64,000 bases of DNA from Halobacteriovorax sp. HLS (GCF_004006665.1 NZ_QOCL01000001.1:124001-188000); one strand, 5' to 3'; positions 1 through 64,000 are shown, numbered from the stretch's first letter. A program made the numbers and translations. The notes: generated by a model not told the origin, from the sequence alone.

Positions 1-739
1 AATCGTTTGCATTTAACTCATGTAGCCACTTAAATACACCTCCAGAAGCATGTGATCCCCTATTTGACTGGATAACGACATTATAACCTTTATTCGTCCA
101 TTCCATTGCTTTATACATGTAATAAGAATTGCTATCAGTATGAAAGTATGGAGTTTTAATAAAGATTGTTTTTGCTTTCTTATCTTCTAACTCAAAAGAT
201 AAAGTAGAGATTGTAGTCTTATCTCTCATTGCAACATCATGGTATCTAATATTAAAAGATGATTTAAAAAAGGGATACATACTCTTAACGAGTAGTGAAT
301 TATCAACCCTAAATGAAACATATAAGTTATCACTCTTTTCAAGTTCATACTCCACCAAGAGAAGAGGATATTTATCGAAGATTATTTTCTTACCAAGGCA
401 CTTATCATTTATAGAAGAAAGATCTTTTATAGAACTTAAATAATTATTAAATTGAACAGAAGAAGAGAAATTTTTCTCAAACTCAAATGGACTTTCAAAA
501 TTATCTTTTGAAATCATTTCGCAAAATCCATTTACAACTGGAGATATTCTATCTTCAATCTCGTCTCCATCATTATTTAACTCATAGGCTGTACTAGGTT
601 CTTGTGAACTCATTAAAAGCTGCTGTTGCCTTAGAACTTCAAACCTTTCATCCACAGTAGTGTAGACAAATTCTTTTTCTTTTTTAGCACAGCTAAAGAG
701 GAAACAAAGTCCGGCAATTAGTAATAGAAGCTTCTTCAT
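1..739 (-). CDS. S15/CocE-type alpha/beta-hydrolase lipoprotein (3' end outside window)
   Basis: The frame is open from ATG at 739 to the left edge, about 246 residues, with the C-terminal part missing. Residues 1-17 form a lipoprotein signal ending in lipobox LFSC, so it is probably anchored by Cys17. Residues 20-200 are not recognised. Near the edge the sequence TPYFHTDSNSYYMYKAMEW, then GYNVVIQSNRGSHASGG, resembles the start of the S15 peptidase / CocE hydrolase fold (TPYGR...GYAVVVQDVRGRGAS). In that family this part surrounds the oxyanion region, and the catalytic Ser-Asp-His would follow in the unseen part. Likely role: acyl or X-prolyl peptide/ester hydrolysis at the cell envelope. The family call rests on this short stretch only. 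Confidence 0.6.
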   Translation of the reverse strand, partial: MKKLLLLIAGLCFLFSCAKKEKEFVYTTVDERFEVLRQQQLLMSSQEPSTAYELNNDGDEIEDRISPVVNGFCEMISKDNFESPFEFEKNFSSSVQFNNYLSSIKDLSSINDKCLGKKIIFDKYPLLLVEYELEKSDNLYVSFRVDNSLLVKSMYPFFKSSFNIRYHDVAMRDKTTISTLSFELEDKKAKTIFIKTPYFHTDSNSYYMYKAMEWTNKGYNVVIQSNRGSHASGGVFKWLHELNAND

Positions 740-867
740 AAGGTTCCAAGGTAAAGTGATTGCCCTATTACGAAGCAAAAACTATGCCATAGAACCTATT
801 GGATAACTTACTAAATGTACTTCAAGTGAGTGTTACAAAAAAATGATAGTGTATAGTATTTAAACAC

Positions 868-1296
868 TTACAAGTTCTCTCTAGCATACTTTGATGCCAC
901 ATAGAGAGTAAGTTGTTTAATCGTTGTAGGATTATAAGGCTTATGCACATAGAGAATTCTATCCGTTGCTCCAAATTTCTTAAAAAGTGTATCGAAGTCA
1001 TATTTTTGAAAAGAAGTGCAAACTAGAAACTCTGTTAAAGGATAGTCTTTTTGAATCATTTGAATTGTTTCTATACCGTCGATTCCAGGGGGCATTCTAA
1101 CATCCATTAAAACAAGAGAGTAAGGGTTTTGAAGCTTATGCGCTTCTCGAACCCTAAGCACTGCAACTTCACCCTGATAGCAATGATCAAGACTAAAAGT
1201 CATGCCAAGCTCAGACTCATTCATTTTTTTTATCAATTTCTTGTAGAGCTCATGAATCTCTTGAGAGTCATCAACAATTAGTATTCTATGTTCCAT
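868..1296 (-). CDS. Single-domain response regulator (receiver only)
   Basis: The 142 residues are one CheY-like receiver domain with no output domain. The acidic pair is D9-D10, the phospho-acceptor is D65 in LVLMDVRMP, the switch Thr/Ser is T94/S95 in VCTSF, and the conserved Lys is K119 in VHKPY. Such stand-alone receivers act by binding a partner or relaying phosphate from a histidine kinase. No kinase or target lies next to it here; the nearest genes are a lipoprotein downstream and the giant C25 gene, which is divergent. On the minus strand GATAAT sits 5 nt before the ATG and there is no clear Shine-Dalgarno, so the mRNA may be leaderless. Confidence 0.85.
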   Translation of the reverse strand: MEHRILIVDDSQEIHELYKKLIKKMNESELGMTFSLDHCYQGEVAVLRVREAHKLQNPYSLVLMDVRMPPGIDGIETIQMIQKDYPLTEFLVCTSFQKYDFDTLFKKFGATDRILYVHKPYNPTTIKQLTLYVASKYARENL

Positions 1297-1623
1297 AGCT
1301 TATTATCGACATAAATAACCCGAATTTGATCATAATTTATCTTAAAACTTTAAATTATCAAGAATTACCCAAGTTACTAAAATTACGACTTTCTTAAAAA
1401 GAAACACTCAAATTATTGTCAATATCATAGAAATACAAAAAAACTGATTTAGGCCAAGGCAAAATAGTTCAAATAGCTCATCAAAAAAAGTTCCGTAATA
1501 ACAAATAGATAAGAGGTTATCATCAAGATCTAATAATGCCTTAAGCAAATGTTACGATTCCCTTAATGATAGAACCAGATTGACGATAAGATATTAAAAT
1601 AACAAATCTATTAAGGAATTGAT
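1297..1623. other. Divergent intergenic region, about 330 bp
   Basis: This very AT-rich stretch separates the receiver gene (minus) from the C25 protease gene (plus). I find no open frame of note and no strong hairpin. TTGACG at 1580-1585 looks like a -35 element, but no -10 lies at the usual 16-18 bp (the nearest, TAAAAT at 1595-1600, is only 9 bp away), so no promoter is called. AAGGA at 1613-1617 is the ribosome site of the next gene. Confidence 0.5.
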
Positions 1624-4600
1624 TTGATAAATAAGTATCTACTTTTCATATTCATCACTATTTTTATGGCGACTAGTACTAGTGTAAGTGCTGCATGTGG
1701 TGCGAATTCAAGAGTTTGGGCCGGCTCAACTATATCTTGGAATGATGCCTCCAACTGGAGTGGGTCAGATGTACCAGACACTGCTTTAGAAAATGCAATA
1801 ATTGTTAACACTGGTGTCAATGCAAGAATGGATACAAACCTAACTGTTGGTTGTGTTGATGTTCAATCAGGTTTCTTCGAAGCAACACAGAATAGAACTT
1901 TAACAATTGTCGGAGATTACTTTCAAGCGCCATTTGCAAATACTCTAAATATTACAAGTAATAGATTTAATATTGATATGGCGGGAACTGCTCCTCAAAC
2001 ATTTGAGGCCGTTGATGACGTTAGAGATGTTACCTTATCCAATAATACTTCTGTAACCCTTAAAAATGATTTTCGAATTAGATCTGATCTAAATATTACG
2101 AGTACTGGGATCACTTATGTTGAAGGTGATATAACTCTAAACAATGGAAGTATTCAACAACAAATCCCAGCTGGTCATACCGTTGTTATAAAAAATGGTG
2201 GTTCAATATTTGCGAAAGGCGGATTATCAGTTAGCGGTGTTTTAAAAATAGAAGCTGGTGGAGAGCTTCGAATTTTTAGAGATAGAACTCTTAATGTTGC
2301 TAGTGGTGGTGTCCTACAGGTTCTAGGAGCTTCAGGAAATCCCGCAAAGATTGTTTCAGAAGCATCAAATAGAACTTTTATATTTACTATGAATGGAAAT
2401 CTATCCGCAGATAACTTTACCATTCAAAGAACAAGTGCTTCTGGAGTAAATATTGGATCAACAGGAACAATTACTCAGATGGATAATGGGGAGTTTAGAG
2501 GGATACGTTCTAACGGTTTTGCAATCTCCCTTGCAAATGGGGCCAGTATCCCATCTACCATGAGTTCGATAGGATTCTATAACGATGATGCTCAATCAAA
2601 TGTTTTTAACTTTAATGCAAATTCATATAGTGGTAGTGCAACCACGATTGATAATTATTCTGGCGATGTTGCAGGTTCAGCTTTTGAGGCAGATGCAAAT
2701 GGAAGAATAAATTGGACGACTATTGCTCCAACTGAGCTTTCTGTTGTTGATGATGCTGAGACCGGAGAACCTCGAATCTTTACCGACCCTACTGATGAAT
2801 TTACCTTTGCTGAATTTGCCTTCTCACTCACTCAAGATGATACAGTCACAGATATTACAAGTGTCACTCTTACAATGACAGGTACGGCATCAATATCTGA
2901 CTTTGAATATATCCGGGCCTATATAGACTCGAATAATAATTGTAATTACAATGCAAGTAATGACACACTAATCGGAGACCTATCATTTTCAGGTTCTCCT
3001 GCTAAAGCTGTTGTAACGATTCCTCCTGGAGAAATTCAAACAACAGGACCTAGTGATCAAGGTTGTCTAATTATTAGAGCGAAGGCCTCTGCAAATCCAA
3101 GCGACTCGAAAACAATGAAATTTGGGATTATGTCAGCAGGGCATGTTACAAATTCTCAAGGTTACTCATTTTCTACAACAAGTAGCCCTCCAGTTGAAGG
3201 AAAGATGTCGACCGTAAGAAACTCTAACTACTCTTCGTGGAACGGATCTACAAGTAGCAATTGGACAGTAGCAACAAATTGGTCAGGTGATACACTTCCA
3301 ACTTCTACTAGAGATTGCCAAATTGGTGTTGGTACAAATACGACACTTATAAATACTTCTCCCGTGGCCTGTGCGAATGCAACACTTCAAACGAACGGAA
3401 CTATAAACTGGAATAGCTCGACATTTCACTTTGAAGTTTATAGCTCACTCAATATACAATCATCCTTTAACTTCTTAAACGCTAGTAACGGATCTATAGT
3501 GATGAAAGGTTCTGCAAATCAATCACTAACCTCCTCAACTACATTTCCAGGAAACCTTATTATAAATAATTCAGGAACAAGTGCTTCTAACACTGTCTCT
3601 GTACTATCAAATATTACTATTTCTGGAAACCTAACTTGTAGCGATGGACGTCTAGCAATTCCAAATGGTGTAACTTTAAATGTACTTGGTAACGTCACTG
3701 TTCAAAATGGGTGTGAAATCGACATTCAGTCTGGTGGAACGATAGCTCTAGGTAACGGAAGAACCTTCACTGTTGATAGTGGTGGTTCATTAAAAATGGT
3801 TGGAACTTCAGGAAATAAGGCGAAACTTACAACTACTAATAATAGTTATGCCATGGCCGTTGTTATAAATGGTTCCATCAATGCGAGATACTATATTTTC
3901 GATCATCTTGCGACTTCAGGAGTTACCATCAACTCTGGAGCGACAATAAATGTTACAAATCATTTACAAGACGGTTCGTTTACTTATCCAGTAAACTCAT
4001 CTTCGACGCTACTGAACCTACATACACAAATACCGACAAACACTCTTTCAAATATGACTTTTGATTCAAATGGATCTTCTGCAACTAGTATTACTAATAT
4101 AAATACTAATTCCACAAGCGCAGGTACTCTATCTATTACGAGTCACACAGGTAACTTAACAGGATCATCTTTTGATAGTACCGGAAGTTATCTCATATCA
4201 TGGTCAGGAGAAACTAATACAATCTTACTTACGCGCGAAGCGAGTAGTCCCTCAACAGTAACGGTTGGTGGAACTTATAATATGGTAAGATACGGTTTTC
4301 AACAAGCATCGGCAGGTGCCTACTCTAATACAGATATAACAAGTCTAAAATTAACTTTAACTGGTACTGGTACTGCAAGTGATATTCAAAATATCCAAGT
4401 CTATTATGATAATGACTGTAACGGATCAGGAGGAGGACTTATAGGTTCAGGGACTTTCTCTGGAAACCCTGAAAGTAGGACTTTTACTTTTTCTCCCGGA
4501 CAATTTACAGTTGAAGCGGATGCTATCTCACCACCTAAAAGGTGTATCTTTGTCTACTACACAATCGCAAGTAATGCGACAGGAAATAATACTGTTGGAG

Positions 4601-7600
4601 TTAGCATCGCCTCGGGAAGTGATATTGTAAACTCTCAAGGTTACGCTTTATCTGCCACAACTCCTACGCCAGTAACTTCTAATATTTCTTCGAGTATCTA
4701 CGCACCATCGACGACAATCTGGACTGGTTCGACAAGTACTGACTGGAATAATGCTTCAAATTGGTCCGCAGGTGTACCAAGTTCAACGAAGTCTTGTCAG
4801 ATACCAAGCGCTTCCAACAACCCTACCATCAGTAGTGGCATAGCAAGCTGCCAAAATATTGATATAACAAACGGAACACTTACTCTTTCAGCAAGTGCTA
4901 CTCTGGAAACTTACGGCAACTTTACAAATAATGGAACATTCAATCAGTCAGGAACACTGGAAATTGAAGACAATGGTTCAAGTTCAAACCACAATATTAC
5001 ATCTACTTCTACTTTAACTAATTTACATATAAATAAAACGGGTGGCGGGACAATAGGAATTACAGATTCATCTTTACAGATTAATTCAATAATTATTAAC
5101 AATTCGAATTTCTTATTTAAGATCTATAATGGTAGAAAACTTATTCTACCAAATGGTCTTAATATGTCCGCGGGAACATTTCAACTTGATAGTGGTGGAA
5201 CGATTGAAATTGGTAACGGCCAAACGCTACTAGTAAATGGAGCTGTCTTTCTTATTGCTGGTACAAATGATTCATTCCCACAAAACTCCGCAACAAAAGG
5301 TCTAATCCAACCTATAGGAGGAAGTGGTACTTGGGGCTTAACAACAACTTCAGGACGAATTAGCTTCTCTGGATTTCACTTTAGCAAAATGAATACCTCA
5401 GGTTTAAATATTGGAGGATCAACAATTGTCACATCACTAAATGGAGGACAGTTTACTAATCTCTCAACAAGTTATGGATCAGTGAGAGCAATTCAAATTA
5501 ATACAACAGGAACACTCCCTGCATCGGCGACGAATATCGCTTGGACATGGGGAACATTTAACACTTTCACTGCTTCAGCAGGAACTCCAACAAGCGCTAG
5601 TTCATATAATTTAATTTACTCAAGCGGCTGTTCAGGTCATTCCATAGATTTTAGTGGGTGGACAGGAGACTGGTATGAGTCGCAGCCTACATTTGATGTT
5701 AGTACTAAAGTGACTTCATCAAACTGTAATATTTCGCTATCGAGCTCTCAATCATCAGTTAGTTTAGCAAACTTTGAGGCCATACCATATAATTCAAAAA
5801 TTGATATTAGATGGACTACTGTATTGGAATCAAATCATTTAGGCTTCAATCTCTTTAGATCAAGCTCATTAAATGGAAATGACTTTCAACAAGTTAATAC
5901 AGATTTAATAAGAAACTTAAATAACGCTGGTCAAGCAAGAGGTACATATCGATTCGTAGATGAAGATGTTAATAATGATCAATTCTATTACTATTTTCTT
6001 GAAGATATGGAACATGGTGGAAAAAGAACTTTACATGGGCCAGTGTTTGCAACACCAAAACTTGCCCTTGGCAATCCTCCAGCGGATGATAGCTCAGATA
6101 ACAATGGATCAAATCCAGATGATAGTGATGATGGAGGCACAGACTCCCCTACTCCAATCAAAAACCCAAGTTATAAAGACTTAGGAAATGGTATTGAGAT
6201 ACTTTCTCAAACGTCTACTAATATTCGCTTGAAGATCACTCCTCCAACTCCTACTTACTCTACAAGTTCATGGAATGGTTCGTATGAAAATATAAATATA
6301 GCAGGCTACTCTAAATCTTCACGACCTGGACACCCAGAACTTGCTGAAAAAGAAGTTCTGATAGAAGTTTACCAATATGCAACAAATGCAACACTAGCAC
6401 AAGTTAATCAGACCGAGGTTATCACAAACTCTAAGGACATTGCTCCTGCGCCAAGCTATTCACAAGATGGTGATGGAAAATTAGTTGAATCTCACTCATT
6501 AGATACTGATGCATACGCACTTAATAGTTTTGCGCCAAATGAATATTTGGATATTGAATCTAATCTAATCAAAATTGGGAATAAGAAGTATCTAAGACTT
6601 ATGATTAGGCCAGTTAGATATAACCCTACACTAAAAGATATTAAGTTTTCTAGCGTAATAAACGCTGAGATCTCAATTGATGGAAACGACTGGAATGTAA
6701 CTCCACCTAGTAATGACTATCAGGCACTTGCGTACTTAATAAATAATTCGTTAAAAATCGAAGTCAATTCGACAGGTATGCATCAGCTCAATTATTCAGA
6801 CTTAGTAAACACTTATACAAGTGATCCATTTGAAAATACTAATCTTAACGAACTTAGACTATACAATGGAGCTAGTGAAGTACCTCTTGAAATAGTAAGC
6901 AGTGACTCTCTATTTAACAGTGGAGACAAACTTAGATTCTTCGCAAAACATATACCTTCGAAAGAATCAAAAACAACGACTCTCATTCTTACAACAGTAG
7001 ATGCGACCAATAGCTCGGCAACACCAAAACGTATCACAAGTTTTGATGGAACTCCAAGTGATTTTGATGAAGCATCTGAAGTATTAACTCAATTCAACAA
7101 AGAACTTGAAAATGATTTAATCTATGTTGATGGAATTAGTCTTGGTCATTCACAAGATCACTTCATGTGGAAGAAGATGTTCACATTCACAGGTTGGGAC
7201 ACTTTTTCGACATCAACTCAACTTAATGAATTAATCAACACTAGTGATGAGAACGTGATCGTTTCTTTTAATTTAAAAGGAAACCCTGGTCAAATCTATG
7301 GAAATCACATGCAACACCATATTGAATTATCTATTAATTCAAACTTAGTTGATGAAATGAAATTCTGGAGTAATGATTATCATAAAGTCTCTTTCGAAGT
7401 CCCTGCGGATTACTTTATAGCAGGAATGAATAGTATTTCATTAAAACTATTAGATACACACGTAATAAACTCTGATTTAGATTTTATGTATATTGATAAA
7501 GTTGCAATCAATTATATTGGAGAGATGACTGCGACAAGTAACACAACGAACTTTAATGTCTATGAAACATTAGTTAAGTATGAAGTAACAGGCTTTACTA

Positions 7601-9129
7601 GCAATGATATAAATATTTATGACACAACAAATGAACAAACTATAAAAATAGCCAACCCAACAATATCAACTCCAAATGGCGGTACAAGTTACAATGCTCT
7701 ATTTGGTGTAGATGATCTTACAAACTCTAATTCAGAAAAAGAAATCTATGCTCTGACAGAGGCGGCTTTCTTGAGTCCAACGGCCCTATCACTGAATCAA
7801 GGGGTTGTATCATATCTAAAACAAAATTCGAATCGAGCGGACTTACTCATAATTGGGCACTCTAATCTTATCTATGCGGCCAGTGAACTTGAACAGTTAA
7901 GAAACTCTCAAGGGCTAGAGGTGCAAAGTATCTCACTTGAGCAAGTATATGCGGAATTCTCAAACGCTGCAGTGAGCACTAAGGCGATAAAGGACTTTAT
8001 AAAATATGCCAGAACATATTGGGAAAAAGCGCCTCGTTATATCCTATTACTAGGAGACGGTTCAACAGACCCACTTGATCACAATATAGATAGCTATAGT
8101 AATCTTGAGAGAACATCTGATGATGTTGAGACAATTCCAATGCCACTTTCTGTTGGTCGATTCCAAGATTATGGAAATGATAATTACTTTGTTGAAAATA
8201 CAACTAACCACCTACCTGCCCTGGCCATAGGTCGATTGCCTACAAATGACCCTGAAGTCATAAGAAACTATATTCAAAAAGTTAAAGACTTTGAAAATGG
8301 AGTAACAACTCCAACAAATATAAAGAATGTCAGTTTTCTAGCAGGTAGAGATAGCGGCTCATTTGATAAATTCTTAGAAAAGTCTAAACAAGTTGCTCTA
8401 AGCGTAAAGTCCCATAACTCATCACTTACAACTTCTATGAGTGATGCTGCAGATCATACGACTGACTTACAAATTAAAACACAAGTACAATCGATCTTCG
8501 AAAGTTCACCGCTTATAGTCTCTATGATGGGGCATGGTTCGTCTACGACATGGGGGAAGACAAATTCCTTTAAGAATACTGACGCCGCAAACCTATCTAA
8601 TACTACTCATCCAATTGCGATGATGTGGAGCTGTGAGGGCGCTCAATATTACTCGCCTGAAAAAGAGAACCTATCGATTGGTGAACAGCTAGTATTCAAT
8701 AAGAATGGCGGTGCAGTTGCCTACCTTGGATCCACAACTTTTACGACTCCTTCAGCACAAATAAAATTGGCCAATAGCTTCTTCACACAATTCTCCATTG
8801 AAACGAGTAAAGTATATAATAACCATAGAATTGGTGACATCTTACTGACTGCAAAGGCCGCGGTTGGGACAAATGAATATGAAAGAGATATCATTGGTAG
8901 TTTCTCTATAATCGGGGACCCTTCAATTCAACTTCCAAAAGAGATATTTGCACCTCCTCCAGCAGCGCTACAATTTGAAGCCCCAAAGGCAACAGGTGGC
9001 GGATGTTCAGCATTTGCAAGTGATGGATTAACTCAAATACCTTGGTACTATGGCTTAATGGAGTGGTTATTCTATTTTGGTCTAATTTTCTTGTTTACTC
9101 TTGGAAGAAAGAGGATATTGCGCTTATAA
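1624..9129 (+). CDS. Giant secreted gingipain-like (C25) cysteine protease with C-terminal sorting-type tail
   Basis: 2501 residues from a TTG start with AAGGA 7 nt upstream. Residues 1-24 are a signal peptide ending VSA-A. Three related units of about 500 residues begin at about 31, 538 and 1032, each opening with W-x-GS...NWS and carrying glycine/serine-rich beta-helix-like strands. A fibronectin-like segment (IDIRWTTVLESNHLGFNLFR) follows at about 1400, then an Asp-rich linker near 1490-1510. The C25 catalytic region covers about 2060-2440: RYILLLGDGSTDP near 2140, His2304 in MMGHGSS, Cys2337 in MMWSCEGAQ, and GGAVAYLGST after it. The tail has GGGCS at 2458-2462, a membrane segment at about 2474-2493 and the basic end RKRILRL. 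Known C25 enzymes mostly use type IX secretion; this tail instead looks like a MYXO-CTERM/GlyGly-CTERM type signal. The RiPP-like genes follow after 22 bp, apparently in one operon. Confidence 0.88.
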   Translation: MINKYLLFIFITIFMATSTSVSAACGANSRVWAGSTISWNDASNWSGSDVPDTALENAIIVNTGVNARMDTNLTVGCVDVQSGFFEATQNRTLTIVGDYFQAPFANTLNITSNRFNIDMAGTAPQTFEAVDDVRDVTLSNNTSVTLKNDFRIRSDLNITSTGITYVEGDITLNNGSIQQQIPAGHTVVIKNGGSIFAKGGLSVSGVLKIEAGGELRIFRDRTLNVASGGVLQVLGASGNPAKIVSEASNRTFIFTMNGNLSADNFTIQRTSASGVNIGSTGTITQMDNGEFRGIRSNGFAISLANGASIPSTMSSIGFYNDDAQSNVFNFNANSYSGSATTIDNYSGDVAGSAFEADANGRINWTTIAPTELSVVDDAETGEPRIFTDPTDEFTFAEFAFSLTQDDTVTDITSVTLTMTGTASISDFEYIRAYIDSNNNCNYNASNDTLIGDLSFSGSPAKAVVTIPPGEIQTTGPSDQGCLIIRAKASANPSDSKTMKFGIMSAGHVTNSQGYSFSTTSSPPVEGKMSTVRNSNYSSWNGSTSSNWTVATNWSGDTLPTSTRDCQIGVGTNTTLINTSPVACANATLQTNGTINWNSSTFHFEVYSSLNIQSSFNFLNASNGSIVMKGSANQSLTSSTTFPGNLIINNSGTSASNTVSVLSNITISGNLTCSDGRLAIPNGVTLNVLGNVTVQNGCEIDIQSGGTIALGNGRTFTVDSGGSLKMVGTSGNKAKLTTTNNSYAMAVVINGSINARYYIFDHLATSGVTINSGATINVTNHLQDGSFTYPVNSSSTLLNLHTQIPTNTLSNMTFDSNGSSATSITNINTNSTSAGTLSITSHTGNLTGSSFDSTGSYLISWSGETNTILLTREASSPSTVTVGGTYNMVRYGFQQASAGAYSNTDITSLKLTLTGTGTASDIQNIQVYYDNDCNGSGGGLIGSGTFSGNPESRTFTFSPGQFTVEADAISPPKRCIFVYYTIASNATGNNTVGVSIASGSDIVNSQGYALSATTPTPVTSNISSSIYAPSTTIWTGSTSTDWNNASNWSAGVPSSTKSCQIPSASNNPTISSGIASCQNIDITNGTLTLSASATLETYGNFTNNGTFNQSGTLEIEDNGSSSNHNITSTSTLTNLHINKTGGGTIGITDSSLQINSIIINNSNFLFKIYNGRKLILPNGLNMSAGTFQLDSGGTIEIGNGQTLLVNGAVFLIAGTNDSFPQNSATKGLIQPIGGSGTWGLTTTSGRISFSGFHFSKMNTSGLNIGGSTIVTSLNGGQFTNLSTSYGSVRAIQINTTGTLPASATNIAWTWGTFNTFTASAGTPTSASSYNLIYSSGCSGHSIDFSGWTGDWYESQPTFDVSTKVTSSNCNISLSSSQSSVSLANFEAIPYNSKIDIRWTTVLESNHLGFNLFRSSSLNGNDFQQVNTDLIRNLNNAGQARGTYRFVDEDVNNDQFYYYFLEDMEHGGKRTLHGPVFATPKLALGNPPADDSSDNNGSNPDDSDDGGTDSPTPIKNPSYKDLGNGIEILSQTSTNIRLKITPPTPTYSTSSWNGSYENINIAGYSKSSRPGHPELAEKEVLIEVYQYATNATLAQVNQTEVITNSKDIAPAPSYSQDGDGKLVESHSLDTDAYALNSFAPNEYLDIESNLIKIGNKKYLRLMIRPVRYNPTLKDIKFSSVINAEISIDGNDWNVTPPSNDYQALAYLINNSLKIEVNSTGMHQLNYSDLVNTYTSDPFENTNLNELRLYNGASEVPLEIVSSDSLFNSGDKLRFFAKHIPSKESKTTTLILTTVDATNSSATPKRITSFDGTPSDFDEASEVLTQFNKELENDLIYVDGISLGHSQDHFMWKKMFTFTGWDTFSTSTQLNELINTSDENVIVSFNLKGNPGQIYGNHMQHHIELSINSNLVDEMKFWSNDYHKVSFEVPADYFIAGMNSISLKLLDTHVINSDLDFMYIDKVAINYIGEMTATSNTTNFNVYETLVKYEVTGFTSNDINIYDTTNEQTIKIANPTISTPNGGTSYNALFGVDDLTNSNSEKEIYALTEAAFLSPTALSLNQGVVSYLKQNSNRADLLIIGHSNLIYAASELEQLRNSQGLEVQSISLEQVYAEFSNAAVSTKAIKDFIKYARTYWEKAPRYILLLGDGSTDPLDHNIDSYSNLERTSDDVETIPMPLSVGRFQDYGNDNYFVENTTNHLPALAIGRLPTNDPEVIRNYIQKVKDFENGVTTPTNIKNVSFLAGRDSGSFDKFLEKSKQVALSVKSHNSSLTTSMSDAADHTTDLQIKTQVQSIFESSPLIVSMMGHGSSTTWGKTNSFKNTDAANLSNTTHPIAMMWSCEGAQYYSPEKENLSIGEQLVFNKNGGAVAYLGSTTFTTPSAQIKLANSFFTQFSIETSKVYNNHRIGDILLTAKAAVGTNEYERDIIGSFSIIGDPSIQLPKEIFAPPPAALQFEAPKATGGGCSAFASDGLTQIPWYYGLMEWLFYFGLIFLFTLGRKRILRL

Positions 9130-9151
9130 TAGTCTTAAAGAGGATATCTAT

Positions 9152-9349
9152 ATGAATACAAAGAAGAATGAAGAAACAAAAACACTGGACCTTAAAGAAG
9201 ATGGTAAAAAGAAGAAATATCTTAAGCCAGAGATTATTTCTGAAGACTTAAATGTATTTGGTGCTTCTTGTAACGGATCTTTAAGTGGTGGAAGAAAGTC
9301 TTCTACTGGAACTCCAAATTTTTGCAATGCGAATAAGCTTAACTCTTAA
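9152..9349 (+). CDS. Candidate RiPP precursor peptide, 65 residues
   Basis: ATG 9152 is preceded by AGAGGA at good spacing. An in-frame start at 9101 lies inside the C25 gene and is rejected. The N-terminal half is charged and Lys-rich like a leader and contains KKYLKPEI (Y23, P26, I28), the YxxP-x-[LI] pattern that PqqD-like recognition domains bind in lasso and other RiPP leaders. The rest is small and polar: GASCNGSLSGG at 37-47, a Ser/Thr stretch, then NFCNAN, with Cys40 and Cys58 the only cysteines, and a C-terminal Ser65. The TAA overlaps the ATG of the HprK-like kinase. A PqqD follows in the operon and a radical SAM enzyme is nearby. Calling it a modified peptide is inference; the product and class are unknown. 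Confidence 0.7.
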   Translation: MNTKKNEETKTLDLKEDGKKKKYLKPEIISEDLNVFGASCNGSLSGGRKSSTGTPNFCNANKLNS

Positions 9350-10266
9350 TGCAATTTGAAACAAATTTCGAAAACAAGCCCCTTCTAGAGAAGAAATTAG
9401 AATTACTTAACAATATTCTTGTAAACTTCTGCGAGCAAAAAAAAACTTTGAAAAATGAAGTAAAAACTAGTTATCACGAAGAGGAGATATCTTTTTTCAC
9501 TTCCAATAACAAGCTTGAAAAAGACTTCGCCAAAGTGCTCCCTGCTTCATGGTTACAACCGAGCAGAAAAAGAACTCATTCCATTTATATATTTAACCCA
9601 GAAGACTATGGTTTTACAATTTCTGATTGGCAGTTTGAAACCTCTCAGGATTGTTTCTTAGATAGCACTCAAAAGTCCGCTCTTCAACGTGACTTTATTT
9701 CTCATGAGTTGAATGATCAAGAGACGATACTTATTTGCCATAATTCGATGGACGATGGCCTTAATAACTTTCTAAGATGGTTCTTACCTCGCAGACTATT
9801 AAAGAAAGGTACACTAGTCTTTCATTCATCATGTGTAATAGAAAATGGACAGGCAAAGGTCTTCCTTGGTCATTCAGGTGCTGGAAAAAGTACAATGGTC
9901 TCACTTAGAGAAGGTAGAGAACATCTTAGTGACGATATGAATCTTATTACCATAGAAAATGACAAAATCTTTATTCAAGCTGGCGCCATAGGTGGCTTAT
10001 TTTTTGACAAGGTAGATTACTCTAAGAAATACCCCGTTTCATCATTTTCATGGCTAGTACAAGATTCTCTGTTTTCATCACAAAAGCTTACTCCAACCAA
10101 GGCCTACACCAGGGCATTGGCTTCTGTATCCAATATTTTTTGGGATACATTAGAAGTGTCAGAAACTAATAAAGTAATGAAACTCGTGAAAAGTATAACG
10201 GCAGCTTGTCCTTTCTACTCACTTCACTTCAAGAAAGACCCAGAGGTTTGGAAATATGTGGAATAA
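9349..10266 (+). CDS. HprK-like kinase of RiPP-type cluster
   Basis: 305 residues. The C-terminal half carries an HPr-kinase-like nucleotide fold: FHSSCVIENG (158-167), P-loop FLGHSGAGKST (172-182) and HLSDD (192-196), matching the family pattern GxSGxGKS...LxxDD. The N-terminal 150 residues are not recognised, and the usual HPr-binding partner system is not present here. HprK-like proteins next to PqqD-family proteins occur in peptide-modification loci. In paeninodin-type lasso clusters such a kinase phosphorylates the C-terminal Ser of the precursor, and the precursor encoded just upstream ends in Ser. The gene starts within the precursor stop codon and overlaps the next gene by 11 bp, so the three are translationally coupled. 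Substrate is inferred, not shown. Confidence 0.8.
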   Translation: MQFETNFENKPLLEKKLELLNNILVNFCEQKKTLKNEVKTSYHEEEISFFTSNNKLEKDFAKVLPASWLQPSRKRTHSIYIFNPEDYGFTISDWQFETSQDCFLDSTQKSALQRDFISHELNDQETILICHNSMDDGLNNFLRWFLPRRLLKKGTLVFHSSCVIENGQAKVFLGHSGAGKSTMVSLREGREHLSDDMNLITIENDKIFIQAGAIGGLFFDKVDYSKKYPVSSFSWLVQDSLFSSQKLTPTKAYTRALASVSNIFWDTLEVSETNKVMKLVKSITAACPFYSLHFKKDPEVWKYVE

Positions 10267-10534
10267 AGATACAAAATTCAAAATAACGAACCAACTTCCA
10301 GCTAACCAAATTGGTGATGACTATATTTTACTTGATGCAAAAGCAACAAAAACTCACGAATTAAATGAAATAGGAAAGATTATCTGGACACAACTCCAAT
10401 CACCCAAGAGCATAAAAGAGTTATCAACGTCTCTTCAAGACACTTTTGATATAGACAGAGAAACTTTAGAAAATGACATTACCGACTTTGTTGGAAAATT
10501 AGAGCAACTAAAGCTCATCTCAATCGATGAATAA
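10256..10534 (+). CDS. PqqD-like peptide recognition protein (first copy)
   Basis: 92 residues with the PqqD fold pattern: DDYILLDAKATKTHELNEIGKIIW, then LQDTFDIDRETLENDITDFVGKLEQLKLI. PqqD-like proteins are RiPP recognition elements; they bind the leader of a precursor peptide and present it to a modifying enzyme. The gene overlaps the HprK-like gene upstream by 11 bp and the S26 peptidase downstream by 8 bp. It most likely binds the YxxPxI leader encoded at 9152. A second PqqD copy lies at 11856, next to the radical SAM gene. Confidence 0.88.
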   Translation: MWNKDTKFKITNQLPANQIGDDYILLDAKATKTHELNEIGKIIWTQLQSPKSIKELSTSLQDTFDIDRETLENDITDFVGKLEQLKLISIDE

Positions 10535-10952
10535 TTTTGAAATTAAAATTCAAGGCGATAGCATGTTTCCACTCATACTGAGTGACGACATACTTATTGT
10601 GGAACAAACTTCTAGCTATAATATTGGAGATATTATTATTTTCAGAGATGAAATGAAAGTCTACATAGCTCATCGAATTATTTCGCTCTCTCCCTTAAGA
10701 ACAAAGGGAGATTTTTCAGTATTGAGCGAGATAGTAACTCATGAAACAATATTTGGCAGAGTGAGCGCGATAAAAAAAAATAAATCCGAAGTTTCCCTTT
10801 ATGGAAAAGGTCTACCGATGAGACTCTTTGCAGAGATTTCTAAGATGCGACTAAAAGGACCTTTTTTAAGAAAGATCTCACTACTTTTACTTCATGTCAT
10901 TACGACGATCTTTCTTTTAATTTATTCAAGGCCCAGAAGAGATCATATTTAA
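10527..10952 (+). CDS. S26-family peptidase, ER/archaeal-like Ser-His type, membrane-anchored
   Basis: 141 residues. QGDSMFPLI carries the nucleophile Ser12, then NIGDIIIFRD, YIAHRII with His49, and TKGD at 59-62. In ER and archaeal signal peptidases (S26B) a His in HRV/HRI replaces the bacterial Lys base, and that arrangement is seen here. The C-terminal part (about 118-138) is one hydrophobic segment followed by a basic end. The protein is far smaller than LepB and is unlikely to be the general signal peptidase. Its place in the operon suggests leader removal or processing of the neighbouring peptide or protease. The 3' end overlaps the antisense nucleotidyltransferase gene by 53 bp. Confidence 0.75.
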   Translation: MNNFEIKIQGDSMFPLILSDDILIVEQTSSYNIGDIIIFRDEMKVYIAHRIISLSPLRTKGDFSVLSEIVTHETIFGRVSAIKKNKSEVSLYGKGLPMRLFAEISKMRLKGPFLRKISLLLLHVITTIFLLIYSRPRRDHI

Positions 10953-11799
10953 GAGACAGGAAAAGACTGTCTTTACTAAGATGTTTTATCAAAAAATACC
11001 TCAATCCTGACTGATGAACTTTCCATAATGTAATATGAGTGAAGAGATAGCTGTAGATGATAGTCGAGAATTGGAAGTTAATTTGTGTTTTAAAAAACTT
11101 GTTCAAACAATAGGAAACCATTTTTAAAGAGTTTACAACTTTGAGCTCTTTGGCCCTAGAATAGAGATTCGAATAATTTAGTTTCGTATTTTCAATATGA
11201 AGAAAGTAAATATCAAACAACCAAAATAGTTTTAAGAAAGTATGAGAAAAAGCGAGATGCGAACATAGGTATAAGAAGTGATCTTCATCACTTAGAGTAT
11301 CATAGTACTCATCAAGCTTAACTCTATTCCACTTCTGAAAATCATGATGATAGAGAAGCTTAGTGTGAACTTCGACATTTATTTCAACGGCCTCAGTGTT
11401 TTTTGTAAATTCAATCTTAAATTCGTTCGCAAACCACTTAGATGTCTTTTGAATGGTAAAGCCACGAGATAAAAGGACCTTCTTCACTGTAGCTAAATCC
11501 TGGGGGTCTACGAGAAGATCACAATCGGACATAAACCTAGATCCAATATCAGCATAAATAGTTTTAAGCAGAGCAATACCTTTTAAAATGCAGACTCTTG
11601 AGCTTAGCTGCTCTTTTGAAAAACATTCTCCAAGCTTACTAACTTCATTTAGAAGACAATCATTAAAATGCCATTGTCTTTTCCAGGCGCTTTTATAAGT
11701 ATTCAATGAGAATTTTGCAAAAAGAAGCCCTTCTATATGATTTTCTAATGCATCTTCTTTAGAAAAGTGAAATTCAAATATTGGCAATAGGTCTTTCAT
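10900..11799 (-). CDS. Nucleotidyltransferase-fold protein (NTP_transf_5-like)
   Basis: 299 residues from ATG 11799; a GTG start at 11826 is possible but would lie upstream of the promoter. The centre has VCILKGIALLKTIYADIGSRFMSDCDLLVDPQDL, the pattern of the NTP_transf_5 family (LKG...Y...R...D-x-D-LLV), with the two Asp as the expected metal ligands. The rest is helical and poorly conserved. Relatives occur in lasso and other RiPP clusters with HprK-like kinases, where some extend phosphate groups on the peptide. Transcription appears to start at the ATG itself: TATAAT on the minus strand at 11811-11806 ends 6 nt before it, and no Shine-Dalgarno is seen. It is convergent with the S26 gene and divergent from the second PqqD. 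Confidence 0.75.
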   Translation of the reverse strand: MKDLLPIFEFHFSKEDALENHIEGLLFAKFSLNTYKSAWKRQWHFNDCLLNEVSKLGECFSKEQLSSRVCILKGIALLKTIYADIGSRFMSDCDLLVDPQDLATVKKVLLSRGFTIQKTSKWFANEFKIEFTKNTEAVEINVEVHTKLLYHHDFQKWNRVKLDEYYDTLSDEDHFLYLCSHLAFSHTFLKLFWLFDIYFLHIENTKLNYSNLYSRAKELKVVNSLKMVSYCLNKFFKTQINFQFSTIIYSYLFTHITLWKVHQSGLRYFLIKHLSKDSLFLSLKYDLFWALNKLKERSS

Positions 11800-11805
11800 T
11801 TGAAT

Positions 11806-11814
11806 ATTATAACA
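11806..11814 (-). promoter_or_regulatory. Promoter of nucleotidyltransferase gene (leaderless)
   Basis: On the minus strand TGTTATAAT is an extended -10 element whose TATAAT ends 6 nt before the ATG at 11799. A start about 7 nt downstream would fall on the A of the start codon. No convincing -35 was found, which is usual with an extended -10. Confidence 0.6.
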
Positions 11815-11819
11815 TTGTC

Positions 11820-11849
11820 TTGTCACATAACACTATTTTTACCTATAAT
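11820..11849 (+). promoter_or_regulatory. Promoter of second PqqD/radical SAM operon (leaderless)
   Basis: TTGTCA at 11820-11825 and TATAAT at 11844-11849 are separated by 18 bp, a near-consensus sigma-70 promoter. The -10 ends 6 nt before ATG 11856, so the expected start site is the start codon itself and no Shine-Dalgarno is present. It lies back to back with the promoter of the minus-strand gene. Confidence 0.7.
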
Positions 11850-11855
11850 TATTGT

Positions 11856-12119
11856 ATGAACAGTCTTAGAAAAACTAAATTTCTCTCGTGGAAAAAATCT
11901 CCTACCCACACTCTAATTATAGACTCACGTTCTAAAAAGCAAATCCACAGATTAAATGAAGTTGGATCATTCCTATGGGAATCAATCGATAAAGTTCAAT
12001 CATGTGAAGAGTTACTTCAACTATTAACTTCAGAGTATGATATTGACAATGAGCAAGCGAAGCAGGATATCGAGATTTTTATTACAGACTTAAATGAAAA
12101 AGGACTTCTTGGTGGATAA
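11856..12119 (+). CDS. PqqD-like peptide recognition protein (second copy)
   Basis: 87 residues from ATG 11856 (a longer frame from 11781 would run through the promoter and is rejected). The pattern is that of PqqD: HTLIIDSRSKKQIHRLNEVGSFLWESI, then LLTSEYDIDNEQAKQDIEIFITDLNEKGLL. It is clearly related to the copy at 10256 but diverged. The radical SAM gene starts inside its last codons, so the pair is coupled. Radical SAM RiPP enzymes with no built-in recognition domain commonly work with a stand-alone PqqD, which is the likely role here. Confidence 0.85.
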   Translation: MNSLRKTKFLSWKKSPTHTLIIDSRSKKQIHRLNEVGSFLWESIDKVQSCEELLQLLTSEYDIDNEQAKQDIEIFITDLNEKGLLGG

Positions 12120-13170
12120 GAAAGATCAAATCATTCAATCATCGTTAGTTAAAGAAACTTTTAAAGAGGCATTTAGAACGAGCACTCCCCTGCTGACAAC
12201 TATCGAGATAACTCAAAGTTGTAATTTTAAATGTACTCATTGCTATAATTATGATCGATCAAGTGCACCCCCTAAAGATCTTATAGAAGATTCGCTTAAA
12301 GATTCAGAAATCATACAATTAATAAAGCAAATATCAGATCTTGGTGGATTATATTTAAATTTATCTGGTGGAGAGGTCCTTACGCATCCATCCTTGGGTC
12401 GATTCATCTCTTATGCAAAAGAGCTAAATCTCCTTGTTAAGATCAAAACTAATGGAGCTCTTCTTACGCAGAAAAAAGTACAAGAACTCTACGATCAAGG
12501 CCTTGACGGTTTAGACCTAAGCCTATACGGAAGCAATGAAAAGACATACAAAGATTTTACAAATTCTTCAAATTTCTCAAACGTTCTAAGCTCTCTAAAG
12601 AGCTCTAAAGAAATTGGTCTTGATGTACATGCGAGTATTATACTTCATCGTAATAATGTTAATGAGCTTGATGAGATGATTAAGATATGTGAAGACTTAA
12701 AGATACCATTTCAAATTTCGTACGAAGTTACCAAGAGATATGATGATACAGAGAACTCTAGAGACCAGGAAATAACCATTGAACAGTTTGAAGCCCTTCT
12801 ACAGGGAAAGCACTCTGATCGCTTTATGAGTTATAATACTGATAATAGTTTTCAATGTTCATGTGCACGAAGCGTTTGCGGAATAAGCTCTAGTGGGGAT
12901 GTTCTACCTTGTGTTGGTGCCCCAATAAAGTCTGGAAATATAAGAAATCAATCTTTATCAGAAATTTGGAAAAATTCTGATGAACTTAATAAAATAAGAC
13001 AGATCAAGAAAGATGATTTTAAAGAATGTGTTATTTGTGATGTTAAAGACTTCTGCACTCGCAGTAGCGGCAGTATTTTTATAAACACTGGAAACTATTT
13101 AGGCTGTGAAGAAATGACTTATAAACAAGCATCTCTTCGTAAGAAATACTATAAAACTAGTACTGACTAA
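12112..13170 (+). CDS. Radical SAM/SPASM peptide-modifying enzyme
   Basis: About 352 residues. GTG 12112 has AAGGA 7 nt upstream; the in-frame ATG 12094 lacks a ribosome site but cannot be excluded (six residues more). Near the N-terminus TQSCNFKCTHCYNY carries the CxxxCxxC motif for the 4Fe-4S/SAM cluster, followed by LYLNLSGGEVLTHP, the GGE motif. The C-terminal quarter is a SPASM domain: CSCARSVCGISSSGDVLPCVG, NIRNQSLSEIW and ECVICDVKDFC. SPASM enzymes install thioether or C-C links in peptides, or act as dehydrogenases. With the PqqD partner and the Cys-containing precursor nearby, a thioether link is plausible but unproved. The 3' end overlaps the convergent permease gene by 14 bp. Confidence 0.88.
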   Translation: MDKKDQIIQSSLVKETFKEAFRTSTPLLTTIEITQSCNFKCTHCYNYDRSSAPPKDLIEDSLKDSEIIQLIKQISDLGGLYLNLSGGEVLTHPSLGRFISYAKELNLLVKIKTNGALLTQKKVQELYDQGLDGLDLSLYGSNEKTYKDFTNSSNFSNVLSSLKSSKEIGLDVHASIILHRNNVNELDEMIKICEDLKIPFQISYEVTKRYDDTENSRDQEITIEQFEALLQGKHSDRFMSYNTDNSFQCSCARSVCGISSSGDVLPCVGAPIKSGNIRNQSLSEIWKNSDELNKIRQIKKDDFKECVICDVKDFCTRSSGSIFINTGNYLGCEEMTYKQASLRKKYYKTSTD

Positions 13171-13975
13171 TAATCTTTAAAGACCCGTTCTTTCTATAGT
13201 ACCTTATTCCTAGTGCAAAAAGTTTCCTTCCAATTAAAAAGACAATTCCCCACAGAGCTAAAAAAGCAATAGTTCGTAAGAAATCTTTATTTGTTAAAGC
13301 TCCACGATTAAGCAATCGAGAACTCTCGAGCATCAAAGTAAATGGAGAAAATGCTCTAAAAGCAGAAGCTAACCATTCAGGCAACACACTAAGAGGAAAG
13401 AAGCTTCCAGCACTTATAGCAACGAAAGTGTTTAGATAACCTATGGCCCCTGCACCTCTTCCAAAAAAAAGAAGTAAACAACTTAAACAAAGACCAAGTC
13501 CTAAGAATACAAAAATTGATACGATTTGAAGAAGGACAATTTTTACTAAAGATATAATTTCAAAATTCAGCCCAAAAATTGTTATGCTAAATAGTAACGT
13601 CAACAAAACCCTTTTTAAAGTTTGAACCAAATTCCAACTACTAAAAATCAAAATCAACTTATTAAGACCTATGGGTAAGCCGATATATACTAAGAAAGTG
13701 CCTTCCATTATTGAACTTTTCAATTTTTGATAAGGAGCATCTAAAAAGTACAATGGCAACATCATAAATATTTCACCAAAGACTACATAATCAAAGTATC
13801 TTCCTTCAAAAGGATTAGCTTCTTTACTGAGTCCATTATCAAAAGCCGCAGAGATATAATAATAAACTGTGAGACCTACTAAAATGCTAATAACTTCAGC
13901 AAAATGGCTCAACCTTCTTGTATATTGATTCTTAAGACTCACTTGAAACATTTTGAAAATCAAATTAATTAACAA
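13157..13975 (-). CDS. ABC-2 type transporter permease
   Basis: 272 residues with about six hydrophobic segments, for example ISILVGLTVYYYI, VVFGEIFMMLPLYF, IVSIFVFLGLGLCLSCLLLFFG, TFVAISAGSFFPLSVLPEWL and FLALWGIVFLIG. The SAGSFFPLSVLPEWL stretch before the last segments is typical of ABC-2 permeases. The gene overlaps the ATPase gene by 11 bp, so the two make one transporter, normally as a 2+2 complex. ABC-2 systems are mainly exporters. The substrate is unknown; convergent placement against the radical SAM gene makes the peptide product one candidate, but the operon partners differ. Confidence 0.82.
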   Translation of the reverse strand: MLINLIFKMFQVSLKNQYTRRLSHFAEVISILVGLTVYYYISAAFDNGLSKEANPFEGRYFDYVVFGEIFMMLPLYFLDAPYQKLKSSIMEGTFLVYIGLPIGLNKLILIFSSWNLVQTLKRVLLTLLFSITIFGLNFEIISLVKIVLLQIVSIFVFLGLGLCLSCLLLFFGRGAGAIGYLNTFVAISAGSFFPLSVLPEWLASAFRAFSPFTLMLESSRLLNRGALTNKDFLRTIAFLALWGIVFLIGRKLFALGIRYYRKNGSLKIISQY

Positions 13976-14615
13976 GCTTCCCTCCTTCTAACGAGTATTC
14001 GACAATATCAAATGTCTCGCGAAAGCTCTGTGGATGGTGAGTGCTAAAGATAAGTATTGAGTCTTTAAACTCTTCGTTGAGCAGAAGTAGTAATCTTTTA
14101 CGTGTTTCAATATCAAAACTCTTAAAACACTCATCAAAAATAATGACTAATGGTTCAACTAAAGTCATTATAAAAAGTGAAAGAACACGCTTCATACCTT
14201 GAGAACAATGATGAAAGGAGGATTCAATGGCCTCTCGAAATATGGGAATCTCACTCCATTTCAAAATTCTATTCTCTAACTTTTGAGAAGAAATATTCAA
14301 AATCTCTGCAAAGTATTTAATATTATCAAGCCCTGTGAGTCTTGGATAAATCACTTCATCTTGCGAGGCTATAAAAATGATCTTCGATTTCAATTCAGTA
14401 AAAGTCAAAGAGTTGAAATTTTGATTTTCGATAATTAGCTCAGAATGAGAGCACAAGAAATGACCACTTATAATTTTTAGAAATGTCGTCTTACCTACTC
14501 CGTTTTTACCTGTGATAATAATTCTTTGTCCTGATACAAATGAAAACTCACAATCACGAAGAACGATTTTTTCTTGGAAAGACTTAGAAATATTTTTGCC
14601 ACTAAATTGAAACAT
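13965..14615 (-). CDS. ABC transporter ATP-binding protein
   Basis: 216 residues, a minimal ATPase. Walker A is ITGKNGVGKTT, the signature is an unusual CSQGMKR in place of LSGGQ, Walker B with catalytic Glu is LVIIFDECF, and the switch His is in FSTHH. The short length and heme- or antibiotic-export-like layout fit an ABC-2 partner. It is coupled to the permease downstream by an 11 bp overlap and follows the NlpC/P60-like gene at 19 bp. No Shine-Dalgarno is visible in the AT-rich sequence before the ATG; GATAAT and TAATAT lie 6-8 nt upstream, so an internal promoter with a leaderless mRNA is possible. Confidence 0.85.
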   Translation of the reverse strand: MFQFSGKNISKSFQEKIVLRDCEFSFVSGQRIIITGKNGVGKTTFLKIISGHFLCSHSELIIENQNFNSLTFTELKSKIIFIASQDEVIYPRLTGLDNIKYFAEILNISSQKLENRILKWSEIPIFREAIESSFHHCSQGMKRVLSLFIMTLVEPLVIIFDECFKSFDIETRKRLLLLLNEEFKDSILIFSTHHPQSFRETFDIVEYSLEGGKLVN

Positions 14616-14634
14616 TAATTTATATTATCAAAGT

Positions 14635-15201
14635 TTAGTAAAAACTAATACAACGAATTTCTACTCTCTTATTCTTCTTTATTTCAGAAGACCAAATATA
14701 GCCTTCTATAATACTATCTCTAACTAATAAGTACATTATACCAATACCGATACCACTGGCACCGTCTTGTCTTGAGTCTTGATCATGAGGTAGCTTCGAA
14801 GAGTCTAGAACTTTTATTGCCCAAAGCCCCTCTTTAATTTCTACAGGACTATCCAAAGCAACAGCAATATGTCCAGAGTCTCCACTTTTAGGAATCTTCT
14901 GCTTTTTCCAAACCAAACACTGCCCAGGGGTGAGTTGATCAATTCTTTGATGCCATTTAATTGGTATTGTTTCTTCTTCAGTTAAAGCGAAGTAATCTGC
15001 TGCTTTTAAACTTTCTCTATTACCTTTTATTTGTGCATAATAGTTCTTAGAGCATAAAAGTAATAAAGAGCTTATAAGCCCAGAACAGTCACACTCGTAG
15101 TGGCCATTCAAGTCTTCAAATAAAGCACCTCTTTTGAAGCTCGTCTTCACAAGACTTAACAAAAGCTCATCAATTTTTTGTAAAAAAGTATCAATATACA
15201 T
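14635..15201 (-). CDS. NlpC/P60-like papain-fold protein, cytoplasmic
   Basis: 188 residues. YECDCSGLISSLL (about 37-49) is the DCSG motif holding the catalytic Cys of NlpC/P60 enzymes. LTPGQCLVWKK and GDSGHIAVAL supply the conserved PGD-like turn and the catalytic His, and KVLDSSKLPHDQDSR resembles the third conserved block. There is no signal peptide, so it acts in the cytoplasm or is not classically exported. NlpC/P60 enzymes usually cut peptide amides such as muropeptides. The ATG shares its A with the stop codon of the nitroreductase gene, so it is coupled to it. A role in peptide processing for the nearby RiPP-like locus is possible but only inferred from position. Confidence 0.65.
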   Translation of the reverse strand: MYIDTFLQKIDELLLSLVKTSFKRGALFEDLNGHYECDCSGLISSLLLLCSKNYYAQIKGNRESLKAADYFALTEEETIPIKWHQRIDQLTPGQCLVWKKQKIPKSGDSGHIAVALDSPVEIKEGLWAIKVLDSSKLPHDQDSRQDGASGIGIGIMYLLVRDSIIEGYIWSSEIKKNKRVEIRCISFY

Positions 15202-15968
15202 TAAACAATATGAATAAATTTTTCTTTCGCAAATCGTATTTGCGGTCCATACACACCATTTTCGGCCCTTTTACCGATGCTAATGACCATAACAAAGTGA
15301 GATCCACTTCCTAGACCTAAGAGCTCTTTAATACGCTTAGAATCTGCTCCCTCCATTGGACAAGAGTCATATCCTAAAGCTCTAGCAGAAAGCATAATAT
15401 TTTCACAGGCCAAAGCTGTAGACTTCACTGCCCAAGTTCTCATTTGACCATGAGATACTGGCTCTCTGGGTGTAACCTTACTCATTCCCACAAAGAATAG
15501 TCCTACGCGCTTAAGTAGACCAAACAGCCCTAACGGACCTTGTGAATAGGCCAGAGGAACTAACTTTGAATAATAGGTTTTAGCTGCAGCAGGAGTTCCT
15601 TCTGTATTTTCAAGTAGTTGAACCATTTCCTGTGCATTATCTTTCCAAGTGTCTGTTCTGGCGATACAAACAATTAGCTCCTGAGCAGTCTTTGCTGCTG
15701 GCTGGGAAAGACACGCCTCAACCAGCGCCTGCTTCTTCTCGCTAGACTTAACCCAAAAGAAAGACCAAGGCTGTAAGTTTGATGAATTAGGGGCCAAAAG
15801 AGCAGATTCTAAAATAGTATTCATATCCTCTTCTTTAACTGGAGTATCATCAAAGACACGGACACTTCTTCTAGAGTGTAGAACACTAAAAAAGTCCTTA
15901 TGATCCAAAATAGAAGTATCTTCTCTATGACCAGTATCAGGTATATCCGTAAAAATATTATCACTCAT
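15201..15968 (-). CDS. Nitroreductase-family flavoprotein
   Basis: 255 residues from ATG 15968, which has AAAGGGA at good distance; a longer frame to 15995 would translate through that ribosome site. FFSVLHSRRSVRVFDDTPV and LLAPNSSNLQPWSFFWV are the N-terminal FMN-binding blocks of the family, and the C-terminal part has ALGYDSCPMEG and HFVMVISIGKR. Members are FMN enzymes that reduce nitro groups, quinones or enones with NAD(P)H, and some act as dehydrogenases on peptides. First gene of a four-gene minus-strand operon with the NlpC/P60-like protein and the ABC-2 transporter. Substrate unknown. Confidence 0.85.
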   Translation of the reverse strand: MSDNIFTDIPDTGHREDTSILDHKDFFSVLHSRRSVRVFDDTPVKEEDMNTILESALLAPNSSNLQPWSFFWVKSSEKKQALVEACLSQPAAKTAQELIVCIARTDTWKDNAQEMVQLLENTEGTPAAAKTYYSKLVPLAYSQGPLGLFGLLKRVGLFFVGMSKVTPREPVSHGQMRTWAVKSTALACENIMLSARALGYDSCPMEGADSKRIKELLGLGSGSHFVMVISIGKRAENGVYGPQIRFAKEKFIHIV

Positions 15969-16014
15969 TTGAATTTCCCTTTCATTTAGTTCCATAAATG
16001 TTTAATGTAGGTCT

Positions 16015-16359
16015 ATGAAAAACCTACTTATCTGTCTCACATTCTTATTGAGTTTTCAATCCTTTGCAAACGATAAACTCTTATGTTCAAGCTACTACCT
16101 ATTTAAGTATAAAGATATGATTCCTGCTACAGAAGTTGATAAAGTAAAGCACTGTTCATTTTCATGTATTTTAGCTATGAAATGTACAAGGGTCGAGTCA
16201 TACACAGTTGGGTATATAAAAGAGTTTGCTGATCTTCTTGGTATGGGAGAACCCGATTGGGCAGATATCGAGGCCAATAAAAAAGGAATTAAACTATCTA
16301 AAAGACTTAGAAACTTCAATCAATGTCTACCTAAGTGCCGCGAGCTTTATCCAAGATAA
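16015..16359 (+). CDS. Small secreted Cys-rich protein
   Basis: 114 residues with signal peptide 1-18 (LLICLTFLLSFQSFA-ND). Mature protein has KHCSFSC, LAMKC, a central GYIKEFADLLGMGEPDWADIEANKKGI, and NQCLPKC near the end, so six or seven Cys that could form disulfides in the periplasm. The arrangement HC..SC / KE..D / D..AN..G / C...C resembles a short conserved module that I have seen at the ends of some large repeat (RHS-like) proteins, but I cannot name it. It is 3 bp upstream of the MFS gene and probably co-transcribed. Function unknown. Confidence 0.6.
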   Translation: MKNLLICLTFLLSFQSFANDKLLCSSYYLFKYKDMIPATEVDKVKHCSFSCILAMKCTRVESYTVGYIKEFADLLGMGEPDWADIEANKKGIKLSKRLRNFNQCLPKCRELYPR

Positions 16360-16362
16360 TTT

Positions 16363-17502
16363 ATGAAATGGCCTTTAATATTTCTTGCTTATCTGAGCTT
16401 ATTTGCACTTTCATTTTTAGATAATGGTAGAGCTCCGAGCTACAATTCAATTCTTTCTGATCTTGCGATTGGTCCAGCTAAGGGATCCTATATATTTACA
16501 GTTGCAAGCTTTATAAGCCTACTTGTAAATATAAGTGCTAAGTATTGGCTACCAAAAATTGGACCTATTAAAGCGACTCAAATAGCTTTACTACTATTAA
16601 CCAGTAGTGGGGCTTCAATGTATCTTACAGGCCATTATAGCAGCTACCCCCTACTCATTTTCAGCTCTTGTTTATTAGGTCTTGGTCTTGCCATTTGTAC
16701 AATATGCATGAATATTCTGGTAACTAAAGGGTCTAATGAAAAGTTGCGATCTAAATTATTCTCAGGTCTTCATGCAATTTATGGACTATCTTCTTTTGCG
16801 GCTCCATTCGTCATCGCATTGATATTGAATCTAGGAGGAGATTGGAAACTCTATTTTCTAATTATCGCTCTCCTTCCTCTATTTGTCATGATTTATAGTT
16901 TTCGAGTAAATAAACTTAACCTCAAGGCCCCAAGCACAGATACATTTGAAACCGGGGTACCATTAAGATTTAGAATTCTTTTTGGGCTCATTTTTGGATG
17001 CTACGTTGGAAGTGAACTCGTTCTATCTTCGAGAATTCCATACTATCTTGAAAACTACCTTTCTTATTCAACAATTACATCAGGAAATTATTTAAGCCTA
17101 TTTTTTCTTAGTTTAACAGCAGGAAGAGTATTATTTTCTTTTATTAGCTTTAAGCTTAGTACGCAAAAATTACTCTTTATATCGTATGCTTTAACCTTTA
17201 TTTGCTTCTTTCTTGGACGCTTTGTTAGCCCTGTATTCTTATCTCTATGTGGCCTAACAATGTCTTTTGCTTTCCCTATGGCCATGGACTATCTTGTTCA
17301 AACATTTGGAACAAAGAGTGATTACATGATCACTTCAGTAATGACTTGGATAGGTGTTATTCTTGCAATAGTACACATGGGCTTTGGGTTAATTAATGAG
17401 TATTATGGTTCCCAGTACGCAATATTTCTAAGCCCCTTTCTCAGTTTAGTATCCGCACTAAGCTTAGTTATATTTCTAAAAATAAAAAAGAGTCATTTAT
17501 GA
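16363..17502 (+). CDS. Major facilitator superfamily transporter
   Basis: 379 residues with about 12 hydrophobic segments spread through the length, in two halves separated by the hydrophilic stretch RVNKLNLKAPSTDTFETG near 190-205. The layout SYIFTVASFISLLVNISAKYWLPKIGPIKA and the internal GLHAIYGLSSFAAPFV fit the MFS fold and resemble sugar or drug permeases of the FucP/FHS type. It is an inner-membrane secondary carrier; substrate unknown. It begins 3 bp after the small secreted protein and shares ATGA with the phosphoesterase downstream. Confidence 0.82.
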   Translation: MKWPLIFLAYLSLFALSFLDNGRAPSYNSILSDLAIGPAKGSYIFTVASFISLLVNISAKYWLPKIGPIKATQIALLLLTSSGASMYLTGHYSSYPLLIFSSCLLGLGLAICTICMNILVTKGSNEKLRSKLFSGLHAIYGLSSFAAPFVIALILNLGGDWKLYFLIIALLPLFVMIYSFRVNKLNLKAPSTDTFETGVPLRFRILFGLIFGCYVGSELVLSSRIPYYLENYLSYSTITSGNYLSLFFLSLTAGRVLFSFISFKLSTQKLLFISYALTFICFFLGRFVSPVFLSLCGLTMSFAFPMAMDYLVQTFGTKSDYMITSVMTWIGVILAIVHMGFGLINEYYGSQYAIFLSPFLSLVSALSLVIFLKIKKSHL

Positions 17503-18158
17503 AGATAGTTGCAGTCTCTGATACACATCAAGCTTATTTAAAAAATATGCCTGCCGGTGATATCCTAATTCATGCAGGAGACTTTAGCCTCTTGCCTAAG
17601 AACTCATACGAAAATAGAGAATTAATGCTCTCAGAACTCTCAGATTTAAAGAACTGGTTTGATAGTATCAGACATCTCTATAAACATACGATCTTAGTCC
17701 CTGGAAATCATGACTGGATTTTTGAAGTAGACTACAACTTTGCTTCAAAGTTTATGGGAGAAACCCTCGTTCTAAATGATAGTAGTGTCACGCTTGAAGG
17801 CCTAAAGATTTGGGGAACACCTATAAATTTAGAGTATCGAAATTGGGCCTTCAATAGGGCCGCTGGTGAAGAAATATTAAGACACTATAATATGATTCCA
17901 AAAGACACAGATATTTTAGTTACTCATGGGCCGCCACTTAAAATATTAGATCAGGCATATCCCCAAAAGAATAGTCCTCATTTAGGTGATCAAGACTTGC
18001 TCTCGACAGTTGAAGGCCTCAAATTAAAAGCACATATCTTTGGTCATATTCATGGATCTCACGGAACACTCGTCAGAGGAGAAACAACCTATATCAATGC
18101 AAGTATTATGGATGAGGCCTATGAGCCCTCTTTCTCCCCCATCATTTTCGAAGTATAG
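17499..18158 (+). CDS. Calcineurin-like metallophosphoesterase (UPF0046/MPPED-like)
   Basis: 219 residues carrying the full set of metal motifs in order: VSDTHQ, GDILIHAGDFS, PGNHDWIF, LVTHGPP and FGHIHGSHG. These bind two metal ions in the family and support phosphodiester or phosphomonoester hydrolysis. The spacing and the GPP form fit the MPPED/UPF0046 group, for which the natural substrate is usually unknown. The start overlaps the MFS stop (ATGA). The last 40 bp overlap the convergent polysaccharide gene. Confidence 0.88.
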   Translation: MKIVAVSDTHQAYLKNMPAGDILIHAGDFSLLPKNSYENRELMLSELSDLKNWFDSIRHLYKHTILVPGNHDWIFEVDYNFASKFMGETLVLNDSSVTLEGLKIWGTPINLEYRNWAFNRAAGEEILRHYNMIPKDTDILVTHGPPLKILDQAYPQKNSPHLGDQDLLSTVEGLKLKAHIFGHIHGSHGTLVRGETTYINASIMDEAYEPSFSPIIFEV

Positions 18159-19396
18159 AGCTTTTCATGAAATGGTAAAAAAACAAGTATTAGAGCAAAT
18201 AGATAGATTACTTTTGGCATAAATACAACATTTCCACCTTTATAATTTAAAATGATGAATACTGCTATTATTACAACTGCTTCACGACAATCAGAGTATA
18301 ACTTCTTTGCCAACGCACTCATATAGCCAAAGTAAAGAATCATTCCGTAGATACCATATCGATAAATCTCTTGAACATAGAAACTATCAGAGTAGCTCTT
18401 TGAAGTTAAAACATTAAGTTTAAATTCATGCTTTGGACGTATGAGTATTAAAGGTCTTTGGTTTAAACTCTTAAAGAAACCTTCATTCCATTCCAAAAGA
18501 GTTGTTAATGATGATGAGCTCTCACTACCTTTGTCTGAAAAAATATCTAAAGCAACTAAAACCCATGACTTATTAACAAGTCCAGCATCTAGAAGAAGAT
18601 TAATTCCAAGATACCCTAGAGGACCAAGAACAAAGGTAAAGAGCAGTATTCCACGAAACTTGCTTGCTAGCTTCTTCCCTTTAGCAAGAAGAAAGGCACT
18701 AATAAGAACCACTGGAATAAAAAGTAGAGACGTCCTTGCAACCATTGTTTGAATGACAAAAGTTATGACAAGTATTATCAGGACATGGATTTTTGCCTTT
18801 TTAGAAGAATCTACCTTATTAATATAGTAAAAGCATAGAAAGCTAAAAAGTATAAAGTATATCGCTGCTGTATAAAAATCTTTAAATATTGATGTATAAC
18901 GAAATGAACTAAATACATCTCCTGAAGTGAAGAAGAATTTAGGCGTATAGATCCTCGTAATAATACTTCTAAACCCAAAAATATTTATCTTTTGCAAGAT
19001 AACCACAACAGCGGGGATAAAACCTACAACTATAAGCCTATAAAGAAGTAAGCTAAACTGATCCTTCCCCTCCTCCATGACTCTAGTAAGTCTGTAATTA
19101 AGTATAGAGCATACCATCGCAGTTTGGACCATAAGCCTTAACATAAAAATGTCGTGACTATTCAAAACACTTCCAGCTAATAGAGAGGAAAATAGACATA
19201 CAAAAAGAAATCCAAACGAAGCAATTGTTAGAATATGAAAATAGCGATTTCTAACAATATTTTTAGAATTAATAATGAAATTTATATAAATATAGAATTC
19301 AGCAAAGTTAATTCGAGCACCGCCAGGTTCTATAACTGGCGATAATAATAAGAATGCAAATAGTAAGACTATTGATCTAGCGTCTTTTGTAAGCAT
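18119..19396 (-). CDS. O-antigen polymerase/ligase-like membrane protein
   Basis: 425 residues from ATG 19396, chosen because GAGGAG lies 5 nt upstream (a TTG at 19408 is rejected). About ten hydrophobic segments alternate with short loops, and one longer hydrophilic loop at roughly 290-340 (LEWNEGFFKSLNQRPLILIRPKHE) precedes the last membrane segments. That is the shape of Wzy polymerases and O-antigen ligases; no sequence motif fixes which. Last gene of the polysaccharide operon, overlapped by 40 bp by the convergent phosphoesterase. Confidence 0.65.
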   Translation of the reverse strand: MLTKDARSIVLLFAFLLLSPVIEPGGARINFAEFYIYINFIINSKNIVRNRYFHILTIASFGFLFVCLFSSLLAGSVLNSHDIFMLRLMVQTAMVCSILNYRLTRVMEEGKDQFSLLLYRLIVVGFIPAVVVILQKINIFGFRSIITRIYTPKFFFTSGDVFSSFRYTSIFKDFYTAAIYFILFSFLCFYYINKVDSSKKAKIHVLIILVITFVIQTMVARTSLLFIPVVLISAFLLAKGKKLASKFRGILLFTFVLGPLGYLGINLLLDAGLVNKSWVLVALDIFSDKGSESSSSLTTLLEWNEGFFKSLNQRPLILIRPKHEFKLNVLTSKSYSDSFYVQEIYRYGIYGMILYFGYMSALAKKLYSDCREAVVIIAVFIILNYKGGNVVFMPKVIYLFALILVFLPFHEKLYTSKMMGEKEGS

Positions 19397-19397
19397 T

Positions 19398-20924
19398 CTA
19401 CTCCTCAAATTTTGGAGAAACTCCTAGAACTTCAATATCAGGAAAGATTCTCTTTAAATCAGCTTCATCATAGATATTATCATCTGTAATAAATCTAAGG
19501 CAAAGAGCTCCTAAAATTGTAAACATAACAAAGAAAAAAGAATAGACAAAAATCATTAATCGAGAGATTTTCTTAGACTTTACAGGGAAAGTGGCAAAGT
19601 TATCAAACTTAAGATCACTCGTTGATGTAATTTCTAAAAGCTTTAACTGAATAACCTTTGACTCTAGAGCTTTTAAAAAATCTACTATAGGTCTCAGCTT
19701 TTCTAGCTTCTCCTGCGTTAATAGAAGATTATCTAAGAGAATAGAATTTCTAAGTGTTAACTCTTTAGAGTTTTCCTTCGCTGTCTCAGAATAATTCTTG
19801 TAGACATTAAAGTTAAACTCACTCTCTTCTACAGAGTCTTGTGTTTTATCTACAAATTTATTTAGCGATGCTAATGAGCGTTTATTTCCCATTTTCATTA
19901 GTTCGTTTTCGGACTTTCTCAACTCTTTTTTCAGAGAATTAAGGATTTCGATCTCTTTAGTACTGTGAGAGAATCTTAACATCTCAAGGGCATTTACATC
20001 TTTTCTTAAGTTATCAATTCTTTCTTTTAGAAACTCTCTTTTCTTATCTTGATTAAGTTCTCTACTATCAATTTGCTTCTTGATCATTGTATTTGACTTA
20101 CTTACCTTGGCCTTGGCAATTGAAAGAAGAGATTGATTTTCAAGAGATAGCTTCTTCGAAATTTGAATTTCACTTTGGAGATTATCAATTTCTTTTCTTA
20201 ATACTTCTTTGTTTTTAATTAGTGCTAAATATTGTTCATCCTCTAGCCTTTTCTTTTCTTTTCTAACTAGTTGCTCTGCACTTTTTCTCTGATCTGTATA
20301 AGTCATTCTTATTGAATCTACACGTGACTCACTGATCGAGTCAGAAATAATACTAAGAAGAATCTCAGTTGTACGTTTGTCTGCAGTGCCAACTTCAAGA
20401 ACAAAATTGAGACCAGTCCGTTCAGGATCCTCAATTGAATAGAATCCAGGAATAAGAGCAACAAGCTTTTCGATCAAGCATGTCTCATCCTTTTCACATT
20501 CAGCGATTAGACTTGAGGCAAAGAACTCTTTTGTTTTATTATTAGTAGGATTGAAGTTCATATTATAGAAGTAGTCATCTTTCATGACTTTCTTGGCAAC
20601 TTTTCTTGTAAAATCCATCGAAACTCTCAAGGCCTTTACTTCTTCTGCTACTGAGCTAGAAAAACTTCTATCCGATTTTTCTGATCCAAGTGCGACGCTT
20701 ATAGCGTCCATAGGTGAATTAGACTTCTCTTTAAGATTTGAAAACCTAATCGAACTCCAATAAACCTCTACCTGCTTATTATATAAGTGATAAGTTACAC
20801 CTAGACACGCAACGATAGTAAAGATAGACAGAAATTTGTATCTAAATACTAATTGAAATAATAAAGGAATATTTAATATAGTACTTTCATCAATGAGTCT
20901 GTCTATTTTACTTTTTAAATTCAT
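19398..20924 (-). CDS. Wzz/GumC-like polysaccharide co-polymerase
   Basis: 508 residues. A hydrophobic segment near 33-48 (FLSIFTIVACLGVTYHLY) and one near 460-482 (LMIFVYSFFFVMFTILGALCLRF) flank a long periplasmic region of about 400 residues rich in charged heptads (about 210-430), a coiled coil. This is the layout of chain-length determinant proteins used with Wzx/Wzy or Wza systems. There is no fused tyrosine kinase; the downstream-overlapping partner gene at 20921 occupies that position but looks inactive. It shares ATGA with that gene and sits 1 bp before the polymerase-like gene. Confidence 0.8.
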   Translation of the reverse strand: MNLKSKIDRLIDESTILNIPLLFQLVFRYKFLSIFTIVACLGVTYHLYNKQVEVYWSSIRFSNLKEKSNSPMDAISVALGSEKSDRSFSSSVAEEVKALRVSMDFTRKVAKKVMKDDYFYNMNFNPTNNKTKEFFASSLIAECEKDETCLIEKLVALIPGFYSIEDPERTGLNFVLEVGTADKRTTEILLSIISDSISESRVDSIRMTYTDQRKSAEQLVRKEKKRLEDEQYLALIKNKEVLRKEIDNLQSEIQISKKLSLENQSLLSIAKAKVSKSNTMIKKQIDSRELNQDKKREFLKERIDNLRKDVNALEMLRFSHSTKEIEILNSLKKELRKSENELMKMGNKRSLASLNKFVDKTQDSVEESEFNFNVYKNYSETAKENSKELTLRNSILLDNLLLTQEKLEKLRPIVDFLKALESKVIQLKLLEITSTSDLKFDNFATFPVKSKKISRLMIFVYSFFFVMFTILGALCLRFITDDNIYDEADLKRIFPDIEVLGVSPKFEE

Positions 20925-21652
20925 TTTAAAATTATCCCCTCAATTGCTAGAGAGCTCTTTCTATAGTAGTCAATATATCGACTGATCGCTTTTTCTTTGG
21001 ATTGTCTAAATTCTGCTAAGAAGGCAACACTGTCAATATGCTGAATAATTGGATAATAAAACTCTAGGTTACTCTCTATTTCTGTCAGAGGTGGCAGAGC
21101 AATGAAGTAAGCATTGTCTTTTTTCGAAAAAATATCACAGAGAATATTTTCATACTTTATAAGATCTACTTTACTATAAATATCTTTAATTCCATCTATA
21201 CCGTATTGAGAAAGAGAATATGTTTTATGAAACTCTAAAAAGGTTCCATTGTAGTTTTTTAACTCTTTAGTCATATCTTCTTTAACTAGTTTAACAAATG
21301 AGCTATCTTCAAACTTAGGAGTAATAATGTCACAAGTTACACCGTGATCGTAGTTAAAATACGAGCCAAGAGCAAGGCACATCTGTTCTAAATTTGTGTC
21401 ACTTCCAAATCCACTTATAGCAAAAACCCTTTTCCCCTCTTTGTAAGATTTGAAAAATTTCTTCCCTAAGTTTAGTAGCTCTATATGATTTTTAACTTTA
21501 AAATAACAACTAAGTGGTAACCGTTCCTTAGGATCTTCCGTTTCATTGGCCACATTAAATTTTAAAACAGAACCATAGAAATTCCCCTCACCTTGTGAGA
21601 CTGACATATTCTTTGAATCGTTAAATTTCTTTGCTGTCATAAAAAACTTCAT
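20921..21652 (-). CDS. CpsD/BY-kinase-like protein lacking a P-loop
   Basis: 243 residues, placed directly before the Wzz/GumC-like gene as CpsD/Wzc-type tyrosine kinases or MinD-like ATPases are. KRVFAISGFGSDTNLEQMCLALGSYF (about 75-99) aligns with the Walker A region of that family (xSxxPGEGKSTxxxNLA), but the Gly-Lys-Ser/Thr core is replaced by GSDTN, so nucleotide binding is doubtful. The later D-x-D and Walker B blocks are also not evident: VTCDIITPKFED stands where LLIDxDLR is expected. A C-terminal tyrosine cluster is absent, although YIDYYRK occurs near the end. Probably a structural or regulatory remnant of the family. Family call is by context and faint similarity. Confidence 0.5.
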   Translation of the reverse strand: MKFFMTAKKFNDSKNMSVSQGEGNFYGSVLKFNVANETEDPKERLPLSCYFKVKNHIELLNLGKKFFKSYKEGKRVFAISGFGSDTNLEQMCLALGSYFNYDHGVTCDIITPKFEDSSFVKLVKEDMTKELKNYNGTFLEFHKTYSLSQYGIDGIKDIYSKVDLIKYENILCDIFSKKDNAYFIALPPLTEIESNLEFYYPIIQHIDSVAFLAEFRQSKEKAISRYIDYYRKSSLAIEGIILK

Positions 21653-21734
21653 TAGTTAATAGTTTTATCTACAGACTTTTTCGACAGATTAATAAGATTT
21701 CTTTAAGAATGAAGGTGGCTACTAAATAAATATT

Positions 21735-22751
21735 TTACAGAGGCATTTTTTTCCGCACTAATTTCATCAACTCTTTTTCAAATTTTCCAAAGACAAGTTC
21801 TCTACTAAAAAACTCTACTACATTATTTTGCATTGCTAAACGGAGCTCATTATCAGTAGTTAGCCTTTCAACAGATTCTAAAAAGGATTTTTTATCCCGC
21901 GGTCTAAAAAGAAGTCCCCTTTTTTCATTTAGAACTAGACTATTTATACCGGTTTTTAGGTCTGGGGCAACGACGACTTTCCCCTGAGAAAAAGCCTCAA
22001 CAATTGATATTCCATAAGTTTCAGATTTCGAGCTTGAAGTGACAATAAGAAATTTACAATTTCTTATTAGTTCAAGTTTACTCTCCTCATCTAGGTTTGG
22101 ATAAAATTCTATATTAGGTTCTTTTGAGATTTCTGATGTTCCAATGATTTTTAAAGGAAGTTTATGACCAGACAGCGCATCTATAGCAAAGTCTAAACCT
22201 TTATAGTGTGACTTTCTAGCAATGAGCAGCAAGTAGTCACCATCTGTTATCTTCTGCGTTTCATTAACTTTTATATCACTTACAAAAGAAATAACAACGC
22301 ACTTATCTCTATGTAGTGAAAGAGTATCACTAGAAGAAATTAACTCATTAGAAGAGCACAGTATCGTTTCAATATTTAGTAATAAGTACTTCGTTATAAT
22401 TTGATAAACGCGTCCAATGAGCCCCCATTTTATTACATCGGAGTGATAGACACAGATAACTTTTTTTTTACTTTTTAGTGATAACAGCAAAGGTAGCAAA
22501 CACAGAAAGTTTGGAAGGTGAATATAAATAAGGTCAAACTCTCTCGCACTTTTTAAGATCCACCACGCCCTTTTTAGATAAAAGAACTTTCCATCAAGGC
22601 CAAAATTTACAGAAGGGCCCCCATGACCTCTAACGATGTTCAATACTTTGTCACTATGATTTTCATGAGATTTTTGAATTGTTCTCACTACAGTTTCAAT
22701 CCCTCCGTAATAATTAGAGGGATTAAATTTTGCAAGCTGTAGAACTTTCAT
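21735..22751 (-). CDS. Glycosyltransferase family 4
   Basis: 338 residues in two Rossmann-like halves. The start MKVLQLAKFNPSNYYGGIETVV has the GGIE acceptor-side motif; the C-terminal half has LLIARKSHYKGLDFAIDAL and SSSKSETYGISIVEAFSQGKVVVAP, the E-x7-E donor-binding motif of GT4 retaining enzymes. It transfers a nucleotide-activated sugar, probably to the lipid-linked repeat unit of the polysaccharide made by this operon, on the cytoplasmic face. It starts 6 bp after the SLBB gene. Confidence 0.88.
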   Translation of the reverse strand: MKVLQLAKFNPSNYYGGIETVVRTIQKSHENHSDKVLNIVRGHGGPSVNFGLDGKFFYLKRAWWILKSAREFDLIYIHLPNFLCLLPLLLSLKSKKKVICVYHSDVIKWGLIGRVYQIITKYLLLNIETILCSSNELISSSDTLSLHRDKCVVISFVSDIKVNETQKITDGDYLLLIARKSHYKGLDFAIDALSGHKLPLKIIGTSEISKEPNIEFYPNLDEESKLELIRNCKFLIVTSSSKSETYGISIVEAFSQGKVVVAPDLKTGINSLVLNEKRGLLFRPRDKKSFLESVERLTTDNELRLAMQNNVVEFFSRELVFGKFEKELMKLVRKKMPL

Positions 22752-22757
22752 TAGATA

Positions 22758-23276
22758 TTATTTTTTTACTTGATTAAGAATGGCGTACGATGAAAGTAAT
22801 GTAGCAAGAACGCCTATTAAACTTGTATAGTAGGCCCTATTCTCATAAAATCTTGTCTTTTTAATGAAGATTGTATCACCTGGCTTTAACTTATGTTCAT
22901 AGGCTTCTTTGGTCCCACCTGTTGTTAAGTCAAAGTCCTTACTCTCTAAAACTTTACCATTCTTCGTCGTTACTTTTACACTTTCTAAGTCGGCAGTAGA
23001 AGTGAGCCCTCCGGCCAATGAAATACCACTAATTAAAGTTGTGTTGACAGGGACGTAGTGTAATCCTGACTTTTGTACCTCTCCCCAAAAATGAACAGGG
23101 ACTAGAGGTTTTCCTTTAGAAGTCGGCGAATAGTAAATTGAGCCAGGGTTCTTTTTTAAATCCTTCACTTCTGACGGAAGTGCAAGATCATTTAATGATA
23201 TTGAGTCATTCGCATATGAATTGAACGACAAAGTAATAAGAATAAACCAAGTGATAATATTTTTAATTTTTTTCAT
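22758..23276 (-). CDS. SLBB-domain polysaccharide export-type protein, short
   Basis: 172 residues. Signal peptide 1-22 (FILITLSFNSYA-ND). VPVHFWGEVQKSGLHYVPVNTTLISGISLAGGLTSTADLESVKVTTKNGK is one SLBB domain, followed by LKPGDTIFIKKT and a C-terminal hydrophobic segment at about 148-167. Wza-type export proteins are about 350 residues with a poly-export domain before several SLBB domains; this one has a single SLBB and a membrane tail, so it is at most a partial gate or adaptor. First gene of the minus-strand polysaccharide operon. Confidence 0.75.
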   Translation of the reverse strand: MKKIKNIITWFILITLSFNSYANDSISLNDLALPSEVKDLKKNPGSIYYSPTSKGKPLVPVHFWGEVQKSGLHYVPVNTTLISGISLAGGLTSTADLESVKVTTKNGKVLESKDFDLTTGGTKEAYEHKLKPGDTIFIKKTRFYENRAYYTSLIGVLATLLSSYAILNQVKK

Positions 23277-23317
23277 ATTAAAAGGTTAACACCAGAGACA
23301 AATACTCTCAAGATAAA

Positions 23318-23815
23318 TTAAAGACAAACCGCTTTCTCTAAAACAACTGTAAAATCGTAGAAAAGTCCTCTACGTAGGCTGGAGAAATATAAGTCTGCTA
23401 TAACTCTATTTCCTTTAAACGTAAAAGAGCTATTGACCAAAAAGTCTACTTTTGATCTTCTATAATTCGAATTGATATAAAGTAAATCCTCATCCATCTT
23501 AAATGTTACTACATCTTGCGTTATACTCCACTGCCCCTTACTTAGAGGTAAGACTAAATTTGAAAATCCATACCAAGGTGAATTATAACCATTGAAAACA
23601 GAGATGATCATTGTTTCAAGTCTTTGCTCTGTTTCTAAGTCTCGATAATACTCATTATGAACGGTATAAACTTGCGACTCAGAGTTTTCGGGATTTGGTC
23701 CTTGAACAATATCTTGTCCATCAATTTGAATCGTTTTGTAACAACCGGCCAATTTATCTGTAGCCAAAATACTTGTGGATAAGAGGTATAAAAGAATTAA
23801 GGTTTTGATTTTCAC
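23318..23815 (-). CDS. Secreted protein of unknown function
   Basis: 165 residues from GTG 23815, chosen because GGAG lies 6 nt upstream and a clean signal peptide (MKIKTLILLYLLSTSILA-TD) follows; the longer frame from 23881 has a charged N-terminus and no ribosome site. The mature part begins DKLAGCYKT and continues with alternating hydrophobic/polar strands (YYRDLETEQRLETMIISVF, NRVIADLYFSS), suggesting a small beta-rich, lipocalin-like fold with two Cys near the ends. Not recognised. It is 42 bp downstream of nothing on its strand except the L,D-transpeptidase terminator region, so it seems to be a single gene. Confidence 0.6.
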   Translation of the reverse strand: MKIKTLILLYLLSTSILATDKLAGCYKTIQIDGQDIVQGPNPENSESQVYTVHNEYYRDLETEQRLETMIISVFNGYNSPWYGFSNLVLPLSKGQWSITQDVVTFKMDEDLLYINSNYRRSKVDFLVNSSFTFKGNRVIADLYFSSLRRGLFYDFTVVLEKAVCL

Positions 23816-23883
23816 ATTATCTCCATGTTGGAAATATTTTAAACCTAATTTGAAATGTACACTAATAACTTTTTCTAACACTA

Positions 23884-23916
23884 AAAAAAGGCCTCTCGTT
23901 TTGAGAGGCCTTTTTT
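23884..23916 (-). terminator. Rho-independent terminator, usable in both directions
   Basis: The arms AAAAAAGGCCTCTC (23884-23897) and GAGAGGCCTTTTTT (23903-23916) are perfectly complementary, with a 5 nt loop and A/T runs at both ends. It lies 15 bp after the stop of the L,D-transpeptidase gene, which it should terminate, upstream of the next minus-strand gene. Confidence 0.88.
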
Positions 23917-23930
23917 ACACTATCTATAAC

Positions 23931-25712
23931 TTATATTTTATAGATAAACTCAACATTGCGACCAGCTGACTTTTTAATCTCAACTGAACTAGAGTTCACA
24001 CGCACTCTGACTGCAACTTCTTTTTTATTTTTAAAGTATCTCTTTATAAAAGACTTTATTAACTTATCTGAGCTTTTAGAAGTTTCTTCACTCATTACTA
24101 ACTTCCAATCATCCTCATCTACAGCGACGAGAGAAAACTTTGCAATTGATCCAGAAGATACCTGAACTCTAATATTTATCTCAGAGTCTCTTTCTAAATT
24201 CTCTCCTGTTACAAATGCATTCTTCATATCAGAAGCGTATTGCTTATCGCCTCTCTCTACTACAGCAGCTCCAGCTCCATTCACCTCTTGAGTAACGATG
24301 TATACTTCTTCATCATCATTATCTCCCTCTGGTCTTGTGTAAGTCGCTTCACTCTTATCATTTCCTTCAGTAAGAATCACATAATCAGGAGCTAACTCAT
24401 TTCTAAATCCACCCTTTACGATTTCTTCAGTTTTAGGATGAGAGTAGTTTTCCAAGAGTCCAGCATCTACGTAGTAAATACCTTTCATCTTATCTTCATC
24501 AACTCTATATACATTACCAGACGTACTTGTCTTCGCTTCTCTAGAACTTAAGTCTTCACCAGGAGTAAAGTTGTACATAGTTGGATAATTATCAACGCTA
24601 AAAGTTCCTTCTTCAATCCATCTATCTTTCCCAACACCTCTAGAAAGAACAGAGCTCTTATCAGCAGAGAAGTTCGTTGTAGAATATGCATTATTCTTTG
24701 TAAGGATATAATCCCAAGAATCATGCTCAAAAGTATACTTCGAACGATTCTTATCTAGTAAAGCTTCCTTAGCGTATACCTTAATGATTGGCGTACCTAC
24801 TGGAAGTAATTCTCTTAAATAAGCAATTGCCTCATTATTCAATCTTGAACAACCCGAGCTTCTAGGGTTTGCAATTAGATTTATACTAAACTTCTTAGTG
24901 GCCTTAATAAGCTTATCCTTATCACTTCCCCACCCAATAGTTCCATGAGTCCACTGCGAATGATGATTAGGTCCAACCCAAGCTGTATACCATCCAAATG
25001 CTCCACGCATATCACCTTTTCTATCATCACCAATGACTGGCATATATCTACTTTTAAACCACTTTAAAAAACCAGACCCTGCCTTAGGTGGCTCCGGATA
25101 AGAATCTCGATACCAAGAAGGATAATGTCCAGCATGATCTTGGTAAAACTTCCACCAATCAGTTATTCTAAAAGAACCAACAATTGATCTTGTCTCTTTA
25201 GTATTCTCACCAACTGCCATCTCTGTTTCCATAACCATCTTATGATTACAAACCTTCTGAGCATTACAAATATTTTCGTAAACACGAAGTCTTTCTGTCG
25301 CTAGATTTTGGATAACAAAGTATTTCCCCTTAAAATCTCTATAGTCTTCAATTGACTCAGATAAATATTTAAGAGAAACAAAGAATTTCTCGGAATCTAA
25401 AATATTGTGATAACTCTTCTTTCGAAATGTTATTTGAACATAACCTGACTTGCCACTTATCCCGTCAAAAGACACTACAGTAACTTTATCATGTCTAGAA
25501 AGAAGACCTAATCGCGCCCCACTCTCATTTCTCACGGCTAAAGCGGCCGTAGTATAATAGTTCTGACCGAGAACTAGCTCATCAACTGAAGTCATAGACC
25601 CCATCATTTTTTCATAGACTGCAGAACCAGTATTTGGATACTCTTCTTGCTTAGCACCACAACCTGTGGCCAACATGCCAGTTACAGCTAGCAGCATCAA
25701 TGGCTTATTCAT
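23931..25712 (-). CDS. Large L,D-transpeptidase (YkuD) lipoprotein
   Basis: 593 residues. Residues 1-18 are a lipoprotein signal (LAVTGMLATGC, Cys18). The YkuD catalytic motif is split as in the family: HGTIG with His256, and SSGCSRL with Cys288. L,D-transpeptidases form 3-3 cross-links or attach groups to peptidoglycan stem peptides at meso-DAP; they are many in bdellovibrios, where some act on prey wall. A region of about 200 residues before the motif and about 300 after it (to the C-terminus) is much longer than a typical YkuD enzyme and not recognised. AGGAGA 4 nt before ATG 25712 lies inside a perfect 12 bp inverted repeat. A terminator follows directly. Confidence 0.88.
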   Translation of the reverse strand: MNKPLMLLAVTGMLATGCGAKQEEYPNTGSAVYEKMMGSMTSVDELVLGQNYYTTAALAVRNESGARLGLLSRHDKVTVVSFDGISGKSGYVQITFRKKSYHNILDSEKFFVSLKYLSESIEDYRDFKGKYFVIQNLATERLRVYENICNAQKVCNHKMVMETEMAVGENTKETRSIVGSFRITDWWKFYQDHAGHYPSWYRDSYPEPPKAGSGFLKWFKSRYMPVIGDDRKGDMRGAFGWYTAWVGPNHHSQWTHGTIGWGSDKDKLIKATKKFSINLIANPRSSGCSRLNNEAIAYLRELLPVGTPIIKVYAKEALLDKNRSKYTFEHDSWDYILTKNNAYSTTNFSADKSSVLSRGVGKDRWIEEGTFSVDNYPTMYNFTPGEDLSSREAKTSTSGNVYRVDEDKMKGIYYVDAGLLENYSHPKTEEIVKGGFRNELAPDYVILTEGNDKSEATYTRPEGDNDDEEVYIVTQEVNGAGAAVVERGDKQYASDMKNAFVTGENLERDSEINIRVQVSSGSIAKFSLVAVDEDDWKLVMSEETSKSSDKLIKSFIKRYFKNKKEVAVRVRVNSSSVEIKKSAGRNVEFIYKI

Positions 25713-25716
25713 ATAA

Positions 25717-25757
25717 TTCTCCTAAAATGCGTGTGAAACATTTAAATTTTAGGAGAA
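25717..25757 (-). promoter_or_regulatory. Perfect 12 bp inverted repeat covering the ribosome site of the L,D-transpeptidase gene
   Basis: On the minus strand TTCTCCTAAAAT (25757-25746) is repeated inverted as ATTTTAGGAGAA (25728-25717) with a 17 nt gap. The second arm contains the Shine-Dalgarno AGGAGA, 4 nt before the ATG. If the mRNA includes both arms the stem would hide the ribosome site. TTGACG at 25784-25779 and TACTTT at 25761-25756, 17 bp apart, could be a promoter whose start falls inside the first arm; in that case the dyad is better read as a protein-binding operator. Confidence 0.65.
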
Positions 25758-25835
25758 AGTACAACAAACAACACATCGCGTCAAAAGATTTAACCCCACG
25801 ATGTAAACATTACAGCATCTAAATGGCTGATATTA

Positions 25836-26000
25836 CTAAGCAGCACTCTTTCTAAGCCGATACTCTTCCAGCAGGATCTCCCACTCGGGCGTATTCTTCT
25901 TTAAAGTAAAAAGTTTAAGATGATTTCTTGCCTTACGCTGGCGAGAGGTGAGTTTACTTTTCTTACAACGTACTAACTCTTTAGAATTCTTTTTTCTCAT
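25836..26000 (-). CDS. Small basic protein, 54 residues
   Basis: ATG 26000 has a near-perfect TGGAGG 8 nt upstream, and the frame stops with TAG at 25838-25836. The product starts MRKKNSKELVRCKKSK and ends LLEEYRLRKSAA, with about one third Lys/Arg in the first 35 residues and an acidic patch after them. It has no signal peptide or membrane segment. The composition suggests binding to nucleic acid or ribosomes, but no family is recognised. It lies 123 bp upstream of the L,D-transpeptidase gene on the same strand. Confidence 0.65.
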   Translation of the reverse strand: MRKKNSKELVRCKKSKLTSRQRKARNHLKLFTLKKNTPEWEILLEEYRLRKSAA

Positions 26001-26171
26001 ATAAAAGACCTCCACTTGTTATTCTCATTATACGCCTCTCAAAGACACATCGCAACATTCCTCAACATCCATAATCAAACTAATGGTAAATATTAGATTA
26101 ATTTAAGTTTTTTGTTGAAGTTTCGTATAACTAACATTAAATTCACACAACACATTATAAAGGACTTGTTC

Positions 26172-26915
26172 TTGAAAGCTATCTTAACAATATTTACACT
26201 TTCACTTTTCACTTTCCATGCAAATGCTTTGTCTTCAAAGTGTGAATCAAAATGGGGAAAAATAGAGTCTAACAAGTCAATCAAATCAAAGTATTCCAAC
26301 CTAAGAAATATATGTGATCTTGAAGCAAAGATGATCATTGGAAAAATGGTTAGAAACTCTAGCTCAATTTCCTACAAGAGCGCAAAAGTTCAAATGTTTA
26401 AAAACTTAGATCATCACGATGGAAAAGTATGTTCAGTATACTCTAAGGAGTGCTTAAGTACACGAAGAGTACCAAACCACAGAGAAATGAACGCAGAACA
26501 CACTTGGCCAAAGTCAAAGGGAGCAAGTAAGAAACCTGCCGTAAGTGATCTTCATCACCTATTCCCATGTAACTCCGAAGTTAATTCAATCCGTTCTAGT
26601 TACCCATTTTGTGAAGTAACTACCACAGATTGGACAAATAATATGTCTGCACTTGGTAAAGATAAAGACGGTACAACTTGTTTTGAGCCACCAAAAGAAC
26701 ATAGAGGTAATATTGCAAGAGCTATGTTCTACTTCTCTGCTAGATATCAAATGAAAATTGATCCTAAACAAGAAGCTTGGTTTAAGAAGTGGAATAAAGA
26801 AGATCCAGTTGACCAAGAAGAAATTGATAGAAATCAAGCTGTCTCTAGAATCCAAAAGAATACAAACCCTTTTATAGACCAGCCTGAGCTTGTAGACATT
26901 ATTTCAAACTTCTAA
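26172..26915 (+). CDS. Secreted endonuclease I (EndA/Vvn family)
   Basis: 247 residues from TTG 26172, chosen because AAAGGA lies 7 nt upstream and the signal peptide MKAILTIFTLSLFTFHANA follows at once; the upstream TTG at 26112 gives no signal. The beta-beta-alpha-metal motif is NAEHTWPKSKGA, with the catalytic His, followed by DLHHLFPCNSEVNSIRSSYPF, the Asn/metal block. These are periplasmic or secreted non-specific DNA/RNA nucleases with structural disulfides; Cys are present. In a predator it could digest prey nucleic acid. Confidence 0.9.
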   Translation: MKAILTIFTLSLFTFHANALSSKCESKWGKIESNKSIKSKYSNLRNICDLEAKMIIGKMVRNSSSISYKSAKVQMFKNLDHHDGKVCSVYSKECLSTRRVPNHREMNAEHTWPKSKGASKKPAVSDLHHLFPCNSEVNSIRSSYPFCEVTTTDWTNNMSALGKDKDGTTCFEPPKEHRGNIARAMFYFSARYQMKIDPKQEAWFKKWNKEDPVDQEEIDRNQAVSRIQKNTNPFIDQPELVDIISNF

Positions 26916-26923
26916 TTAAAAGT

Positions 26924-26955
26924 AAGGAGTTTACTCAATCTGACTAAACTCCCTT
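26924..26955. terminator. Hairpin between convergent genes
   Basis: GGAGTTTA (26926-26933) pairs with TAAACTCC (26945-26952) across an 11 nt loop, between the ends of the endonuclease and nitrobindin-like genes. There is no U-run on either side, so intrinsic termination would be weak. Confidence 0.4.
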
Positions 26956-26962
26956 CATGGAT

Positions 26963-27529
26963 TTACATTCTTGTAAGTGTATTCTTCTCAGTGTGATGAA
27001 AAATAGAATCTCTCCCTTTCATTAAGATTTGAGTATCCTCATCATAAGAAAATGAATTCTCGTTATTTTTAGTTATTTTTAAATCATAAGCGACAGTTTT
27101 GAACTCTTCATTTAAAAAAATATTTGAACAGATTCCATAGGTCTCACTACCTAGCTTTGCATGAACTTCAAAGCTATTGGCATCGCTACTAACAGTTCCA
27201 CCGGCCAAGACACTCACTCCCCTTGGAACTACAAATGACTTCATCACCTGTTTGTTTTCATTATCCCAAATGAAATAGCCTACTTCTTCATGAAAAGGAT
27301 CATCATCTCCTTCTTCCCACGCCATAGTACTATAACGAAGAACACCTAATACCTGTTCATGATTTTCAACATCATCTATTTGCTCAAACCTGTAAACTTG
27401 TTTGAATTTAGTATTCTCAGTATCTCTATCAGGTGAAGGGGCCGTATTTTCACCTGTAAAGTCTTCTCCACTCGACCAGAGTCCGACGAGATAAGACAGT
27501 GGACCTAAACTTTTCTTTTCATTACTCAT
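26963..27529 (-). CDS. Nitrobindin/THAP4-like heme-binding beta-barrel protein
   Basis: 188 residues. LGPLSYLVGLWSSGEDFTGENTAP, QVYRFEQIDDVENHEQVLGVLRYSTMAW, FHEEVGYFIWDNENKQVMKSFVVPRGVSVLAGG and later SFSYDEDTQILM follow the order of the nitrobindin/DUF1794 barrel. The family binds heme, or in bacteria may bind small hydrophobic ligands or peroxynitrite-related species. The conserved proximal His near the C-terminus may be H in FHHTEKN, but this is unsure. No signal peptide. Single gene. Confidence 0.75.
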   Translation of the reverse strand: MSNEKKSLGPLSYLVGLWSSGEDFTGENTAPSPDRDTENTKFKQVYRFEQIDDVENHEQVLGVLRYSTMAWEEGDDDPFHEEVGYFIWDNENKQVMKSFVVPRGVSVLAGGTVSSDANSFEVHAKLGSETYGICSNIFLNEEFKTVAYDLKITKNNENSFSYDEDTQILMKGRDSIFHHTEKNTLTRM

Positions 27530-27680
27530 ATATTCTCCTATTTAAGAATATGATAACAAAATCAGCTGAATCCTCCACAACAAATCTATTATACCTACAG
27601 CGACCATACGCATCGTTTCAATTTCGAGAAAGTCCGATAGGATTAGTGCAATTTTCAACACACTATTTTAGGAGTTCTCG

Positions 27681-29276
27681 ATGAGAAAACTAGCAATACT
27701 AGTCGCTATTTGCGCAATTGCAACAGCTTGTAATAAGCAAGGACCGAGCAAAAAAACTTTTGTTTACTGTTCTGAAGGAAGTCCAACTGCTTTTAACCCA
27801 CAAATCACGTCTGATGGCACATCAAACAACGCATCGGCCCATACTATTTATAACAGATTAGTAGAATTTGAGTACGGCTCTACTAAAATAACCCCAGCTC
27901 TTGCGCAGAGCTGGAGTATTTCGGAAGATAAACTTGAATATACTTTTAACCTAAGAAAAGGCGTAAAGTTTCACACAACTAAATACTTTACTCCAACAAG
28001 AGAATTGAATGCAGATGATGTGATTTTTTCTTTTGATAGAATGAGAGTATCTACACACCCGTATTACAAAGTAAGTGGTGGTACTTATGAGTACTTCAAC
28101 GGAATGGATATGGGTAACCTTATTAAAGATATTGTTAAACTCTCTGATCATTCTATTAAGATCGTTCTAAATAAACCTGAGGCTCCATTTCTTGCAAATA
28201 TGGCCATGAGCTTTATGAGTATTCTTTCAAAAGAATACGCCGATACTCTTATCGCAGCTGATACTAAAGATAAAATTGATAACTTTCCTATTGGAACAGG
28301 CCCATTCTCTTTTTCTTCATATCAAAAAGATAATATTATTAAGTACAACTCTTTTAAAGATCACTTCGCCGGTGCACCAAAAGTTGATAGACTTGCATTT
28401 GCAATAACTCCAGATGCTTCAGTTCGTTACCAGAAATTAAAAATTGGAGAATGTCATTTAGTTATTGAGCCTTCTCCAGCAGATATAAACTCAATGAGAG
28501 ATAATAAAGAGATCTCTTTGCTTGAAGGACCTGGCCTTAATGTTGGTTACCTTGCAATGAATACTCAAAAAAAGCCTTTCGATAATTTAAAAGTTAGACA
28601 GGCCATTAATCACGCTCTTAATAAGAGTGCATATATCGATGCAATTTACCTAGGTCATGCAAAAGCTGCAAAGAATCCACTTCCTCCTACTATTTGGTCA
28701 TATAACAACTCTGTTGTTGATTACGACTATAATATTGAAAAAGCGAAATCTCTTTTAAAAGAAGCTGGCTTTGCCAATGGATTTGAAACTGAAATCTGGA
28801 CTCTTCCAGTAACTCGTCCTTACAATCCAAATGGTAAGAAGATGGGTGAAATGATGCAAGCAGATCTTGAAAAAGTTGGCATCAAAGTAAAACTCATTTC
28901 ATATGAATGGCCAACATATTTAAAGAAGTCATCTGCAGGAGAACACGCTATGGTTCAACTTGGTTGGACAGGAGATAACGGTGACCCAGACAACTTTCTC
29001 TACACTCTTCTTGGTTGCTCGGCAGTTGAAGCAGGCTCGAACTATGCGAGATGGTGTAATAAAGATTTTGAAGATCTTGTAGTAAAGGCAAAAAGAGTTA
29101 CTGACCTAAGCGAAAGAACTGAGCTTTATGAAAGAGCGCAAACAGTATTTAAATCACAGGCCCCTTGGGTTCCTATTGCACACTCTATTATCTTTAGAGC
29201 CATGAGTTCAAAAGTAATAGGCTATAAAATAGATCCTCTTGGCGGAGATATTTTCAAGACGGTGGATTTAAAGTAA
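27681..29276 (+). CDS. dppA: Peptide ABC transporter substrate-binding lipoprotein
   Basis: 531 residues with lipobox IATAC (Cys17) and ribosome site GGAG. The mature part is an SBP_bac_5 protein: FVYCSEGSPTAFNPQITSDG, LAQSWSISEDKLEYTFNLRKGVKFHTT, and KSAYIDAIYLGHAKAAKNPLPPTIW. It binds di- or oligopeptides in the periplasm and delivers them to the DppBCDF transporter encoded downstream; the DppA/OppA choice is by overall similarity. First gene of a five-gene operon, overlapping dppB by one base. Confidence 0.9.
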   Translation: MRKLAILVAICAIATACNKQGPSKKTFVYCSEGSPTAFNPQITSDGTSNNASAHTIYNRLVEFEYGSTKITPALAQSWSISEDKLEYTFNLRKGVKFHTTKYFTPTRELNADDVIFSFDRMRVSTHPYYKVSGGTYEYFNGMDMGNLIKDIVKLSDHSIKIVLNKPEAPFLANMAMSFMSILSKEYADTLIAADTKDKIDNFPIGTGPFSFSSYQKDNIIKYNSFKDHFAGAPKVDRLAFAITPDASVRYQKLKIGECHLVIEPSPADINSMRDNKEISLLEGPGLNVGYLAMNTQKKPFDNLKVRQAINHALNKSAYIDAIYLGHAKAAKNPLPPTIWSYNNSVVDYDYNIEKAKSLLKEAGFANGFETEIWTLPVTRPYNPNGKKMGEMMQADLEKVGIKVKLISYEWPTYLKKSSAGEHAMVQLGWTGDNGDPDNFLYTLLGCSAVEAGSNYARWCNKDFEDLVVKAKRVTDLSERTELYERAQTVFKSQAPWVPIAHSIIFRAMSSKVIGYKIDPLGGDIFKTVDLK

Positions 29277-30295
29277 TGCTAAAATTTCTTTTTAAAAAAC
29301 TTCTAGACTTAATCCCTACTTTAGTAGGGATTTCTATTTTATCGTTTGTTTTAATAAGGCTTGTTCCTGGGGATCCAGTAATGCTCATGCTTGGTGAAAG
29401 AGGGGCCGACCCAGAAGTCTACTCACGAATGAAGAGCGAGCTTGGACTTGATCAACCAATGTACAAGCAATACGCGACTTTTATAGGCAATGCGATCCAA
29501 GGGGATCTTGGAAAGAGTATTATCTCTAAAAGATCAGTGGTAGATGAGTTCTTCTCACGCTTTCCCGCCACACTAGAACTTGGGATATGCTCTCTTATCT
29601 TTGCGGCGCTATTAGGCATCCCCTTTGGCATTCTAGCAGCAGTTAAAAGAAACTCCTTCTATGATTACTTCTTAATGGGTGGCTCCCTTGTCGGCTACTC
29701 TATGCCTATTTTTTGGTGGGGCCTTATCCTCATATTATTCTTCTCTGTCCAACTAGGAATTACTCCTGTCTCGGGAAGAATTGGAATAATGTTTGAAGTA
29801 GAAACTGTAACAGGTTTCATGCTTATAGATACTCTTCTACCACAGACTCTTAATGAAGAAGGTATTGGACCTTTTCTTTCGGCCCTATCTCACTTAGTAC
29901 TTCCTGCTATAGCAATGGGGACGATTCCTCTTGCTGTAATGGCTAGAATGACACGATCAAGTATGCTAGAAGTTCTTGGAGAGGATTACATAAGAACTGC
30001 TAAAGCAAAGGGACTACCAATACGAAAAATTATAGGTATTCATGCCCTAAGGAATGCTCTCATTCCAATTGTTACCATTATTGGACTTATGTTCGGTTCA
30101 ATTATTACAGGGGCAATTCTTACAGAAACCATATTCTCTTGGCCTGGTATTGGAAAATGGCTTGTTGCAAGTATTAACGGTAGAGACTATCCAGTGATTC
30201 AAGGTGGAATTCTCTTTATCGCTACAATGATTGTTATTATTAATTTACTCGTAGACTTAGTTTACGCAGTTGCTAATCCAAAGATGAGGTCTTAA
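29276..30295 (+). CDS. dppB: Peptide ABC transporter permease (DppB-type)
   Basis: 339 residues. The N-terminal LLDLIPTLVGISILSFVLIRLVPGDPV and the MxxLGL block (MKSELGLDQPMYKQY) are typical of DppB/OppB. EYIRTAKAKG-like (EDYIRTAKAKGLPIRKIIGIHALRNALIP) is the EAA loop that contacts the ATPases. About six membrane segments. Its start shares a base with the dppA stop. Confidence 0.92.
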   Translation: MLKFLFKKLLDLIPTLVGISILSFVLIRLVPGDPVMLMLGERGADPEVYSRMKSELGLDQPMYKQYATFIGNAIQGDLGKSIISKRSVVDEFFSRFPATLELGICSLIFAALLGIPFGILAAVKRNSFYDYFLMGGSLVGYSMPIFWWGLILILFFSVQLGITPVSGRIGIMFEVETVTGFMLIDTLLPQTLNEEGIGPFLSALSHLVLPAIAMGTIPLAVMARMTRSSMLEVLGEDYIRTAKAKGLPIRKIIGIHALRNALIPIVTIIGLMFGSIITGAILTETIFSWPGIGKWLVASINGRDYPVIQGGILFIATMIVIINLLVDLVYAVANPKMRS

Positions 30296-31183
30296 ATGGA
30301 CCAAGTAAATGTAGAAGAAAAACTAGACCACCCTATTGTTGAATTTTGGCAATATTTTTCTCAAAACAGAGGAGCTGTTTTTGGACTTGCTCTAATAGTA
30401 TTCTTTACTATTTTAGCTATACTTGCGCCTTTGATCTCTCCTTTTGATCCAACGTCTATTGATCCGACAAATCTTAGAATACCTCCTTCATTTTCAGCAG
30501 GAGGAAATCCTCTATTTGTTTTTGGTACAGATGATGTTGGTCGAGACCTTCTAAGCAGACTTATTTATGGAGCAAGAATCTCGATGATGATTGGTTTTTT
30601 CGTTGTCATTATCTCTTGTAGCATTGGAGTCTTTCTAGGCCTCTTATCAGGGTATTACGGAGGAATGATCGATAGAACGATTATGAGATTTATAGATATT
30701 CTAATGGCCTTTCCATCAATTCTACTGGCAATTGTCGTAGTTTCTGTAATGGGTCCAGGAATCTCGAATGCCATCATCGCAGTGGCCATCGTATCCATAC
30801 CAGGCTTTACAAGAATCGTTAGAGCTTCAGTGCTTGCAGAGAAGAAAAAGCAATATGTGATGGCCTCAAAAACTTTTGGTGCTAGCTCGCTGAGAATAAT
30901 GTTTATAGAAATACTTCCAAACTGCATGGCCCCGCTTATTGTTCAGGCATCACTAGGATTTAGTGATGGTATCTTAAATGCTGCGGCCCTTGGTTTTTTA
31001 GGACTGGGCGCCCAAGCCCCTACTCCAGAGTGGGGAACAATGTTAGCAGATGCACGTCCATTTATTGAAAGTTCTCCTTGGATGGTAACACTACCTGGGC
31101 TTTGTATTCTTTTTGTGGTTTTAGGATTTAATCTCTTTGGAGATGGTCTAAGAGATGCACTCGACCCAAGACTTAAGAGGTAA
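30296..31183 (+). CDS. dppC: Peptide ABC transporter permease (DppC-type)
   Basis: 295 residues with the DppC N-terminal segment, FGTDDVGRDLLSRLIYGARISM, and the EAA loop YVMASKTFGASSLRIMFIEILPN. Forms the channel with DppB. It begins directly after the dppB stop codon. Confidence 0.92.
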   Translation: MDQVNVEEKLDHPIVEFWQYFSQNRGAVFGLALIVFFTILAILAPLISPFDPTSIDPTNLRIPPSFSAGGNPLFVFGTDDVGRDLLSRLIYGARISMMIGFFVVIISCSIGVFLGLLSGYYGGMIDRTIMRFIDILMAFPSILLAIVVVSVMGPGISNAIIAVAIVSIPGFTRIVRASVLAEKKKQYVMASKTFGASSLRIMFIEILPNCMAPLIVQASLGFSDGILNAAALGFLGLGAQAPTPEWGTMLADARPFIESSPWMVTLPGLCILFVVLGFNLFGDGLRDALDPRLKR

Positions 31184-31185
31184 TA

Positions 31186-32154
31186 ATGCTTTTAGAAATA
31201 GATAAATTAAATTTAAAATTTAAAACCTCAAAAGGCACTATCCATGCCATTAGAGATTTAAGCTTTTCGCTTAACCAAGGAGAAACCCTTGGGATCGTTG
31301 GTGAATCCGGTTGTGGGAAATCAATTACTAATTTAGCAATAATGGGACTGCTTCCAGATACGGCAGAACTTTCTGCAAGTAAGCTTCACTTTGAAGGTAA
31401 TGACTTACTCTCTTTAAAAGAAAAACAGTGGCAAGCTCTAAGAGGCGGAGATATTGCGATGATCTTTCAAGATCCAATGACTGCACTCAACCCATCTTTC
31501 ACAGTTGGTTATCAAATAGAAGAAACTCTCGCCTTGCACAGAACCGATCTTACAAAAAATCAGAGAAAAGAATTTGTTTTTGATTTGCTAGATCAAGTTG
31601 GAATTCCTGCTCCAAGAGAGAGAGCAAAGTCTTATGCACACGAACTCTCCGGTGGAATGAGTCAAAGAGTAATGATTGCCCAAGCAATTGCTTGCAATCC
31701 TAAACTTCTCATTGCAGATGAGCCAACGACGGCGCTCGACGTTACAATTCAAGACCAAATTTTAAAACTCCTAAAAGATATTCAAGCTAAGAATAATATG
31801 GCCATGATACTAGTAACCCACGACCTAGGTGTCGTTGCTGAAAACTCTGATCGTATTCAGGTAATGTATGCAGGGGAAGTTATTGAAACAGGTAGCGCAA
31901 GAGACATAATCGAAACGCCACAACACCCATATACTAATGGTCTACTTAGCTCTTTACCAGGCAAGTCTAAAGGTGGTTTTCGATCGAAACTTCCTTCTAT
32001 TGCAGGCATGGTTCCTGACCTAAGAGCGCGTCCATCAGGGTGCCAGTTTAATCCGCGTTGTGAGTATCAAACAGAACAGTGTTTAAAAGAGATGCCTTCA
32101 CTTACGTTAGAAAATCATGCAGTAAGCTGCTTTCATCCATTAATTCAAGGTTAA
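31186..32154 (+). CDS. dppD: Peptide ABC transporter ATPase (DppD-type)
   Basis: 322 residues. Walker A is GESGCGKS, signature is LSGGMSQRVMIAQ, Walker B is LLIADEPTTALD. The C-terminal oligopeptide-transport extension has the Cys cluster CQFNPRCEYQTEQC, which in this family can bind an Fe-S cluster. It starts 2 bp after dppC. Confidence 0.92.
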   Translation: MLLEIDKLNLKFKTSKGTIHAIRDLSFSLNQGETLGIVGESGCGKSITNLAIMGLLPDTAELSASKLHFEGNDLLSLKEKQWQALRGGDIAMIFQDPMTALNPSFTVGYQIEETLALHRTDLTKNQRKEFVFDLLDQVGIPAPRERAKSYAHELSGGMSQRVMIAQAIACNPKLLIADEPTTALDVTIQDQILKLLKDIQAKNNMAMILVTHDLGVVAENSDRIQVMYAGEVIETGSARDIIETPQHPYTNGLLSSLPGKSKGGFRSKLPSIAGMVPDLRARPSGCQFNPRCEYQTEQCLKEMPSLTLENHAVSCFHPLIQG

Positions 32155-32156
32155 TT

Positions 32157-33092
32157 ATGATTTTAGAAGTAAAAGACTTAAAAAAGCACTACCCAATTAC
32201 AAAACCATTTCAAGATACAAAATATGTAAAAGCACTTGATGGAGTGAGCTTTTCAGTTTCTAAAAAGAAAACCTTAGGTATTGTTGGTGAGTCTGGCTGT
32301 GGAAAATCGACACTTGCAAAAACACTAATGGGACTTGAATCTAAAACTGATGGGTCAATATCATTTGAACAAAAAGATATATTTTCTCTTGAGTCTAAGG
32401 ACTTCAGAAAAGCTATTCAAATGATTTTCCAAGACCCATACTCTTCACTAAATCCACGTAAAAAAGCCTGGCAGTTAATTAGTGAACCTCTAATGATTAA
32501 TACAGAACTTTCTAAACAAGAGTGTTTCAATCAGGCCATTTCTCTAATGGAAAAAGTTGGTCTAAGAAAAGAGATGGCCGAACGTTATCCACATATGTTT
32601 AGTGGTGGTCAAAGACAAAGACTTGGGATTGCAAGAGCGCTTGCTCTACACCCAAAGGTTCTAATTTGTGATGAACCAGTCTCAGCATTAGATGTTTCTA
32701 TTCAAGCACAAGTTCTAAACCTACTAATGCAACTGCAAGATGAGCTTGAACTAACATATCTCTTTATTTCTCATGACCTTCATGTAGTAAATCATATAAG
32801 TGATGAAATCCTAGTTATGTATCTAGGAAAGATAGTTGAATATGGCCCAAGAGAGAAAGTATTTGATAATCCGATTCATCCTTACACAAAAGCACTCATT
32901 GCAAGTTCTCCAAGCGTAAGCGTTGATAAGAATAAACATGAGCCTATTACGGGAGAGCTTCCTTCTCCATTAAACCCTCCTACGGGTTGTGCATTTCATA
33001 AGAGATGTCCAATAGCGACGCAGAAATGTTCGCAGCAAACTCCTCCCTTAGAAAGTAAAGAAGGTCGTATGACAGCGTGTTTCGAGGTATAA
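32157..33092 (+). CDS. dppF: Peptide ABC transporter ATPase (DppF-type)
   Basis: 311 residues from ATG 32157, 2 bp after dppD; an earlier in-frame start would lie in dppD. Walker A is GESGCGKST, signature is FSGGQRQRLGIARA, Walker B is VLICDEPVSALD, and the C-terminal extension has CAFHKRCPIATQKC. Completes the peptide importer. With proteases in the window it would take up digestion products. Confidence 0.92.
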   Translation: MILEVKDLKKHYPITKPFQDTKYVKALDGVSFSVSKKKTLGIVGESGCGKSTLAKTLMGLESKTDGSISFEQKDIFSLESKDFRKAIQMIFQDPYSSLNPRKKAWQLISEPLMINTELSKQECFNQAISLMEKVGLRKEMAERYPHMFSGGQRQRLGIARALALHPKVLICDEPVSALDVSIQAQVLNLLMQLQDELELTYLFISHDLHVVNHISDEILVMYLGKIVEYGPREKVFDNPIHPYTKALIASSPSVSVDKNKHEPITGELPSPLNPPTGCAFHKRCPIATQKCSQQTPPLESKEGRMTACFEV

Positions 33093-33132
33093 GAAACACG
33101 TTTTTGCAAATTCACTTTGAAAAAAATACAGT

Positions 33133-33205
33133 GTAGTGCCATTAAGTCTACTGACTTATGGTGCCACTCTGATACTTAATAAAGTGGTGCCAAGCGCCCC
33201 ACTTT
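33133..33205 (+). other. Structured intergenic segment with repeated GTGCCA
   Basis: GTGCCA occurs three times in about 60 bp (near 33136, 33161 and 33187). CCATTAAGTC and GACTTATGG form a hairpin with a 4 nt loop and one bulged T; AAAGTGG (33181-33187) and CCACTTT (33199-33205) form a second. Neither is followed by a U-run. This could be a processed 3' region of the dpp mRNA, a small RNA or a control site; nothing decides between them. Confidence 0.35.
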
Positions 33206-33304
33206 CAACAATAATGATTCCCCTTATTTGTACTCATGGTTTTTGGCATGCAAATCGCATATCTCTCAATCAAAGGCAATATTCCATGAACAGGAGAGAG
33301 ACAA

Positions 33305-33841
33305 ATGAGATCAAATTTGATTATGGCAAACGCTAAAAAGTACACAGAAACAATCAGCGTATTAATTCTATTAACACTACTTACTAGTATTAATGCATAC
33401 GCATTAGAGAGAACACTTCTTTCAATAACTAATGATGAGAATTCCAATACTTTTAAAATGGTCATCGACACCAATGAGAATGAAGATATTGAGAAGTTCT
33501 ACAAAGATACATTTGATGCTAAAGCAAAGAGGATCGAGCGCAAGCTGATAGCTCTAGATAGAATGGAAAGAGGTGTCAATATTGAAAAGATAGATGGTCA
33601 CGAAATAGTTAATTTAAAAAGTGATAATTTCGCTTCCCATAATGGTGGTAACCTAGAGCTAGACACCCTCTACAATGGAGCGAAAGGAACAAGAAAGTCT
33701 TACCAATTAGAACTTGATCGAATTGGTGATTCTTGGGAAGTTCTAAAAAATGGAAAAAAGGTTTCCGTGCTTCACCTAAAATCCAACAAAGTTTTTCTAC
33801 TTGGAACAGTTGGAATTAAAGATATACAGGTAAAAAAGTGA
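33305..33841 (+). CDS. Secreted protein of unknown function
   Basis: 178 residues from ATG 33305 with GGAGAG 8 nt upstream. The N-terminus is basic, then a hydrophobic signal (TISVLILLTLLTSINAYA-LE). The mature 145 residues are rich in Lys, Asp and Asn: FKMVIDTNENEDIEKFYKDTFDAKAKRIERKLIALDRMERG and DRIGDSWEVLKNGKKVSVLHLKSNKVFLLGTVG. No Cys remain after cleavage. Not recognised. A strong terminator follows, so it is a single gene. Confidence 0.65.
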   Translation: MRSNLIMANAKKYTETISVLILLTLLTSINAYALERTLLSITNDENSNTFKMVIDTNENEDIEKFYKDTFDAKAKRIERKLIALDRMERGVNIEKIDGHEIVNLKSDNFASHNGGNLELDTLYNGAKGTRKSYQLELDRIGDSWEVLKNGKKVSVLHLKSNKVFLLGTVGIKDIQVKK

Positions 33842-33855
33842 GTTCAATCAATTAC

Positions 33856-33886
33856 AGAGTGGTGGTTAACACCACTCTTATTTATA
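33856..33886 (+). terminator. Rho-independent terminator
   Basis: AGAGTGGTG (33856-33864), loop GTTAA, CACCACTCT (33870-33878), then TATTTATAT. It ends the transcript of the preceding secreted protein and lies between convergent genes. Confidence 0.7.
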
Positions 33887-33887
33887 T

Positions 33888-34805
33888 CTATGCGGCCTTA
33901 GGAATAAATAAGTCATTACTTATTTCTGATTCAAAAATAGTTTCTAACATTTCTACAAAGTGTCCAAAGAGCTGATGTGTATTCTGTGAAGAACCAACTA
34001 CTTCAATTTCAGAATATGGAATAAAGAAGAAATATTCGTTTCCATTACTGAAACTCGCATTTTCTAAATTACCGTCTCTTCTGATAGAGCTTCCATGAAT
34101 ATTAATATACTGCTCATGAGCATCACCAGAAGCATTAAAGCTTAGAACATCCTCACGATTCTTAATCTTTGCAAAACTCTCTAAATTGAGGGGTAGCTTA
34201 ATGTCATTACAATTCGTAACTTTTTCAAAACTATGACCATTTATAGCAATAATAATTCCTTTCTTGGAAAATTGAGTAATCCTTAGGTCTACTCTTGAAA
34301 GTGGACAATGATCAACTTCCCCTGTTAATTCAATATCAGCGCTAACTCTAAAGTCTCTTAAAGGAAAGTAACTTGTGAGTAACTTTTTAAATACAAATAA
34401 AGAATAAGTTTCTTTATCCATCCATCTCATAGAAGTTAAAGAGATATATGGACCCGATTCATGATGAAGAGAGACTTGAGTATTACTTTGTAAAGTATGC
34501 CATGTCATTTTCAATCGTGGGTCCAAATAAGAAGTATATAACTCATAGAGGTTGGATTTAACTGTCTCTAAATTTCTTTGATACCAAATAGGATAGCTTT
34601 TTAAGAACTCTAATCCTTTTTCAAGTAACTCAATTTTAGAAGAATCATTTAGTATATTTTCTCTCTGAATAAGGCATGACTTATTCCAATTCGCCCAGTG
34701 GAATTTCAACTGACCATTATCGCTCAATTGAAGCTCCTTATCGAGATCACTTTCTTCAAAATAATTTTTAAGCTCGCCTACGCGTGCCTTTTTAGAATTA
34801 GCCAT
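33888..34805 (-). CDS. Cytoplasmic protein of unknown function, 305 residues
   Basis: No signal peptide or membrane segment. The N-terminus MANSKKARVGELKNYFEESDLDKELQLSDNGQLKFHWANWNKSCL is followed by a mixed alpha/beta region; the C-terminal half, with SADIELTGEVDHCPLSRVDLRITQFSKKGIIIAIN and later NGNEYFFFIPYSEIEVV, is beta-rich and could be a PilZ- or similar small-barrel fold, but motifs are not clear enough. On the minus strand TATATT ends 6 nt before the ATG and no ribosome site is seen, so the mRNA may be leaderless. Not recognised. Confidence 0.6.
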   Translation of the reverse strand: MANSKKARVGELKNYFEESDLDKELQLSDNGQLKFHWANWNKSCLIQRENILNDSSKIELLEKGLEFLKSYPIWYQRNLETVKSNLYELYTSYLDPRLKMTWHTLQSNTQVSLHHESGPYISLTSMRWMDKETYSLFVFKKLLTSYFPLRDFRVSADIELTGEVDHCPLSRVDLRITQFSKKGIIIAINGHSFEKVTNCNDIKLPLNLESFAKIKNREDVLSFNASGDAHEQYINIHGSSIRRDGNLENASFSNGNEYFFFIPYSEIEVVGSSQNTHQLFGHFVEMLETIFESEISNDLFIPKAA

Positions 34806-35025
34806 TATCTAAATATATAGACATTTGAATATTTTAGAACCCTAAAATTAATTTTTAGTTTTTTCCTCCTCTTATTAAAGACTTAGCAATAAGGTTTATC
34901 ATTTCTTAGAACATATAAAAAGTCTGATAATTGCCCACTATATGTGGTCTTAAGAATAAATTTAGTCATTTTGTTTAGACTATAAACGATAGGTCGGTAT
35001 ATCGATTATTAATTCTGGAGGAAAG

Positions 35026-35631
35026 ATGTCCCTTAATATTGAACTACTACGCTCTTCGTTTGAAAAAGTTAAACCAATGGCCTCTGATGTCGCAGATAAA
35101 TTCTATGAGTTTCTATGGAGTGACTACCCAGGGTCCAAGGCCTTATTTGAAGGTGTAGATATGAATAGGCAGAAGAAGGCACTACTTGGTTCACTAGTAT
35201 ATATCGTTGATCACTTAGAATCAGAGAAATTAGTTCCTTATTTAAAGAGTATGGGTTCGAGGCATTTAGACTATAATACAGAACCCGAACACTATGATTT
35301 AGTAGGCGCTAGCCTTATTAAAACATTTGCTTTCTTTTTTGATGATGAATGGAGTGATGAACTCAATCAAGCATGGAGCGACGCCTACGGTGTAATTAGC
35401 TCGACAATGATCGCCGGAGCAAAGGAAAGCGTTAAAGAAGAAAAAGAAGCAGAGAAAATGGATATAAGAGAGTACACAAAGAAGCTTTGTGAAGAGCTAG
35501 TTGCTGAAGTCATCGAAGAAGAGCTAGAGAATTTAGTTAAAGAGATAGCTCGACCAAAGATCAAACAACTTATCTTGAAAACACTTGAAGAAGAGTCCAA
35601 GAACCTTCTTCGAAAACCTCTTAACGTCTAA
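35026..35631 (+). CDS. Bacterial globin with long helical C-terminal extension
   Basis: 201 residues with GGAGG upstream of the ATG. Residues 1-138 are a flavohemoglobin-like globin: IELLRSSFEKVKPMASDVADKFYEFLWSDYPGSKALFEGV, then LKSMGSRHLDY with the proximal heme ligand His80, and EHYDLVGASLIKTFAFFF. No FAD/NAD reductase domain follows. Residues 140-201 are a Glu/Lys-rich segment (ESVKEEKEAEKMDIREYTKKLCEELVAEVIEEELENLV), predicted helical and perhaps a coiled coil for oligomer or partner binding. The heme would bind oxygen or NO, so a sensor or detoxification role is possible. A terminator follows. Confidence 0.82.
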   Translation: MSLNIELLRSSFEKVKPMASDVADKFYEFLWSDYPGSKALFEGVDMNRQKKALLGSLVYIVDHLESEKLVPYLKSMGSRHLDYNTEPEHYDLVGASLIKTFAFFFDDEWSDELNQAWSDAYGVISSTMIAGAKESVKEEKEAEKMDIREYTKKLCEELVAEVIEEELENLVKEIARPKIKQLILKTLEEESKNLLRKPLNV

Positions 35632-35635
35632 AAAG

Positions 35636-35665
35636 TTCTGCCTCGAAAGAGGCAGAATTACTTCA
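35636..35665 (+). terminator. Terminator hairpin after globin
   Basis: TTCTGCCTC (35636-35644), GAAA tetraloop, GAGGCAGAA (35649-35657). The tail TTACTTC has only a weak U-run, but the stem is strong and lies 5 bp after the stop codon. Confidence 0.65.
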
Positions 35666-35702
35666 TCGACACAAATACATTTTCATTCTAAAATAGTAAG
35701 AT

Positions 35703-36722
35703 ATGAGTGCCTTTGATGCTTTAAAACAAAATTCACTTAGCTTTAAACTGCTTCCAATATCTATAAGAGAGCTTTTCTTTTTACAGGAAACTCCCTGTGA
35801 TATTTTTGGTATGTCGGATGGTCTCTATAAACTCATTCTAAGAGAAAGATCTTATATAAATTCGCAAGTTCTAAAAGATTTAATCGCTAGAAACCACTCC
35901 ATTGTATTTGTACATCAAGAAAAACGCAGCCAACTCATGGAACTTCAACAGAATAACCTGCGTACAGTGACGAGATCTTTATCAATTGGAGATCCTATTG
36001 AAAAAGGACGCAAGCAACTTGGTCTACTAACTCTAAATATGAGTTACCTCTATGAAGATCCTACTAATGATGAAACTCTAAAGCTACAACTACAGTCAGT
36101 AAAGAATCTGGGCTCGTTCCTCTATGAAAGACCAGAGATTCACGAAAAACTTTATCATGACTATCTAAAACAAAAGCATCATTTTATTTTTGCACAACCT
36201 CTTCTTTCTTCATTATTTCTGGTTGGAATTCTAAAATTAAGCCATATATATAGTTATAAAGAAGTAGAGAGTTTATTTGTAACCAGTTACTTCAAAGATA
36301 TCGGAATGAGCGTTATTCCGACAGAAAAGTACGATCAACAAAACCTGACTGAAGAAGAGCGCTCTCTCTTAAGCTCTCATCCAAAAACAAGCGTTCAAAT
36401 ACTACAAGGAAGAATACAGCTATCACCTGCTCATTTTGGAATTATGGAAAATCACCATCTCTTCTCACTACTCAAAAAAGACTTACATGTGCCAGACACC
36501 TCTAAACTTGACGAAAAGAGTGCGAAAATGATTAGTGGGTTTGAAACGATGATTATCTCCGTTACAGATGTTATTGCTGCCATGATTACCCCAAGACCTT
36601 ATCGAGAGGCCACAAGCCTCTTTGATGCCTTAGAGCTCTCAAAAATTCTTATTTCAGATGACTACCCTGGCGAATTTAAACTTATAGTTAATTATTTCAA
36701 AAGTATGTTCTTTAAGAAGTAA
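35703..36722 (+). CDS. Degenerate HD-GYP domain protein
   Basis: 339 residues. The C-terminal half follows HD-GYP proteins: YFKDIGMSVIPTEKY (196-210), LTEEERSLLSSHPKTSVQIL and IMENHHLFSL (247-256). The metal-binding HD is replaced by KD at 198-199 and the GYP loop is missing, so c-di-GMP hydrolysis is unlikely. The first 170 residues are not recognised. Such degenerate proteins occur in Bdellovibrio and probably bind partners or nucleotide without cleaving it. The preceding TAAAAT ends 8 nt before the ATG and there is no clear ribosome site, so the leader is about 0-2 nt. It is separated from the globin gene by a terminator. Confidence 0.72.
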   Translation: MSAFDALKQNSLSFKLLPISIRELFFLQETPCDIFGMSDGLYKLILRERSYINSQVLKDLIARNHSIVFVHQEKRSQLMELQQNNLRTVTRSLSIGDPIEKGRKQLGLLTLNMSYLYEDPTNDETLKLQLQSVKNLGSFLYERPEIHEKLYHDYLKQKHHFIFAQPLLSSLFLVGILKLSHIYSYKEVESLFVTSYFKDIGMSVIPTEKYDQQNLTEEERSLLSSHPKTSVQILQGRIQLSPAHFGIMENHHLFSLLKKDLHVPDTSKLDEKSAKMISGFETMIISVTDVIAAMITPRPYREATSLFDALELSKILISDDYPGEFKLIVNYFKSMFFKK

Positions 36723-36886
36723 GACATTAACCGACCAAAATGCTCTAACTCTTTAATTTTATTTAATTTTCTCTTTTACATTTCGTAATCATTATTCGAG
36801 AATAAATGTAAGAGGAAATATTTGCACGGAAAGTGAATCCAACCTCGGCTCAGTATTTTATTCGTTTATCGTTCTAAGGAGGGAAC

Positions 36887-37108
36887 ATGGCGGCACAACA
36901 AGAAGTAAGTCCTGTAACAGGGATTATCGATGAATGCCTGGTCGTAATAGACTTTGGTGAACACGAAGGTAAGTCAGTTTTAGAAGTGGCAGATACTCAG
37001 CCCGAATTCTATGACTTCCTAATAGAAAGCCGTGAAGGTGGTCAATGTATGATACGTAGATCAAAAGACAAGTGCTTTAGGCTCTATGTCTCTTCAACTC
37101 TTCAGTAG
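36887..37108 (+). CDS. Small protein with DUF3820-like motif
   Basis: 73 residues with AAGGAGG upstream of the ATG. LVVIDFGEHEGKSVLEVADTQPEFYDFLIESREGG resembles the pattern xMPFGKxKGxxLxEVPxxYLxWL of DUF3820-type proteins, some of which are fused to exonuclease X domains. The rest (MIRRSKDKCFRLYVSST) is short and beta-rich. No signal peptide. Strong ribosome site and a strong terminator right after it suggest a highly expressed single gene. Function unknown. Confidence 0.6.
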   Translation: MAAQQEVSPVTGIIDECLVVIDFGEHEGKSVLEVADTQPEFYDFLIESREGGQCMIRRSKDKCFRLYVSSTLQ

Positions 37109-37130
37109 ATAAAAGAAAAATTAATCAATA

Positions 37131-37165
37131 AAATAAACCCCGCCTTTGAGTGGGGTTTATTTTTT
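37131..37165 (+). terminator. Rho-independent terminator
   Basis: AAATAAACCCC (37131-37141) pairs with GGGGTTTATTT (37152-37162), followed by a T-run. It ends the small DUF3820-like gene and its right side overlaps the promoter region of the next gene. Confidence 0.85.
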
Positions 37166-37188
37166 GTAAAATATGCTATTCTTTATTA

Positions 37189-38130
37189 ATGAAAAAAATA
37201 TTTAAAATCTCAGTACTTCTAGGCGCACTATTTATAATTACTGCTACGGCCTCATTCTTCTTCTTTCTAAGTAAAATACCTAGTGAACAGGATTTAGAAA
37301 AAAGTATTAACGAAGATCAAACTCCTATTGCGAGAGTTCGAAATTCAAAGACTTTCTCTCAATTTTCAAACTTCAAAGGAGTAAACAATCTGACTCAAGA
37401 ACAAAGGGATGCTATTAAAATTCCTCTTGAGAATATTGAAGAAGTTTTCAAAACCCTCAAAGAACTACAAGACAACCACTATAGAATTGATATTTGTAAT
37501 CAACTAGAAAATAAGATTCAAGATTATGAAGTTAAAACACCAGGACTCTCCTATTTCTTTAGAGGCTCTTATGATGGATCAAATTCAAGACAAAGACATA
37601 TTCTAGGAGAGATATACTCTGCACCTTGGTATTATGTTGCACGCTACGATGCTTTCCAGCAGCTCTACAAAGTCATCTCTGATGCGTTTAGAGCAAATAT
37701 TTATGACGGGACTAAACTTAGTATTACAAAGAGTGAAATATTAATTTTAGGAACGAAGGTGACTTCTCAAGCGGCCCTTAATCATGATGAAATTGTCGTT
37801 GCAATTGATAAGTCTCACCACTTACTCAAAATGGTTAAACTCATTCAATACAAAAAAGACAATAAGTACGATAGTGAAATTCGTGAATACTGCGACAATG
37901 TTGAAGAGAGTATTATTGAAGAAAATGATTTCGACTACATCGCCGGATACAATAATTTATTAGAAATGTACGGTGCTAAAGAAGAAGAGTTTCTAACTCA
38001 GGAGCAAAGAAAGGGAGTTGATTTAGGGATGACTATTAACTTCGGTTGGCTTAGACCAAAAATTTCAGATACATTCAGCAGCAAGAAAGAAAAGATAATC
38101 AAAACAATAGAGTCAGACATAAATAAATAG
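37189..38130 (+). CDS. Membrane-anchored protein of unknown function
   Basis: 313 residues from ATG 37189 (an in-frame ATG at 37150 lies within the terminator and is rejected). One N-terminal membrane segment (VLLGALFIITATASFFFFL, about 9-28), then about 285 periplasmic residues that are highly charged and helical. Blocks such as LSYFFRGSYDGSNSRQRHILGEIYSAPWYYVARYDAF and VTSQAALNHDEIVVAIDKSHHLLKMV are well structured but not recognised. Transcription: TGCTATTCT at 37174-37182, an extended -10 ending 6 nt before the ATG with no ribosome site, indicates a leaderless mRNA. Confidence 0.6.
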   Translation: MKKIFKISVLLGALFIITATASFFFFLSKIPSEQDLEKSINEDQTPIARVRNSKTFSQFSNFKGVNNLTQEQRDAIKIPLENIEEVFKTLKELQDNHYRIDICNQLENKIQDYEVKTPGLSYFFRGSYDGSNSRQRHILGEIYSAPWYYVARYDAFQQLYKVISDAFRANIYDGTKLSITKSEILILGTKVTSQAALNHDEIVVAIDKSHHLLKMVKLIQYKKDNKYDSEIREYCDNVEESIIEENDFDYIAGYNNLLEMYGAKEEEFLTQEQRKGVDLGMTINFGWLRPKISDTFSSKKEKIIKTIESDINK

Positions 38131-38138
38131 TCTGACTC
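38110..38138. terminator. Hairpin between convergent genes
   Basis: GAGTCAGAC (38110-38118) and GTCTGACTC (38130-38138) are perfectly complementary, with an 11 nt loop that includes the stop codon of the unknown membrane gene. On the minus strand T-rich sequence follows, so it may terminate the gamma-glutamyltransferase transcript. Confidence 0.5.
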
Positions 38139-38146
38139 ATAAAAGA

Positions 38147-39931
38147 TTATTTACCGCTAACTAAACCTCTACCTCTTGGGTCTGAGACTCCATGAAGCCT
38201 CCCCTTTTCAAAAGCAATCGCTTGAATTCGACATCCTAAGTCTTTATATTCAATTTCATGTCTCATGCGTTTTAGGTCTTTTATTGTACCTTCAGGCAGT
38301 CCACTTTTTTCAACATAGAGAATATTTGGTTTCCACTGGTGATGAACTCTTGTTGCCGAGATCGATTCATAAAGTGGCATCTCATGATCTAGGTAATTCA
38401 TAATCGTTTGAACGACGCATGTGAGAATTCGAGTCCCTGAAGGAGTTCCTAATCCTAAAATTGCCTTTCCGTCTTTTACTACAATTGTTGGAGACATAGA
38501 ACTCAAAGGTCGCTTTTCCGGCTTAACTAAATTCTTCTCCCCTCCAACTGCACCAAAGAGATTATTCGCTCCTGGCTTTGTTGCAAAGTCATCCATTTCA
38601 TTATTAAGTAATATACCTGTACCAGGAACTACTACTCCTGATCCCAAGTATCCATTTAAAGTTTGAGTAGAAACAAAGACATTTCCTTTGCCATCAGCAA
38701 TAGTAAAGTGTGTAGTCTCATTTGATTCATGTCTCTTTAGAACTTCTTTTCCACTTTTAATATCAAATTTAAATGGATCGCTTGAATTTGCCCAAAGATC
38801 ATTTAGAGCTTGGTTTTCAGGAATTGAATATCTTAGATCTTTTGCATAATCTAATGAAGTAAGTCCATTTACTGGAACATAAGTAAAATCAGCATCCCCT
38901 AAGTACTTCGCTCTATCAGAGAATGCAGTCTGCATAGCAGAGGCCCTTAAATGTACTGTCTTTGAATGCTGAACTCCATAAGTCGCAAGGTCATCATTTC
39001 TGAGAATATTTAAAATCTGAATAATGTGTACTCCACCAGAGCTAGGTGGACTCATAGAGAAAATTTTATGTCCACGATACTCAGCACTAACTGGGTCACG
39101 ATATTTAACATTGTACTTATCTAAGTCTTTTTGAGTAACTAATCCGTTAAGCCTTTCATATTCAGCTACAATAGACTTTGCAACCCAACCTTTATAGAAA
39201 CCGTCACGTCCATTTTTTGCTATTGTAGAAAGTGTTTTAGCTAAGTCTCTTTGGACTAACTTATCTCCAAGCTTAAGAATCTCTCCTTTTTCATTACAAA
39301 ATATATCGCACGTCGCTTTATACCTTTTAATGATATTCTCTCTTTTAGATATGGCCTTTGCCAATTCTGGATAAATAACGAAGCCATTTCTTGCAAGTGC
39401 TATAGCATCGGCGAGAACAACATTTAACGGTAAAGACCCATGTTCTCTATGAAGTTCAAGCATTCCAGCAACCATTCCAGGAACACCTGCAGAGAAAATA
39501 CCGTCTAAAGACATACGGGCTATAACCTCACCTTTGTCATCTAAAAACATTTTATCATGAGCTTTTAAAGGTGCCTTCTCTCTAAAGTCCACGGTTAAAG
39601 GAAAGTCTTTATTTCTTTTAACATCATGATATAGAGCAAATCCTCCTCCACCAACTCCCGTTGACTGAGGTCTTTCAACAGCAAGAACAAAAGAAGCTGC
39701 TACGGCAGCATCAATTATATTTCCCTTTAACTCAAACATTTTGTGAGCTGACATAGAGGCGAATTTCCCCTGAGTACTTATGAGAAAATCATCTCCCCAT
39801 TTTTCATGATCCTCTTTAACCTGTCCCTCACCAAGTGATACATGACGAACTTCTTTTTCGTACGGTGTAGTCTTCTGTAAGTTAGAACAAGAACTTATAG
39901 TAAATAATAATAGTATATTTAGATATTTCAC
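38147..39931 (-). CDS. ggt: Gamma-glutamyltransferase, lipoprotein form
   Basis: 594 residues with lipobox ISSC (Cys15). VAASFVLAVERPQSTGVGGGGFALYH near 75-102 and the block NETTHFTIADGKGNVFV, where the Thr of TTHF (about residue 405) is the autocleavage site and nucleophile, identify the GGT family. Later PLSSMSPTIVVKDGKAILGLGTPSGTRI has the substrate-binding SSMSPT and GSPSG-like motifs. The enzyme splits itself into two subunits and hydrolyses or transfers gamma-glutamyl groups, for instance from glutathione, in the periplasm. It could supply Glu and Cys from prey. Convergent with the gene on its left. Confidence 0.92.
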   Translation of the reverse strand: MKYLNILLLFTISSCSNLQKTTPYEKEVRHVSLGEGQVKEDHEKWGDDFLISTQGKFASMSAHKMFELKGNIIDAAVAASFVLAVERPQSTGVGGGGFALYHDVKRNKDFPLTVDFREKAPLKAHDKMFLDDKGEVIARMSLDGIFSAGVPGMVAGMLELHREHGSLPLNVVLADAIALARNGFVIYPELAKAISKRENIIKRYKATCDIFCNEKGEILKLGDKLVQRDLAKTLSTIAKNGRDGFYKGWVAKSIVAEYERLNGLVTQKDLDKYNVKYRDPVSAEYRGHKIFSMSPPSSGGVHIIQILNILRNDDLATYGVQHSKTVHLRASAMQTAFSDRAKYLGDADFTYVPVNGLTSLDYAKDLRYSIPENQALNDLWANSSDPFKFDIKSGKEVLKRHESNETTHFTIADGKGNVFVSTQTLNGYLGSGVVVPGTGILLNNEMDDFATKPGANNLFGAVGGEKNLVKPEKRPLSSMSPTIVVKDGKAILGLGTPSGTRILTCVVQTIMNYLDHEMPLYESISATRVHHQWKPNILYVEKSGLPEGTIKDLKRMRHEIEYKDLGCRIQAIAFEKGRLHGVSDPRGRGLVSGK

Positions 39932-40066
39932 GACTTCTCCTTAAAGAGAACTATTCTAACGAGTTCGAAAGGAGCTGACTAGAAATAGTCTATACATCGG
40001 AAGCGCTCACGATAAATCACTGAAATTACATACAAAATATCTCATCTAGGCCAAAGAAGATAATGA

Positions 40067-40110
40067 TCTAACACAATCCTAACAAAGCAAGTCTCAAGAA
40101 CTGATATAAA
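40067..40110 (+). promoter_or_regulatory. Candidate PHO box and promoter of pst operon
   Basis: TCTAACA-N4-CCTAACA gives CTAACA at 40068-40073 and 40079-40084, direct repeats with an 11 bp period as in PhoB boxes (CTGTCAT-N4-CTGTCAT type). Twenty bases downstream TGATATAAA (40102-40110) is an extended -10. PhoB bound at the repeats would stand in the -35 region. The ATG is 34 bp further on, preceded by AAGGAG. Confidence 0.6.
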
Positions 40111-40144
40111 TAGTCAACTAAACATAAGCTTTAAGGAGCAATCA

Positions 40145-41128
40145 ATGAAAAGAGTTTTATCTCTACTACTTGTACTTTTTTTATCAGCTAATACATCAGC
40201 ATTAGTTAAAGTTAACGGGGCCGGTGCTTCATTTCCGTACCCAATATATTCAAAATGGTTTTCGGAGTATAAGAAAGTTGCAACTGACACAGAATTTAAT
40301 TATCAAGCAATTGGTTCTGGTGGAGGTATCAGACAACTAATTAAACAAACAGTAGACTTTGGTGCCTCCGATGCCCCAATGAAAGAGAAAGATATTAAAA
40401 AAGCAGCATGGCCTGTAAAACATATTCCAACTGTTCTAGGAGCAGTAGCGGTTGCCTACAATTTAGAAATTGGAGACGTAAAGCTTGATGGACAAACTTT
40501 GGCAGATATCTTCATGGGAAAAATCTCAAAGTGGAATCACCCTTCAATTGCTAAACTCAATAAAGGACTATCTCTTCCTGCTCAAGATATACTAGTTGTA
40601 AGAAGAGCAGATGGGTCGGGAACAACGGCAATCTTTTCAGACTACCTTTCTACTATTTCACCAAGCTGGGAAAAAAATATCGGTAGAGGAAAGTCTTTAA
40701 AGTGGCCATCGGGAATTGGAGCAAAAGGAAATGATGGTGTAACTGCAATTATCAAACAAACTCAAGGAGCAATTGGATATATTGAATTGGCCTATGCATT
40801 GAAGAACAATATTAATACAGTTGCCCTAAAAAATGATGCTGGGGAATTTGTTAAGCCATCTGTAAAAGGTGTTTCTCTTTCTGCAGATACATTAAAAGGT
40901 AAAGATTCTAAAGTAACAGTCTCTATAGTAAATGCAAAAGGAAAAGGAGTTTATCCTATCTCAGCATTTACTTATATACTCTTGCCTGTAAAAGAAGAGA
41001 CACAACAATTAAAAGAAGTTAAAAAGTTTTTAAAGTGGGCATTAACAGATGGACAGAACATGGCAACAGATCTTCACTATGCGCCTCTTCCAAAGTCTTT
41101 AGCAAAAAGAATGCTTAAGGAGCTTTAA
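40145..41128 (+). CDS. pstS: Phosphate-binding protein PstS
   Basis: 327 residues with signal peptide ending NTSA. VNGAGASFPYPIYSKWFSEY is the phosphate-loop block near the N-terminus, followed by YQAIGSGGGIRQLI, VDFGASDAPM and RRADGSGTTAIFSDYL, all in the family order. It captures phosphate in the periplasm for the PstCAB importer. AAGGAG precedes the ATG. First gene of the operon; the short GTG-started pstC follows after 3 bp. Confidence 0.94.
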   Translation: MKRVLSLLLVLFLSANTSALVKVNGAGASFPYPIYSKWFSEYKKVATDTEFNYQAIGSGGGIRQLIKQTVDFGASDAPMKEKDIKKAAWPVKHIPTVLGAVAVAYNLEIGDVKLDGQTLADIFMGKISKWNHPSIAKLNKGLSLPAQDILVVRRADGSGTTAIFSDYLSTISPSWEKNIGRGKSLKWPSGIGAKGNDGVTAIIKQTQGAIGYIELAYALKNNINTVALKNDAGEFVKPSVKGVSLSADTLKGKDSKVTVSIVNAKGKGVYPISAFTYILLPVKEETQQLKEVKKFLKWALTDGQNMATDLHYAPLPKSLAKRMLKEL

Positions 41129-41131
41129 TAA

Positions 41132-42127
41132 GTGGGGAAAGATTCAGGACCTCAACTAATAAACTCAGCCTCAAGTCAAATTGAAGCTGAGATTTTTAGT
41201 ATTAAGAAGAAATCGATATCTTTTCAACAACAAGATAAGATTGTTTATTATCTAATAAAGACTATTTGTATTCTTGTTATTATTTTACTTATTTTACTCA
41301 TTACCCTTCTAGTAAATTCATCTCTACCCGCAATGAAGGAGTTTGGTTTCGGCTTTATCTCCACAGACAACTGGAACCCTGTAGAAGATGAATTTGGTGC
41401 TCTTCCATTTATCTTTGGTACTCTTGTTACATCTTTCATTGCCATTTTAATTGCAGCACCAATAAGCGTATGTGTGGCCTTATTTATTTCAGAAGTATTA
41501 CCTAAGAAACTTTCCTCTTTTATCTCGCTCTTTATTGAGATGATTGCAGCAATACCTAGTATAATTTTCGGACTATGGGGAATATTCTATCTTGGTCCTT
41601 TTGTTAAAGATTTTGTATCACCATTTCTTAAGTCCACGCTTGGCTTTCTACCTCTATTTCAAGGGCCAAGCTTTGGTATAGGAATCCTTACGGCTTCAAT
41701 CATATTAGCTATTATGATTATTCCGACTATTACCTCAATAAGTAGAGAAATATTTAAAACAATCCCCTCTTTACAAAAAGAAGCGGCCCTTGCGCTTGGT
41801 GCGACAAAAGTAGAAATGATAGAGCTCTCAGTACTAAAACCTTCGTTTTCAGGTATCGTTGGAGCAATTGTTCTAGGTCTTGGTCGTGCTTTAGGAGAAA
41901 CAATGGCCGTAGCAATGGTGATTGGAAACTCTCCAACAATTACAGCTTCTCTATTTTCGCCTGCAGCAACAATGGCGTCAGTCATAGCGAATGAATATGC
42001 TGAAGCTGACAGTGATCTTCACTTATCAACTCTGTGTTATGTAGGAGTACTACTGTTCATAGTAACTCTTATCGTAAATACTTTTGCTAGACTTATAGTT
42101 TGGAAACAACAAGGTAGGTCTAAATGA
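41132..42127 (+). CDS. pstC: Phosphate ABC transporter permease PstC
   Basis: 331 residues from GTG 41132; the ribosome site AAGGAG lies in the end of pstS. The membrane half has FGALPFIFGTLVTSFIAILIAAPISV, MIAAIPSIIFGLWGIFYLGP and ALALGATKVEMIELSVLKP, the EAA loop. The first 45 residues form a longer, polar N-terminus than in E. coli PstC. It overlaps pstA by ATGA. Confidence 0.93.
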   Translation: MGKDSGPQLINSASSQIEAEIFSIKKKSISFQQQDKIVYYLIKTICILVIILLILLITLLVNSSLPAMKEFGFGFISTDNWNPVEDEFGALPFIFGTLVTSFIAILIAAPISVCVALFISEVLPKKLSSFISLFIEMIAAIPSIIFGLWGIFYLGPFVKDFVSPFLKSTLGFLPLFQGPSFGIGILTASIILAIMIIPTITSISREIFKTIPSLQKEAALALGATKVEMIELSVLKPSFSGIVGAIVLGLGRALGETMAVAMVIGNSPTITASLFSPAATMASVIANEYAEADSDLHLSTLCYVGVLLFIVTLIVNTFARLIVWKQQGRSK

Positions 42128-42987
42128 ACTACTTAAGGTACAGAAAAATTAAGAATATACTTTTCTACCTTTCTCTACTTCTAGGTGCACTAGTTACGAT
42201 ATTACCTCTATTTATGATCGTATCGTTTGTAATAAAGATGGGGGCTTCTTCACTAAATCTAGATTTCTTTACTCAACTTCCAAAGCCTGTTGGAGAATCA
42301 GGTGGTGGAATGAGGCATGCCATAATAGGAACCCTATATATTGTTTGTCTCGCCTCTATACTTTCAATTCCCATAGGCCTACTTTGTGGAATATATTTAA
42401 GTGAGTTTAAAAAGGGTAAAGTAGCTTCTCTTTTGAGGTTCGCAATTGACCTTTTAACAGGTGTTCCCTCCATTGTGGTCGGAATTTTTGCCTACTTAAT
42501 GATTGTCGTCCCCTTTAAAGGTTTCTCCGCTATGGCGGGAGGAGTTGCTCTAAGTATAATTATTCTTCCAATCGTTTGTAGATCAAGCGAAGAAATACTT
42601 AAGCTCACCCCTAATCATATTAGAGAAGCTGGCCTCGCTCTAGGTCTTCCAAGATGGAAAGTGATATTCTTCATTATAGTAAGATCAAATTTCTCATCAT
42701 TAATTACTGGAATTATGCTGGCGATCTCCAGAGCGGCAGGAGAGACTGCTCCTCTACTATTTACAGCATTTGGTAATATGTATTTAAGTTATGAAATAGA
42801 CTCGCCAATGGCTTCATTACCAGTACAAATTTATAATTACGCAATCTCCCCTTTCGATGACTGGCAAAGACAGGCCTGGGCAGGTGCATTCGTTCTAATA
42901 ATCCTTGTTCTTGGCATTAATTTACTTGCTAGAACAATTTTCGGTTTTAAGAAAATAAGAAATTCATTTAGTAGAGGAAATAACTAA
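42124..42987 (+). CDS. pstA: Phosphate ABC transporter permease PstA
   Basis: 287 residues with six hydrophobic segments. [33 protein letters not shown] and [21 protein letters not shown], then [20 protein letters not shown] as EAA loop, match PstA. The start overlaps pstC and the stop shares a base with the pstB start. Confidence 0.93.
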
Positions 42988-43748
42988 TGGAAAATATCGC
43001 TCTATCTGTAAAGGATTTAAATGTTTGGTATCATGACTTTCATGCAGTCAAAGGAATATCAGTTGATTATCCTCAAAAGACAATCTCAGCAATTATTGGA
43101 CCATCTGGGTGCGGAAAGTCTACCTACCTGCGCTGCCTCAATCGAATTCATGAAGAAGTTCCTGGAGCAAAAGCAAAAGGACAAATCATTCTAGAAGGAA
43201 GAGATATTCTTAATAATAAGGTTGACCCAGTTGAATTGCGACAGAAAATAGGGATGGTATTTCAAAAGCCAAATCCATTTCCAGCAATGAGTATTTTTGA
43301 AAATGTTATTATTGGTTTAAAGCTACAAGGAATAAAGAATAAATCAACGCTAATGAATGTTGCTGAAAACTGCTTAAAGAAAGCCGCGCTCTGGGACGAG
43401 GTTAAAGATATTCTATCAAGACCAGGAACAAGTCTCTCAGGAGGACAGCAACAAAGGCTATGTATTGCTCGAGCTTTAGCAGTTAATCCACAAGTTTTAT
43501 TAATGGATGAACCTACTTCAGCTTTAGATCCAATTGCTTCTGCAAAAATTGAAGAACTCATGACTGAGCTCAAAAATGATTACACTGTTATAGTTGTGAC
43601 ACACAATATGCAGCAAGCTGCAAGAGTTGCAGACTATACGAGCTTCTTTGTTCTAGGCGACTTAATTGAGCATGACTTAAGCTCGAATATTTTCACTAAT
43701 CCAAAACAACAAAAAACAGAAGATTATATAACTGGACGATTTGGTTAA
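42987..43748 (+). CDS. pstB: Phosphate ABC transporter ATPase PstB
   Basis: 253 residues. Walker A is GPSGCGKST, with the PstB-typical [18 protein letters not shown] after it, then [16 protein letters not shown], signature [14 protein letters not shown] and Walker [13 protein letters not shown]. It powers phosphate import by PstCA. Confidence 0.95.
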
Positions 43749-43757
43749 GAGGTAGAA

Positions 43758-44420
43758 ATGAATATTACAAGTGAAGACCTAAGAGATATGGCCTTAAAAA
43801 TGGCATCTGTTGTAGAAACGATTCTAGACAAATCGCTAAAGGTTGAAACAACTAAAAAAGAAGTATTTGCTCTTGAAAATGAAATCAACAAGTACCATAC
43901 AACTATTGATGACAATGTATTTAAATATATCGCTCTTAAAAATCCTACGGCCAAGGACCTCAGACTTGCCCTGTCTGTAATGAAAATAAACTCTGAACTA
44001 GAAAGAATTGGTGACCAAGCAGTCAACATCAAGAGAAACTTAAAAAAAGTTAGCTCTGCCCTAGCTTCAATTGAGGGACTTAGTGAAGATGTAAAAATGA
44101 TGGTTAAAAATAGTATAGATGCCTTTGTTAAACTTGATTCTAAACTCGCGACAGATGTTATACAGCATGATCAAGAGGTTAATGAGCAATATAGAGATAT
44201 AATGGCAGAATTTATTAAGAAGATGAAATCAGATACAGTTAACTTTGATGATGGTTTCTATATTATAAGAGTTGCAAAGTGTCTTGAAAGAATTGGAGAT
44301 TTAACAACTAATATCGCAGAAGATATTATTTTTCTAGAATCAGGTACTGACATTAGACACAATCCCGATGTAAAATTTGGAAGACGTAAAGAAGACAAAA
44401 AGGCACAAGCGAATGAGTAA
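43758..44420 (+). CDS. phoU: Phosphate signalling regulator PhoU
   Basis: 220 residues in two helical repeats, each with the E/DxxxD metal motif: LKINSELERIGDQAVNI in the first and RVAKCLERIGDLTTNIAEDIIFL in the second. PhoU links the Pst transporter to PhoR and keeps the Pho response off when phosphate is plentiful. GAGGTAG precedes the ATG; the end overlaps phoB by 8 bp. Confidence 0.93.
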   Translation: MNITSEDLRDMALKMASVVETILDKSLKVETTKKEVFALENEINKYHTTIDDNVFKYIALKNPTAKDLRLALSVMKINSELERIGDQAVNIKRNLKKVSSALASIEGLSEDVKMMVKNSIDAFVKLDSKLATDVIQHDQEVNEQYRDIMAEFIKKMKSDTVNFDDGFYIIRVAKCLERIGDLTTNIAEDIIFLESGTDIRHNPDVKFGRRKEDKKAQANE

Positions 44421-45135
44421 AGGACATATTCTCGTTGTAGAAGACGAAAAAGACATCTCGGATCTAATCAAGCTTCAGCTAAGCTCTAATGGATATAAAG
44501 TAACTGTCATTGATAATGGTTCAGAAGCTATTGAGCTCGTTCAAACTCATCCGTCTCAACGAACGGATACAACTCCAATTGATTTATTTGTACTTGATAG
44601 AATGCTACCTGGTATCAACGGCCAAGATATTTGTAAATTCTTACGAGTTTTTAAACATACTAAGCAATCTCCTATTCTTATGGTCACAGCTTTATCTAGC
44701 ACTGAGCATATTGTTGAAGGTCTTGATGCTGGAGCTGATGACTATATTACGAAGCCATTCGACATTAGTATTTTATTAGCGAGAGTAAGATCACTATTGC
44801 GTAGGTCAGATCTTTTGAGTTCGCAAGGCCCAAACGAAGATATTCTTTCATTAGGACCAGTCACATTAGACAAGGATCAATGCAAGGTATCCCTTAAAGG
44901 TAGCCCAATTGACTTAACTCTTAGTGAATATAAGCTCATGGTTGCTTTTTTACAGCAACCTGGAAAAGTCTTAACACGTAATCAACTAGTCGAGTTTATT
45001 CAAGATGGCCCTGTGCACGTAACAGATAGAACTATTGACACTCACATATTTGGCTTAAGAAAGAAGCTTAATGAGTACTCGGACATGATTGAAACAATTC
45101 GAGGAATTGGCTATAGAGTTAAGAATGATCTCTAA
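44413..45135 (+). CDS. phoB: Phosphate response regulator PhoB
   Basis: 240 residues from ATG 44413; the longer frame lies in phoU. The receiver has E10-D11, phospho-acceptor D62 in FVLDRMLPG and K114 in YITKPF. Residues about 145-240 are an OmpR-type winged helix (VTLDKDQCKVSLKGSPIDLTLSEYKLM, RTIDTHIFGLRKKL). The pst location and the phoR gene following it support the PhoB call over other OmpR relatives. It overlaps phoR by 11 bp. Confidence 0.9.
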   Translation: MSKGHILVVEDEKDISDLIKLQLSSNGYKVTVIDNGSEAIELVQTHPSQRTDTTPIDLFVLDRMLPGINGQDICKFLRVFKHTKQSPILMVTALSSTEHIVEGLDAGADDYITKPFDISILLARVRSLLRRSDLLSSQGPNEDILSLGPVTLDKDQCKVSLKGSPIDLTLSEYKLMVAFLQQPGKVLTRNQLVEFIQDGPVHVTDRTIDTHIFGLRKKLNEYSDMIETIRGIGYRVKNDL

Positions 45136-46939
45136 ATCAATTTACGAAAAATTCTTATCTACTATTCCATGGAGATATTTTAAAAAAATAGCAATCTCTC
45201 AATTATTTCTAATGCTATTTATTGTTTTCACTACTGCGATAACTTCTCGATACTACATTAAAGTTTATATAACAAATCAGTCTAAAAATCAGCTCATTGA
45301 ATCAATTGAGCTCATCAAACACTCACTCATCACTCAAGGTATCGAGCCTTTAAAATGGTGCCAATCTCTGAAAATGAATTGGAAAACCAGATATACACTC
45401 ATACACTCTTCAGGAAAAGTTGTATGCGATAATTACCTTGATATTGAAAACCTAGATAATCATCTAGATAGACCTGAAGTACAAGAAGCTCTTGTTAAAG
45501 AAGTTGGTACTTCAATTAGATATAGTGAAAGTACTAATTATGACATGATCTATGGTGCAGGAACGATTTCTCACCCTATCACTAAGACCTTTTACATTAT
45601 TCGCCAATCTGTTCCCTTAAGTGAAATATCAATTGCGATGAAAAAGCTTGATCGCTCTATTGCACTCTTCCTTATTCCACTACTTTTAGTTTCGGCCTTT
45701 ATTAGCCTTTATACATCAATTCAAGTTGCATCTCCTCTAAAGTCTTTACTTAAGAAGATTTCCGAATTCGAAAACTTAACTATTACCTCTAAACATTTTG
45801 AAAGCTCATTAACTATCGATGACGAGTGGCACTTTGTAGAAAGAACTTTAGATAAAGCTGAAGATCAACTTGAAAAATTTATTGGTGAACTGCAGCTACA
45901 AAATAAAAAGTTCTCTATTTTAATGGACTCAATATCAGACTCTATTTTAGCTATTGATAAAGATGGACGTGTTTTATTTATAAATAAGAGATATATCAAA
46001 ACTTTTGGTAACTCCCATAATAAAGATGCTAAGGACACTAAACTTGTTGAACTTACGCGTTCTATAGAAATCCAAAGAATTTTCAATCAATGCTTAAGTG
46101 AGAAGAAAGTTGTAAAATTAAGAAGCGTCGAACTCAGAACAACTTCAAGTAATGCTTGGTTCGATCTAACAACAAGCCCACTTATTGGAGAAAATAATGA
46201 AATATTAGGGGCCGTTTGCAGCTTTAATAATATCTCCGATAGAAAACTTGCTGATCAAATGCGAGAAGACTTTGTAACAAACGTGTCACACGAGGTTAGA
46301 ACTCCACTGACAGCGATGAAGGGCTATGTTCAAATATTGTCTTCACAAAAAGAGCTACAGAGTAATGAATTAACGAAAGAGGCCTTAGAGAAAATAGAAC
46401 ATAACTCAAATAGGCTCACTGTTTTATTTCAAGAGATTTTAAATCTATCCTTGATAGAATCTCTAAATAAAATAAATAAGACCGAAATAATTGCTGAAGA
46501 TATAAGTTCACAAGTCCTCGCAAATCTTAGATTAGTGCATCCGCAAAAGTCTAAAAAAATTGAAACGATTATAAATGTTGAAAAACTATGGGCTGACCCA
46601 AATCTTCTAGAGCAGGTTCTTACGAACTTAATAGATAATATCTACAAGTACGGCAATGATAATGGCCTCATTAGAATTAGCTGGAATAAAGAAGCGTCTA
46701 ATATCATTCTAATAATAGAAGACGATGGCCCTGGAATAGACTCTAAGCACCACGGCCGTGTTTTTGAACGATTCTATAGAGTTGACTCTTCTAGGTCGAG
46801 TCAGCTAGGTGGAACAGGACTTGGGCTTAGTATTGTTAAGCACATTATTCAAAAGCATCAGGGTGATATTAAAATCTCCTCAAATTCTCTTGGAGGAACT
46901 TCATTTAGAGTTATTCTTCCTCAAAAGAGCCCGTTTTAG
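45125..46939 (+). CDS. phoR: Phosphate sensor histidine kinase PhoR
   Basis: 604 residues. Membrane segments at about 22-42 and 178-198 enclose a periplasmic region of 135 residues, which is unusual because E. coli PhoR has none of that size. Then HAMP-like, a PAS domain (about 265-372, LMDSISDSILAIDKDGRVLFINKRY), HisKA with His389 in NVSHEVRTPLTAMKG, and HATPase with DNIYKYG, DDGPGI and GGTGLGLSIVK. Long-form PhoR with an external domain is common outside enterics. It forms the PhoBR pair with the gene it overlaps. Confidence 0.88.
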   Translation: MISKSIYEKFLSTIPWRYFKKIAISQLFLMLFIVFTTAITSRYYIKVYITNQSKNQLIESIELIKHSLITQGIEPLKWCQSLKMNWKTRYTLIHSSGKVVCDNYLDIENLDNHLDRPEVQEALVKEVGTSIRYSESTNYDMIYGAGTISHPITKTFYIIRQSVPLSEISIAMKKLDRSIALFLIPLLLVSAFISLYTSIQVASPLKSLLKKISEFENLTITSKHFESSLTIDDEWHFVERTLDKAEDQLEKFIGELQLQNKKFSILMDSISDSILAIDKDGRVLFINKRYIKTFGNSHNKDAKDTKLVELTRSIEIQRIFNQCLSEKKVVKLRSVELRTTSSNAWFDLTTSPLIGENNEILGAVCSFNNISDRKLADQMREDFVTNVSHEVRTPLTAMKGYVQILSSQKELQSNELTKEALEKIEHNSNRLTVLFQEILNLSLIESLNKINKTEIIAEDISSQVLANLRLVHPQKSKKIETIINVEKLWADPNLLEQVLTNLIDNIYKYGNDNGLIRISWNKEASNIILIIEDDGPGIDSKHHGRVFERFYRVDSSRSSQLGGTGLGLSIVKHIIQKHQGDIKISSNSLGGTSFRVILPQKSPF

Positions 46940-47164
46940 ACACAAGGCATTATTACTTTCTACACACTAAATTTAAGATGAATCTTATTCAATAATGTGA
47001 TCAATTCCATACTCTAAGTGTATTTACAACCACTTAAACAAGTTTTACTTACCCCAAACAAACATTAGCTCTACTTATGATTTTTAAACAAGTTTATTAC
47101 TTGAAATAATACGACTCTACTTGTTATAAGTCCTCAAGATTATATTTTTGATTAGAGGGAAATT

Positions 47165-48352
47165 ATGAAAGCAACATTGGCAACCATTTTAATTTTAACA
47201 TCGATCAACACTAATGCTTCCGTTATCAAAGAAGCCTGGAACAGCACAAACAATCCTGAGAGAATGCAAATTACTAGAGGTAATAGAAACTACACTGTAG
47301 GAAAACTCAACTACATTAAAGATTTTTCTAAATTACCTACAAGTGCAAGCCTTGAAACGACACCGTGGAGTGGTGACTACTGGCCAACACACAAAGGTGG
47401 TATTACTCACAGATGGAATACTTACAGCTGGGACGAATCTGAAACTTATGGCTATGCCATTATGAATGATGATCAAGTAAAATCACTTTCTTCAACAGAA
47501 GAACTCTCTCCTGCCGAAAAGTATGATCTATTTCTTGGAAGATACGATTTCCCACTAACTAAATATGAGCGTGAAAGAACAAATATTATGAAGACTATTG
47601 AAGGCTCTGATCAATATGACTCTAACTTTGAAATTCCTTCGTGGGAAGGTCTTTGTCACGCCTGGGCGCCAGCAACTCTCGGCTTTACAAATCCAAATCC
47701 AGTAACTTTAAAAAATAAAGATGGTCTAGAAGTTAAGTTTGGATCTTCAGATGTAAAAGCACTACTTACATATTTTCTTCACTATGATAAGACTGCTGCG
47801 AACTTCTTTCTTGGAGGTAGATGTAATACAGACTTCGAAGAACTCAGATCTCAACTTAGAGAAGGTTCTATATCTGAAGAAGAATATGAAAGAGAAATAA
47901 ACTCTTCTAAATGTAGAGATACAAATGCTGGTGCATTTCATTTAGTTCTAACGAATCAGATTGGTCTACTTAATGAAGGCTTTATCGTAGATGTTACAAG
48001 AGACTTAGAAGTTTGGAATCAACCTGTTCATGGGTTCAAATCAAGAATAGTAAAAGAAACTCAAGGGGCCTCTGAAGGTGCTGCAAAAGGTACTGTTAAA
48101 GAAATAGAAATTAGAACGAGAATGTACTACACAGTTGAAATAGACACTCAATGGAGCATGGTTCCGGCCGACTCAAGATCAGAGTCATTTAAAGATTATC
48201 ACTATAGAGTAGAGATAAACAGAAATAATGAAATTATCGGTGGTGAGTGGTTAAGCTCAGAGAGACCTGACTTTCTTTGGAAACAAACAATTCCTAATTT
48301 CTCAGGCTTCTTTGCTCCATTAGAAAAAATATATAAAGAATCAATTAAATAG
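47165..48352 (+). CDS. Secreted transglutaminase-elicitor-like enzyme
   Basis: 395 residues with signal peptide 1-18 (LATILILTSINTNA-SV). PSWEGLCHAWAPATLGF has the likely catalytic Cys164, NAGAFHLVLTNQIG gives His259, and FIVDVTRDLEVWNQPVHGF supplies the acidic residue (Asp276 or 280). The WEGxCHAWAPA, GAFHLVLxN and EVWNQPV blocks match the TGase-elicitor family (GP42 of Phytophthora, with homologues reported in marine Vibrio). These enzymes cross-link Gln to Lys, with a papain-like fold. Here it may act on prey or matrix proteins. A terminator follows 8 bp after the stop. Confidence 0.78.
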   Translation: MKATLATILILTSINTNASVIKEAWNSTNNPERMQITRGNRNYTVGKLNYIKDFSKLPTSASLETTPWSGDYWPTHKGGITHRWNTYSWDESETYGYAIMNDDQVKSLSSTEELSPAEKYDLFLGRYDFPLTKYERERTNIMKTIEGSDQYDSNFEIPSWEGLCHAWAPATLGFTNPNPVTLKNKDGLEVKFGSSDVKALLTYFLHYDKTAANFFLGGRCNTDFEELRSQLREGSISEEEYEREINSSKCRDTNAGAFHLVLTNQIGLLNEGFIVDVTRDLEVWNQPVHGFKSRIVKETQGASEGAAKGTVKEIEIRTRMYYTVEIDTQWSMVPADSRSESFKDYHYRVEINRNNEIIGGEWLSSERPDFLWKQTIPNFSGFFAPLEKIYKESIK

Positions 48353-48359
48353 TACTCAA

Positions 48360-48385
48360 GGGCCCTCGCAAGAGGGTCTTTTTTA
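48360..48385 (+). terminator. Rho-independent terminator
   Basis: GGGCCCTC (48360-48367), GCAA tetraloop, GAGGGTCT (48372-48379), then a T-run. It ends the transglutaminase-like transcript and touches the end of the convergent flagellin gene. Confidence 0.85.
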
Positions 48386-49207
48386 TTCAAGCAACTTTAA
48401 AACTTTAGATGGATTTGAGTTCACTGTCTGCATCATCATAACTGTAGCATTCTTTTGGATACTACCTTTTACATTTTCAGCAGATTCCTTTGCCATATCA
48501 GCGTCACGAATTAGCGACTTAGCACTGATTAGATTTTCTTGACCTACTTGTAGATTAGCAAACATTGACTCAAGTCTATTTTGAGATGCTCCAATCTTTG
48601 CCCTAGACTCTCCCACCTGCTGCATCATTTTATCTACTTTAGAAATAGAGTTTTGAGCAGAAGTCTTTGTTCTTAAATCAATTGTGTCTAAACCAAAGTT
48701 CGACTTAGCATCTAGTATTTTTGAAAGATTATATTCAATTCTATCTTGGAAAGGATCATTATTCGTTCCAATTTGTAATTCATAATTACTATTACCATCT
48801 AAGATATGATTACCATTAAACTTGCTAGAAGATGTTAAGCGTTTAATCTCCTCTTTAAGGCTTCTAAACTCGTAGTCTGCCATAACTCTAGCTTCATCGT
48901 TCACAGTATCTGAGGAAGCTTGAATGGCCAATTCTCTCAATCTGATACCTAAATTTGATAACTCACTAAGAGAACCTTCTGCCACCTGAAGTAATGACAC
49001 TCCATCATTAATATTTCTTTTAACTTGAGACTGAGAACGAATTGTAGCGTTCATTGTCTCAGAAATGGCCAAACCAGAAGGGTCAAAGGCCGCAGACTGT
49101 ATACGATCACCAGATGCCATTTTGCTTTGGGCATTCTTTTGGTTTGTGCTAACGTTCTGAAAATTTCTCAGAGCTAACATTGAATTTGTGTTCGTATTAA
49201 TTCTCAT
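48383..49207 (-). CDS. Flagellin, short form without variable central domain
   Basis: 274 residues. The N-terminus MRINTNTNSMLALRNFQNVSTNQKNAQSKMASGDRI and AAFDPSGLAISETMNA, with SDTVNDEARVMADYEFRSLKEEIKRL, are the D0/D1 helices; the end has SRAKIGASQNRLESMFANLQVGQENLISAKSLIRDADMAKESAENVK and the final LKLLE. Almost nothing lies between them, so the exposed D2/D3 domains are missing. GGAG precedes the ATG, and AAGGC...GCCTT forms a small hairpin directly before it. It is polymerised outside the cell into the flagellar filament. Confidence 0.93.
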   Translation of the reverse strand: MRINTNTNSMLALRNFQNVSTNQKNAQSKMASGDRIQSAAFDPSGLAISETMNATIRSQSQVKRNINDGVSLLQVAEGSLSELSNLGIRLRELAIQASSDTVNDEARVMADYEFRSLKEEIKRLTSSSKFNGNHILDGNSNYELQIGTNNDPFQDRIEYNLSKILDAKSNFGLDTIDLRTKTSAQNSISKVDKMMQQVGESRAKIGASQNRLESMFANLQVGQENLISAKSLIRDADMAKESAENVKGSIQKNATVMMMQTVNSNPSKVLKLLE

Positions 49208-49331
49208 TTTTCTCCAAGGCGCAATATGCCTTAAAGAACATTTCGGAGCATTGGAGCTAAGGAAGTATTTTCCGGAGGAAAAATTAGACCACCGGAACTT
49301 TATACCATAAAGACAGGAGCAATTGAGAAAA

Positions 49332-49715
49332 CTACTCTCGGTCTAAATCATTTAAGTTATTGAATAAACGTCGACCAACTTCAGAGTAAATCACTCTCTT
49401 ATCTGCTGAAAGACAGATAGACTCGAAGGTACTACCCATAAAGTGTTGTTCCTTATCTTCTTCTAAATTAACAGAAAGAACCAATGGCATAAATGACCAT
49501 AAACCTTTTAAGTTAAATCTATCATCACTCTTTTGAAAGACAAGAGCAGCGCTAACGCTTGTTCGTTTTAATTTTTGAATATCAATATCTTTTGAAAAAG
49601 AGCTACTTTCAGAAAAGTAAAGAGTGCATTCTTTTTCGTTATCATAGATTTTGTAAATACCAGCAAAGGTATTAGAACATAGAACAAATATTGAAATAAT
49701 TAAAAACTTCTTCAT
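49332..49715 (-). CDS. Small secreted protein of unknown function
   Basis: 127 residues with AAGGAG before the ATG and signal peptide 1-18 (IISIFVLCSNTFA-GI). The mature part is polar with two Cys (KECTLYF and SICLSADK) that could pair, plus a central FNLKGLWSFMPLVLSVNLEEDKEQHFMGSTF. Not recognised. It lies upstream of the flagellin gene, at 124 bp, on the same strand. Confidence 0.6.
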   Translation of the reverse strand: MKKFLIISIFVLCSNTFAGIYKIYDNEKECTLYFSESSSFSKDIDIQKLKRTSVSAALVFQKSDDRFNLKGLWSFMPLVLSVNLEEDKEQHFMGSTFESICLSADKRVIYSEVGRRLFNNLNDLDRE

Positions 49716-49849
49716 TATATTCTCCTTAGATAAGTAATATTAACAGTTAAGATGAATTACTTAGTAATCAGGAGTAAAATTTATAGGGCCGTATAGTATT
49801 TAGACAATGAAATAAACGAGATAAATATGGGTATTTATTTAAAAGAACA

Positions 49850-49881
49850 CCCCAGAAAAAGCCACCACTCTTTTTCTGGGG
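49850..49881 (-). terminator. Terminator of the HPF-like gene
   Basis: CCCCAGAAAAAG (49850-49861) and CTTTTTCTGGGG (49870-49881) form a perfect 12 bp stem with an 8 nt loop. On the minus strand a T-rich tail follows, so it terminates transcription of the gene at 49919. Confidence 0.75.
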
Positions 49882-49918
49882 TCGAGACAGAGAGAGAACC
49901 AAAACTTACAAGCGAAAA

Positions 49919-50236
49919 CTAGCTTGCAAGCTCTGAGAACATTGGTCTTTTAGAATGAAGGCGTCTTTTGTTATTCATCTTCTTTGGGAAAGCATTCTTA
50001 GCTTTAAGGAAGACTTTTGCAACAGACGCATATGCATTGCTTGCCTTTCCTACTAGTTTAAATCTTTTTCCATTAGCTACAAAACTAAGAGATGCTTTGT
50101 ACATTTCAGCTTCTTTGGAGAAAACAACTTTAACATTAGAAAACTTTTCTCTAAAAAATGAATTTTCAGAAAATTTTTCTTTTACAAATTCGTTTAGAGC
50201 TTCAGAATTATTTAAACGTTGATAAGCTAATTTCAT
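49919..50236 (-). CDS. HPF/RaiA-like ribosome hibernation factor
   Basis: 105 residues. The order SEALNEFVKEKF, NVKVVFSKEAEMYKASLSFVANGKRFKLVGKASNAYASVAKVFLKAKNAF, then a basic end, follows the beta-alpha-beta-beta-beta-alpha layout of short HPF/YfiA proteins. These bind the small ribosomal subunit and make inactive dimers or monomers in stationary phase. Such a factor suits a predator attack phase. The call is by pattern, so moderate. Confidence 0.6.
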   Translation of the reverse strand: MKLAYQRLNNSEALNEFVKEKFSENSFFREKFSNVKVVFSKEAEMYKASLSFVANGKRFKLVGKASNAYASVAKVFLKAKNAFPKKMNNKRRLHSKRPMFSELAS

Positions 50237-50440
50237 ATAACCTCCGTATTAATAAGATAAGTTAAAGTTCTTATCTCTTTCTAATACTATTATGGATTCA
50301 TATTAGAAAAAGGCCATAGGGCCGCTGTCAGTTGTATGTCAATTTTGTGTCAACTCGATTATTGATCTAAATCATAGTTTTATTTATGACTTAAGAGTAC
50401 ATTAATGCAGTAGCTAAGTTGTTATAATAAAGGAAATACT

Positions 50441-50827
50441 ATGGGAAAGAAGTTAGTTGGATTATTTATGACTCCCTCACCACATACAATAAGTGCTGAG
50501 CAGAATCTAGTTTTTGCGCAAAGTAAAATGAATGAACTCGGCGTAAGACACCTACCGGTACTTAGAGGTGGTCAACTTATCGGAATATTGAGTGACAGAG
50601 ACATCAGGTTTATTGAAAGTTTTGATGGTATGAATCCTGAAGAAATCGATGTGGAAGACGCATGTACTTACGATCCATATATAGTTGACACAAACACATC
50701 ACTGAAAGAAGTTTGCCAAACAATGGCAGAAAAAAAGTATGGATGCACACTGGTAAAAGAAAATGGAAAGTTAGCTGGAATATTTACTTGGATTGATGCA
50801 TTAAAAGTTCTCTCCACACTGTGTTAA
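50441..50827 (+). CDS. CBS-pair protein
   Basis: 128 residues with AAAGGA upstream. Two CBS motifs in tandem: FMTPSPHTISAEQNLVFAQSKMNELGVRHLPVLRGGQLIGILSDRD and YDPYIVDTNTSLKEVCQTMAEKKYGCTLVKENGKLAGIFTWID. CBS pairs bind adenosyl nucleotides and act as sensors. No attached domain. It ends before lipA, but separate ribosome sites suggest separate control. Confidence 0.85.
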   Translation: MGKKLVGLFMTPSPHTISAEQNLVFAQSKMNELGVRHLPVLRGGQLIGILSDRDIRFIESFDGMNPEEIDVEDACTYDPYIVDTNTSLKEVCQTMAEKKYGCTLVKENGKLAGIFTWIDALKVLSTLC

Positions 50828-50906
50828 AACCCTACTTCTCCAGTATTTAGCATGTTTTCATGGCCTTATTTTAAGGTTTTTGATAACTCTAAAACTGGAG
50901 AAAATT

Positions 50907-51845
50907 ATGTCTAACACGTCACCAAAAAGACCTGCCTGGTTAAAAGTAAAGGCCCCAACAAGTAAAGGCTATTTTGAAATCAAAGATATGCTCAAAGAGC
51001 TAAATCTTGTAACTGTTTGCCAAGAAGCTCTCTGCCCAAATATGGGAGAATGCTGGGAAGGTGGTACTGCTACTTTTATGCTCATGGGAGATACTTGCAC
51101 TCGTGCCTGTAGATTCTGTGCAGTAAAAACTGGAAATCCAAAAGGAGTTCTTGATCATGATGAGCCCTTAAAGGTAGGAAATGCTATCTCTAAAATGAAT
51201 CTAAACTATGTTGTCCTCACCTCTGTTGACAGAGATGACCTTGAAGATGGTGGATCAGATCATTTTGCTAAAACCATAGAAACCATCAAAGAAAATAATC
51301 AAGATATGATTGTTGAAGTTCTAACTCCAGACTTTAGTGCTAACAAAGAACAAATAGCCAGAGTAATCAAGGCCAAGCCAGATGTATTTGCTCACAATAT
51401 CGAAACAGTCGAAGCTCTTACAAAAAGAGTGAGAGATAGAAGAAGTGGGTACGCCCAATCACTTAGTGTTTTAAAAATGGTAAAGGAAATAGACCCTACT
51501 AGATATACTAAAACATCTATCATGTTAGGACTTGGAGAAAAAGACGAACAAGTACTACAAACTCTAAAAGATCTTCGATCAGTAAATTGTGATGTCGTCA
51601 CTTTTGGACAATATCTCTCTCCTACTCAAAGACTAGCTAGGCACTTGCCAATCTATGAATATGTAACGCCAGAGAAGTTTTCTCATTGGGAAAAAGTCGC
51701 CAAGGAGATGGGCTTTCTTTATGTTGCGTCGGGACCTTTGGTAAGAAGTTCTTATAAGGCCGGTGAATATTTCTTAAAAGGTGTCATTGAAAAAGACCGC
51801 CAGAAACCTGATTCAAATAAGTTTCCAAGTCTAGCCGATCTATAA
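50907..51845 (+). CDS. lipA: Lipoyl synthase LipA
   Basis: 312 residues from ATG 50907 with GGAGA upstream; an earlier frame start is rejected. CQEALCPNMGEC is the auxiliary 4Fe-4S cluster motif and CTRACRFC the radical SAM cluster motif; RSSYKAGE near the C-terminus is the serine ligand block. It inserts two sulfurs into octanoyl groups on lipoyl domains. It overlaps lipB by one base. Confidence 0.96.
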   Translation: MSNTSPKRPAWLKVKAPTSKGYFEIKDMLKELNLVTVCQEALCPNMGECWEGGTATFMLMGDTCTRACRFCAVKTGNPKGVLDHDEPLKVGNAISKMNLNYVVLTSVDRDDLEDGGSDHFAKTIETIKENNQDMIVEVLTPDFSANKEQIARVIKAKPDVFAHNIETVEALTKRVRDRRSGYAQSLSVLKMVKEIDPTRYTKTSIMLGLGEKDEQVLQTLKDLRSVNCDVVTFGQYLSPTQRLARHLPIYEYVTPEKFSHWEKVAKEMGFLYVASGPLVRSSYKAGEYFLKGVIEKDRQKPDSNKFPSLADL

Positions 51846-52453
51846 TGGAAGTTATTAACTTAGGTCTTATTGATTACAAAGAAGCACTTGATATTCAACT
51901 GAACTATCTAGAGGAAGTTTTGATAGGAACTCGTGATGAAGTATTACTTATCTGTCATCATCCAAGTGTTGTAACTTTAGGCAAGAAATCTTCAATGAGT
52001 GACCTCACAGGATGGAAAGGAAAAACTTACGAAATAAGCCGCGGTGGAAAGGCCACCTATCATGGGCCTGGCCAAGTAGTAATCTACCCTATTCTTAATC
52101 TTGAAAAAAGAATGAATGATATCTATGCTTACTTAAGAAACCTAGAACTTGCAATGGTAAAGACTCTTGAAGAGTTTGGTGTAAAAGAAGCCAAGGGCGA
52201 TCCAGACAATACAGGAGTCTGGATAAGAGACCATAAAATAGCATCAATTGGAATAGCGATAAAAAGATGGATTACCTACCATGGCCTGGCCATCAATATT
52301 TTTTATGATAAAGATGCTTTTAAAGGCATAAACCCATGCGGGCTCAATGTTAAAGTTATGACTTCGCTTGAAGAAATTCTAGGTCATAAAGTTGAGCGTT
52401 TTACTTTTGAAAAGCAACTTTCTTCGAATCTTCTTGAACTTCTTAAGATTTAA
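51845..52453 (+). CDS. lipB: Octanoyltransferase LipB
   Basis: 202 residues. SRGGKATYHGPGQVVIYPIL is the family signature; IAIKRWITYHGLAINI has the conserved Lys and NPCGL the catalytic Cys. It transfers octanoyl from acyl-carrier protein to lipoyl domains before LipA acts. Confidence 0.95.
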   Translation: MEVINLGLIDYKEALDIQLNYLEEVLIGTRDEVLLICHHPSVVTLGKKSSMSDLTGWKGKTYEISRGGKATYHGPGQVVIYPILNLEKRMNDIYAYLRNLELAMVKTLEEFGVKEAKGDPDNTGVWIRDHKIASIGIAIKRWITYHGLAINIFYDKDAFKGINPCGLNVKVMTSLEEILGHKVERFTFEKQLSSNLLELLKI

Positions 52454-52515
52454 ATTTGCCAAAAATACCTAAATTTATGACAATAGTGGTAGACTAATTT
52501 TCTAAAGGAGTTTTA

Positions 52516-53034
52516 ATGAGAGTTATTGATTATATTGAGCAGGGTGGAATCATTATGTATATTCTACTTGCTTTAAACGTCATTGGTTTTGCCATAATGA
52601 TTTCTAAGTTTTTCATTTTTACTAAAGAGGGCGCGAGAACTTCTGAAGTAACTGAAGAGCTAAAGAATAAGATTAAAAGTGTTTTAAGTGGAAATGATGT
52701 CAATGCAACAATTGAACTTGCTAAACAAGAGCTATCAGGTCATATCTCTTCGCTAGAAAAAGGCTTAAATACTGTTAAGATTATTGCTTCTATTTCTCCT
52801 CTACTGGGTTTACTTGGTACTGTTATAGGTGTTCTGGTTGCTTTTAGAGTTATGTCTCAAACTGGTTTAAACAATCCTGCCTCCTTTGCGCAAGGTATCT
52901 CTATGGCCTTAATAACAACAGTAGGGGGAATGATTGTAGCAATCCCTCACTATATCGGTCATAACTATTTACTTGGAATGTTAGATAACTTTGAAACTAA
53001 GTTAGAAAAAGAACTCCTCTCTAAAGTATTATAA
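52516..53034 (+). CDS. ExbB/TolQ/MotA-type proton channel subunit
   Basis: 172 residues with AAGGAG before the ATG. One membrane segment at about 14-32, then a long loop, then ISPLLGLLGTVIGVLVAFRVMS and GISMALITTVGGMIVAIPHYIGHNYL, the two conserved channel segments. It pairs with the ExbD-like protein downstream to energise an outer-membrane process with the proton gradient. It is smaller than TolQ, and no TonB or TolA gene is adjacent. Confidence 0.87.
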   Translation: MRVIDYIEQGGIIMYILLALNVIGFAIMISKFFIFTKEGARTSEVTEELKNKIKSVLSGNDVNATIELAKQELSGHISSLEKGLNTVKIIASISPLLGLLGTVIGVLVAFRVMSQTGLNNPASFAQGISMALITTVGGMIVAIPHYIGHNYLLGMLDNFETKLEKELLSKVL

Positions 53035-53043
53035 GGATTAAAT

Positions 53044-53433
53044 GTGAAGAAAAGATCTAGAGAAGCTGCGGCGCCAGATATTACTCCACTAATTGATGTA
53101 GTTTTCTTACTACTTATTTTCTTTATGGTTTCAACTGTTTTTAAAAAAGATGAGATGGCCCTATTACTTAACCTTCCTAAAACGGAAAAAGGTGAATCTG
53201 TCCAAAAGCAAGATAAGACAATCTACATTGAATTATCAAAGTCGGAAATTGCTTACAATGGTAAAAAAATCACTTTAGAAAGTATGGAAGAGTCTCTAAA
53301 GTCAGTTACTAAGAAAACCATACCAATCGACCTCAGAATTGATAAAGACGTTAAGTATGATAGAGTGGTTCAACTTATAGCAAAGCTGAAAAAGTATGAA
53401 CTAACAAATGTGTCACTTATTACAGATGAGTAG
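53044..53433 (+). CDS. ExbD/TolR-type proton channel subunit
   Basis: 129 residues from GTG 53044 with AAGGA upstream. PDITPLIDVVFLLLIFFMVSTVF is the single membrane segment with the proton-carrying Asp, followed by a periplasmic domain of about 90 residues. Works with the ExbB-like protein. The 3' end overlaps the convergent glycosyltransferase gene by 14 bp. Confidence 0.87.
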   Translation: MKKRSREAAAPDITPLIDVVFLLLIFFMVSTVFKKDEMALLLNLPKTEKGESVQKQDKTIYIELSKSEIAYNGKKITLESMEESLKSVTKKTIPIDLRIDKDVKYDRVVQLIAKLKKYELTNVSLITDE

Positions 53434-54556
53434 AATACAAATTTAATAATGCTTGAGAAGTATTCTTCCAATGAAATTTCTGAACAAATTGATGGCCCTT
53501 TAGGGCCATTTCTTTTTGTAGTGCTACATCACTTAGGACTTCAACCATCTTATTAGATATATCTTTAACACTCGCTGGGTCAATATACTTGGCATCAGGT
53601 CCTCCTGATTCAGGGAAACAACTTCCAATAGAAGTAATTACAGGAGTTCTTGAAAAATGGGCCTCTAAGATTGGAATACCAAATCCTTCATAAAAGCTTG
53701 GAAAAACAAATAGTTTTGCTAGTTGATATAGTGCAGGAAGATCACCAGTCGGAACGTCTTCTAAGATCCTTACTCTATTAGAAAGATTTTTTTCTTTAAT
53801 ATAATCTTTCACCCTCTCTTTATACTCTCCTCCTCTACCGACGAGTATAAGGTTTTCTTCAATATCGTTTTTAGCGTTGTCAAATGCTTGAACAATGGAC
53901 AGAGTGTTCTTGTTTGGCTCCATCGAGGCAACGTGGAAGACAAAATCATTAGAGATTTTATATTTATCACGTATTAATGCTAACTGGTCATCCGAACAAG
54001 TATCGTAATAGTCCGCAGAGCAACTCTGATAGACGACATAAATCTTTTTTTCATCAACCCCTAGGTACTCTATTATATCTCTTTTAGTTTGTTCACAAAT
54101 AGCAATCACAATATCTGCATTGTGAACACTGTAGAGAAACTTCTTATGATAGACCTTGCGATCAATATATTTAAAATTTTGAGGAAACTTTAAGTAAAGT
54201 AGATCATGAATTGTAACTACTTTTAAAAAGTTGGATTTATTAATACCTGGTGGAATCTCATGGCTTAGGCCATGGTAGACATCTAGGTCGAATTTATTCA
54301 AATCTCTATTTAAAAGAACGCTTCTCCAAAGAGAAGGAGACAACTTACTTAGAAAGCCTTGTGGACCGATTACTTTGGTTGAATGACTTAGGCCTTCTTG
54401 CCAAGACATTATTTCCTTACTCTTAGCAGGATGGGAGAATAAAAGATATTCATTTTCAGGAAAGTGAATATCTAAACTTTTAATTAATGTTCTACTATAG
54501 TTGCCGAGCCCTCTAAGATTATGGAGAGCTCTTTTACCGTCAAAACCTATCTTCAT
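53420..54556 (-). CDS. Glycosyltransferase family 4
   Basis: 378 residues. The start MKIGFDGKRALHNLRGLGNYSRTL, then FHVASMEPNKNTLSIVQAF and FVFPSFYEGFGIPILEAHFSRTPVITS, contain the GT4 donor-site motif (E-GFG-PxLE). The LRGLGNYSR form resembles mannosyltransferases and O-chain enzymes. Probably works in surface glycan assembly on the cytoplasmic face. No operon partner of related function is adjacent. Confidence 0.88.
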   Translation of the reverse strand: MKIGFDGKRALHNLRGLGNYSRTLIKSLDIHFPENEYLLFSHPAKSKEIMSWQEGLSHSTKVIGPQGFLSKLSPSLWRSVLLNRDLNKFDLDVYHGLSHEIPPGINKSNFLKVVTIHDLLYLKFPQNFKYIDRKVYHKKFLYSVHNADIVIAICEQTKRDIIEYLGVDEKKIYVVYQSCSADYYDTCSDDQLALIRDKYKISNDFVFHVASMEPNKNTLSIVQAFDNAKNDIEENLILVGRGGEYKERVKDYIKEKNLSNRVRILEDVPTGDLPALYQLAKLFVFPSFYEGFGIPILEAHFSRTPVITSIGSCFPESGGPDAKYIDPASVKDISNKMVEVLSDVALQKEMALKGHQFVQKFHWKNTSQALLNLYSTHL

Positions 54557-54588
54557 AAGTTTATACTAGCGTATATATAGGTCTTTGC

Positions 54589-55992
54589 CTAGCTCTCACT
54601 AGGAATGAATAGCTTCTGACCTCTATAGATAATATGACCATCTAAATTGTTAGCGGCAACAAGAGTTTTTATCGATACTCCAAACTTCTTTGCAATATGA
54701 GTTAAATTATCCCCATTTCTTACCGTATACTTTGTACCATTCACTGGAATCTTTAATCTTTGCCCTATTCTAATTTTAGAAGATCTTAGTCCGTTTGCAG
54801 TCTTGATATTCTTAATAGGTAAATTAAACCTTCTAGATATTTTATAAAGGTTATCACCACGCCTAACTTTATAGACTGAACTAGATGTAGTACTTACACT
54901 TTGAGATACAGACTTCTTTCTACTGGCCACTGTGCGCGATCTCTTAGAGAAATTCAGAGATGCAAACTTCTCAGCTTGTCCCTTAGGAAGTAAAAGTGTC
55001 ACAGGTCTTCTTCTCGTTACTGCAATCCAGCTTTTCTTAACTTCTGGATTAAGCTTACGTAGTGTAGCAAGTGATATATTCATTTTCCTTGATAAGTCGT
55101 CTATCGAGAGAGACTTCTTTGCAACAACCTCATCAACATTCAAATAAAATGCTTCACCTTTTCTCTTCACATGTAGGCCATATTTATTTCTATTTTTGAA
55201 TAAATGTCTCGCTGCTGCAACTTTTGGAACGTAATAAATTGTTTCTTTAGGAATAAGTTTCTTTCTTACAAGTTCCCTATAGTCTCTCGTATTACCTTTA
55301 CGAATAGCATTGATAATTCTGTACTCTCCAGCATTATATGCGCAAAGAGCAAGTTCCCAACTTCCAAAAATATTGTAAAGGTCTTTAAAGTAATTGGCAG
55401 CAGCATGAGAAGATTTATATATATTTCTTCTTTCATCTAGGTAACGATCAATTTTTAGACCATACCTATCTCCAGTTCCTTTAATAAACTGCCACGGTCC
55501 GACTGCCGAGGCATGAGAGCGTATATGTGTATTAAAGCCAGATTCGATTAAACCTACAAAGAATAGATCTGCAGGCAGTCCATGTTCTTCGAATACATCT
55601 CTGACTATTTTTTCAAACTTTAAACCATTGGCCATATGTCTTTTAAATCTGGCCGGCTCTCTTTTTGAGAAATACTTTAGCCAGAAGTCATAATGCTTTT
55701 TCTCATACTTTAATTCAAGATTATGTTCATCATTAGACGAATAATTCGACACTAATGGCTTTTGAACTTCTTCTCTCTTTGGCTCAATTAGTGAAATGAG
55801 ATCTTCTTTCTCAGGCTCGACTTCAATAACTTCCTTTTTAACAAAGTGTTTCTTCTCAACTTTCTTATAAGTTTTTTCGGATGTTAATTGCTTAATACTC
55901 CTAGGAGCCTCTGTTTTCTTTTTAAAGATTGGAGAAATATGAGAGCAGCTAGAAAGGGCCAATAAGAAAAGTAAATTGCTTGTTTTTTTCAC
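54589..55992 (-). CDS. mltD: MltD-like membrane-bound lytic transglycosylase with LysM repeats
   Basis: 467 residues from GTG 55992 with AAGGA at a long spacing. Lipobox LSSC (Cys16). The SLT domain has the catalytic Glu150 in FVGLIESGFNTHIRSHASAVGPWQFI and the family block ALCAYNAGEYRI. Two LysM motifs lie at about 372-415 and 420-465, and a third, weaker one near 280-336. It cleaves glycan strands of peptidoglycan, making 1,6-anhydro ends, at the outer membrane inner face. A basic, Glu-rich linker (about 20-90) precedes the SLT. Confidence 0.92.
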   Translation of the reverse strand: MKKTSNLLFLLALSSCSHISPIFKKKTEAPRSIKQLTSEKTYKKVEKKHFVKKEVIEVEPEKEDLISLIEPKREEVQKPLVSNYSSNDEHNLELKYEKKHYDFWLKYFSKREPARFKRHMANGLKFEKIVRDVFEEHGLPADLFFVGLIESGFNTHIRSHASAVGPWQFIKGTGDRYGLKIDRYLDERRNIYKSSHAAANYFKDLYNIFGSWELALCAYNAGEYRIINAIRKGNTRDYRELVRKKLIPKETIYYVPKVAAARHLFKNRNKYGLHVKRKGEAFYLNVDEVVAKKSLSIDDLSRKMNISLATLRKLNPEVKKSWIAVTRRRPVTLLLPKGQAEKFASLNFSKRSRTVASRKKSVSQSVSTTSSSVYKVRRGDNLYKISRRFNLPIKNIKTANGLRSSKIRIGQRLKIPVNGTKYTVRNGDNLTHIAKKFGVSIKTLVAANNLDGHIIYRGQKLFIPSES

Positions 55993-56072
55993 TAAATAAG
56001 ATCCTTCATGATTAGAACGTTTACTTAGTATTTTAACGAAAAGTGATGGACAATTAAACGCGGAAATTTTGA

Positions 56073-56858
56073 CTAAAAACCAGGATCAAACTTAATTTTG
56101 AAATCAAATCGTGTCTTGAGCTTTAAGTTGTTCTTAGGCACAGCGCCTACTTTCAGACGAATATCAATAATGAAGTTCGTATTTTGTTTAAGAATATCTT
56201 TTATTTTAGATTGATCAATTTTTAAGTTTATGCACTTACTATCACACTTAACCTCCTCTTTATCATTTTGAGAATAACTAAACAGAAGTGTCGACTTTTT
56301 ACCTGAGTAAATTGTATTGGGCTCCTCACCTTCCATATAGGTCGGTGAAATATTTGGTATTGTGTCTGGCATTGAGTCTACTATTAAAAAAACCTGAAGC
56401 TCTTGGACGAAGTCTAGGCTTAAACTAGGATTTGTTGGTTCATTCTCTTCACTTTTCGCTTCTTCAGAGACCTCTACTGTTGATGTTGTATCAATTAGGT
56501 CTACCTGAACAGTTGTAAACTCAACTTCCTTTATATATGTAAAGTCTATATCTTTAAGTTCGGGAAATTCAAAAACCTGAAGTGGAATCTCTACAAAGGC
56601 CCCGCCATTTTCACGAAGTTCAATATCAGCAAAGCTGGTGGCCAAGCGTCTTAAAACTGAACCTACATCATCACCACCTACATCACTAAATTCTCCACCA
56701 AACCCATCTACCTCCTCATCAACATCATATGATAGAGAGATATCTCCAATTTGGTCCGAGATCTTTTCAATACCAAAAGCAGGAGTAATACTCTCTTTTG
56801 AGCAAGAGATTCCCATTAGGCAAAGTGAAAGAAGAATGGTGATTTTAATCAAATTCAT
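56073..56858 (-). CDS. Lipoprotein of unknown function
   Basis: 261 residues with lipobox MGISC (Cys19). The mature protein is acidic and beta-rich, for example EEVDGFGGEFSDVGGDDVGSVLRRLATSFADI and LQVFEFPELKDIDFTYIKEVEFTTVQVDLIDTTST. A Glu-rich insert (EVSEEAKSEENEPT) sits near the middle. The last strand KLKTRFDFKIKFDPGF resembles a beta barrel or immunoglobulin-like end. Not recognised. It precedes the beta-barrel gene on the other strand. Confidence 0.65.
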   Translation of the reverse strand: MNLIKITILLSLCLMGISCSKESITPAFGIEKISDQIGDISLSYDVDEEVDGFGGEFSDVGGDDVGSVLRRLATSFADIELRENGGAFVEIPLQVFEFPELKDIDFTYIKEVEFTTVQVDLIDTTSTVEVSEEAKSEENEPTNPSLSLDFVQELQVFLIVDSMPDTIPNISPTYMEGEEPNTIYSGKKSTLLFSYSQNDKEEVKCDSKCINLKIDQSKIKDILKQNTNFIIDIRLKVGAVPKNNLKLKTRFDFKIKFDPGF

Positions 56859-57028
56859 AATAATCCATTAGATTTACAATGCGTCACGTTATAGCACAAT
56901 AAATAAAGTAATCAAGTTTAATTGTACAAATTTCAAACCTATAAAACCTATTAATTACAATACTTTACAGGCAGTGTATTTTTTTCAATACAAGTGAAAA
57001 TAAACTAAATTTACACTAAAATAACACC

Positions 57029-58276
57029 ATGCATAAAACATCTTTAAAACGCTATTGCTTTGGGCTTGTACTTACATTGATAAGTGTAAACTCACTTGCC
57101 ACAAGTTATGCAACTCTTCCTAAAGGTGTACGTGTTGGAGGGTATAGACATGTCTTTACCGGAGATATTACTTCTTCATATGGTGCAAATGCCTCTGAGA
57201 GTTCTTACGCTCTAAAAGAAGGTCTTACGGCCAAAACTCTTGAGAGTATAAATCAAGCTACGAAAGAGTATTTCAAGCAACTCAAGGCAATCAATCCTAA
57301 GGCCTATGAAGACTTCACTTTTGGAGAATATTCTGCTCAAGGCTCTGGAGAGGTAACCGTAAATGGTTTCGGTGCAGGCTGGGGAATCACAGACAGATTA
57401 ACGGCCTATTTTTCAATGCCTATTTATAAAGCGAATGTAAATTTAGATATTCACAGAACTCAGGGGAATAATCACCAGCAAACGGTTCAACAGTTGAATC
57501 AAAATACCCAGCTAAGCGCTGATCAAAAACTTATAAGAGATATTACAGCGCAACTTCCAGACGCTAAACAAGAACTACTCCAATCTGTAGTTGTGAATTA
57601 TTATAACTACAAACCAATTGGTAATTGGCAAGGACAAGGTCTTGGAGATGTTGAAGTTGGAGCAATGTACCGCCTTACGGACTGGAAAGGAGCAGGTATC
57701 GCCATTGCTGGAGGTGTAGTTCTCCCTACCGGAAGAACAGATCATCCAGATATTCTTCAAGACATTGCCTTTGGAGACGGACAGACGGATGTTTTTGCTG
57801 AAGTATTTATGGGTAAAAGCTTTATGTATAGACGACTAGACCTCGATCTTGGAATTAGATATACATATCAATTTGCAAAAGATAAGGAGATCAGAATTCC
57901 TGATAGCTACGAGTTTCCTCTGTCTACAAAAAAGGCCGTAGTTAATGAGAAGTTAGGAAATAAGATTTCAGTTGTCTTTGGTCCAAGCTATGGGTTTACA
58001 AATTGGTTCTCATTTAGTGCGGCCTATGCCTTAGATAAAAAATTTAAATCAACTTTTGAATCTGAATACACTTTGGCCAATGAAATACTTGCCATTAATA
58101 CAGATAGTGAATCGCACTATATAAAACTCGCTGCAAACTTTAGCACAGTAAATCTCTACAGGATGGAAGTTTTCCCTATTCCATTAGGTATTTCACTTAG
58201 AGCTCAAGAGAAGATAGCCGGAAGAAATACTCCGAAACACTCTCAATATGAAATCGATTTTAGATTCTTTTTCTAA
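57029..58276 (+). CDS. Outer-membrane beta-barrel protein
   Basis: 415 residues with signal peptide (about 1-24, VNSLA-TS). GEVTVNGFGAGWGITDRLTAYFSMPIY, GLGDVEVGAMYRLTDWKGAGIAIAGGVVLPTGRTDH and LDLGIRYTYQF alternate short strands and turns as in the phenol-degradation/MetA-type barrel family, and the end YEIDFRFFF has the terminal aromatic residue of barrels. TAAAAT at 57017-57022 ends 6 nt before the ATG and there is no ribosome site, so the mRNA is probably leaderless. Role (channel or structural) unknown. The 3' end overlaps the epimerase gene by 4 bp. Confidence 0.75.
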   Translation: MHKTSLKRYCFGLVLTLISVNSLATSYATLPKGVRVGGYRHVFTGDITSSYGANASESSYALKEGLTAKTLESINQATKEYFKQLKAINPKAYEDFTFGEYSAQGSGEVTVNGFGAGWGITDRLTAYFSMPIYKANVNLDIHRTQGNNHQQTVQQLNQNTQLSADQKLIRDITAQLPDAKQELLQSVVVNYYNYKPIGNWQGQGLGDVEVGAMYRLTDWKGAGIAIAGGVVLPTGRTDHPDILQDIAFGDGQTDVFAEVFMGKSFMYRRLDLDLGIRYTYQFAKDKEIRIPDSYEFPLSTKKAVVNEKLGNKISVVFGPSYGFTNWFSFSAAYALDKKFKSTFESEYTLANEILAINTDSESHYIKLAANFSTVNLYRMEVFPIPLGISLRAQEKIAGRNTPKHSQYEIDFRFFF

Positions 58277-59274
58277 TGTAAGTGATTCAAAAAGATCGTA
58301 CCACCATCCTCATAAACATAACTATAAGGATCCTTTTCCAGGATTAAGAAGCCATCAAGGTCGCAATAATCAGCTCCGTAGGCGATATTCATAGCAGAGT
58401 TTATTCCAAGAGAACTTTCAATCATACAGCCGACCATGGTCTTGAGCCCTAACTCTCTTGCAGTTCTAAGCTGGTTTAAGGCCTTAAAATAACTCCCAGA
58501 CTTCATCAATTTAATATTTACACCATGAAATTGATTAGCAAGGTCTCTATTTACCTCTCCATCTATCAAAGATTCATCTGCAATAATTTCTACAGGACTT
58601 ATTTTCTTAAGCTCTAGATACTCTTGATGAGCACTACTTTTAAAAGGTTGTTCTAAAAACTCAATATTGATTCCTCTCAAATCAGTTTCTAACCATTTCA
58701 TTACTAACTCGGGATTATCCCATCCTTCATTAGCATCCAGTCTGATCGGGCCGTCATAAACTTTAGAAAGTTCTTTAACTAGCTCGAGGTCACTTTGACC
58801 TCCTACTTTTAATTTAAGAGAACTAAAGCGAGTGAGGTTATGATCTTTAACAAAACTTGAAACCAAAGCTGGTTCCATAATTGGTAGAGAGAAAGAAGTT
58901 TTTACTTTCGAGATTGTATTGGCACCAATTATTTTAGATACAGGAATTTCTGAAATATGTGCCATATTATGGATAAAGGCAGACTCAAGGCCGAACCTCA
59001 AAGAGTTGCAGACCTTAGCTTCTTTAAATACTGGCTCTAGCTGACCGAGAGTTGTAATAGAGTTTGGGCATAACATTTTAAATCTTTCAAACTCTGCTCT
59101 TACAGATTCAATTGTTTCTCCATATCTTACATTAAAAGCAACCTCTCCTAATCCTAAAACACTATTAGACTTATATTCGACTATAAAGTTAGTCTTCTTA
59201 GGTGAAGAGTTTCTAGAAATGGACCATGTAAACTTCAGAGGCAAATCTATTTCTTTTAAATTCCAATTACTCAT
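58273..59274 (-). CDS. Enolase-superfamily dipeptide epimerase
   Basis: 333 residues from ATG 59274 (a TTG at 59295 is rejected). The barrel carries KLKVGG (KxK acid-base motif), RLDANEGW and EFLEQP as metal ligands, IADES, and VNIKLMKSG with the second Lys; MVGCMIESSLG is typical of L-Ala-D/L-Glu epimerases. These recycle peptidoglycan peptides in the cytoplasm. It fits the transglycosylase and peptide importer in the window. The N-terminal capping domain is intact. Confidence 0.85.
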   Translation of the reverse strand: MSNWNLKEIDLPLKFTWSISRNSSPKKTNFIVEYKSNSVLGLGEVAFNVRYGETIESVRAEFERFKMLCPNSITTLGQLEPVFKEAKVCNSLRFGLESAFIHNMAHISEIPVSKIIGANTISKVKTSFSLPIMEPALVSSFVKDHNLTRFSSLKLKVGGQSDLELVKELSKVYDGPIRLDANEGWDNPELVMKWLETDLRGINIEFLEQPFKSSAHQEYLELKKISPVEIIADESLIDGEVNRDLANQFHGVNIKLMKSGSYFKALNQLRTARELGLKTMVGCMIESSLGINSAMNIAYGADYCDLDGFLILEKDPYSYVYEDGGTIFLNHLH

Positions 59275-59338
59275 GTGACAACTGTACTCCGACAAATTAA
59301 ACTATCCATACTATATTAACATTATCCGTAGAATTTGT

Positions 59339-60271
59339 ATGAAATTAAATGTTGAAGACATATCGCAATATATTGTTTTACTAATATTTATCTTAATCAT
59401 TTTAAAAGTAGTTGGACCTGGAGTTTCAGCTTACTTTGTTGAACGCTTTACTGGCCACAAGCCATCTAAAGGTTTTGAGCTCGACGAGTTGATAAAAGTG
59501 AAAGAGGGACAACTAAGAAGAGGAGAACTCTTAGAGACCCCCAAAGACCTATCAAAAGTAAATTTAGTGAACTTTCAATATGTACAAGAAGTACTTTCCT
59601 CTTTACAGTGGGGAGCACCAAAAGAAGAGTACTGCCCCAAGACAACCAAGCTTATTGGCAAGCCTCTATATAATGAAAGGCTAGCTCCACTTATACATTC
59701 ACTCTTAGCGAAGAGTGACGAAGAGGTACTAAACAAAGATACGTTTTTCAAAATCTTTGACAAGTATGTTCTCTGGGTAAATATCTATAACGCTCAAAAA
59801 AATGACCTAGTACTTAATACTATTAATGCTAATTATTCTGCAAAATCTCTTTATAGATTTATCACTGATGACATCAATGAAGTTAATCGCCTGGACATTA
59901 AATCTATACAGGCAGAACTTGAGTCTTTTACTCAGGAGGAATTACTCAACAAACTCAATATAAATACACTATCAATCGAAGATTTCTTTCAAGATTGGTC
60001 AAAAAACGCATTTCTTTTCAAAAGCTTGGCCCCTATTGTGCCGTTAAGTAGTAATAAGAACAAAGATTGGGCAAAGGAAGTTTTGAAGCTAGATTCTGAA
60101 ATTGATGGTAATCAACTAAAGATATATTATGAAAATATAGTGTCTCAAGTTCATCCAGATAAATTCAGCTCTTTAAATCTAGATGAAAATCTTCTAGAGA
60201 TTTTAAATCATAATCTCTCCATTATAAATGAAGCCTATAATATTTTAACTGAACAGGTAGAAAATGAATAA
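59339..60271 (+). CDS. Membrane protein with C-terminal J-domain
   Basis: 310 residues. One membrane segment at about 11-30 (YIVLLIFILIILKVVGPGVSAYF). The last 55 residues are a J-domain: LKIYYENIVSQVHPDKFS with HPD at 272-274 and NEAYNIL at the end. The middle 220 residues are not recognised. J-domains recruit Hsp70 and stimulate its ATPase; having it at the C-terminus of a membrane protein is uncommon. The gene overlaps the adenosine-deaminase-like gene by 8 bp, so they are coupled. Confidence 0.72.
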   Translation: MKLNVEDISQYIVLLIFILIILKVVGPGVSAYFVERFTGHKPSKGFELDELIKVKEGQLRRGELLETPKDLSKVNLVNFQYVQEVLSSLQWGAPKEEYCPKTTKLIGKPLYNERLAPLIHSLLAKSDEEVLNKDTFFKIFDKYVLWVNIYNAQKNDLVLNTINANYSAKSLYRFITDDINEVNRLDIKSIQAELESFTQEELLNKLNINTLSIEDFFQDWSKNAFLFKSLAPIVPLSSNKNKDWAKEVLKLDSEIDGNQLKIYYENIVSQVHPDKFSSLNLDENLLEILNHNLSIINEAYNILTEQVENE

Positions 60272-61913
60272 AAAGAGAGAGCAACTCGTTGAGCAATTGA
60301 AAATAGAGTTTATTAAAATTATTAGTGAGACCAATGGAATATCGCTAAGGGATACTTTAGAGCTACTGCTCTACTCTGTTGCAGGAAGAGAGTACACACT
60401 CTTAGAAAAATCCATTCTAGAATTTAGTCATCTACTAACAGGTTTTCAAATCGATGAAGTTGATATTGATACCCTACTTACCCATCCCGTTGCGGAAGCC
60501 CTTTTTGGTTTCTTTAAGAACTTCCCTATTCCATACAATGAAGAACATATTCATCTAACAGGGTCTCTCAATGCTGAATTTATTTATCCAAGACTAAAGA
60601 TTTTACTCGAGGGACCAAATAAAGAAATATATGAAAAGAAAATTGCTGACGTATATGGAGAAAGCTCAATTCCAATAACGAGTGTCGAAGATGTTGATGA
60701 TCTTATCAGGTTAAAAGACGGAGAGCAGTTTGGTAGATATCTCCAGATCCTTTATCTTGCTAAGCTTGTTCTCGTTGATAAGCAAGCACATATAGATGCT
60801 GCTTATCATATGGCCGAAGAGCTTTACAAGAATTACAACGTAGGACAGATAAGATTAAAGTTTACTCTCTCTAGATCTACCGCTATTGAGACAGAACAGA
60901 TTCCAGGGCTAGAGAATATAACGGAAGAAGATGTTGTACTTGGACTCTATGAAGGATTTATGAAGTTTCAAAAAGAGAATTCATTTTTTAAATTCATCCT
61001 ATCTCCAAGCTTTAGAAAGGAAAATAACTTCTATGACACTGAAAACTTCTCTTCAAAACAAGAACATTTTGAATCACAAGTAAACTCACTATTAGAAATT
61101 TTAGATAAGTATGAATATTTAAGACCATATGTAAGTGAAGTTGATACAGTTGGAGATGAGAGAGAACTCTATAGAAAAGTGCATTTTAAACAAATGAAAT
61201 CTGGCCTAAGGCGCCTACAATACAATGGGTTCCAAATTAGGTCTCACCATGGGGAAACTTGGAAGACTTTGAAAAAAGGAGTTCAATCAGTAGATAATGC
61301 TATGAATATTTGGCATATCGATACCCTTGAACATGGCCTAAGCCTTGGAATTAATCCTAACTTCTATTATCACTCACTCCTGCAAAGAGTTCTTGAAAAG
61401 AATAGAAAGTCTGAAGCTCTTATAGAAAATACACAAGAGTATAATGAGATAGTAGATATGGAGTGGTATGACGAAACTATCAAAGAAAAACTACTAAAAG
61501 GTGTCACTCTTTCTGCTGATGAAGTCATCAGCTTTACTAAAACAAAATTTCATACGGCAAGAGAAGTTGAACACTATCAACACGATGTTTTAAACCGTAT
61601 GATAAATAAACAGGTCTCACTTGTTGCCCTACCATCTTCGAATTTAAAACTAACAGGCTGTTTTCCAGATTATAAAGACCACCCATTTTCATGGTGGGAG
61701 AAAAAAGGTGTACGATTAGGAGTTGGTACAGATAACTACATAACTCTTTCAACCAATTATATTCAAGAAATGCTTATACTTCTATTTTCAGATCCTACTA
61801 ATTTAAAAATAACGAAACTCATTATGATTTCAACAAAAGAAAATAGAAGACCTTTCATTAGTCATTTATTGTGGGAAATGAGAAAGAGCTACACTATGAA
61901 TACAGAAGACTAG
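60264..61913 (+). CDS. Adenosine-deaminase-like metal hydrolase
   Basis: 549 residues, longer than the 350 of simple ADA. The amidohydrolase motifs appear in order: NEEHIHLTGSL with His95 and His97, RSHHGET with Glu331, IWHIDTLEHGLSLG, LPSSNLKLTG and GVGTDN. In ADA these bind zinc and protonate the purine. The first 90 residues and an inserted region after 97 are extra. The N-terminal block HLTGS replaces HLDG, and TDN replaces TDDP, so the substrate may differ from adenosine. It is coupled to the J-domain protein and overlaps the convergent GT9 gene by 20 bp. Confidence 0.78.
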   Translation: MNKKREQLVEQLKIEFIKIISETNGISLRDTLELLLYSVAGREYTLLEKSILEFSHLLTGFQIDEVDIDTLLTHPVAEALFGFFKNFPIPYNEEHIHLTGSLNAEFIYPRLKILLEGPNKEIYEKKIADVYGESSIPITSVEDVDDLIRLKDGEQFGRYLQILYLAKLVLVDKQAHIDAAYHMAEELYKNYNVGQIRLKFTLSRSTAIETEQIPGLENITEEDVVLGLYEGFMKFQKENSFFKFILSPSFRKENNFYDTENFSSKQEHFESQVNSLLEILDKYEYLRPYVSEVDTVGDERELYRKVHFKQMKSGLRRLQYNGFQIRSHHGETWKTLKKGVQSVDNAMNIWHIDTLEHGLSLGINPNFYYHSLLQRVLEKNRKSEALIENTQEYNEIVDMEWYDETIKEKLLKGVTLSADEVISFTKTKFHTAREVEHYQHDVLNRMINKQVSLVALPSSNLKLTGCFPDYKDHPFSWWEKKGVRLGVGTDNYITLSTNYIQEMLILLFSDPTNLKITKLIMISTKENRRPFISHLLWEMRKSYTMNTED

Positions 61914-62874
61914 CAATTGATTTAGAAACTCTTTCTGGCGTAATATCAACCATACATTTACGCCAGACATCTTGTGAGCACTTCCCTCTTCCATCTTTTG
62001 TGCATGGCCGACAATCCAGTTCAACGCTTAAAGTTTCAATTTGATCACCTGTGACAAAACCAAAAGCGGTTGGACCAATTAAGGAAATACCTTTAACATT
62101 CAAATGATCTGCAACATGAATCAGACCTGTGTCGGCCGAGACAATTAATGGAGACTTTGCAACGCTGTAACAACTCTCTATCAACGATAGCTTACCTGCA
62201 AAATTAGAGACTCTTGTTGGGTCCATATCTTCTAACTCCTGACAAAAGCTATCTGATGGTCCTCCAAGAATATTAAATTTTAAGTTAGGATTTAACTCTA
62301 TTAACTTCTTCCAATGCTCAAGTGGCCATCTCTTCATCTCCCACGCGGCAGATGGAGCGAGCAGAACTCTTGAAGAATCAAACTCTTTAGGAAGGCTACA
62401 TCGATCAAAGCTCCATTGAGATGATTTCAACGTTTCAATATTTGAAATATTCCAACTCTTCAATGGCCTTAAATAACTAAGAACTCCTTTATAAGGCCAT
62501 TCAAATGTATTTTTTCTAAGCTTGAATAGAAGAAATCGCTTCCATCTCTCCTTACTTCTTCTTAAAGTAGGAATTGAAAATAGTATTGTACATAAAATAC
62601 GAGAACGAATATTTGAGTGAGCATCATAAATATGAGTAAATTTCTCAGCTCGAAGTTTCAGTCCTAATTTAATCAGACCTAATAAACCAGATTTTCTATC
62701 AAAGCTCCACACACGATCAACCATGGGCGTCAATTTCAACAAACCTTCCATATCACTACGTGTTACCCAATGTATTTCAGAGGAAAAGTCCTCTTTGAGA
62801 GCAGGTAGAGCACTCATACACTGTACAATATCCCCGAAGCTTGAAAATCTTATTATTAATACTTTTTTAGTCAT
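61894..62874 (-). CDS. Glycosyltransferase family 9 (heptosyltransferase-like)
   Basis: 326 residues. MTKKVLIIRFSSFGDIVQCMSALPAL is the N-terminal GT9 signature, later VLLAPSAAWEMKRWPLEHW, FNILGGPSD and PLIVSADTGLIHVADHL, with the donor-binding SADTGxxH motif. GT9 enzymes add heptose or similar sugars to LPS core from ADP-heptose at the inner face of the membrane. Terminal CRPCTKDGRGKCSQDVWRKCM is as usual in the family. Confidence 0.9.
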   Translation of the reverse strand: MTKKVLIIRFSSFGDIVQCMSALPALKEDFSSEIHWVTRSDMEGLLKLTPMVDRVWSFDRKSGLLGLIKLGLKLRAEKFTHIYDAHSNIRSRILCTILFSIPTLRRSKERWKRFLLFKLRKNTFEWPYKGVLSYLRPLKSWNISNIETLKSSQWSFDRCSLPKEFDSSRVLLAPSAAWEMKRWPLEHWKKLIELNPNLKFNILGGPSDSFCQELEDMDPTRVSNFAGKLSLIESCYSVAKSPLIVSADTGLIHVADHLNVKGISLIGPTAFGFVTGDQIETLSVELDCRPCTKDGRGKCSQDVWRKCMVDITPERVSKSIASLLYS

Positions 62875-62972
62875 TTGATTTATATTACCGCAAATAAGTT
62901 AGTTTTACTAAATTACTCATTTAAAGTTCTCTTTTTTTTACAAAGTTATTAAAAAATAACTAAAATATCTAA

Positions 62973-64000
62973 ATGAAAAAAATTTTTATACTACATCTGC
63001 TGCTTACTTCTGCGTATATACACTCTGCGACACAATCAGAGATTATTATCTCTAATCTATGGAAAAATATTGGACACCAGTTACCAGCAAATATTACTAA
63101 AAAGCCAATTGTAAAAAAGCCTGCCAAAAAAGAGACCAAGGTTCAAGAAGATCAAAAAACTTCTCAGAAGCTATCACCAGGTCAGCTTAAGATAGAGCAA
63201 ATGAAAAAGGCCAATCGCGACAGGCTTCAAAAGATGAACCAAAAAAATAAAGAAACTAATACTTCTAAATCAGACAGTAAAGGCTCTATCTATCAACAGG
63301 CACAAGAGGGCCTGGCCCAAATGAAAAGAATGAATAAGCAGACACTCTCAAGCTGGAAGGAGCAAGAAAGACAAACTCTTGAGCAGTGGAAGAAAAAAAG
63401 ACAAGAGTTTCTTTCAAGAGTAAAAATATATAAGAATAATACTTTTGAGCTTGAGAGTACCTCTCAATCATTTGCACTAAAGAAGTGGGAAACAGACCTT
63501 GCGCAGGCGCCAGCTTCCGAATACTTTATAGTCAAAGATGCTCTAGAAATAAATATTAGAGACCAAGGAAATAGACCTACTTGCAGCGCTTTTGCAGGAA
63601 CAAGAGCAATAGAGATTGCCCTCGCCCAAAAGGGAGCTAAGACCAATCTATCTGAGCAATATATATACTGGGCCTCGAAACCTTATTGCCAAACAAGCCC
63701 CTGTAATAAGAAAGGCAGCTGGATAAGCTATGCCTATGATGACAGTATTAATTCAAAAGAAATGAATATCCCTTCTGAGAAAGACTGCCCTTATGTGAGT
63801 ACTCCAATTGCAGGAAATGAAACACAGATCCCCTTTAAGCAATCATGTTCTCAGGGAATTGTTAAAGTTAATTCCTACAAGAAAATAAATTCAACGAAAG
63901 AGATCTTTGAAACTTTAAATAACAATATTCCAATTGTTGCTGGTTTTAAACTCTCTCCAAATTTTTACAAAACTAATGGAATCATATCTTACAAAGATTC
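62973..64000 (+). CDS. Secreted papain-like (C1) cysteine protease, 3' end outside window
   Basis: About 342 residues seen, open to the right edge. Signal peptide about 1-18 (FILHLLLTSAYIHSA). A Lys/Gln-rich prodomain of roughly 150 residues with coiled-coil character (QAQEGLAQMKRMNKQTLSSWKEQERQTLEQWKKKRQEF is the core) precedes the catalytic part. INIRDQGNRPTCSAFAGTRAIE has the active Cys204 and the Gln of the oxyanion hole, and LSEQYIYW follows as in papains; the His and Asn lie beyond the window. TAAAAT at 62961-62966 ends 6 nt before the ATG and TTTACA lies 18 bp further upstream: a leaderless promoter. Confidence 0.82.
   Translation, partial: MKKIFILHLLLTSAYIHSATQSEIIISNLWKNIGHQLPANITKKPIVKKPAKKETKVQEDQKTSQKLSPGQLKIEQMKKANRDRLQKMNQKNKETNTSKSDSKGSIYQQAQEGLAQMKRMNKQTLSSWKEQERQTLEQWKKKRQEFLSRVKIYKNNTFELESTSQSFALKKWETDLAQAPASEYFIVKDALEINIRDQGNRPTCSAFAGTRAIEIALAQKGAKTNLSEQYIYWASKPYCQTSPCNKKGSWISYAYDDSINSKEMNIPSEKDCPYVSTPIAGNETQIPFKQSCSQGIVKVNSYKKINSTKEIFETLNNNIPIVAGFKLSPNFYKTNGIISYKD

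What the first reader, a model, noticed from the sequence alone, without database searches (positions are those of the whole stretch)
1624..13170. Candidate RiPP locus linked to a giant C25 surface protease
Seen: a 2501-residue C25 protease, a 65-residue peptide with YxxPxI leader motif and two Cys, an HprK-like kinase, PqqD and S26 peptidase are packed with overlaps of 1-11 bp after a 22 bp gap. A nucleotidyltransferase, a second PqqD and a radical SAM/SPASM enzyme adjoin. Known: PqqD binds leaders, SPASM enzymes modify peptides, HprK-like kinases and NTP_transf_5 proteins co-occur in lasso-type clusters. Inferred: a modified peptide is made here, possibly matured or controlled together with the protease. 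I know no described system with this exact set; no lasso cyclase or transglutaminase-type protease is present.
Basis: partly seen in the sequence, partly recalled or inferred. Interest (0 to 1): 0.9.

Follow-up and report, generated by a model that had tools for sequence, protein, structure and literature searches.

The report
Modified-peptide operon tied to giant protease
A marine predatory bacterium and its relatives carry genes for a small, chemically modified peptide with an unusually constant sequence, and these genes almost always travel with one giant cell-surface protease, which suggests that the peptide and the protease work together in a way not described before.

Summary
Window 9152-9349 encodes a conserved RiPP precursor. 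Relatives occur in 35 of 369 genomes of the phylum, with rigid geometry: YxxP leader motif, 17 residues to Cys1, usually 18-19 to Cys2, then 7 to the end. The last residue is Ser/Thr in 35/35. The neighbours form the core of "linear polyphosphorylated peptide" (LPP) RiPPs, reported in 2026 from Bacillota: HprK-like kinase (His-Lys-Asp-Asp motif intact), RRE, archaeal-type signal-peptidase leader protease (Ser-His-Asp) and nucleotidyltransferase. A radical SAM/SPASM enzyme is added.

The link to the giant C25 protease is confirmed. Adjacent or not, giant C25 genes (1499-3548 aa open frames) and precursors occur in the same genomes (27 both, 8 precursor only, 3 giant only, 331 neither; Fisher 1e-30; concordant contrasts within seven genera). 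Ordinary short C25s do not track it.

Best model: an RRE-guided peptide, predicted to be Cys-bridged, phosphorylated on its C-terminal Ser and exported, that is a dedicated partner (ligand, inhibitor or substrate) of the giant protease. Chemistry and partner role are inferred. It is a new variant of a known RiPP kind with a new association.

The parts
1624..9129 (+). Giant surface C25 (gingipain/PorU-fold) protease, 2501 aa: signal peptide, three WxGSxSxDWxxAxNWS repeat regions, C25 propeptide (aa 1531-1687), catalytic domain (aa 2075-2437), C-terminal tail
8533..8535 (+). Catalytic His codon (GHG)
   Evidence: invariant in 20/20 giants
8632..8634 (+). Catalytic Cys codon
   Evidence: invariant in 20/20 giants
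8983..9126 (+). C-terminal GGGCSAxAxDG + hydrophobic segment + basic tail (tripartite Cys-type sorting signal; Cys at 9004-9006), found on no other protein of the genome by the profile used
9152..9349 (+). RiPP precursor, 65 aa
9218..9235 (+). YLKPEI leader motif (RRE-binding YxxPxI)
   Evidence: sequence; invariant Y and P; PMC13381572
9266..9346 (+). Predicted 27-aa core SCNGSLSGGRKSSTGTPNFCNANKLNS after cleavage at FGA^S; Cys 9269-9271 and 9323-9325; C-terminal Ser 9344-9346
   Evidence: inferred from the same Y-to-F spacing as LPP and from conservation
9349..10266 (+). HprK/PEPCK-fold peptide kinase
10256..10534 (+). PqqD-type discrete RRE (first); the solved RRE chain 9x90 (lasso PqqD chaperone) is its best PDB match
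10527..10952 (+). Archaeal/SipW-type S26 peptidase (Ser-His-Asp, KGD motif, C-terminal hydrophobic segment): predicted leader peptidase
10900..11826 (-). NTP_transf_5 nucleotidyltransferase-like enzyme
11856..12119 (+). Second PqqD-type RRE, next to the rSAM gene (longer ORF starts at TTG 11781)
12094..13170 (+). Radical SAM/SPASM peptide maturase (CxxxCxxC plus conserved SPASM Cys)
13157..13975 (-). ABC-2-type permease, candidate exporter
13965..14615 (-). ABC ATPase, candidate exporter

Best explanation
The locus makes an LPP-type RiPP with an added radical SAM step. The RREs hold the YxxPxI leader. The rSAM/SPASM enzyme acts on the core, most likely closing a Cys-based bridge around the loop CNGx3GGRKx5PxxC. 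The HprK-like kinase phosphorylates the invariant C-terminal Ser, and the NTP_transf_5 enzyme probably adds to that phosphate. The SipW-type peptidase cuts after FGA, and the ABC pair exports a 27-residue peptide. Outside, this peptide is a dedicated partner of the giant surface C25 protease, most likely binding at or near its active site with the Arg-Lys loop, as inhibitor/regulator or as preferred substrate. Shown by sequence: gene set, rigid precursor geometry, intact catalytic motifs, co-occurrence with giant C25. Inferred: every chemical step and the partner role. My step estimates: RiPP is made 0.95; S26 is the leader protease 0.8; C-terminal Ser phosphorylated 0.75; functional dependence on C25 0.85; Cys crosslink by rSAM 0.5; direct binding through the Arg-Lys loop 0.35.
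For: Precursor conserved in 35/369 genomes; canonical form has Y to Cys1 = 17, Cys1 to Cys2 = 18/19 (15 in two), Cys2 to end = 7; last residue Ser 33, Thr 2 of 35 while the residue before it varies. In paeninodin-type lasso clusters the homologous kinase phosphorylates exactly the C-terminal Ser and has a His-Lys-Asp-Asp motif (PMC9266682); H159, K180, D195, D196 are invariant here. LppS, an archaeal-type SpI, is a proven RRE-dependent leader peptidase with Ser-His-Asp (PMC13381572); the same triad is in nearly all S26 proteins here, and LPP's F-3 lies 13 residues after the motif Tyr, as does F here in most sequences. An rSAM gene, or a contig edge where it should be, in every kinase-bearing locus read. 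Giant C25 x precursor 27/8/3/331, p 1e-30; giant x kinase 28/5/2/334, p 1e-34; good-quality genomes only 22/3/2/208, p 1e-25. 11 of 11 canonical-precursor genomes in the family sample have a giant C25, 0 of 48 others do; short C25s occur in both sets. Joint presence and joint absence within seven genera (g1, g14, g23, g4, g16, g17, g12). C25 catalytic dyad intact, model closest to RgpB (TM 0.73), acidic residue near the gingipain S1 position in 20/20.
Against: No chemistry, expression or binding was tested. G034 (99% complete) has the RiPP genes but no C25, and G230 and G256 (100% complete) have giant C25 but no detectable RiPP, so neither strictly needs the other. In 11 genomes the C25 gene is not near the RiPP genes. 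The S1 position rests on an ambiguous loop alignment and no coordinates could be inspected. Co-occurrence counts are not phylogenetically independent.
Confidence: 0.45

Rival explanations
1. The giant C25 is a maturation protease for the peptide: after export it makes the final cut (for example at Arg-Lys), releasing or activating a signal or weapon that acts elsewhere.
For: Conserved Arg-Lys in the core; C25 fold with an acidic residue near S1; operonic order C25-precursor in this genome and in several relatives.
Against: An S26 leader peptidase is already present. A 2500-3500 aa surface protein with repeat regions is a costly processing enzyme. Several genomes carry two or three giants but one precursor (G007, G053).
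Confidence: 0.2
2. Peptide and protease are independent effectors (for example predation or attachment factors) co-inherited because they suit the same lifestyle, with no molecular contact.
For: Both are patchy accessory traits in predatory bacteria; the genes are unlinked in 11 genomes; exceptions exist in both directions.
Against: The core is too uniform across families for an arms-race weapon. Adjacency recurs in 16 genomes in different orientations. Concordant gain or loss in seven genera.
Confidence: 0.22
3. The peptide is a surface anchor or adaptor: it carries a phospho-glycan at its C-terminal Ser and is joined to the giant C25 (PorU-like transpeptidation of its single-client Cys tail) or links it to exopolysaccharide.
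For: The GGGCSAxAxDG tail is found only on the giant C25 in this genome; PorU is the nearest PDB sequence and is known as a T9SS sortase; PsmN-type enzymes add hexose to phosphorylated Ser; polysaccharide genes lie 3.5 kb away and near several related loci.
Against: No conjugate evidence; Cys tails are normally handled by lipidation and intramembrane proteases (PMC11980579); the nearness of polysaccharide genes was not tested against chance.
Confidence: 0.07
4. It is a lasso peptide cluster.
For: YxxP leader motif, PqqD/B1-like RREs (best NCBIfam hits are lasso PqqD models), HprK and NTP_transf_5 (first-reader lead).
Against: No Transglut_core3 B2 in the genome; Asn-synthase genes on other contigs only; two conserved Cys and an rSAM instead.
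Confidence: 0.02

Closest known systems
Linear polyphosphorylated peptides (LPP) of Bacillota, lppAKBSDN (PMC13381572)
   Same: YxxPx[VIL] leader, discrete RRE, HprK-like kinase, archaeal-type SpI with Ser-His-Asp, NTP transferase, no macrolactam cyclase; F 13 residues after the motif Tyr; polysaccharide genes often nearby
   Different: Radical SAM/SPASM enzyme (with second RRE in subtype A); core conserved rather than variable; two conserved Cys; Ser at the C-terminus rather than at core position 3; split ABC-2-type exporter rather than MsbA-like; Halobacteriovorax and relatives rather than Bacillota; giant C25 partner
Paeninodin/pseudomycoidin-type lasso peptides (PadeK, ThcoK, PsmN)
   Same: HprK-like kinase with His-Lys-Asp-Asp motif, NTP_transf_5 enzyme, B1-like RRE, precursor ending in Ser
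   Different: No B2 protease, no cyclase, no lasso precursor pattern; rSAM and S26 instead
Radical SAM/SPASM RiPPs (sactipeptides, ranthipeptides, PQQ)
   Same: rSAM with CxxxCxxC and SPASM Cys, RRE gene beside it, Cys in the core
   Different: No close match to a named maturase (all NCBIfam hits far below cut-off); the crosslink is unknown; kinase and nucleotidyltransferase are not part of those systems
Gingipains / PorU (peptidase family C25)
   Same: Catalytic fold and His/Cys dyad, C25 propeptide
   Different: Giant N-terminal repeat regions, Cys-type C-terminal tail rather than the T9SS C-terminal domain, RiPP operon attached
MYXO-CTERM / myxosortase targets (PMC11980579)
   Same: Tripartite tail: invariant Cys, hydrophobic segment, basic end
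   Different: Different consensus, no NCBIfam hit, one client protein in this genome rather than dozens

Membership tests
LPP RiPPs | Archaeal-type SpI leader peptidase with Ser-His-Asp | tested here: met
   TIGR02228 match; SM / HR / KGD conserved across loci
LPP RiPPs | HprK-like kinase | tested here: met
LPP RiPPs | Discrete RRE and YxxPx[VIL] leader | tested here: met
LPP RiPPs | NTP transferase | tested here: met
   PF14907; 28 loci
LPP RiPPs | Full leader motif YxxPxVLxHQxIxFETxxS with Ser at core position 3 | tested here: not met
   FGA|xCN in place of FET|xxS
LPP RiPPs | MsbA-like exporter | tested here: not met
   separate ABC-2-type permease and ATPase
LPP RiPPs | Polyphosphorylated product | not testable with these tools
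   needs mass spectrometry
Lasso peptides | B2 protease and Asn-synthetase-like cyclase in the cluster | tested here: not met
Radical SAM/SPASM RiPPs | rSAM CxxxCxxC and SPASM cysteines | tested here: met
Radical SAM/SPASM RiPPs | Thioether or C-C crosslink in the product | not testable with these tools
   no product data
Peptidase C25 | C25 fold with His/Cys dyad | tested here: met
Peptidase C25 (gingipain type) | Arg/Lys P1 specificity (S1 acidic residue) | tested here: inconclusive
   acidic residue 20/20 near the position, loop alignment ambiguous
T9SS PorU sortase | Passes the PorU model cut-off | tested here: not met
   155 bits against cut-off 420
MYXO-CTERM and other catalogued CTERM tags | Match to a catalogued tail model | tested here: not met
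   no NCBIfam hit for three tails

The most novel reading that the evidence does not exclude
A RiPP that is a dedicated partner of one protein: a modified peptide with an invariant core, whose whole pathway exists to regulate, activate, anchor or be conjugated to one giant surface C25 protease that carries its own single-client Cys sorting tail.
Probability: 0.4. Interest if true: 0.9.

Novelty: new variant of a known kind. Interest (0 to 1): 0.74.

Why it matters
It extends the newly described kinase/SpI RiPP kind outside Bacillota, adds a radical SAM step, and gives what those families lack: a genetically coupled partner protein. The biological roles of LPPs and paeninodins are stated to be unknown (PMC13381572). 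Here the partner is named, the core is constant enough to test residue by residue, and the system occurs in Halobacteriovorax, a genus with cultured members (own knowledge). If the peptide inhibits or is processed by a C25 protease, it would also be a lead for inhibitors of that protease family.

Tried and rejected
Lasso peptide: rejected, no B2 in the genome and no cyclase near. Chance ORF: rejected. The RRE/rSAM serving another precursor: the third PqqD lies in an unrelated glycan/rSAM cluster, and no precursor paralog is in the genome (the 0.84 hit has a stop). Co-occurrence as a mere reflection of C25 in general: rejected, short C25s occur without the RiPP. Plasmid-borne relatives: none. 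A known CTERM family for the tail: no NCBIfam match. Only one relative came from the genome-contig scan (the same contig as G085 by length), because that scan needs near-exact peptide words. Literature searches found no description of this set. One alignment of S26 proteins failed on a stop codon and was redone in a script. Weak precursors G217 and G303 (E 1e-6 to 1e-3 on rescan) may belong to other systems; they were kept in the counts, which makes the association slightly worse.

Full report
WHAT IS THERE. A 2501-aa C25 protease (1624-9129) is followed after 22 bp by a 65-aa ORF (9152-9349), then a kinase-like gene, a PqqD, and an S26-like gene with overlaps of 1, 11 and 8 bp. A divergent NTP_transf_5 gene, a second PqqD and a radical SAM/SPASM gene follow. 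Pfam and NCBIfam support each assignment. The kinase has no strong family hit, so it was modelled: pLDDT 91, best folds PEPCK (3e-9) and HPr kinase (9e-6). It recurs near the RiPP or C25 genes in about half of the genomes.

THE SMALL ORF IS A REAL, CONSERVED PRECURSOR. A search of 59 family genomes found clear homologs in 11 more. A profile (A2) found 35 of 369 genomes across the phylum, in several families. Codon differences between species concentrate at third positions (for example G007/G053: 6, 1 and 24 differences at positions 1, 2, 3). The geometry is rigid (35 complete precursors). The motif Tyr is 17 residues before Cys1 in 29 of 35. In those 29, Cys1 to Cys2 is 18 or 19 in 27 and 15 in two, and seven residues follow Cys2. 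The central G-G-R-K is nearly constant. The last residue is Ser in 33 and Thr in 2 of 35, while the residue before it varies (N, L, K, T, Q, I, M, S). Unlike most RiPPs, the core is the most constant part and the leader start the most variable.

WHAT THE MACHINERY PREDICTS. In paeninodin-type lasso clusters the HprK-like kinase phosphorylates the C-terminal Ser of the precursor and needs a His-Lys-Asp-Asp motif; in pseudomycoidin the NTP-transferase homolog adds hexose to that phosphate (PMC9266682). H159, K180, D195 and D196 are invariant in 18 kinases here. The invariant terminal Ser/Thr is therefore the obvious substrate. In LPP RiPPs of Bacillota, an archaeal-type SpI with Ser-His-Asp removes the leader with RRE help, after F-E-T, with F 13 residues after the motif Tyr (PMC13381572; spacing counted from the published consensus). 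Here the S26 proteins keep SM, HR and KGD, and F or Y stands 13 residues after the Tyr in 27 of the 29 canonical precursors and in G034, followed by G/A and A in the canonical ones. I predict cleavage at FGA^SCNG, leaving a 27-residue core. The rSAM has CxxxCxxC and conserved SPASM cysteines. Two rSAM subtypes exist: A, as in the window, with a second RRE; and B, 22-26% identical, without one. Some rSAM is present in every kinase locus whose contig does not end there. With only Cys as constant reactive residues, a Cys-based bridge is likely but unproven.

LINK TO THE GIANT PROTEASE. In the family sample, open frames with a C25 domain fall into short (mostly 500-1160 aa, plus fragments) and giant (2135-3322 aa). 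All 11 genomes with a canonical precursor have a giant; none of the other 48 does, although many have short C25s. Across 369 genomes, counting open frames of 1499 aa or more as giant, the table is 27 both, 8 precursor only, 3 giant only, 331 neither (p 1.3e-30). With the kinase as marker it is 28/5/2/334 (p 1.2e-34). In genomes at least 90% complete and at most 5% contaminated it is 22/3/2/208 (p 1.3e-25). These tests ignore phylogeny, so I also looked within genera. In g1, g14, g23, g12, g4, g16 and g17, one species has both and another has neither (the negative of g16 is only 56% complete). In 16 genomes the genes lie within about 10 kb of each other; in 11 they lie apart or on different contigs (G007, G053, G044, G083, G202, G226, G239, G241, G349, G350, G223). 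Exceptions are informative. G034 has kinase, RRE, rSAM, S26 and NTP-transferase but no C25, and its core is altered. G087, also without a giant, has an altered core too, but is 78% complete. G230 and G256 have a giant without the RiPP. G079, G080, G236 and G240 have a canonical precursor but no giant; all are assemblies of 330 or more contigs.

THE PROTEASE. The catalytic domain is active-looking: His and Cys invariant in 20/20; the model is closest to RgpB (TM 0.73). An acidic residue two positions before a conserved aromatic, at the start of the helix near where gingipain R has its S1 Asp, is D/E in 20/20 (that this Asp is the S1 residue is own knowledge). The alignment of this loop is ambiguous, so Arg/Lys specificity is a lead only. 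Every giant ends in a Gly-rich Cys motif, a hydrophobic segment and mostly basic residues. In this genome the tail profile hits only the giant C25, and three tails match no catalogued tail family. This resembles MYXO-CTERM in layout (PMC11980579) but looks like a single-client tag.

HOW IT PROBABLY WORKS. Best model: the operon makes an exported, leaderless, probably Cys-bridged peptide with a modified C-terminal Ser that is a dedicated partner of the giant C25. The near-constant Arg-Lys in the loop and a protease fold known for basic-residue specificity make an inhibitor-like or substrate-like contact attractive. A core constant across families argues for a fixed target inside the system rather than for an arms-race toxin or a species-specific pheromone. 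Rivals: C25 as maturase; co-inherited independent effectors; peptide as anchor or adaptor. None of these three is excluded by sequence alone.

PLACE AMONG KNOWN SYSTEMS. It works like an LPP RiPP with a kinase/SpI core, but fails two of that family's stated features (FETxxS motif with Ser3; MsbA-like exporter) and adds an rSAM. I therefore file it as a new variant of that kind, not as an LPP. The host genus matches a record named Halobacteriovorax marinus: its contig has the same length (1451370) as contig 1 of G085, which is in the window's genus.

LIMITS. Only genomes of one phylum were surveyed; spread beyond it is unknown. Subgroup counts rest on open-frame length and draft assemblies. No product has been seen.

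Noticed in passing
window 8983-9126 and L034, L036, L037, L040, L041, L074-L083, L094-L111: C-terminal GGGCSAxAxDG...hydrophobic...basic tail on all giant C25 proteases, apparently single-client in this genome and not matched by NCBIfam CTERM models; an invariant Glu lies near the start of the hydrophobic segment in the 12 aligned tails.
   Followed up: partly
window 18119-23276 (-): Polysaccharide-type locus (glycosyltransferase, SLBB/Wza-like, and by context Wzz-like and ligase-like proteins) 3.5 kb from the RiPP genes; glycosyltransferase-like or related genes also occur in the loci of about 12 other genomes. LPP clusters in Bacilli sit in capsule loci too. Not tested against chance.
   Followed up: partly
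L043 10008-10289 (-) (G000:C16): Third PqqD-like protein of the genome, inside a cluster of glycosyltransferases, radical SAM proteins, a DegT-like aminotransferase and ABC transporter genes: possibly another RRE-dependent pathway without a recognised precursor.
   Followed up: no
L042 7534-11301 (G034): RiPP locus of subtype B with divergent core (CDGTTGGGKKGTTVAPDSC...LKT, poly-Gly insertion before Cys1) in a genome without any C25 protease.
   Followed up: partly
L114 (G239:C38) and L088 (G239:C100): One genome carries two precursors with two kinases, one canonical and one divergent.
   Followed up: no
L106 (G256) and L109 (G230): Giant C25 proteases without detectable RiPP genes in two genomes listed as 100% complete.
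   Followed up: partly
L094 (G007:C9): Two giant C25 genes in tandem (2523 and 2858 aa), with a third of 3315 aa on another contig of the same genome.
   Followed up: no
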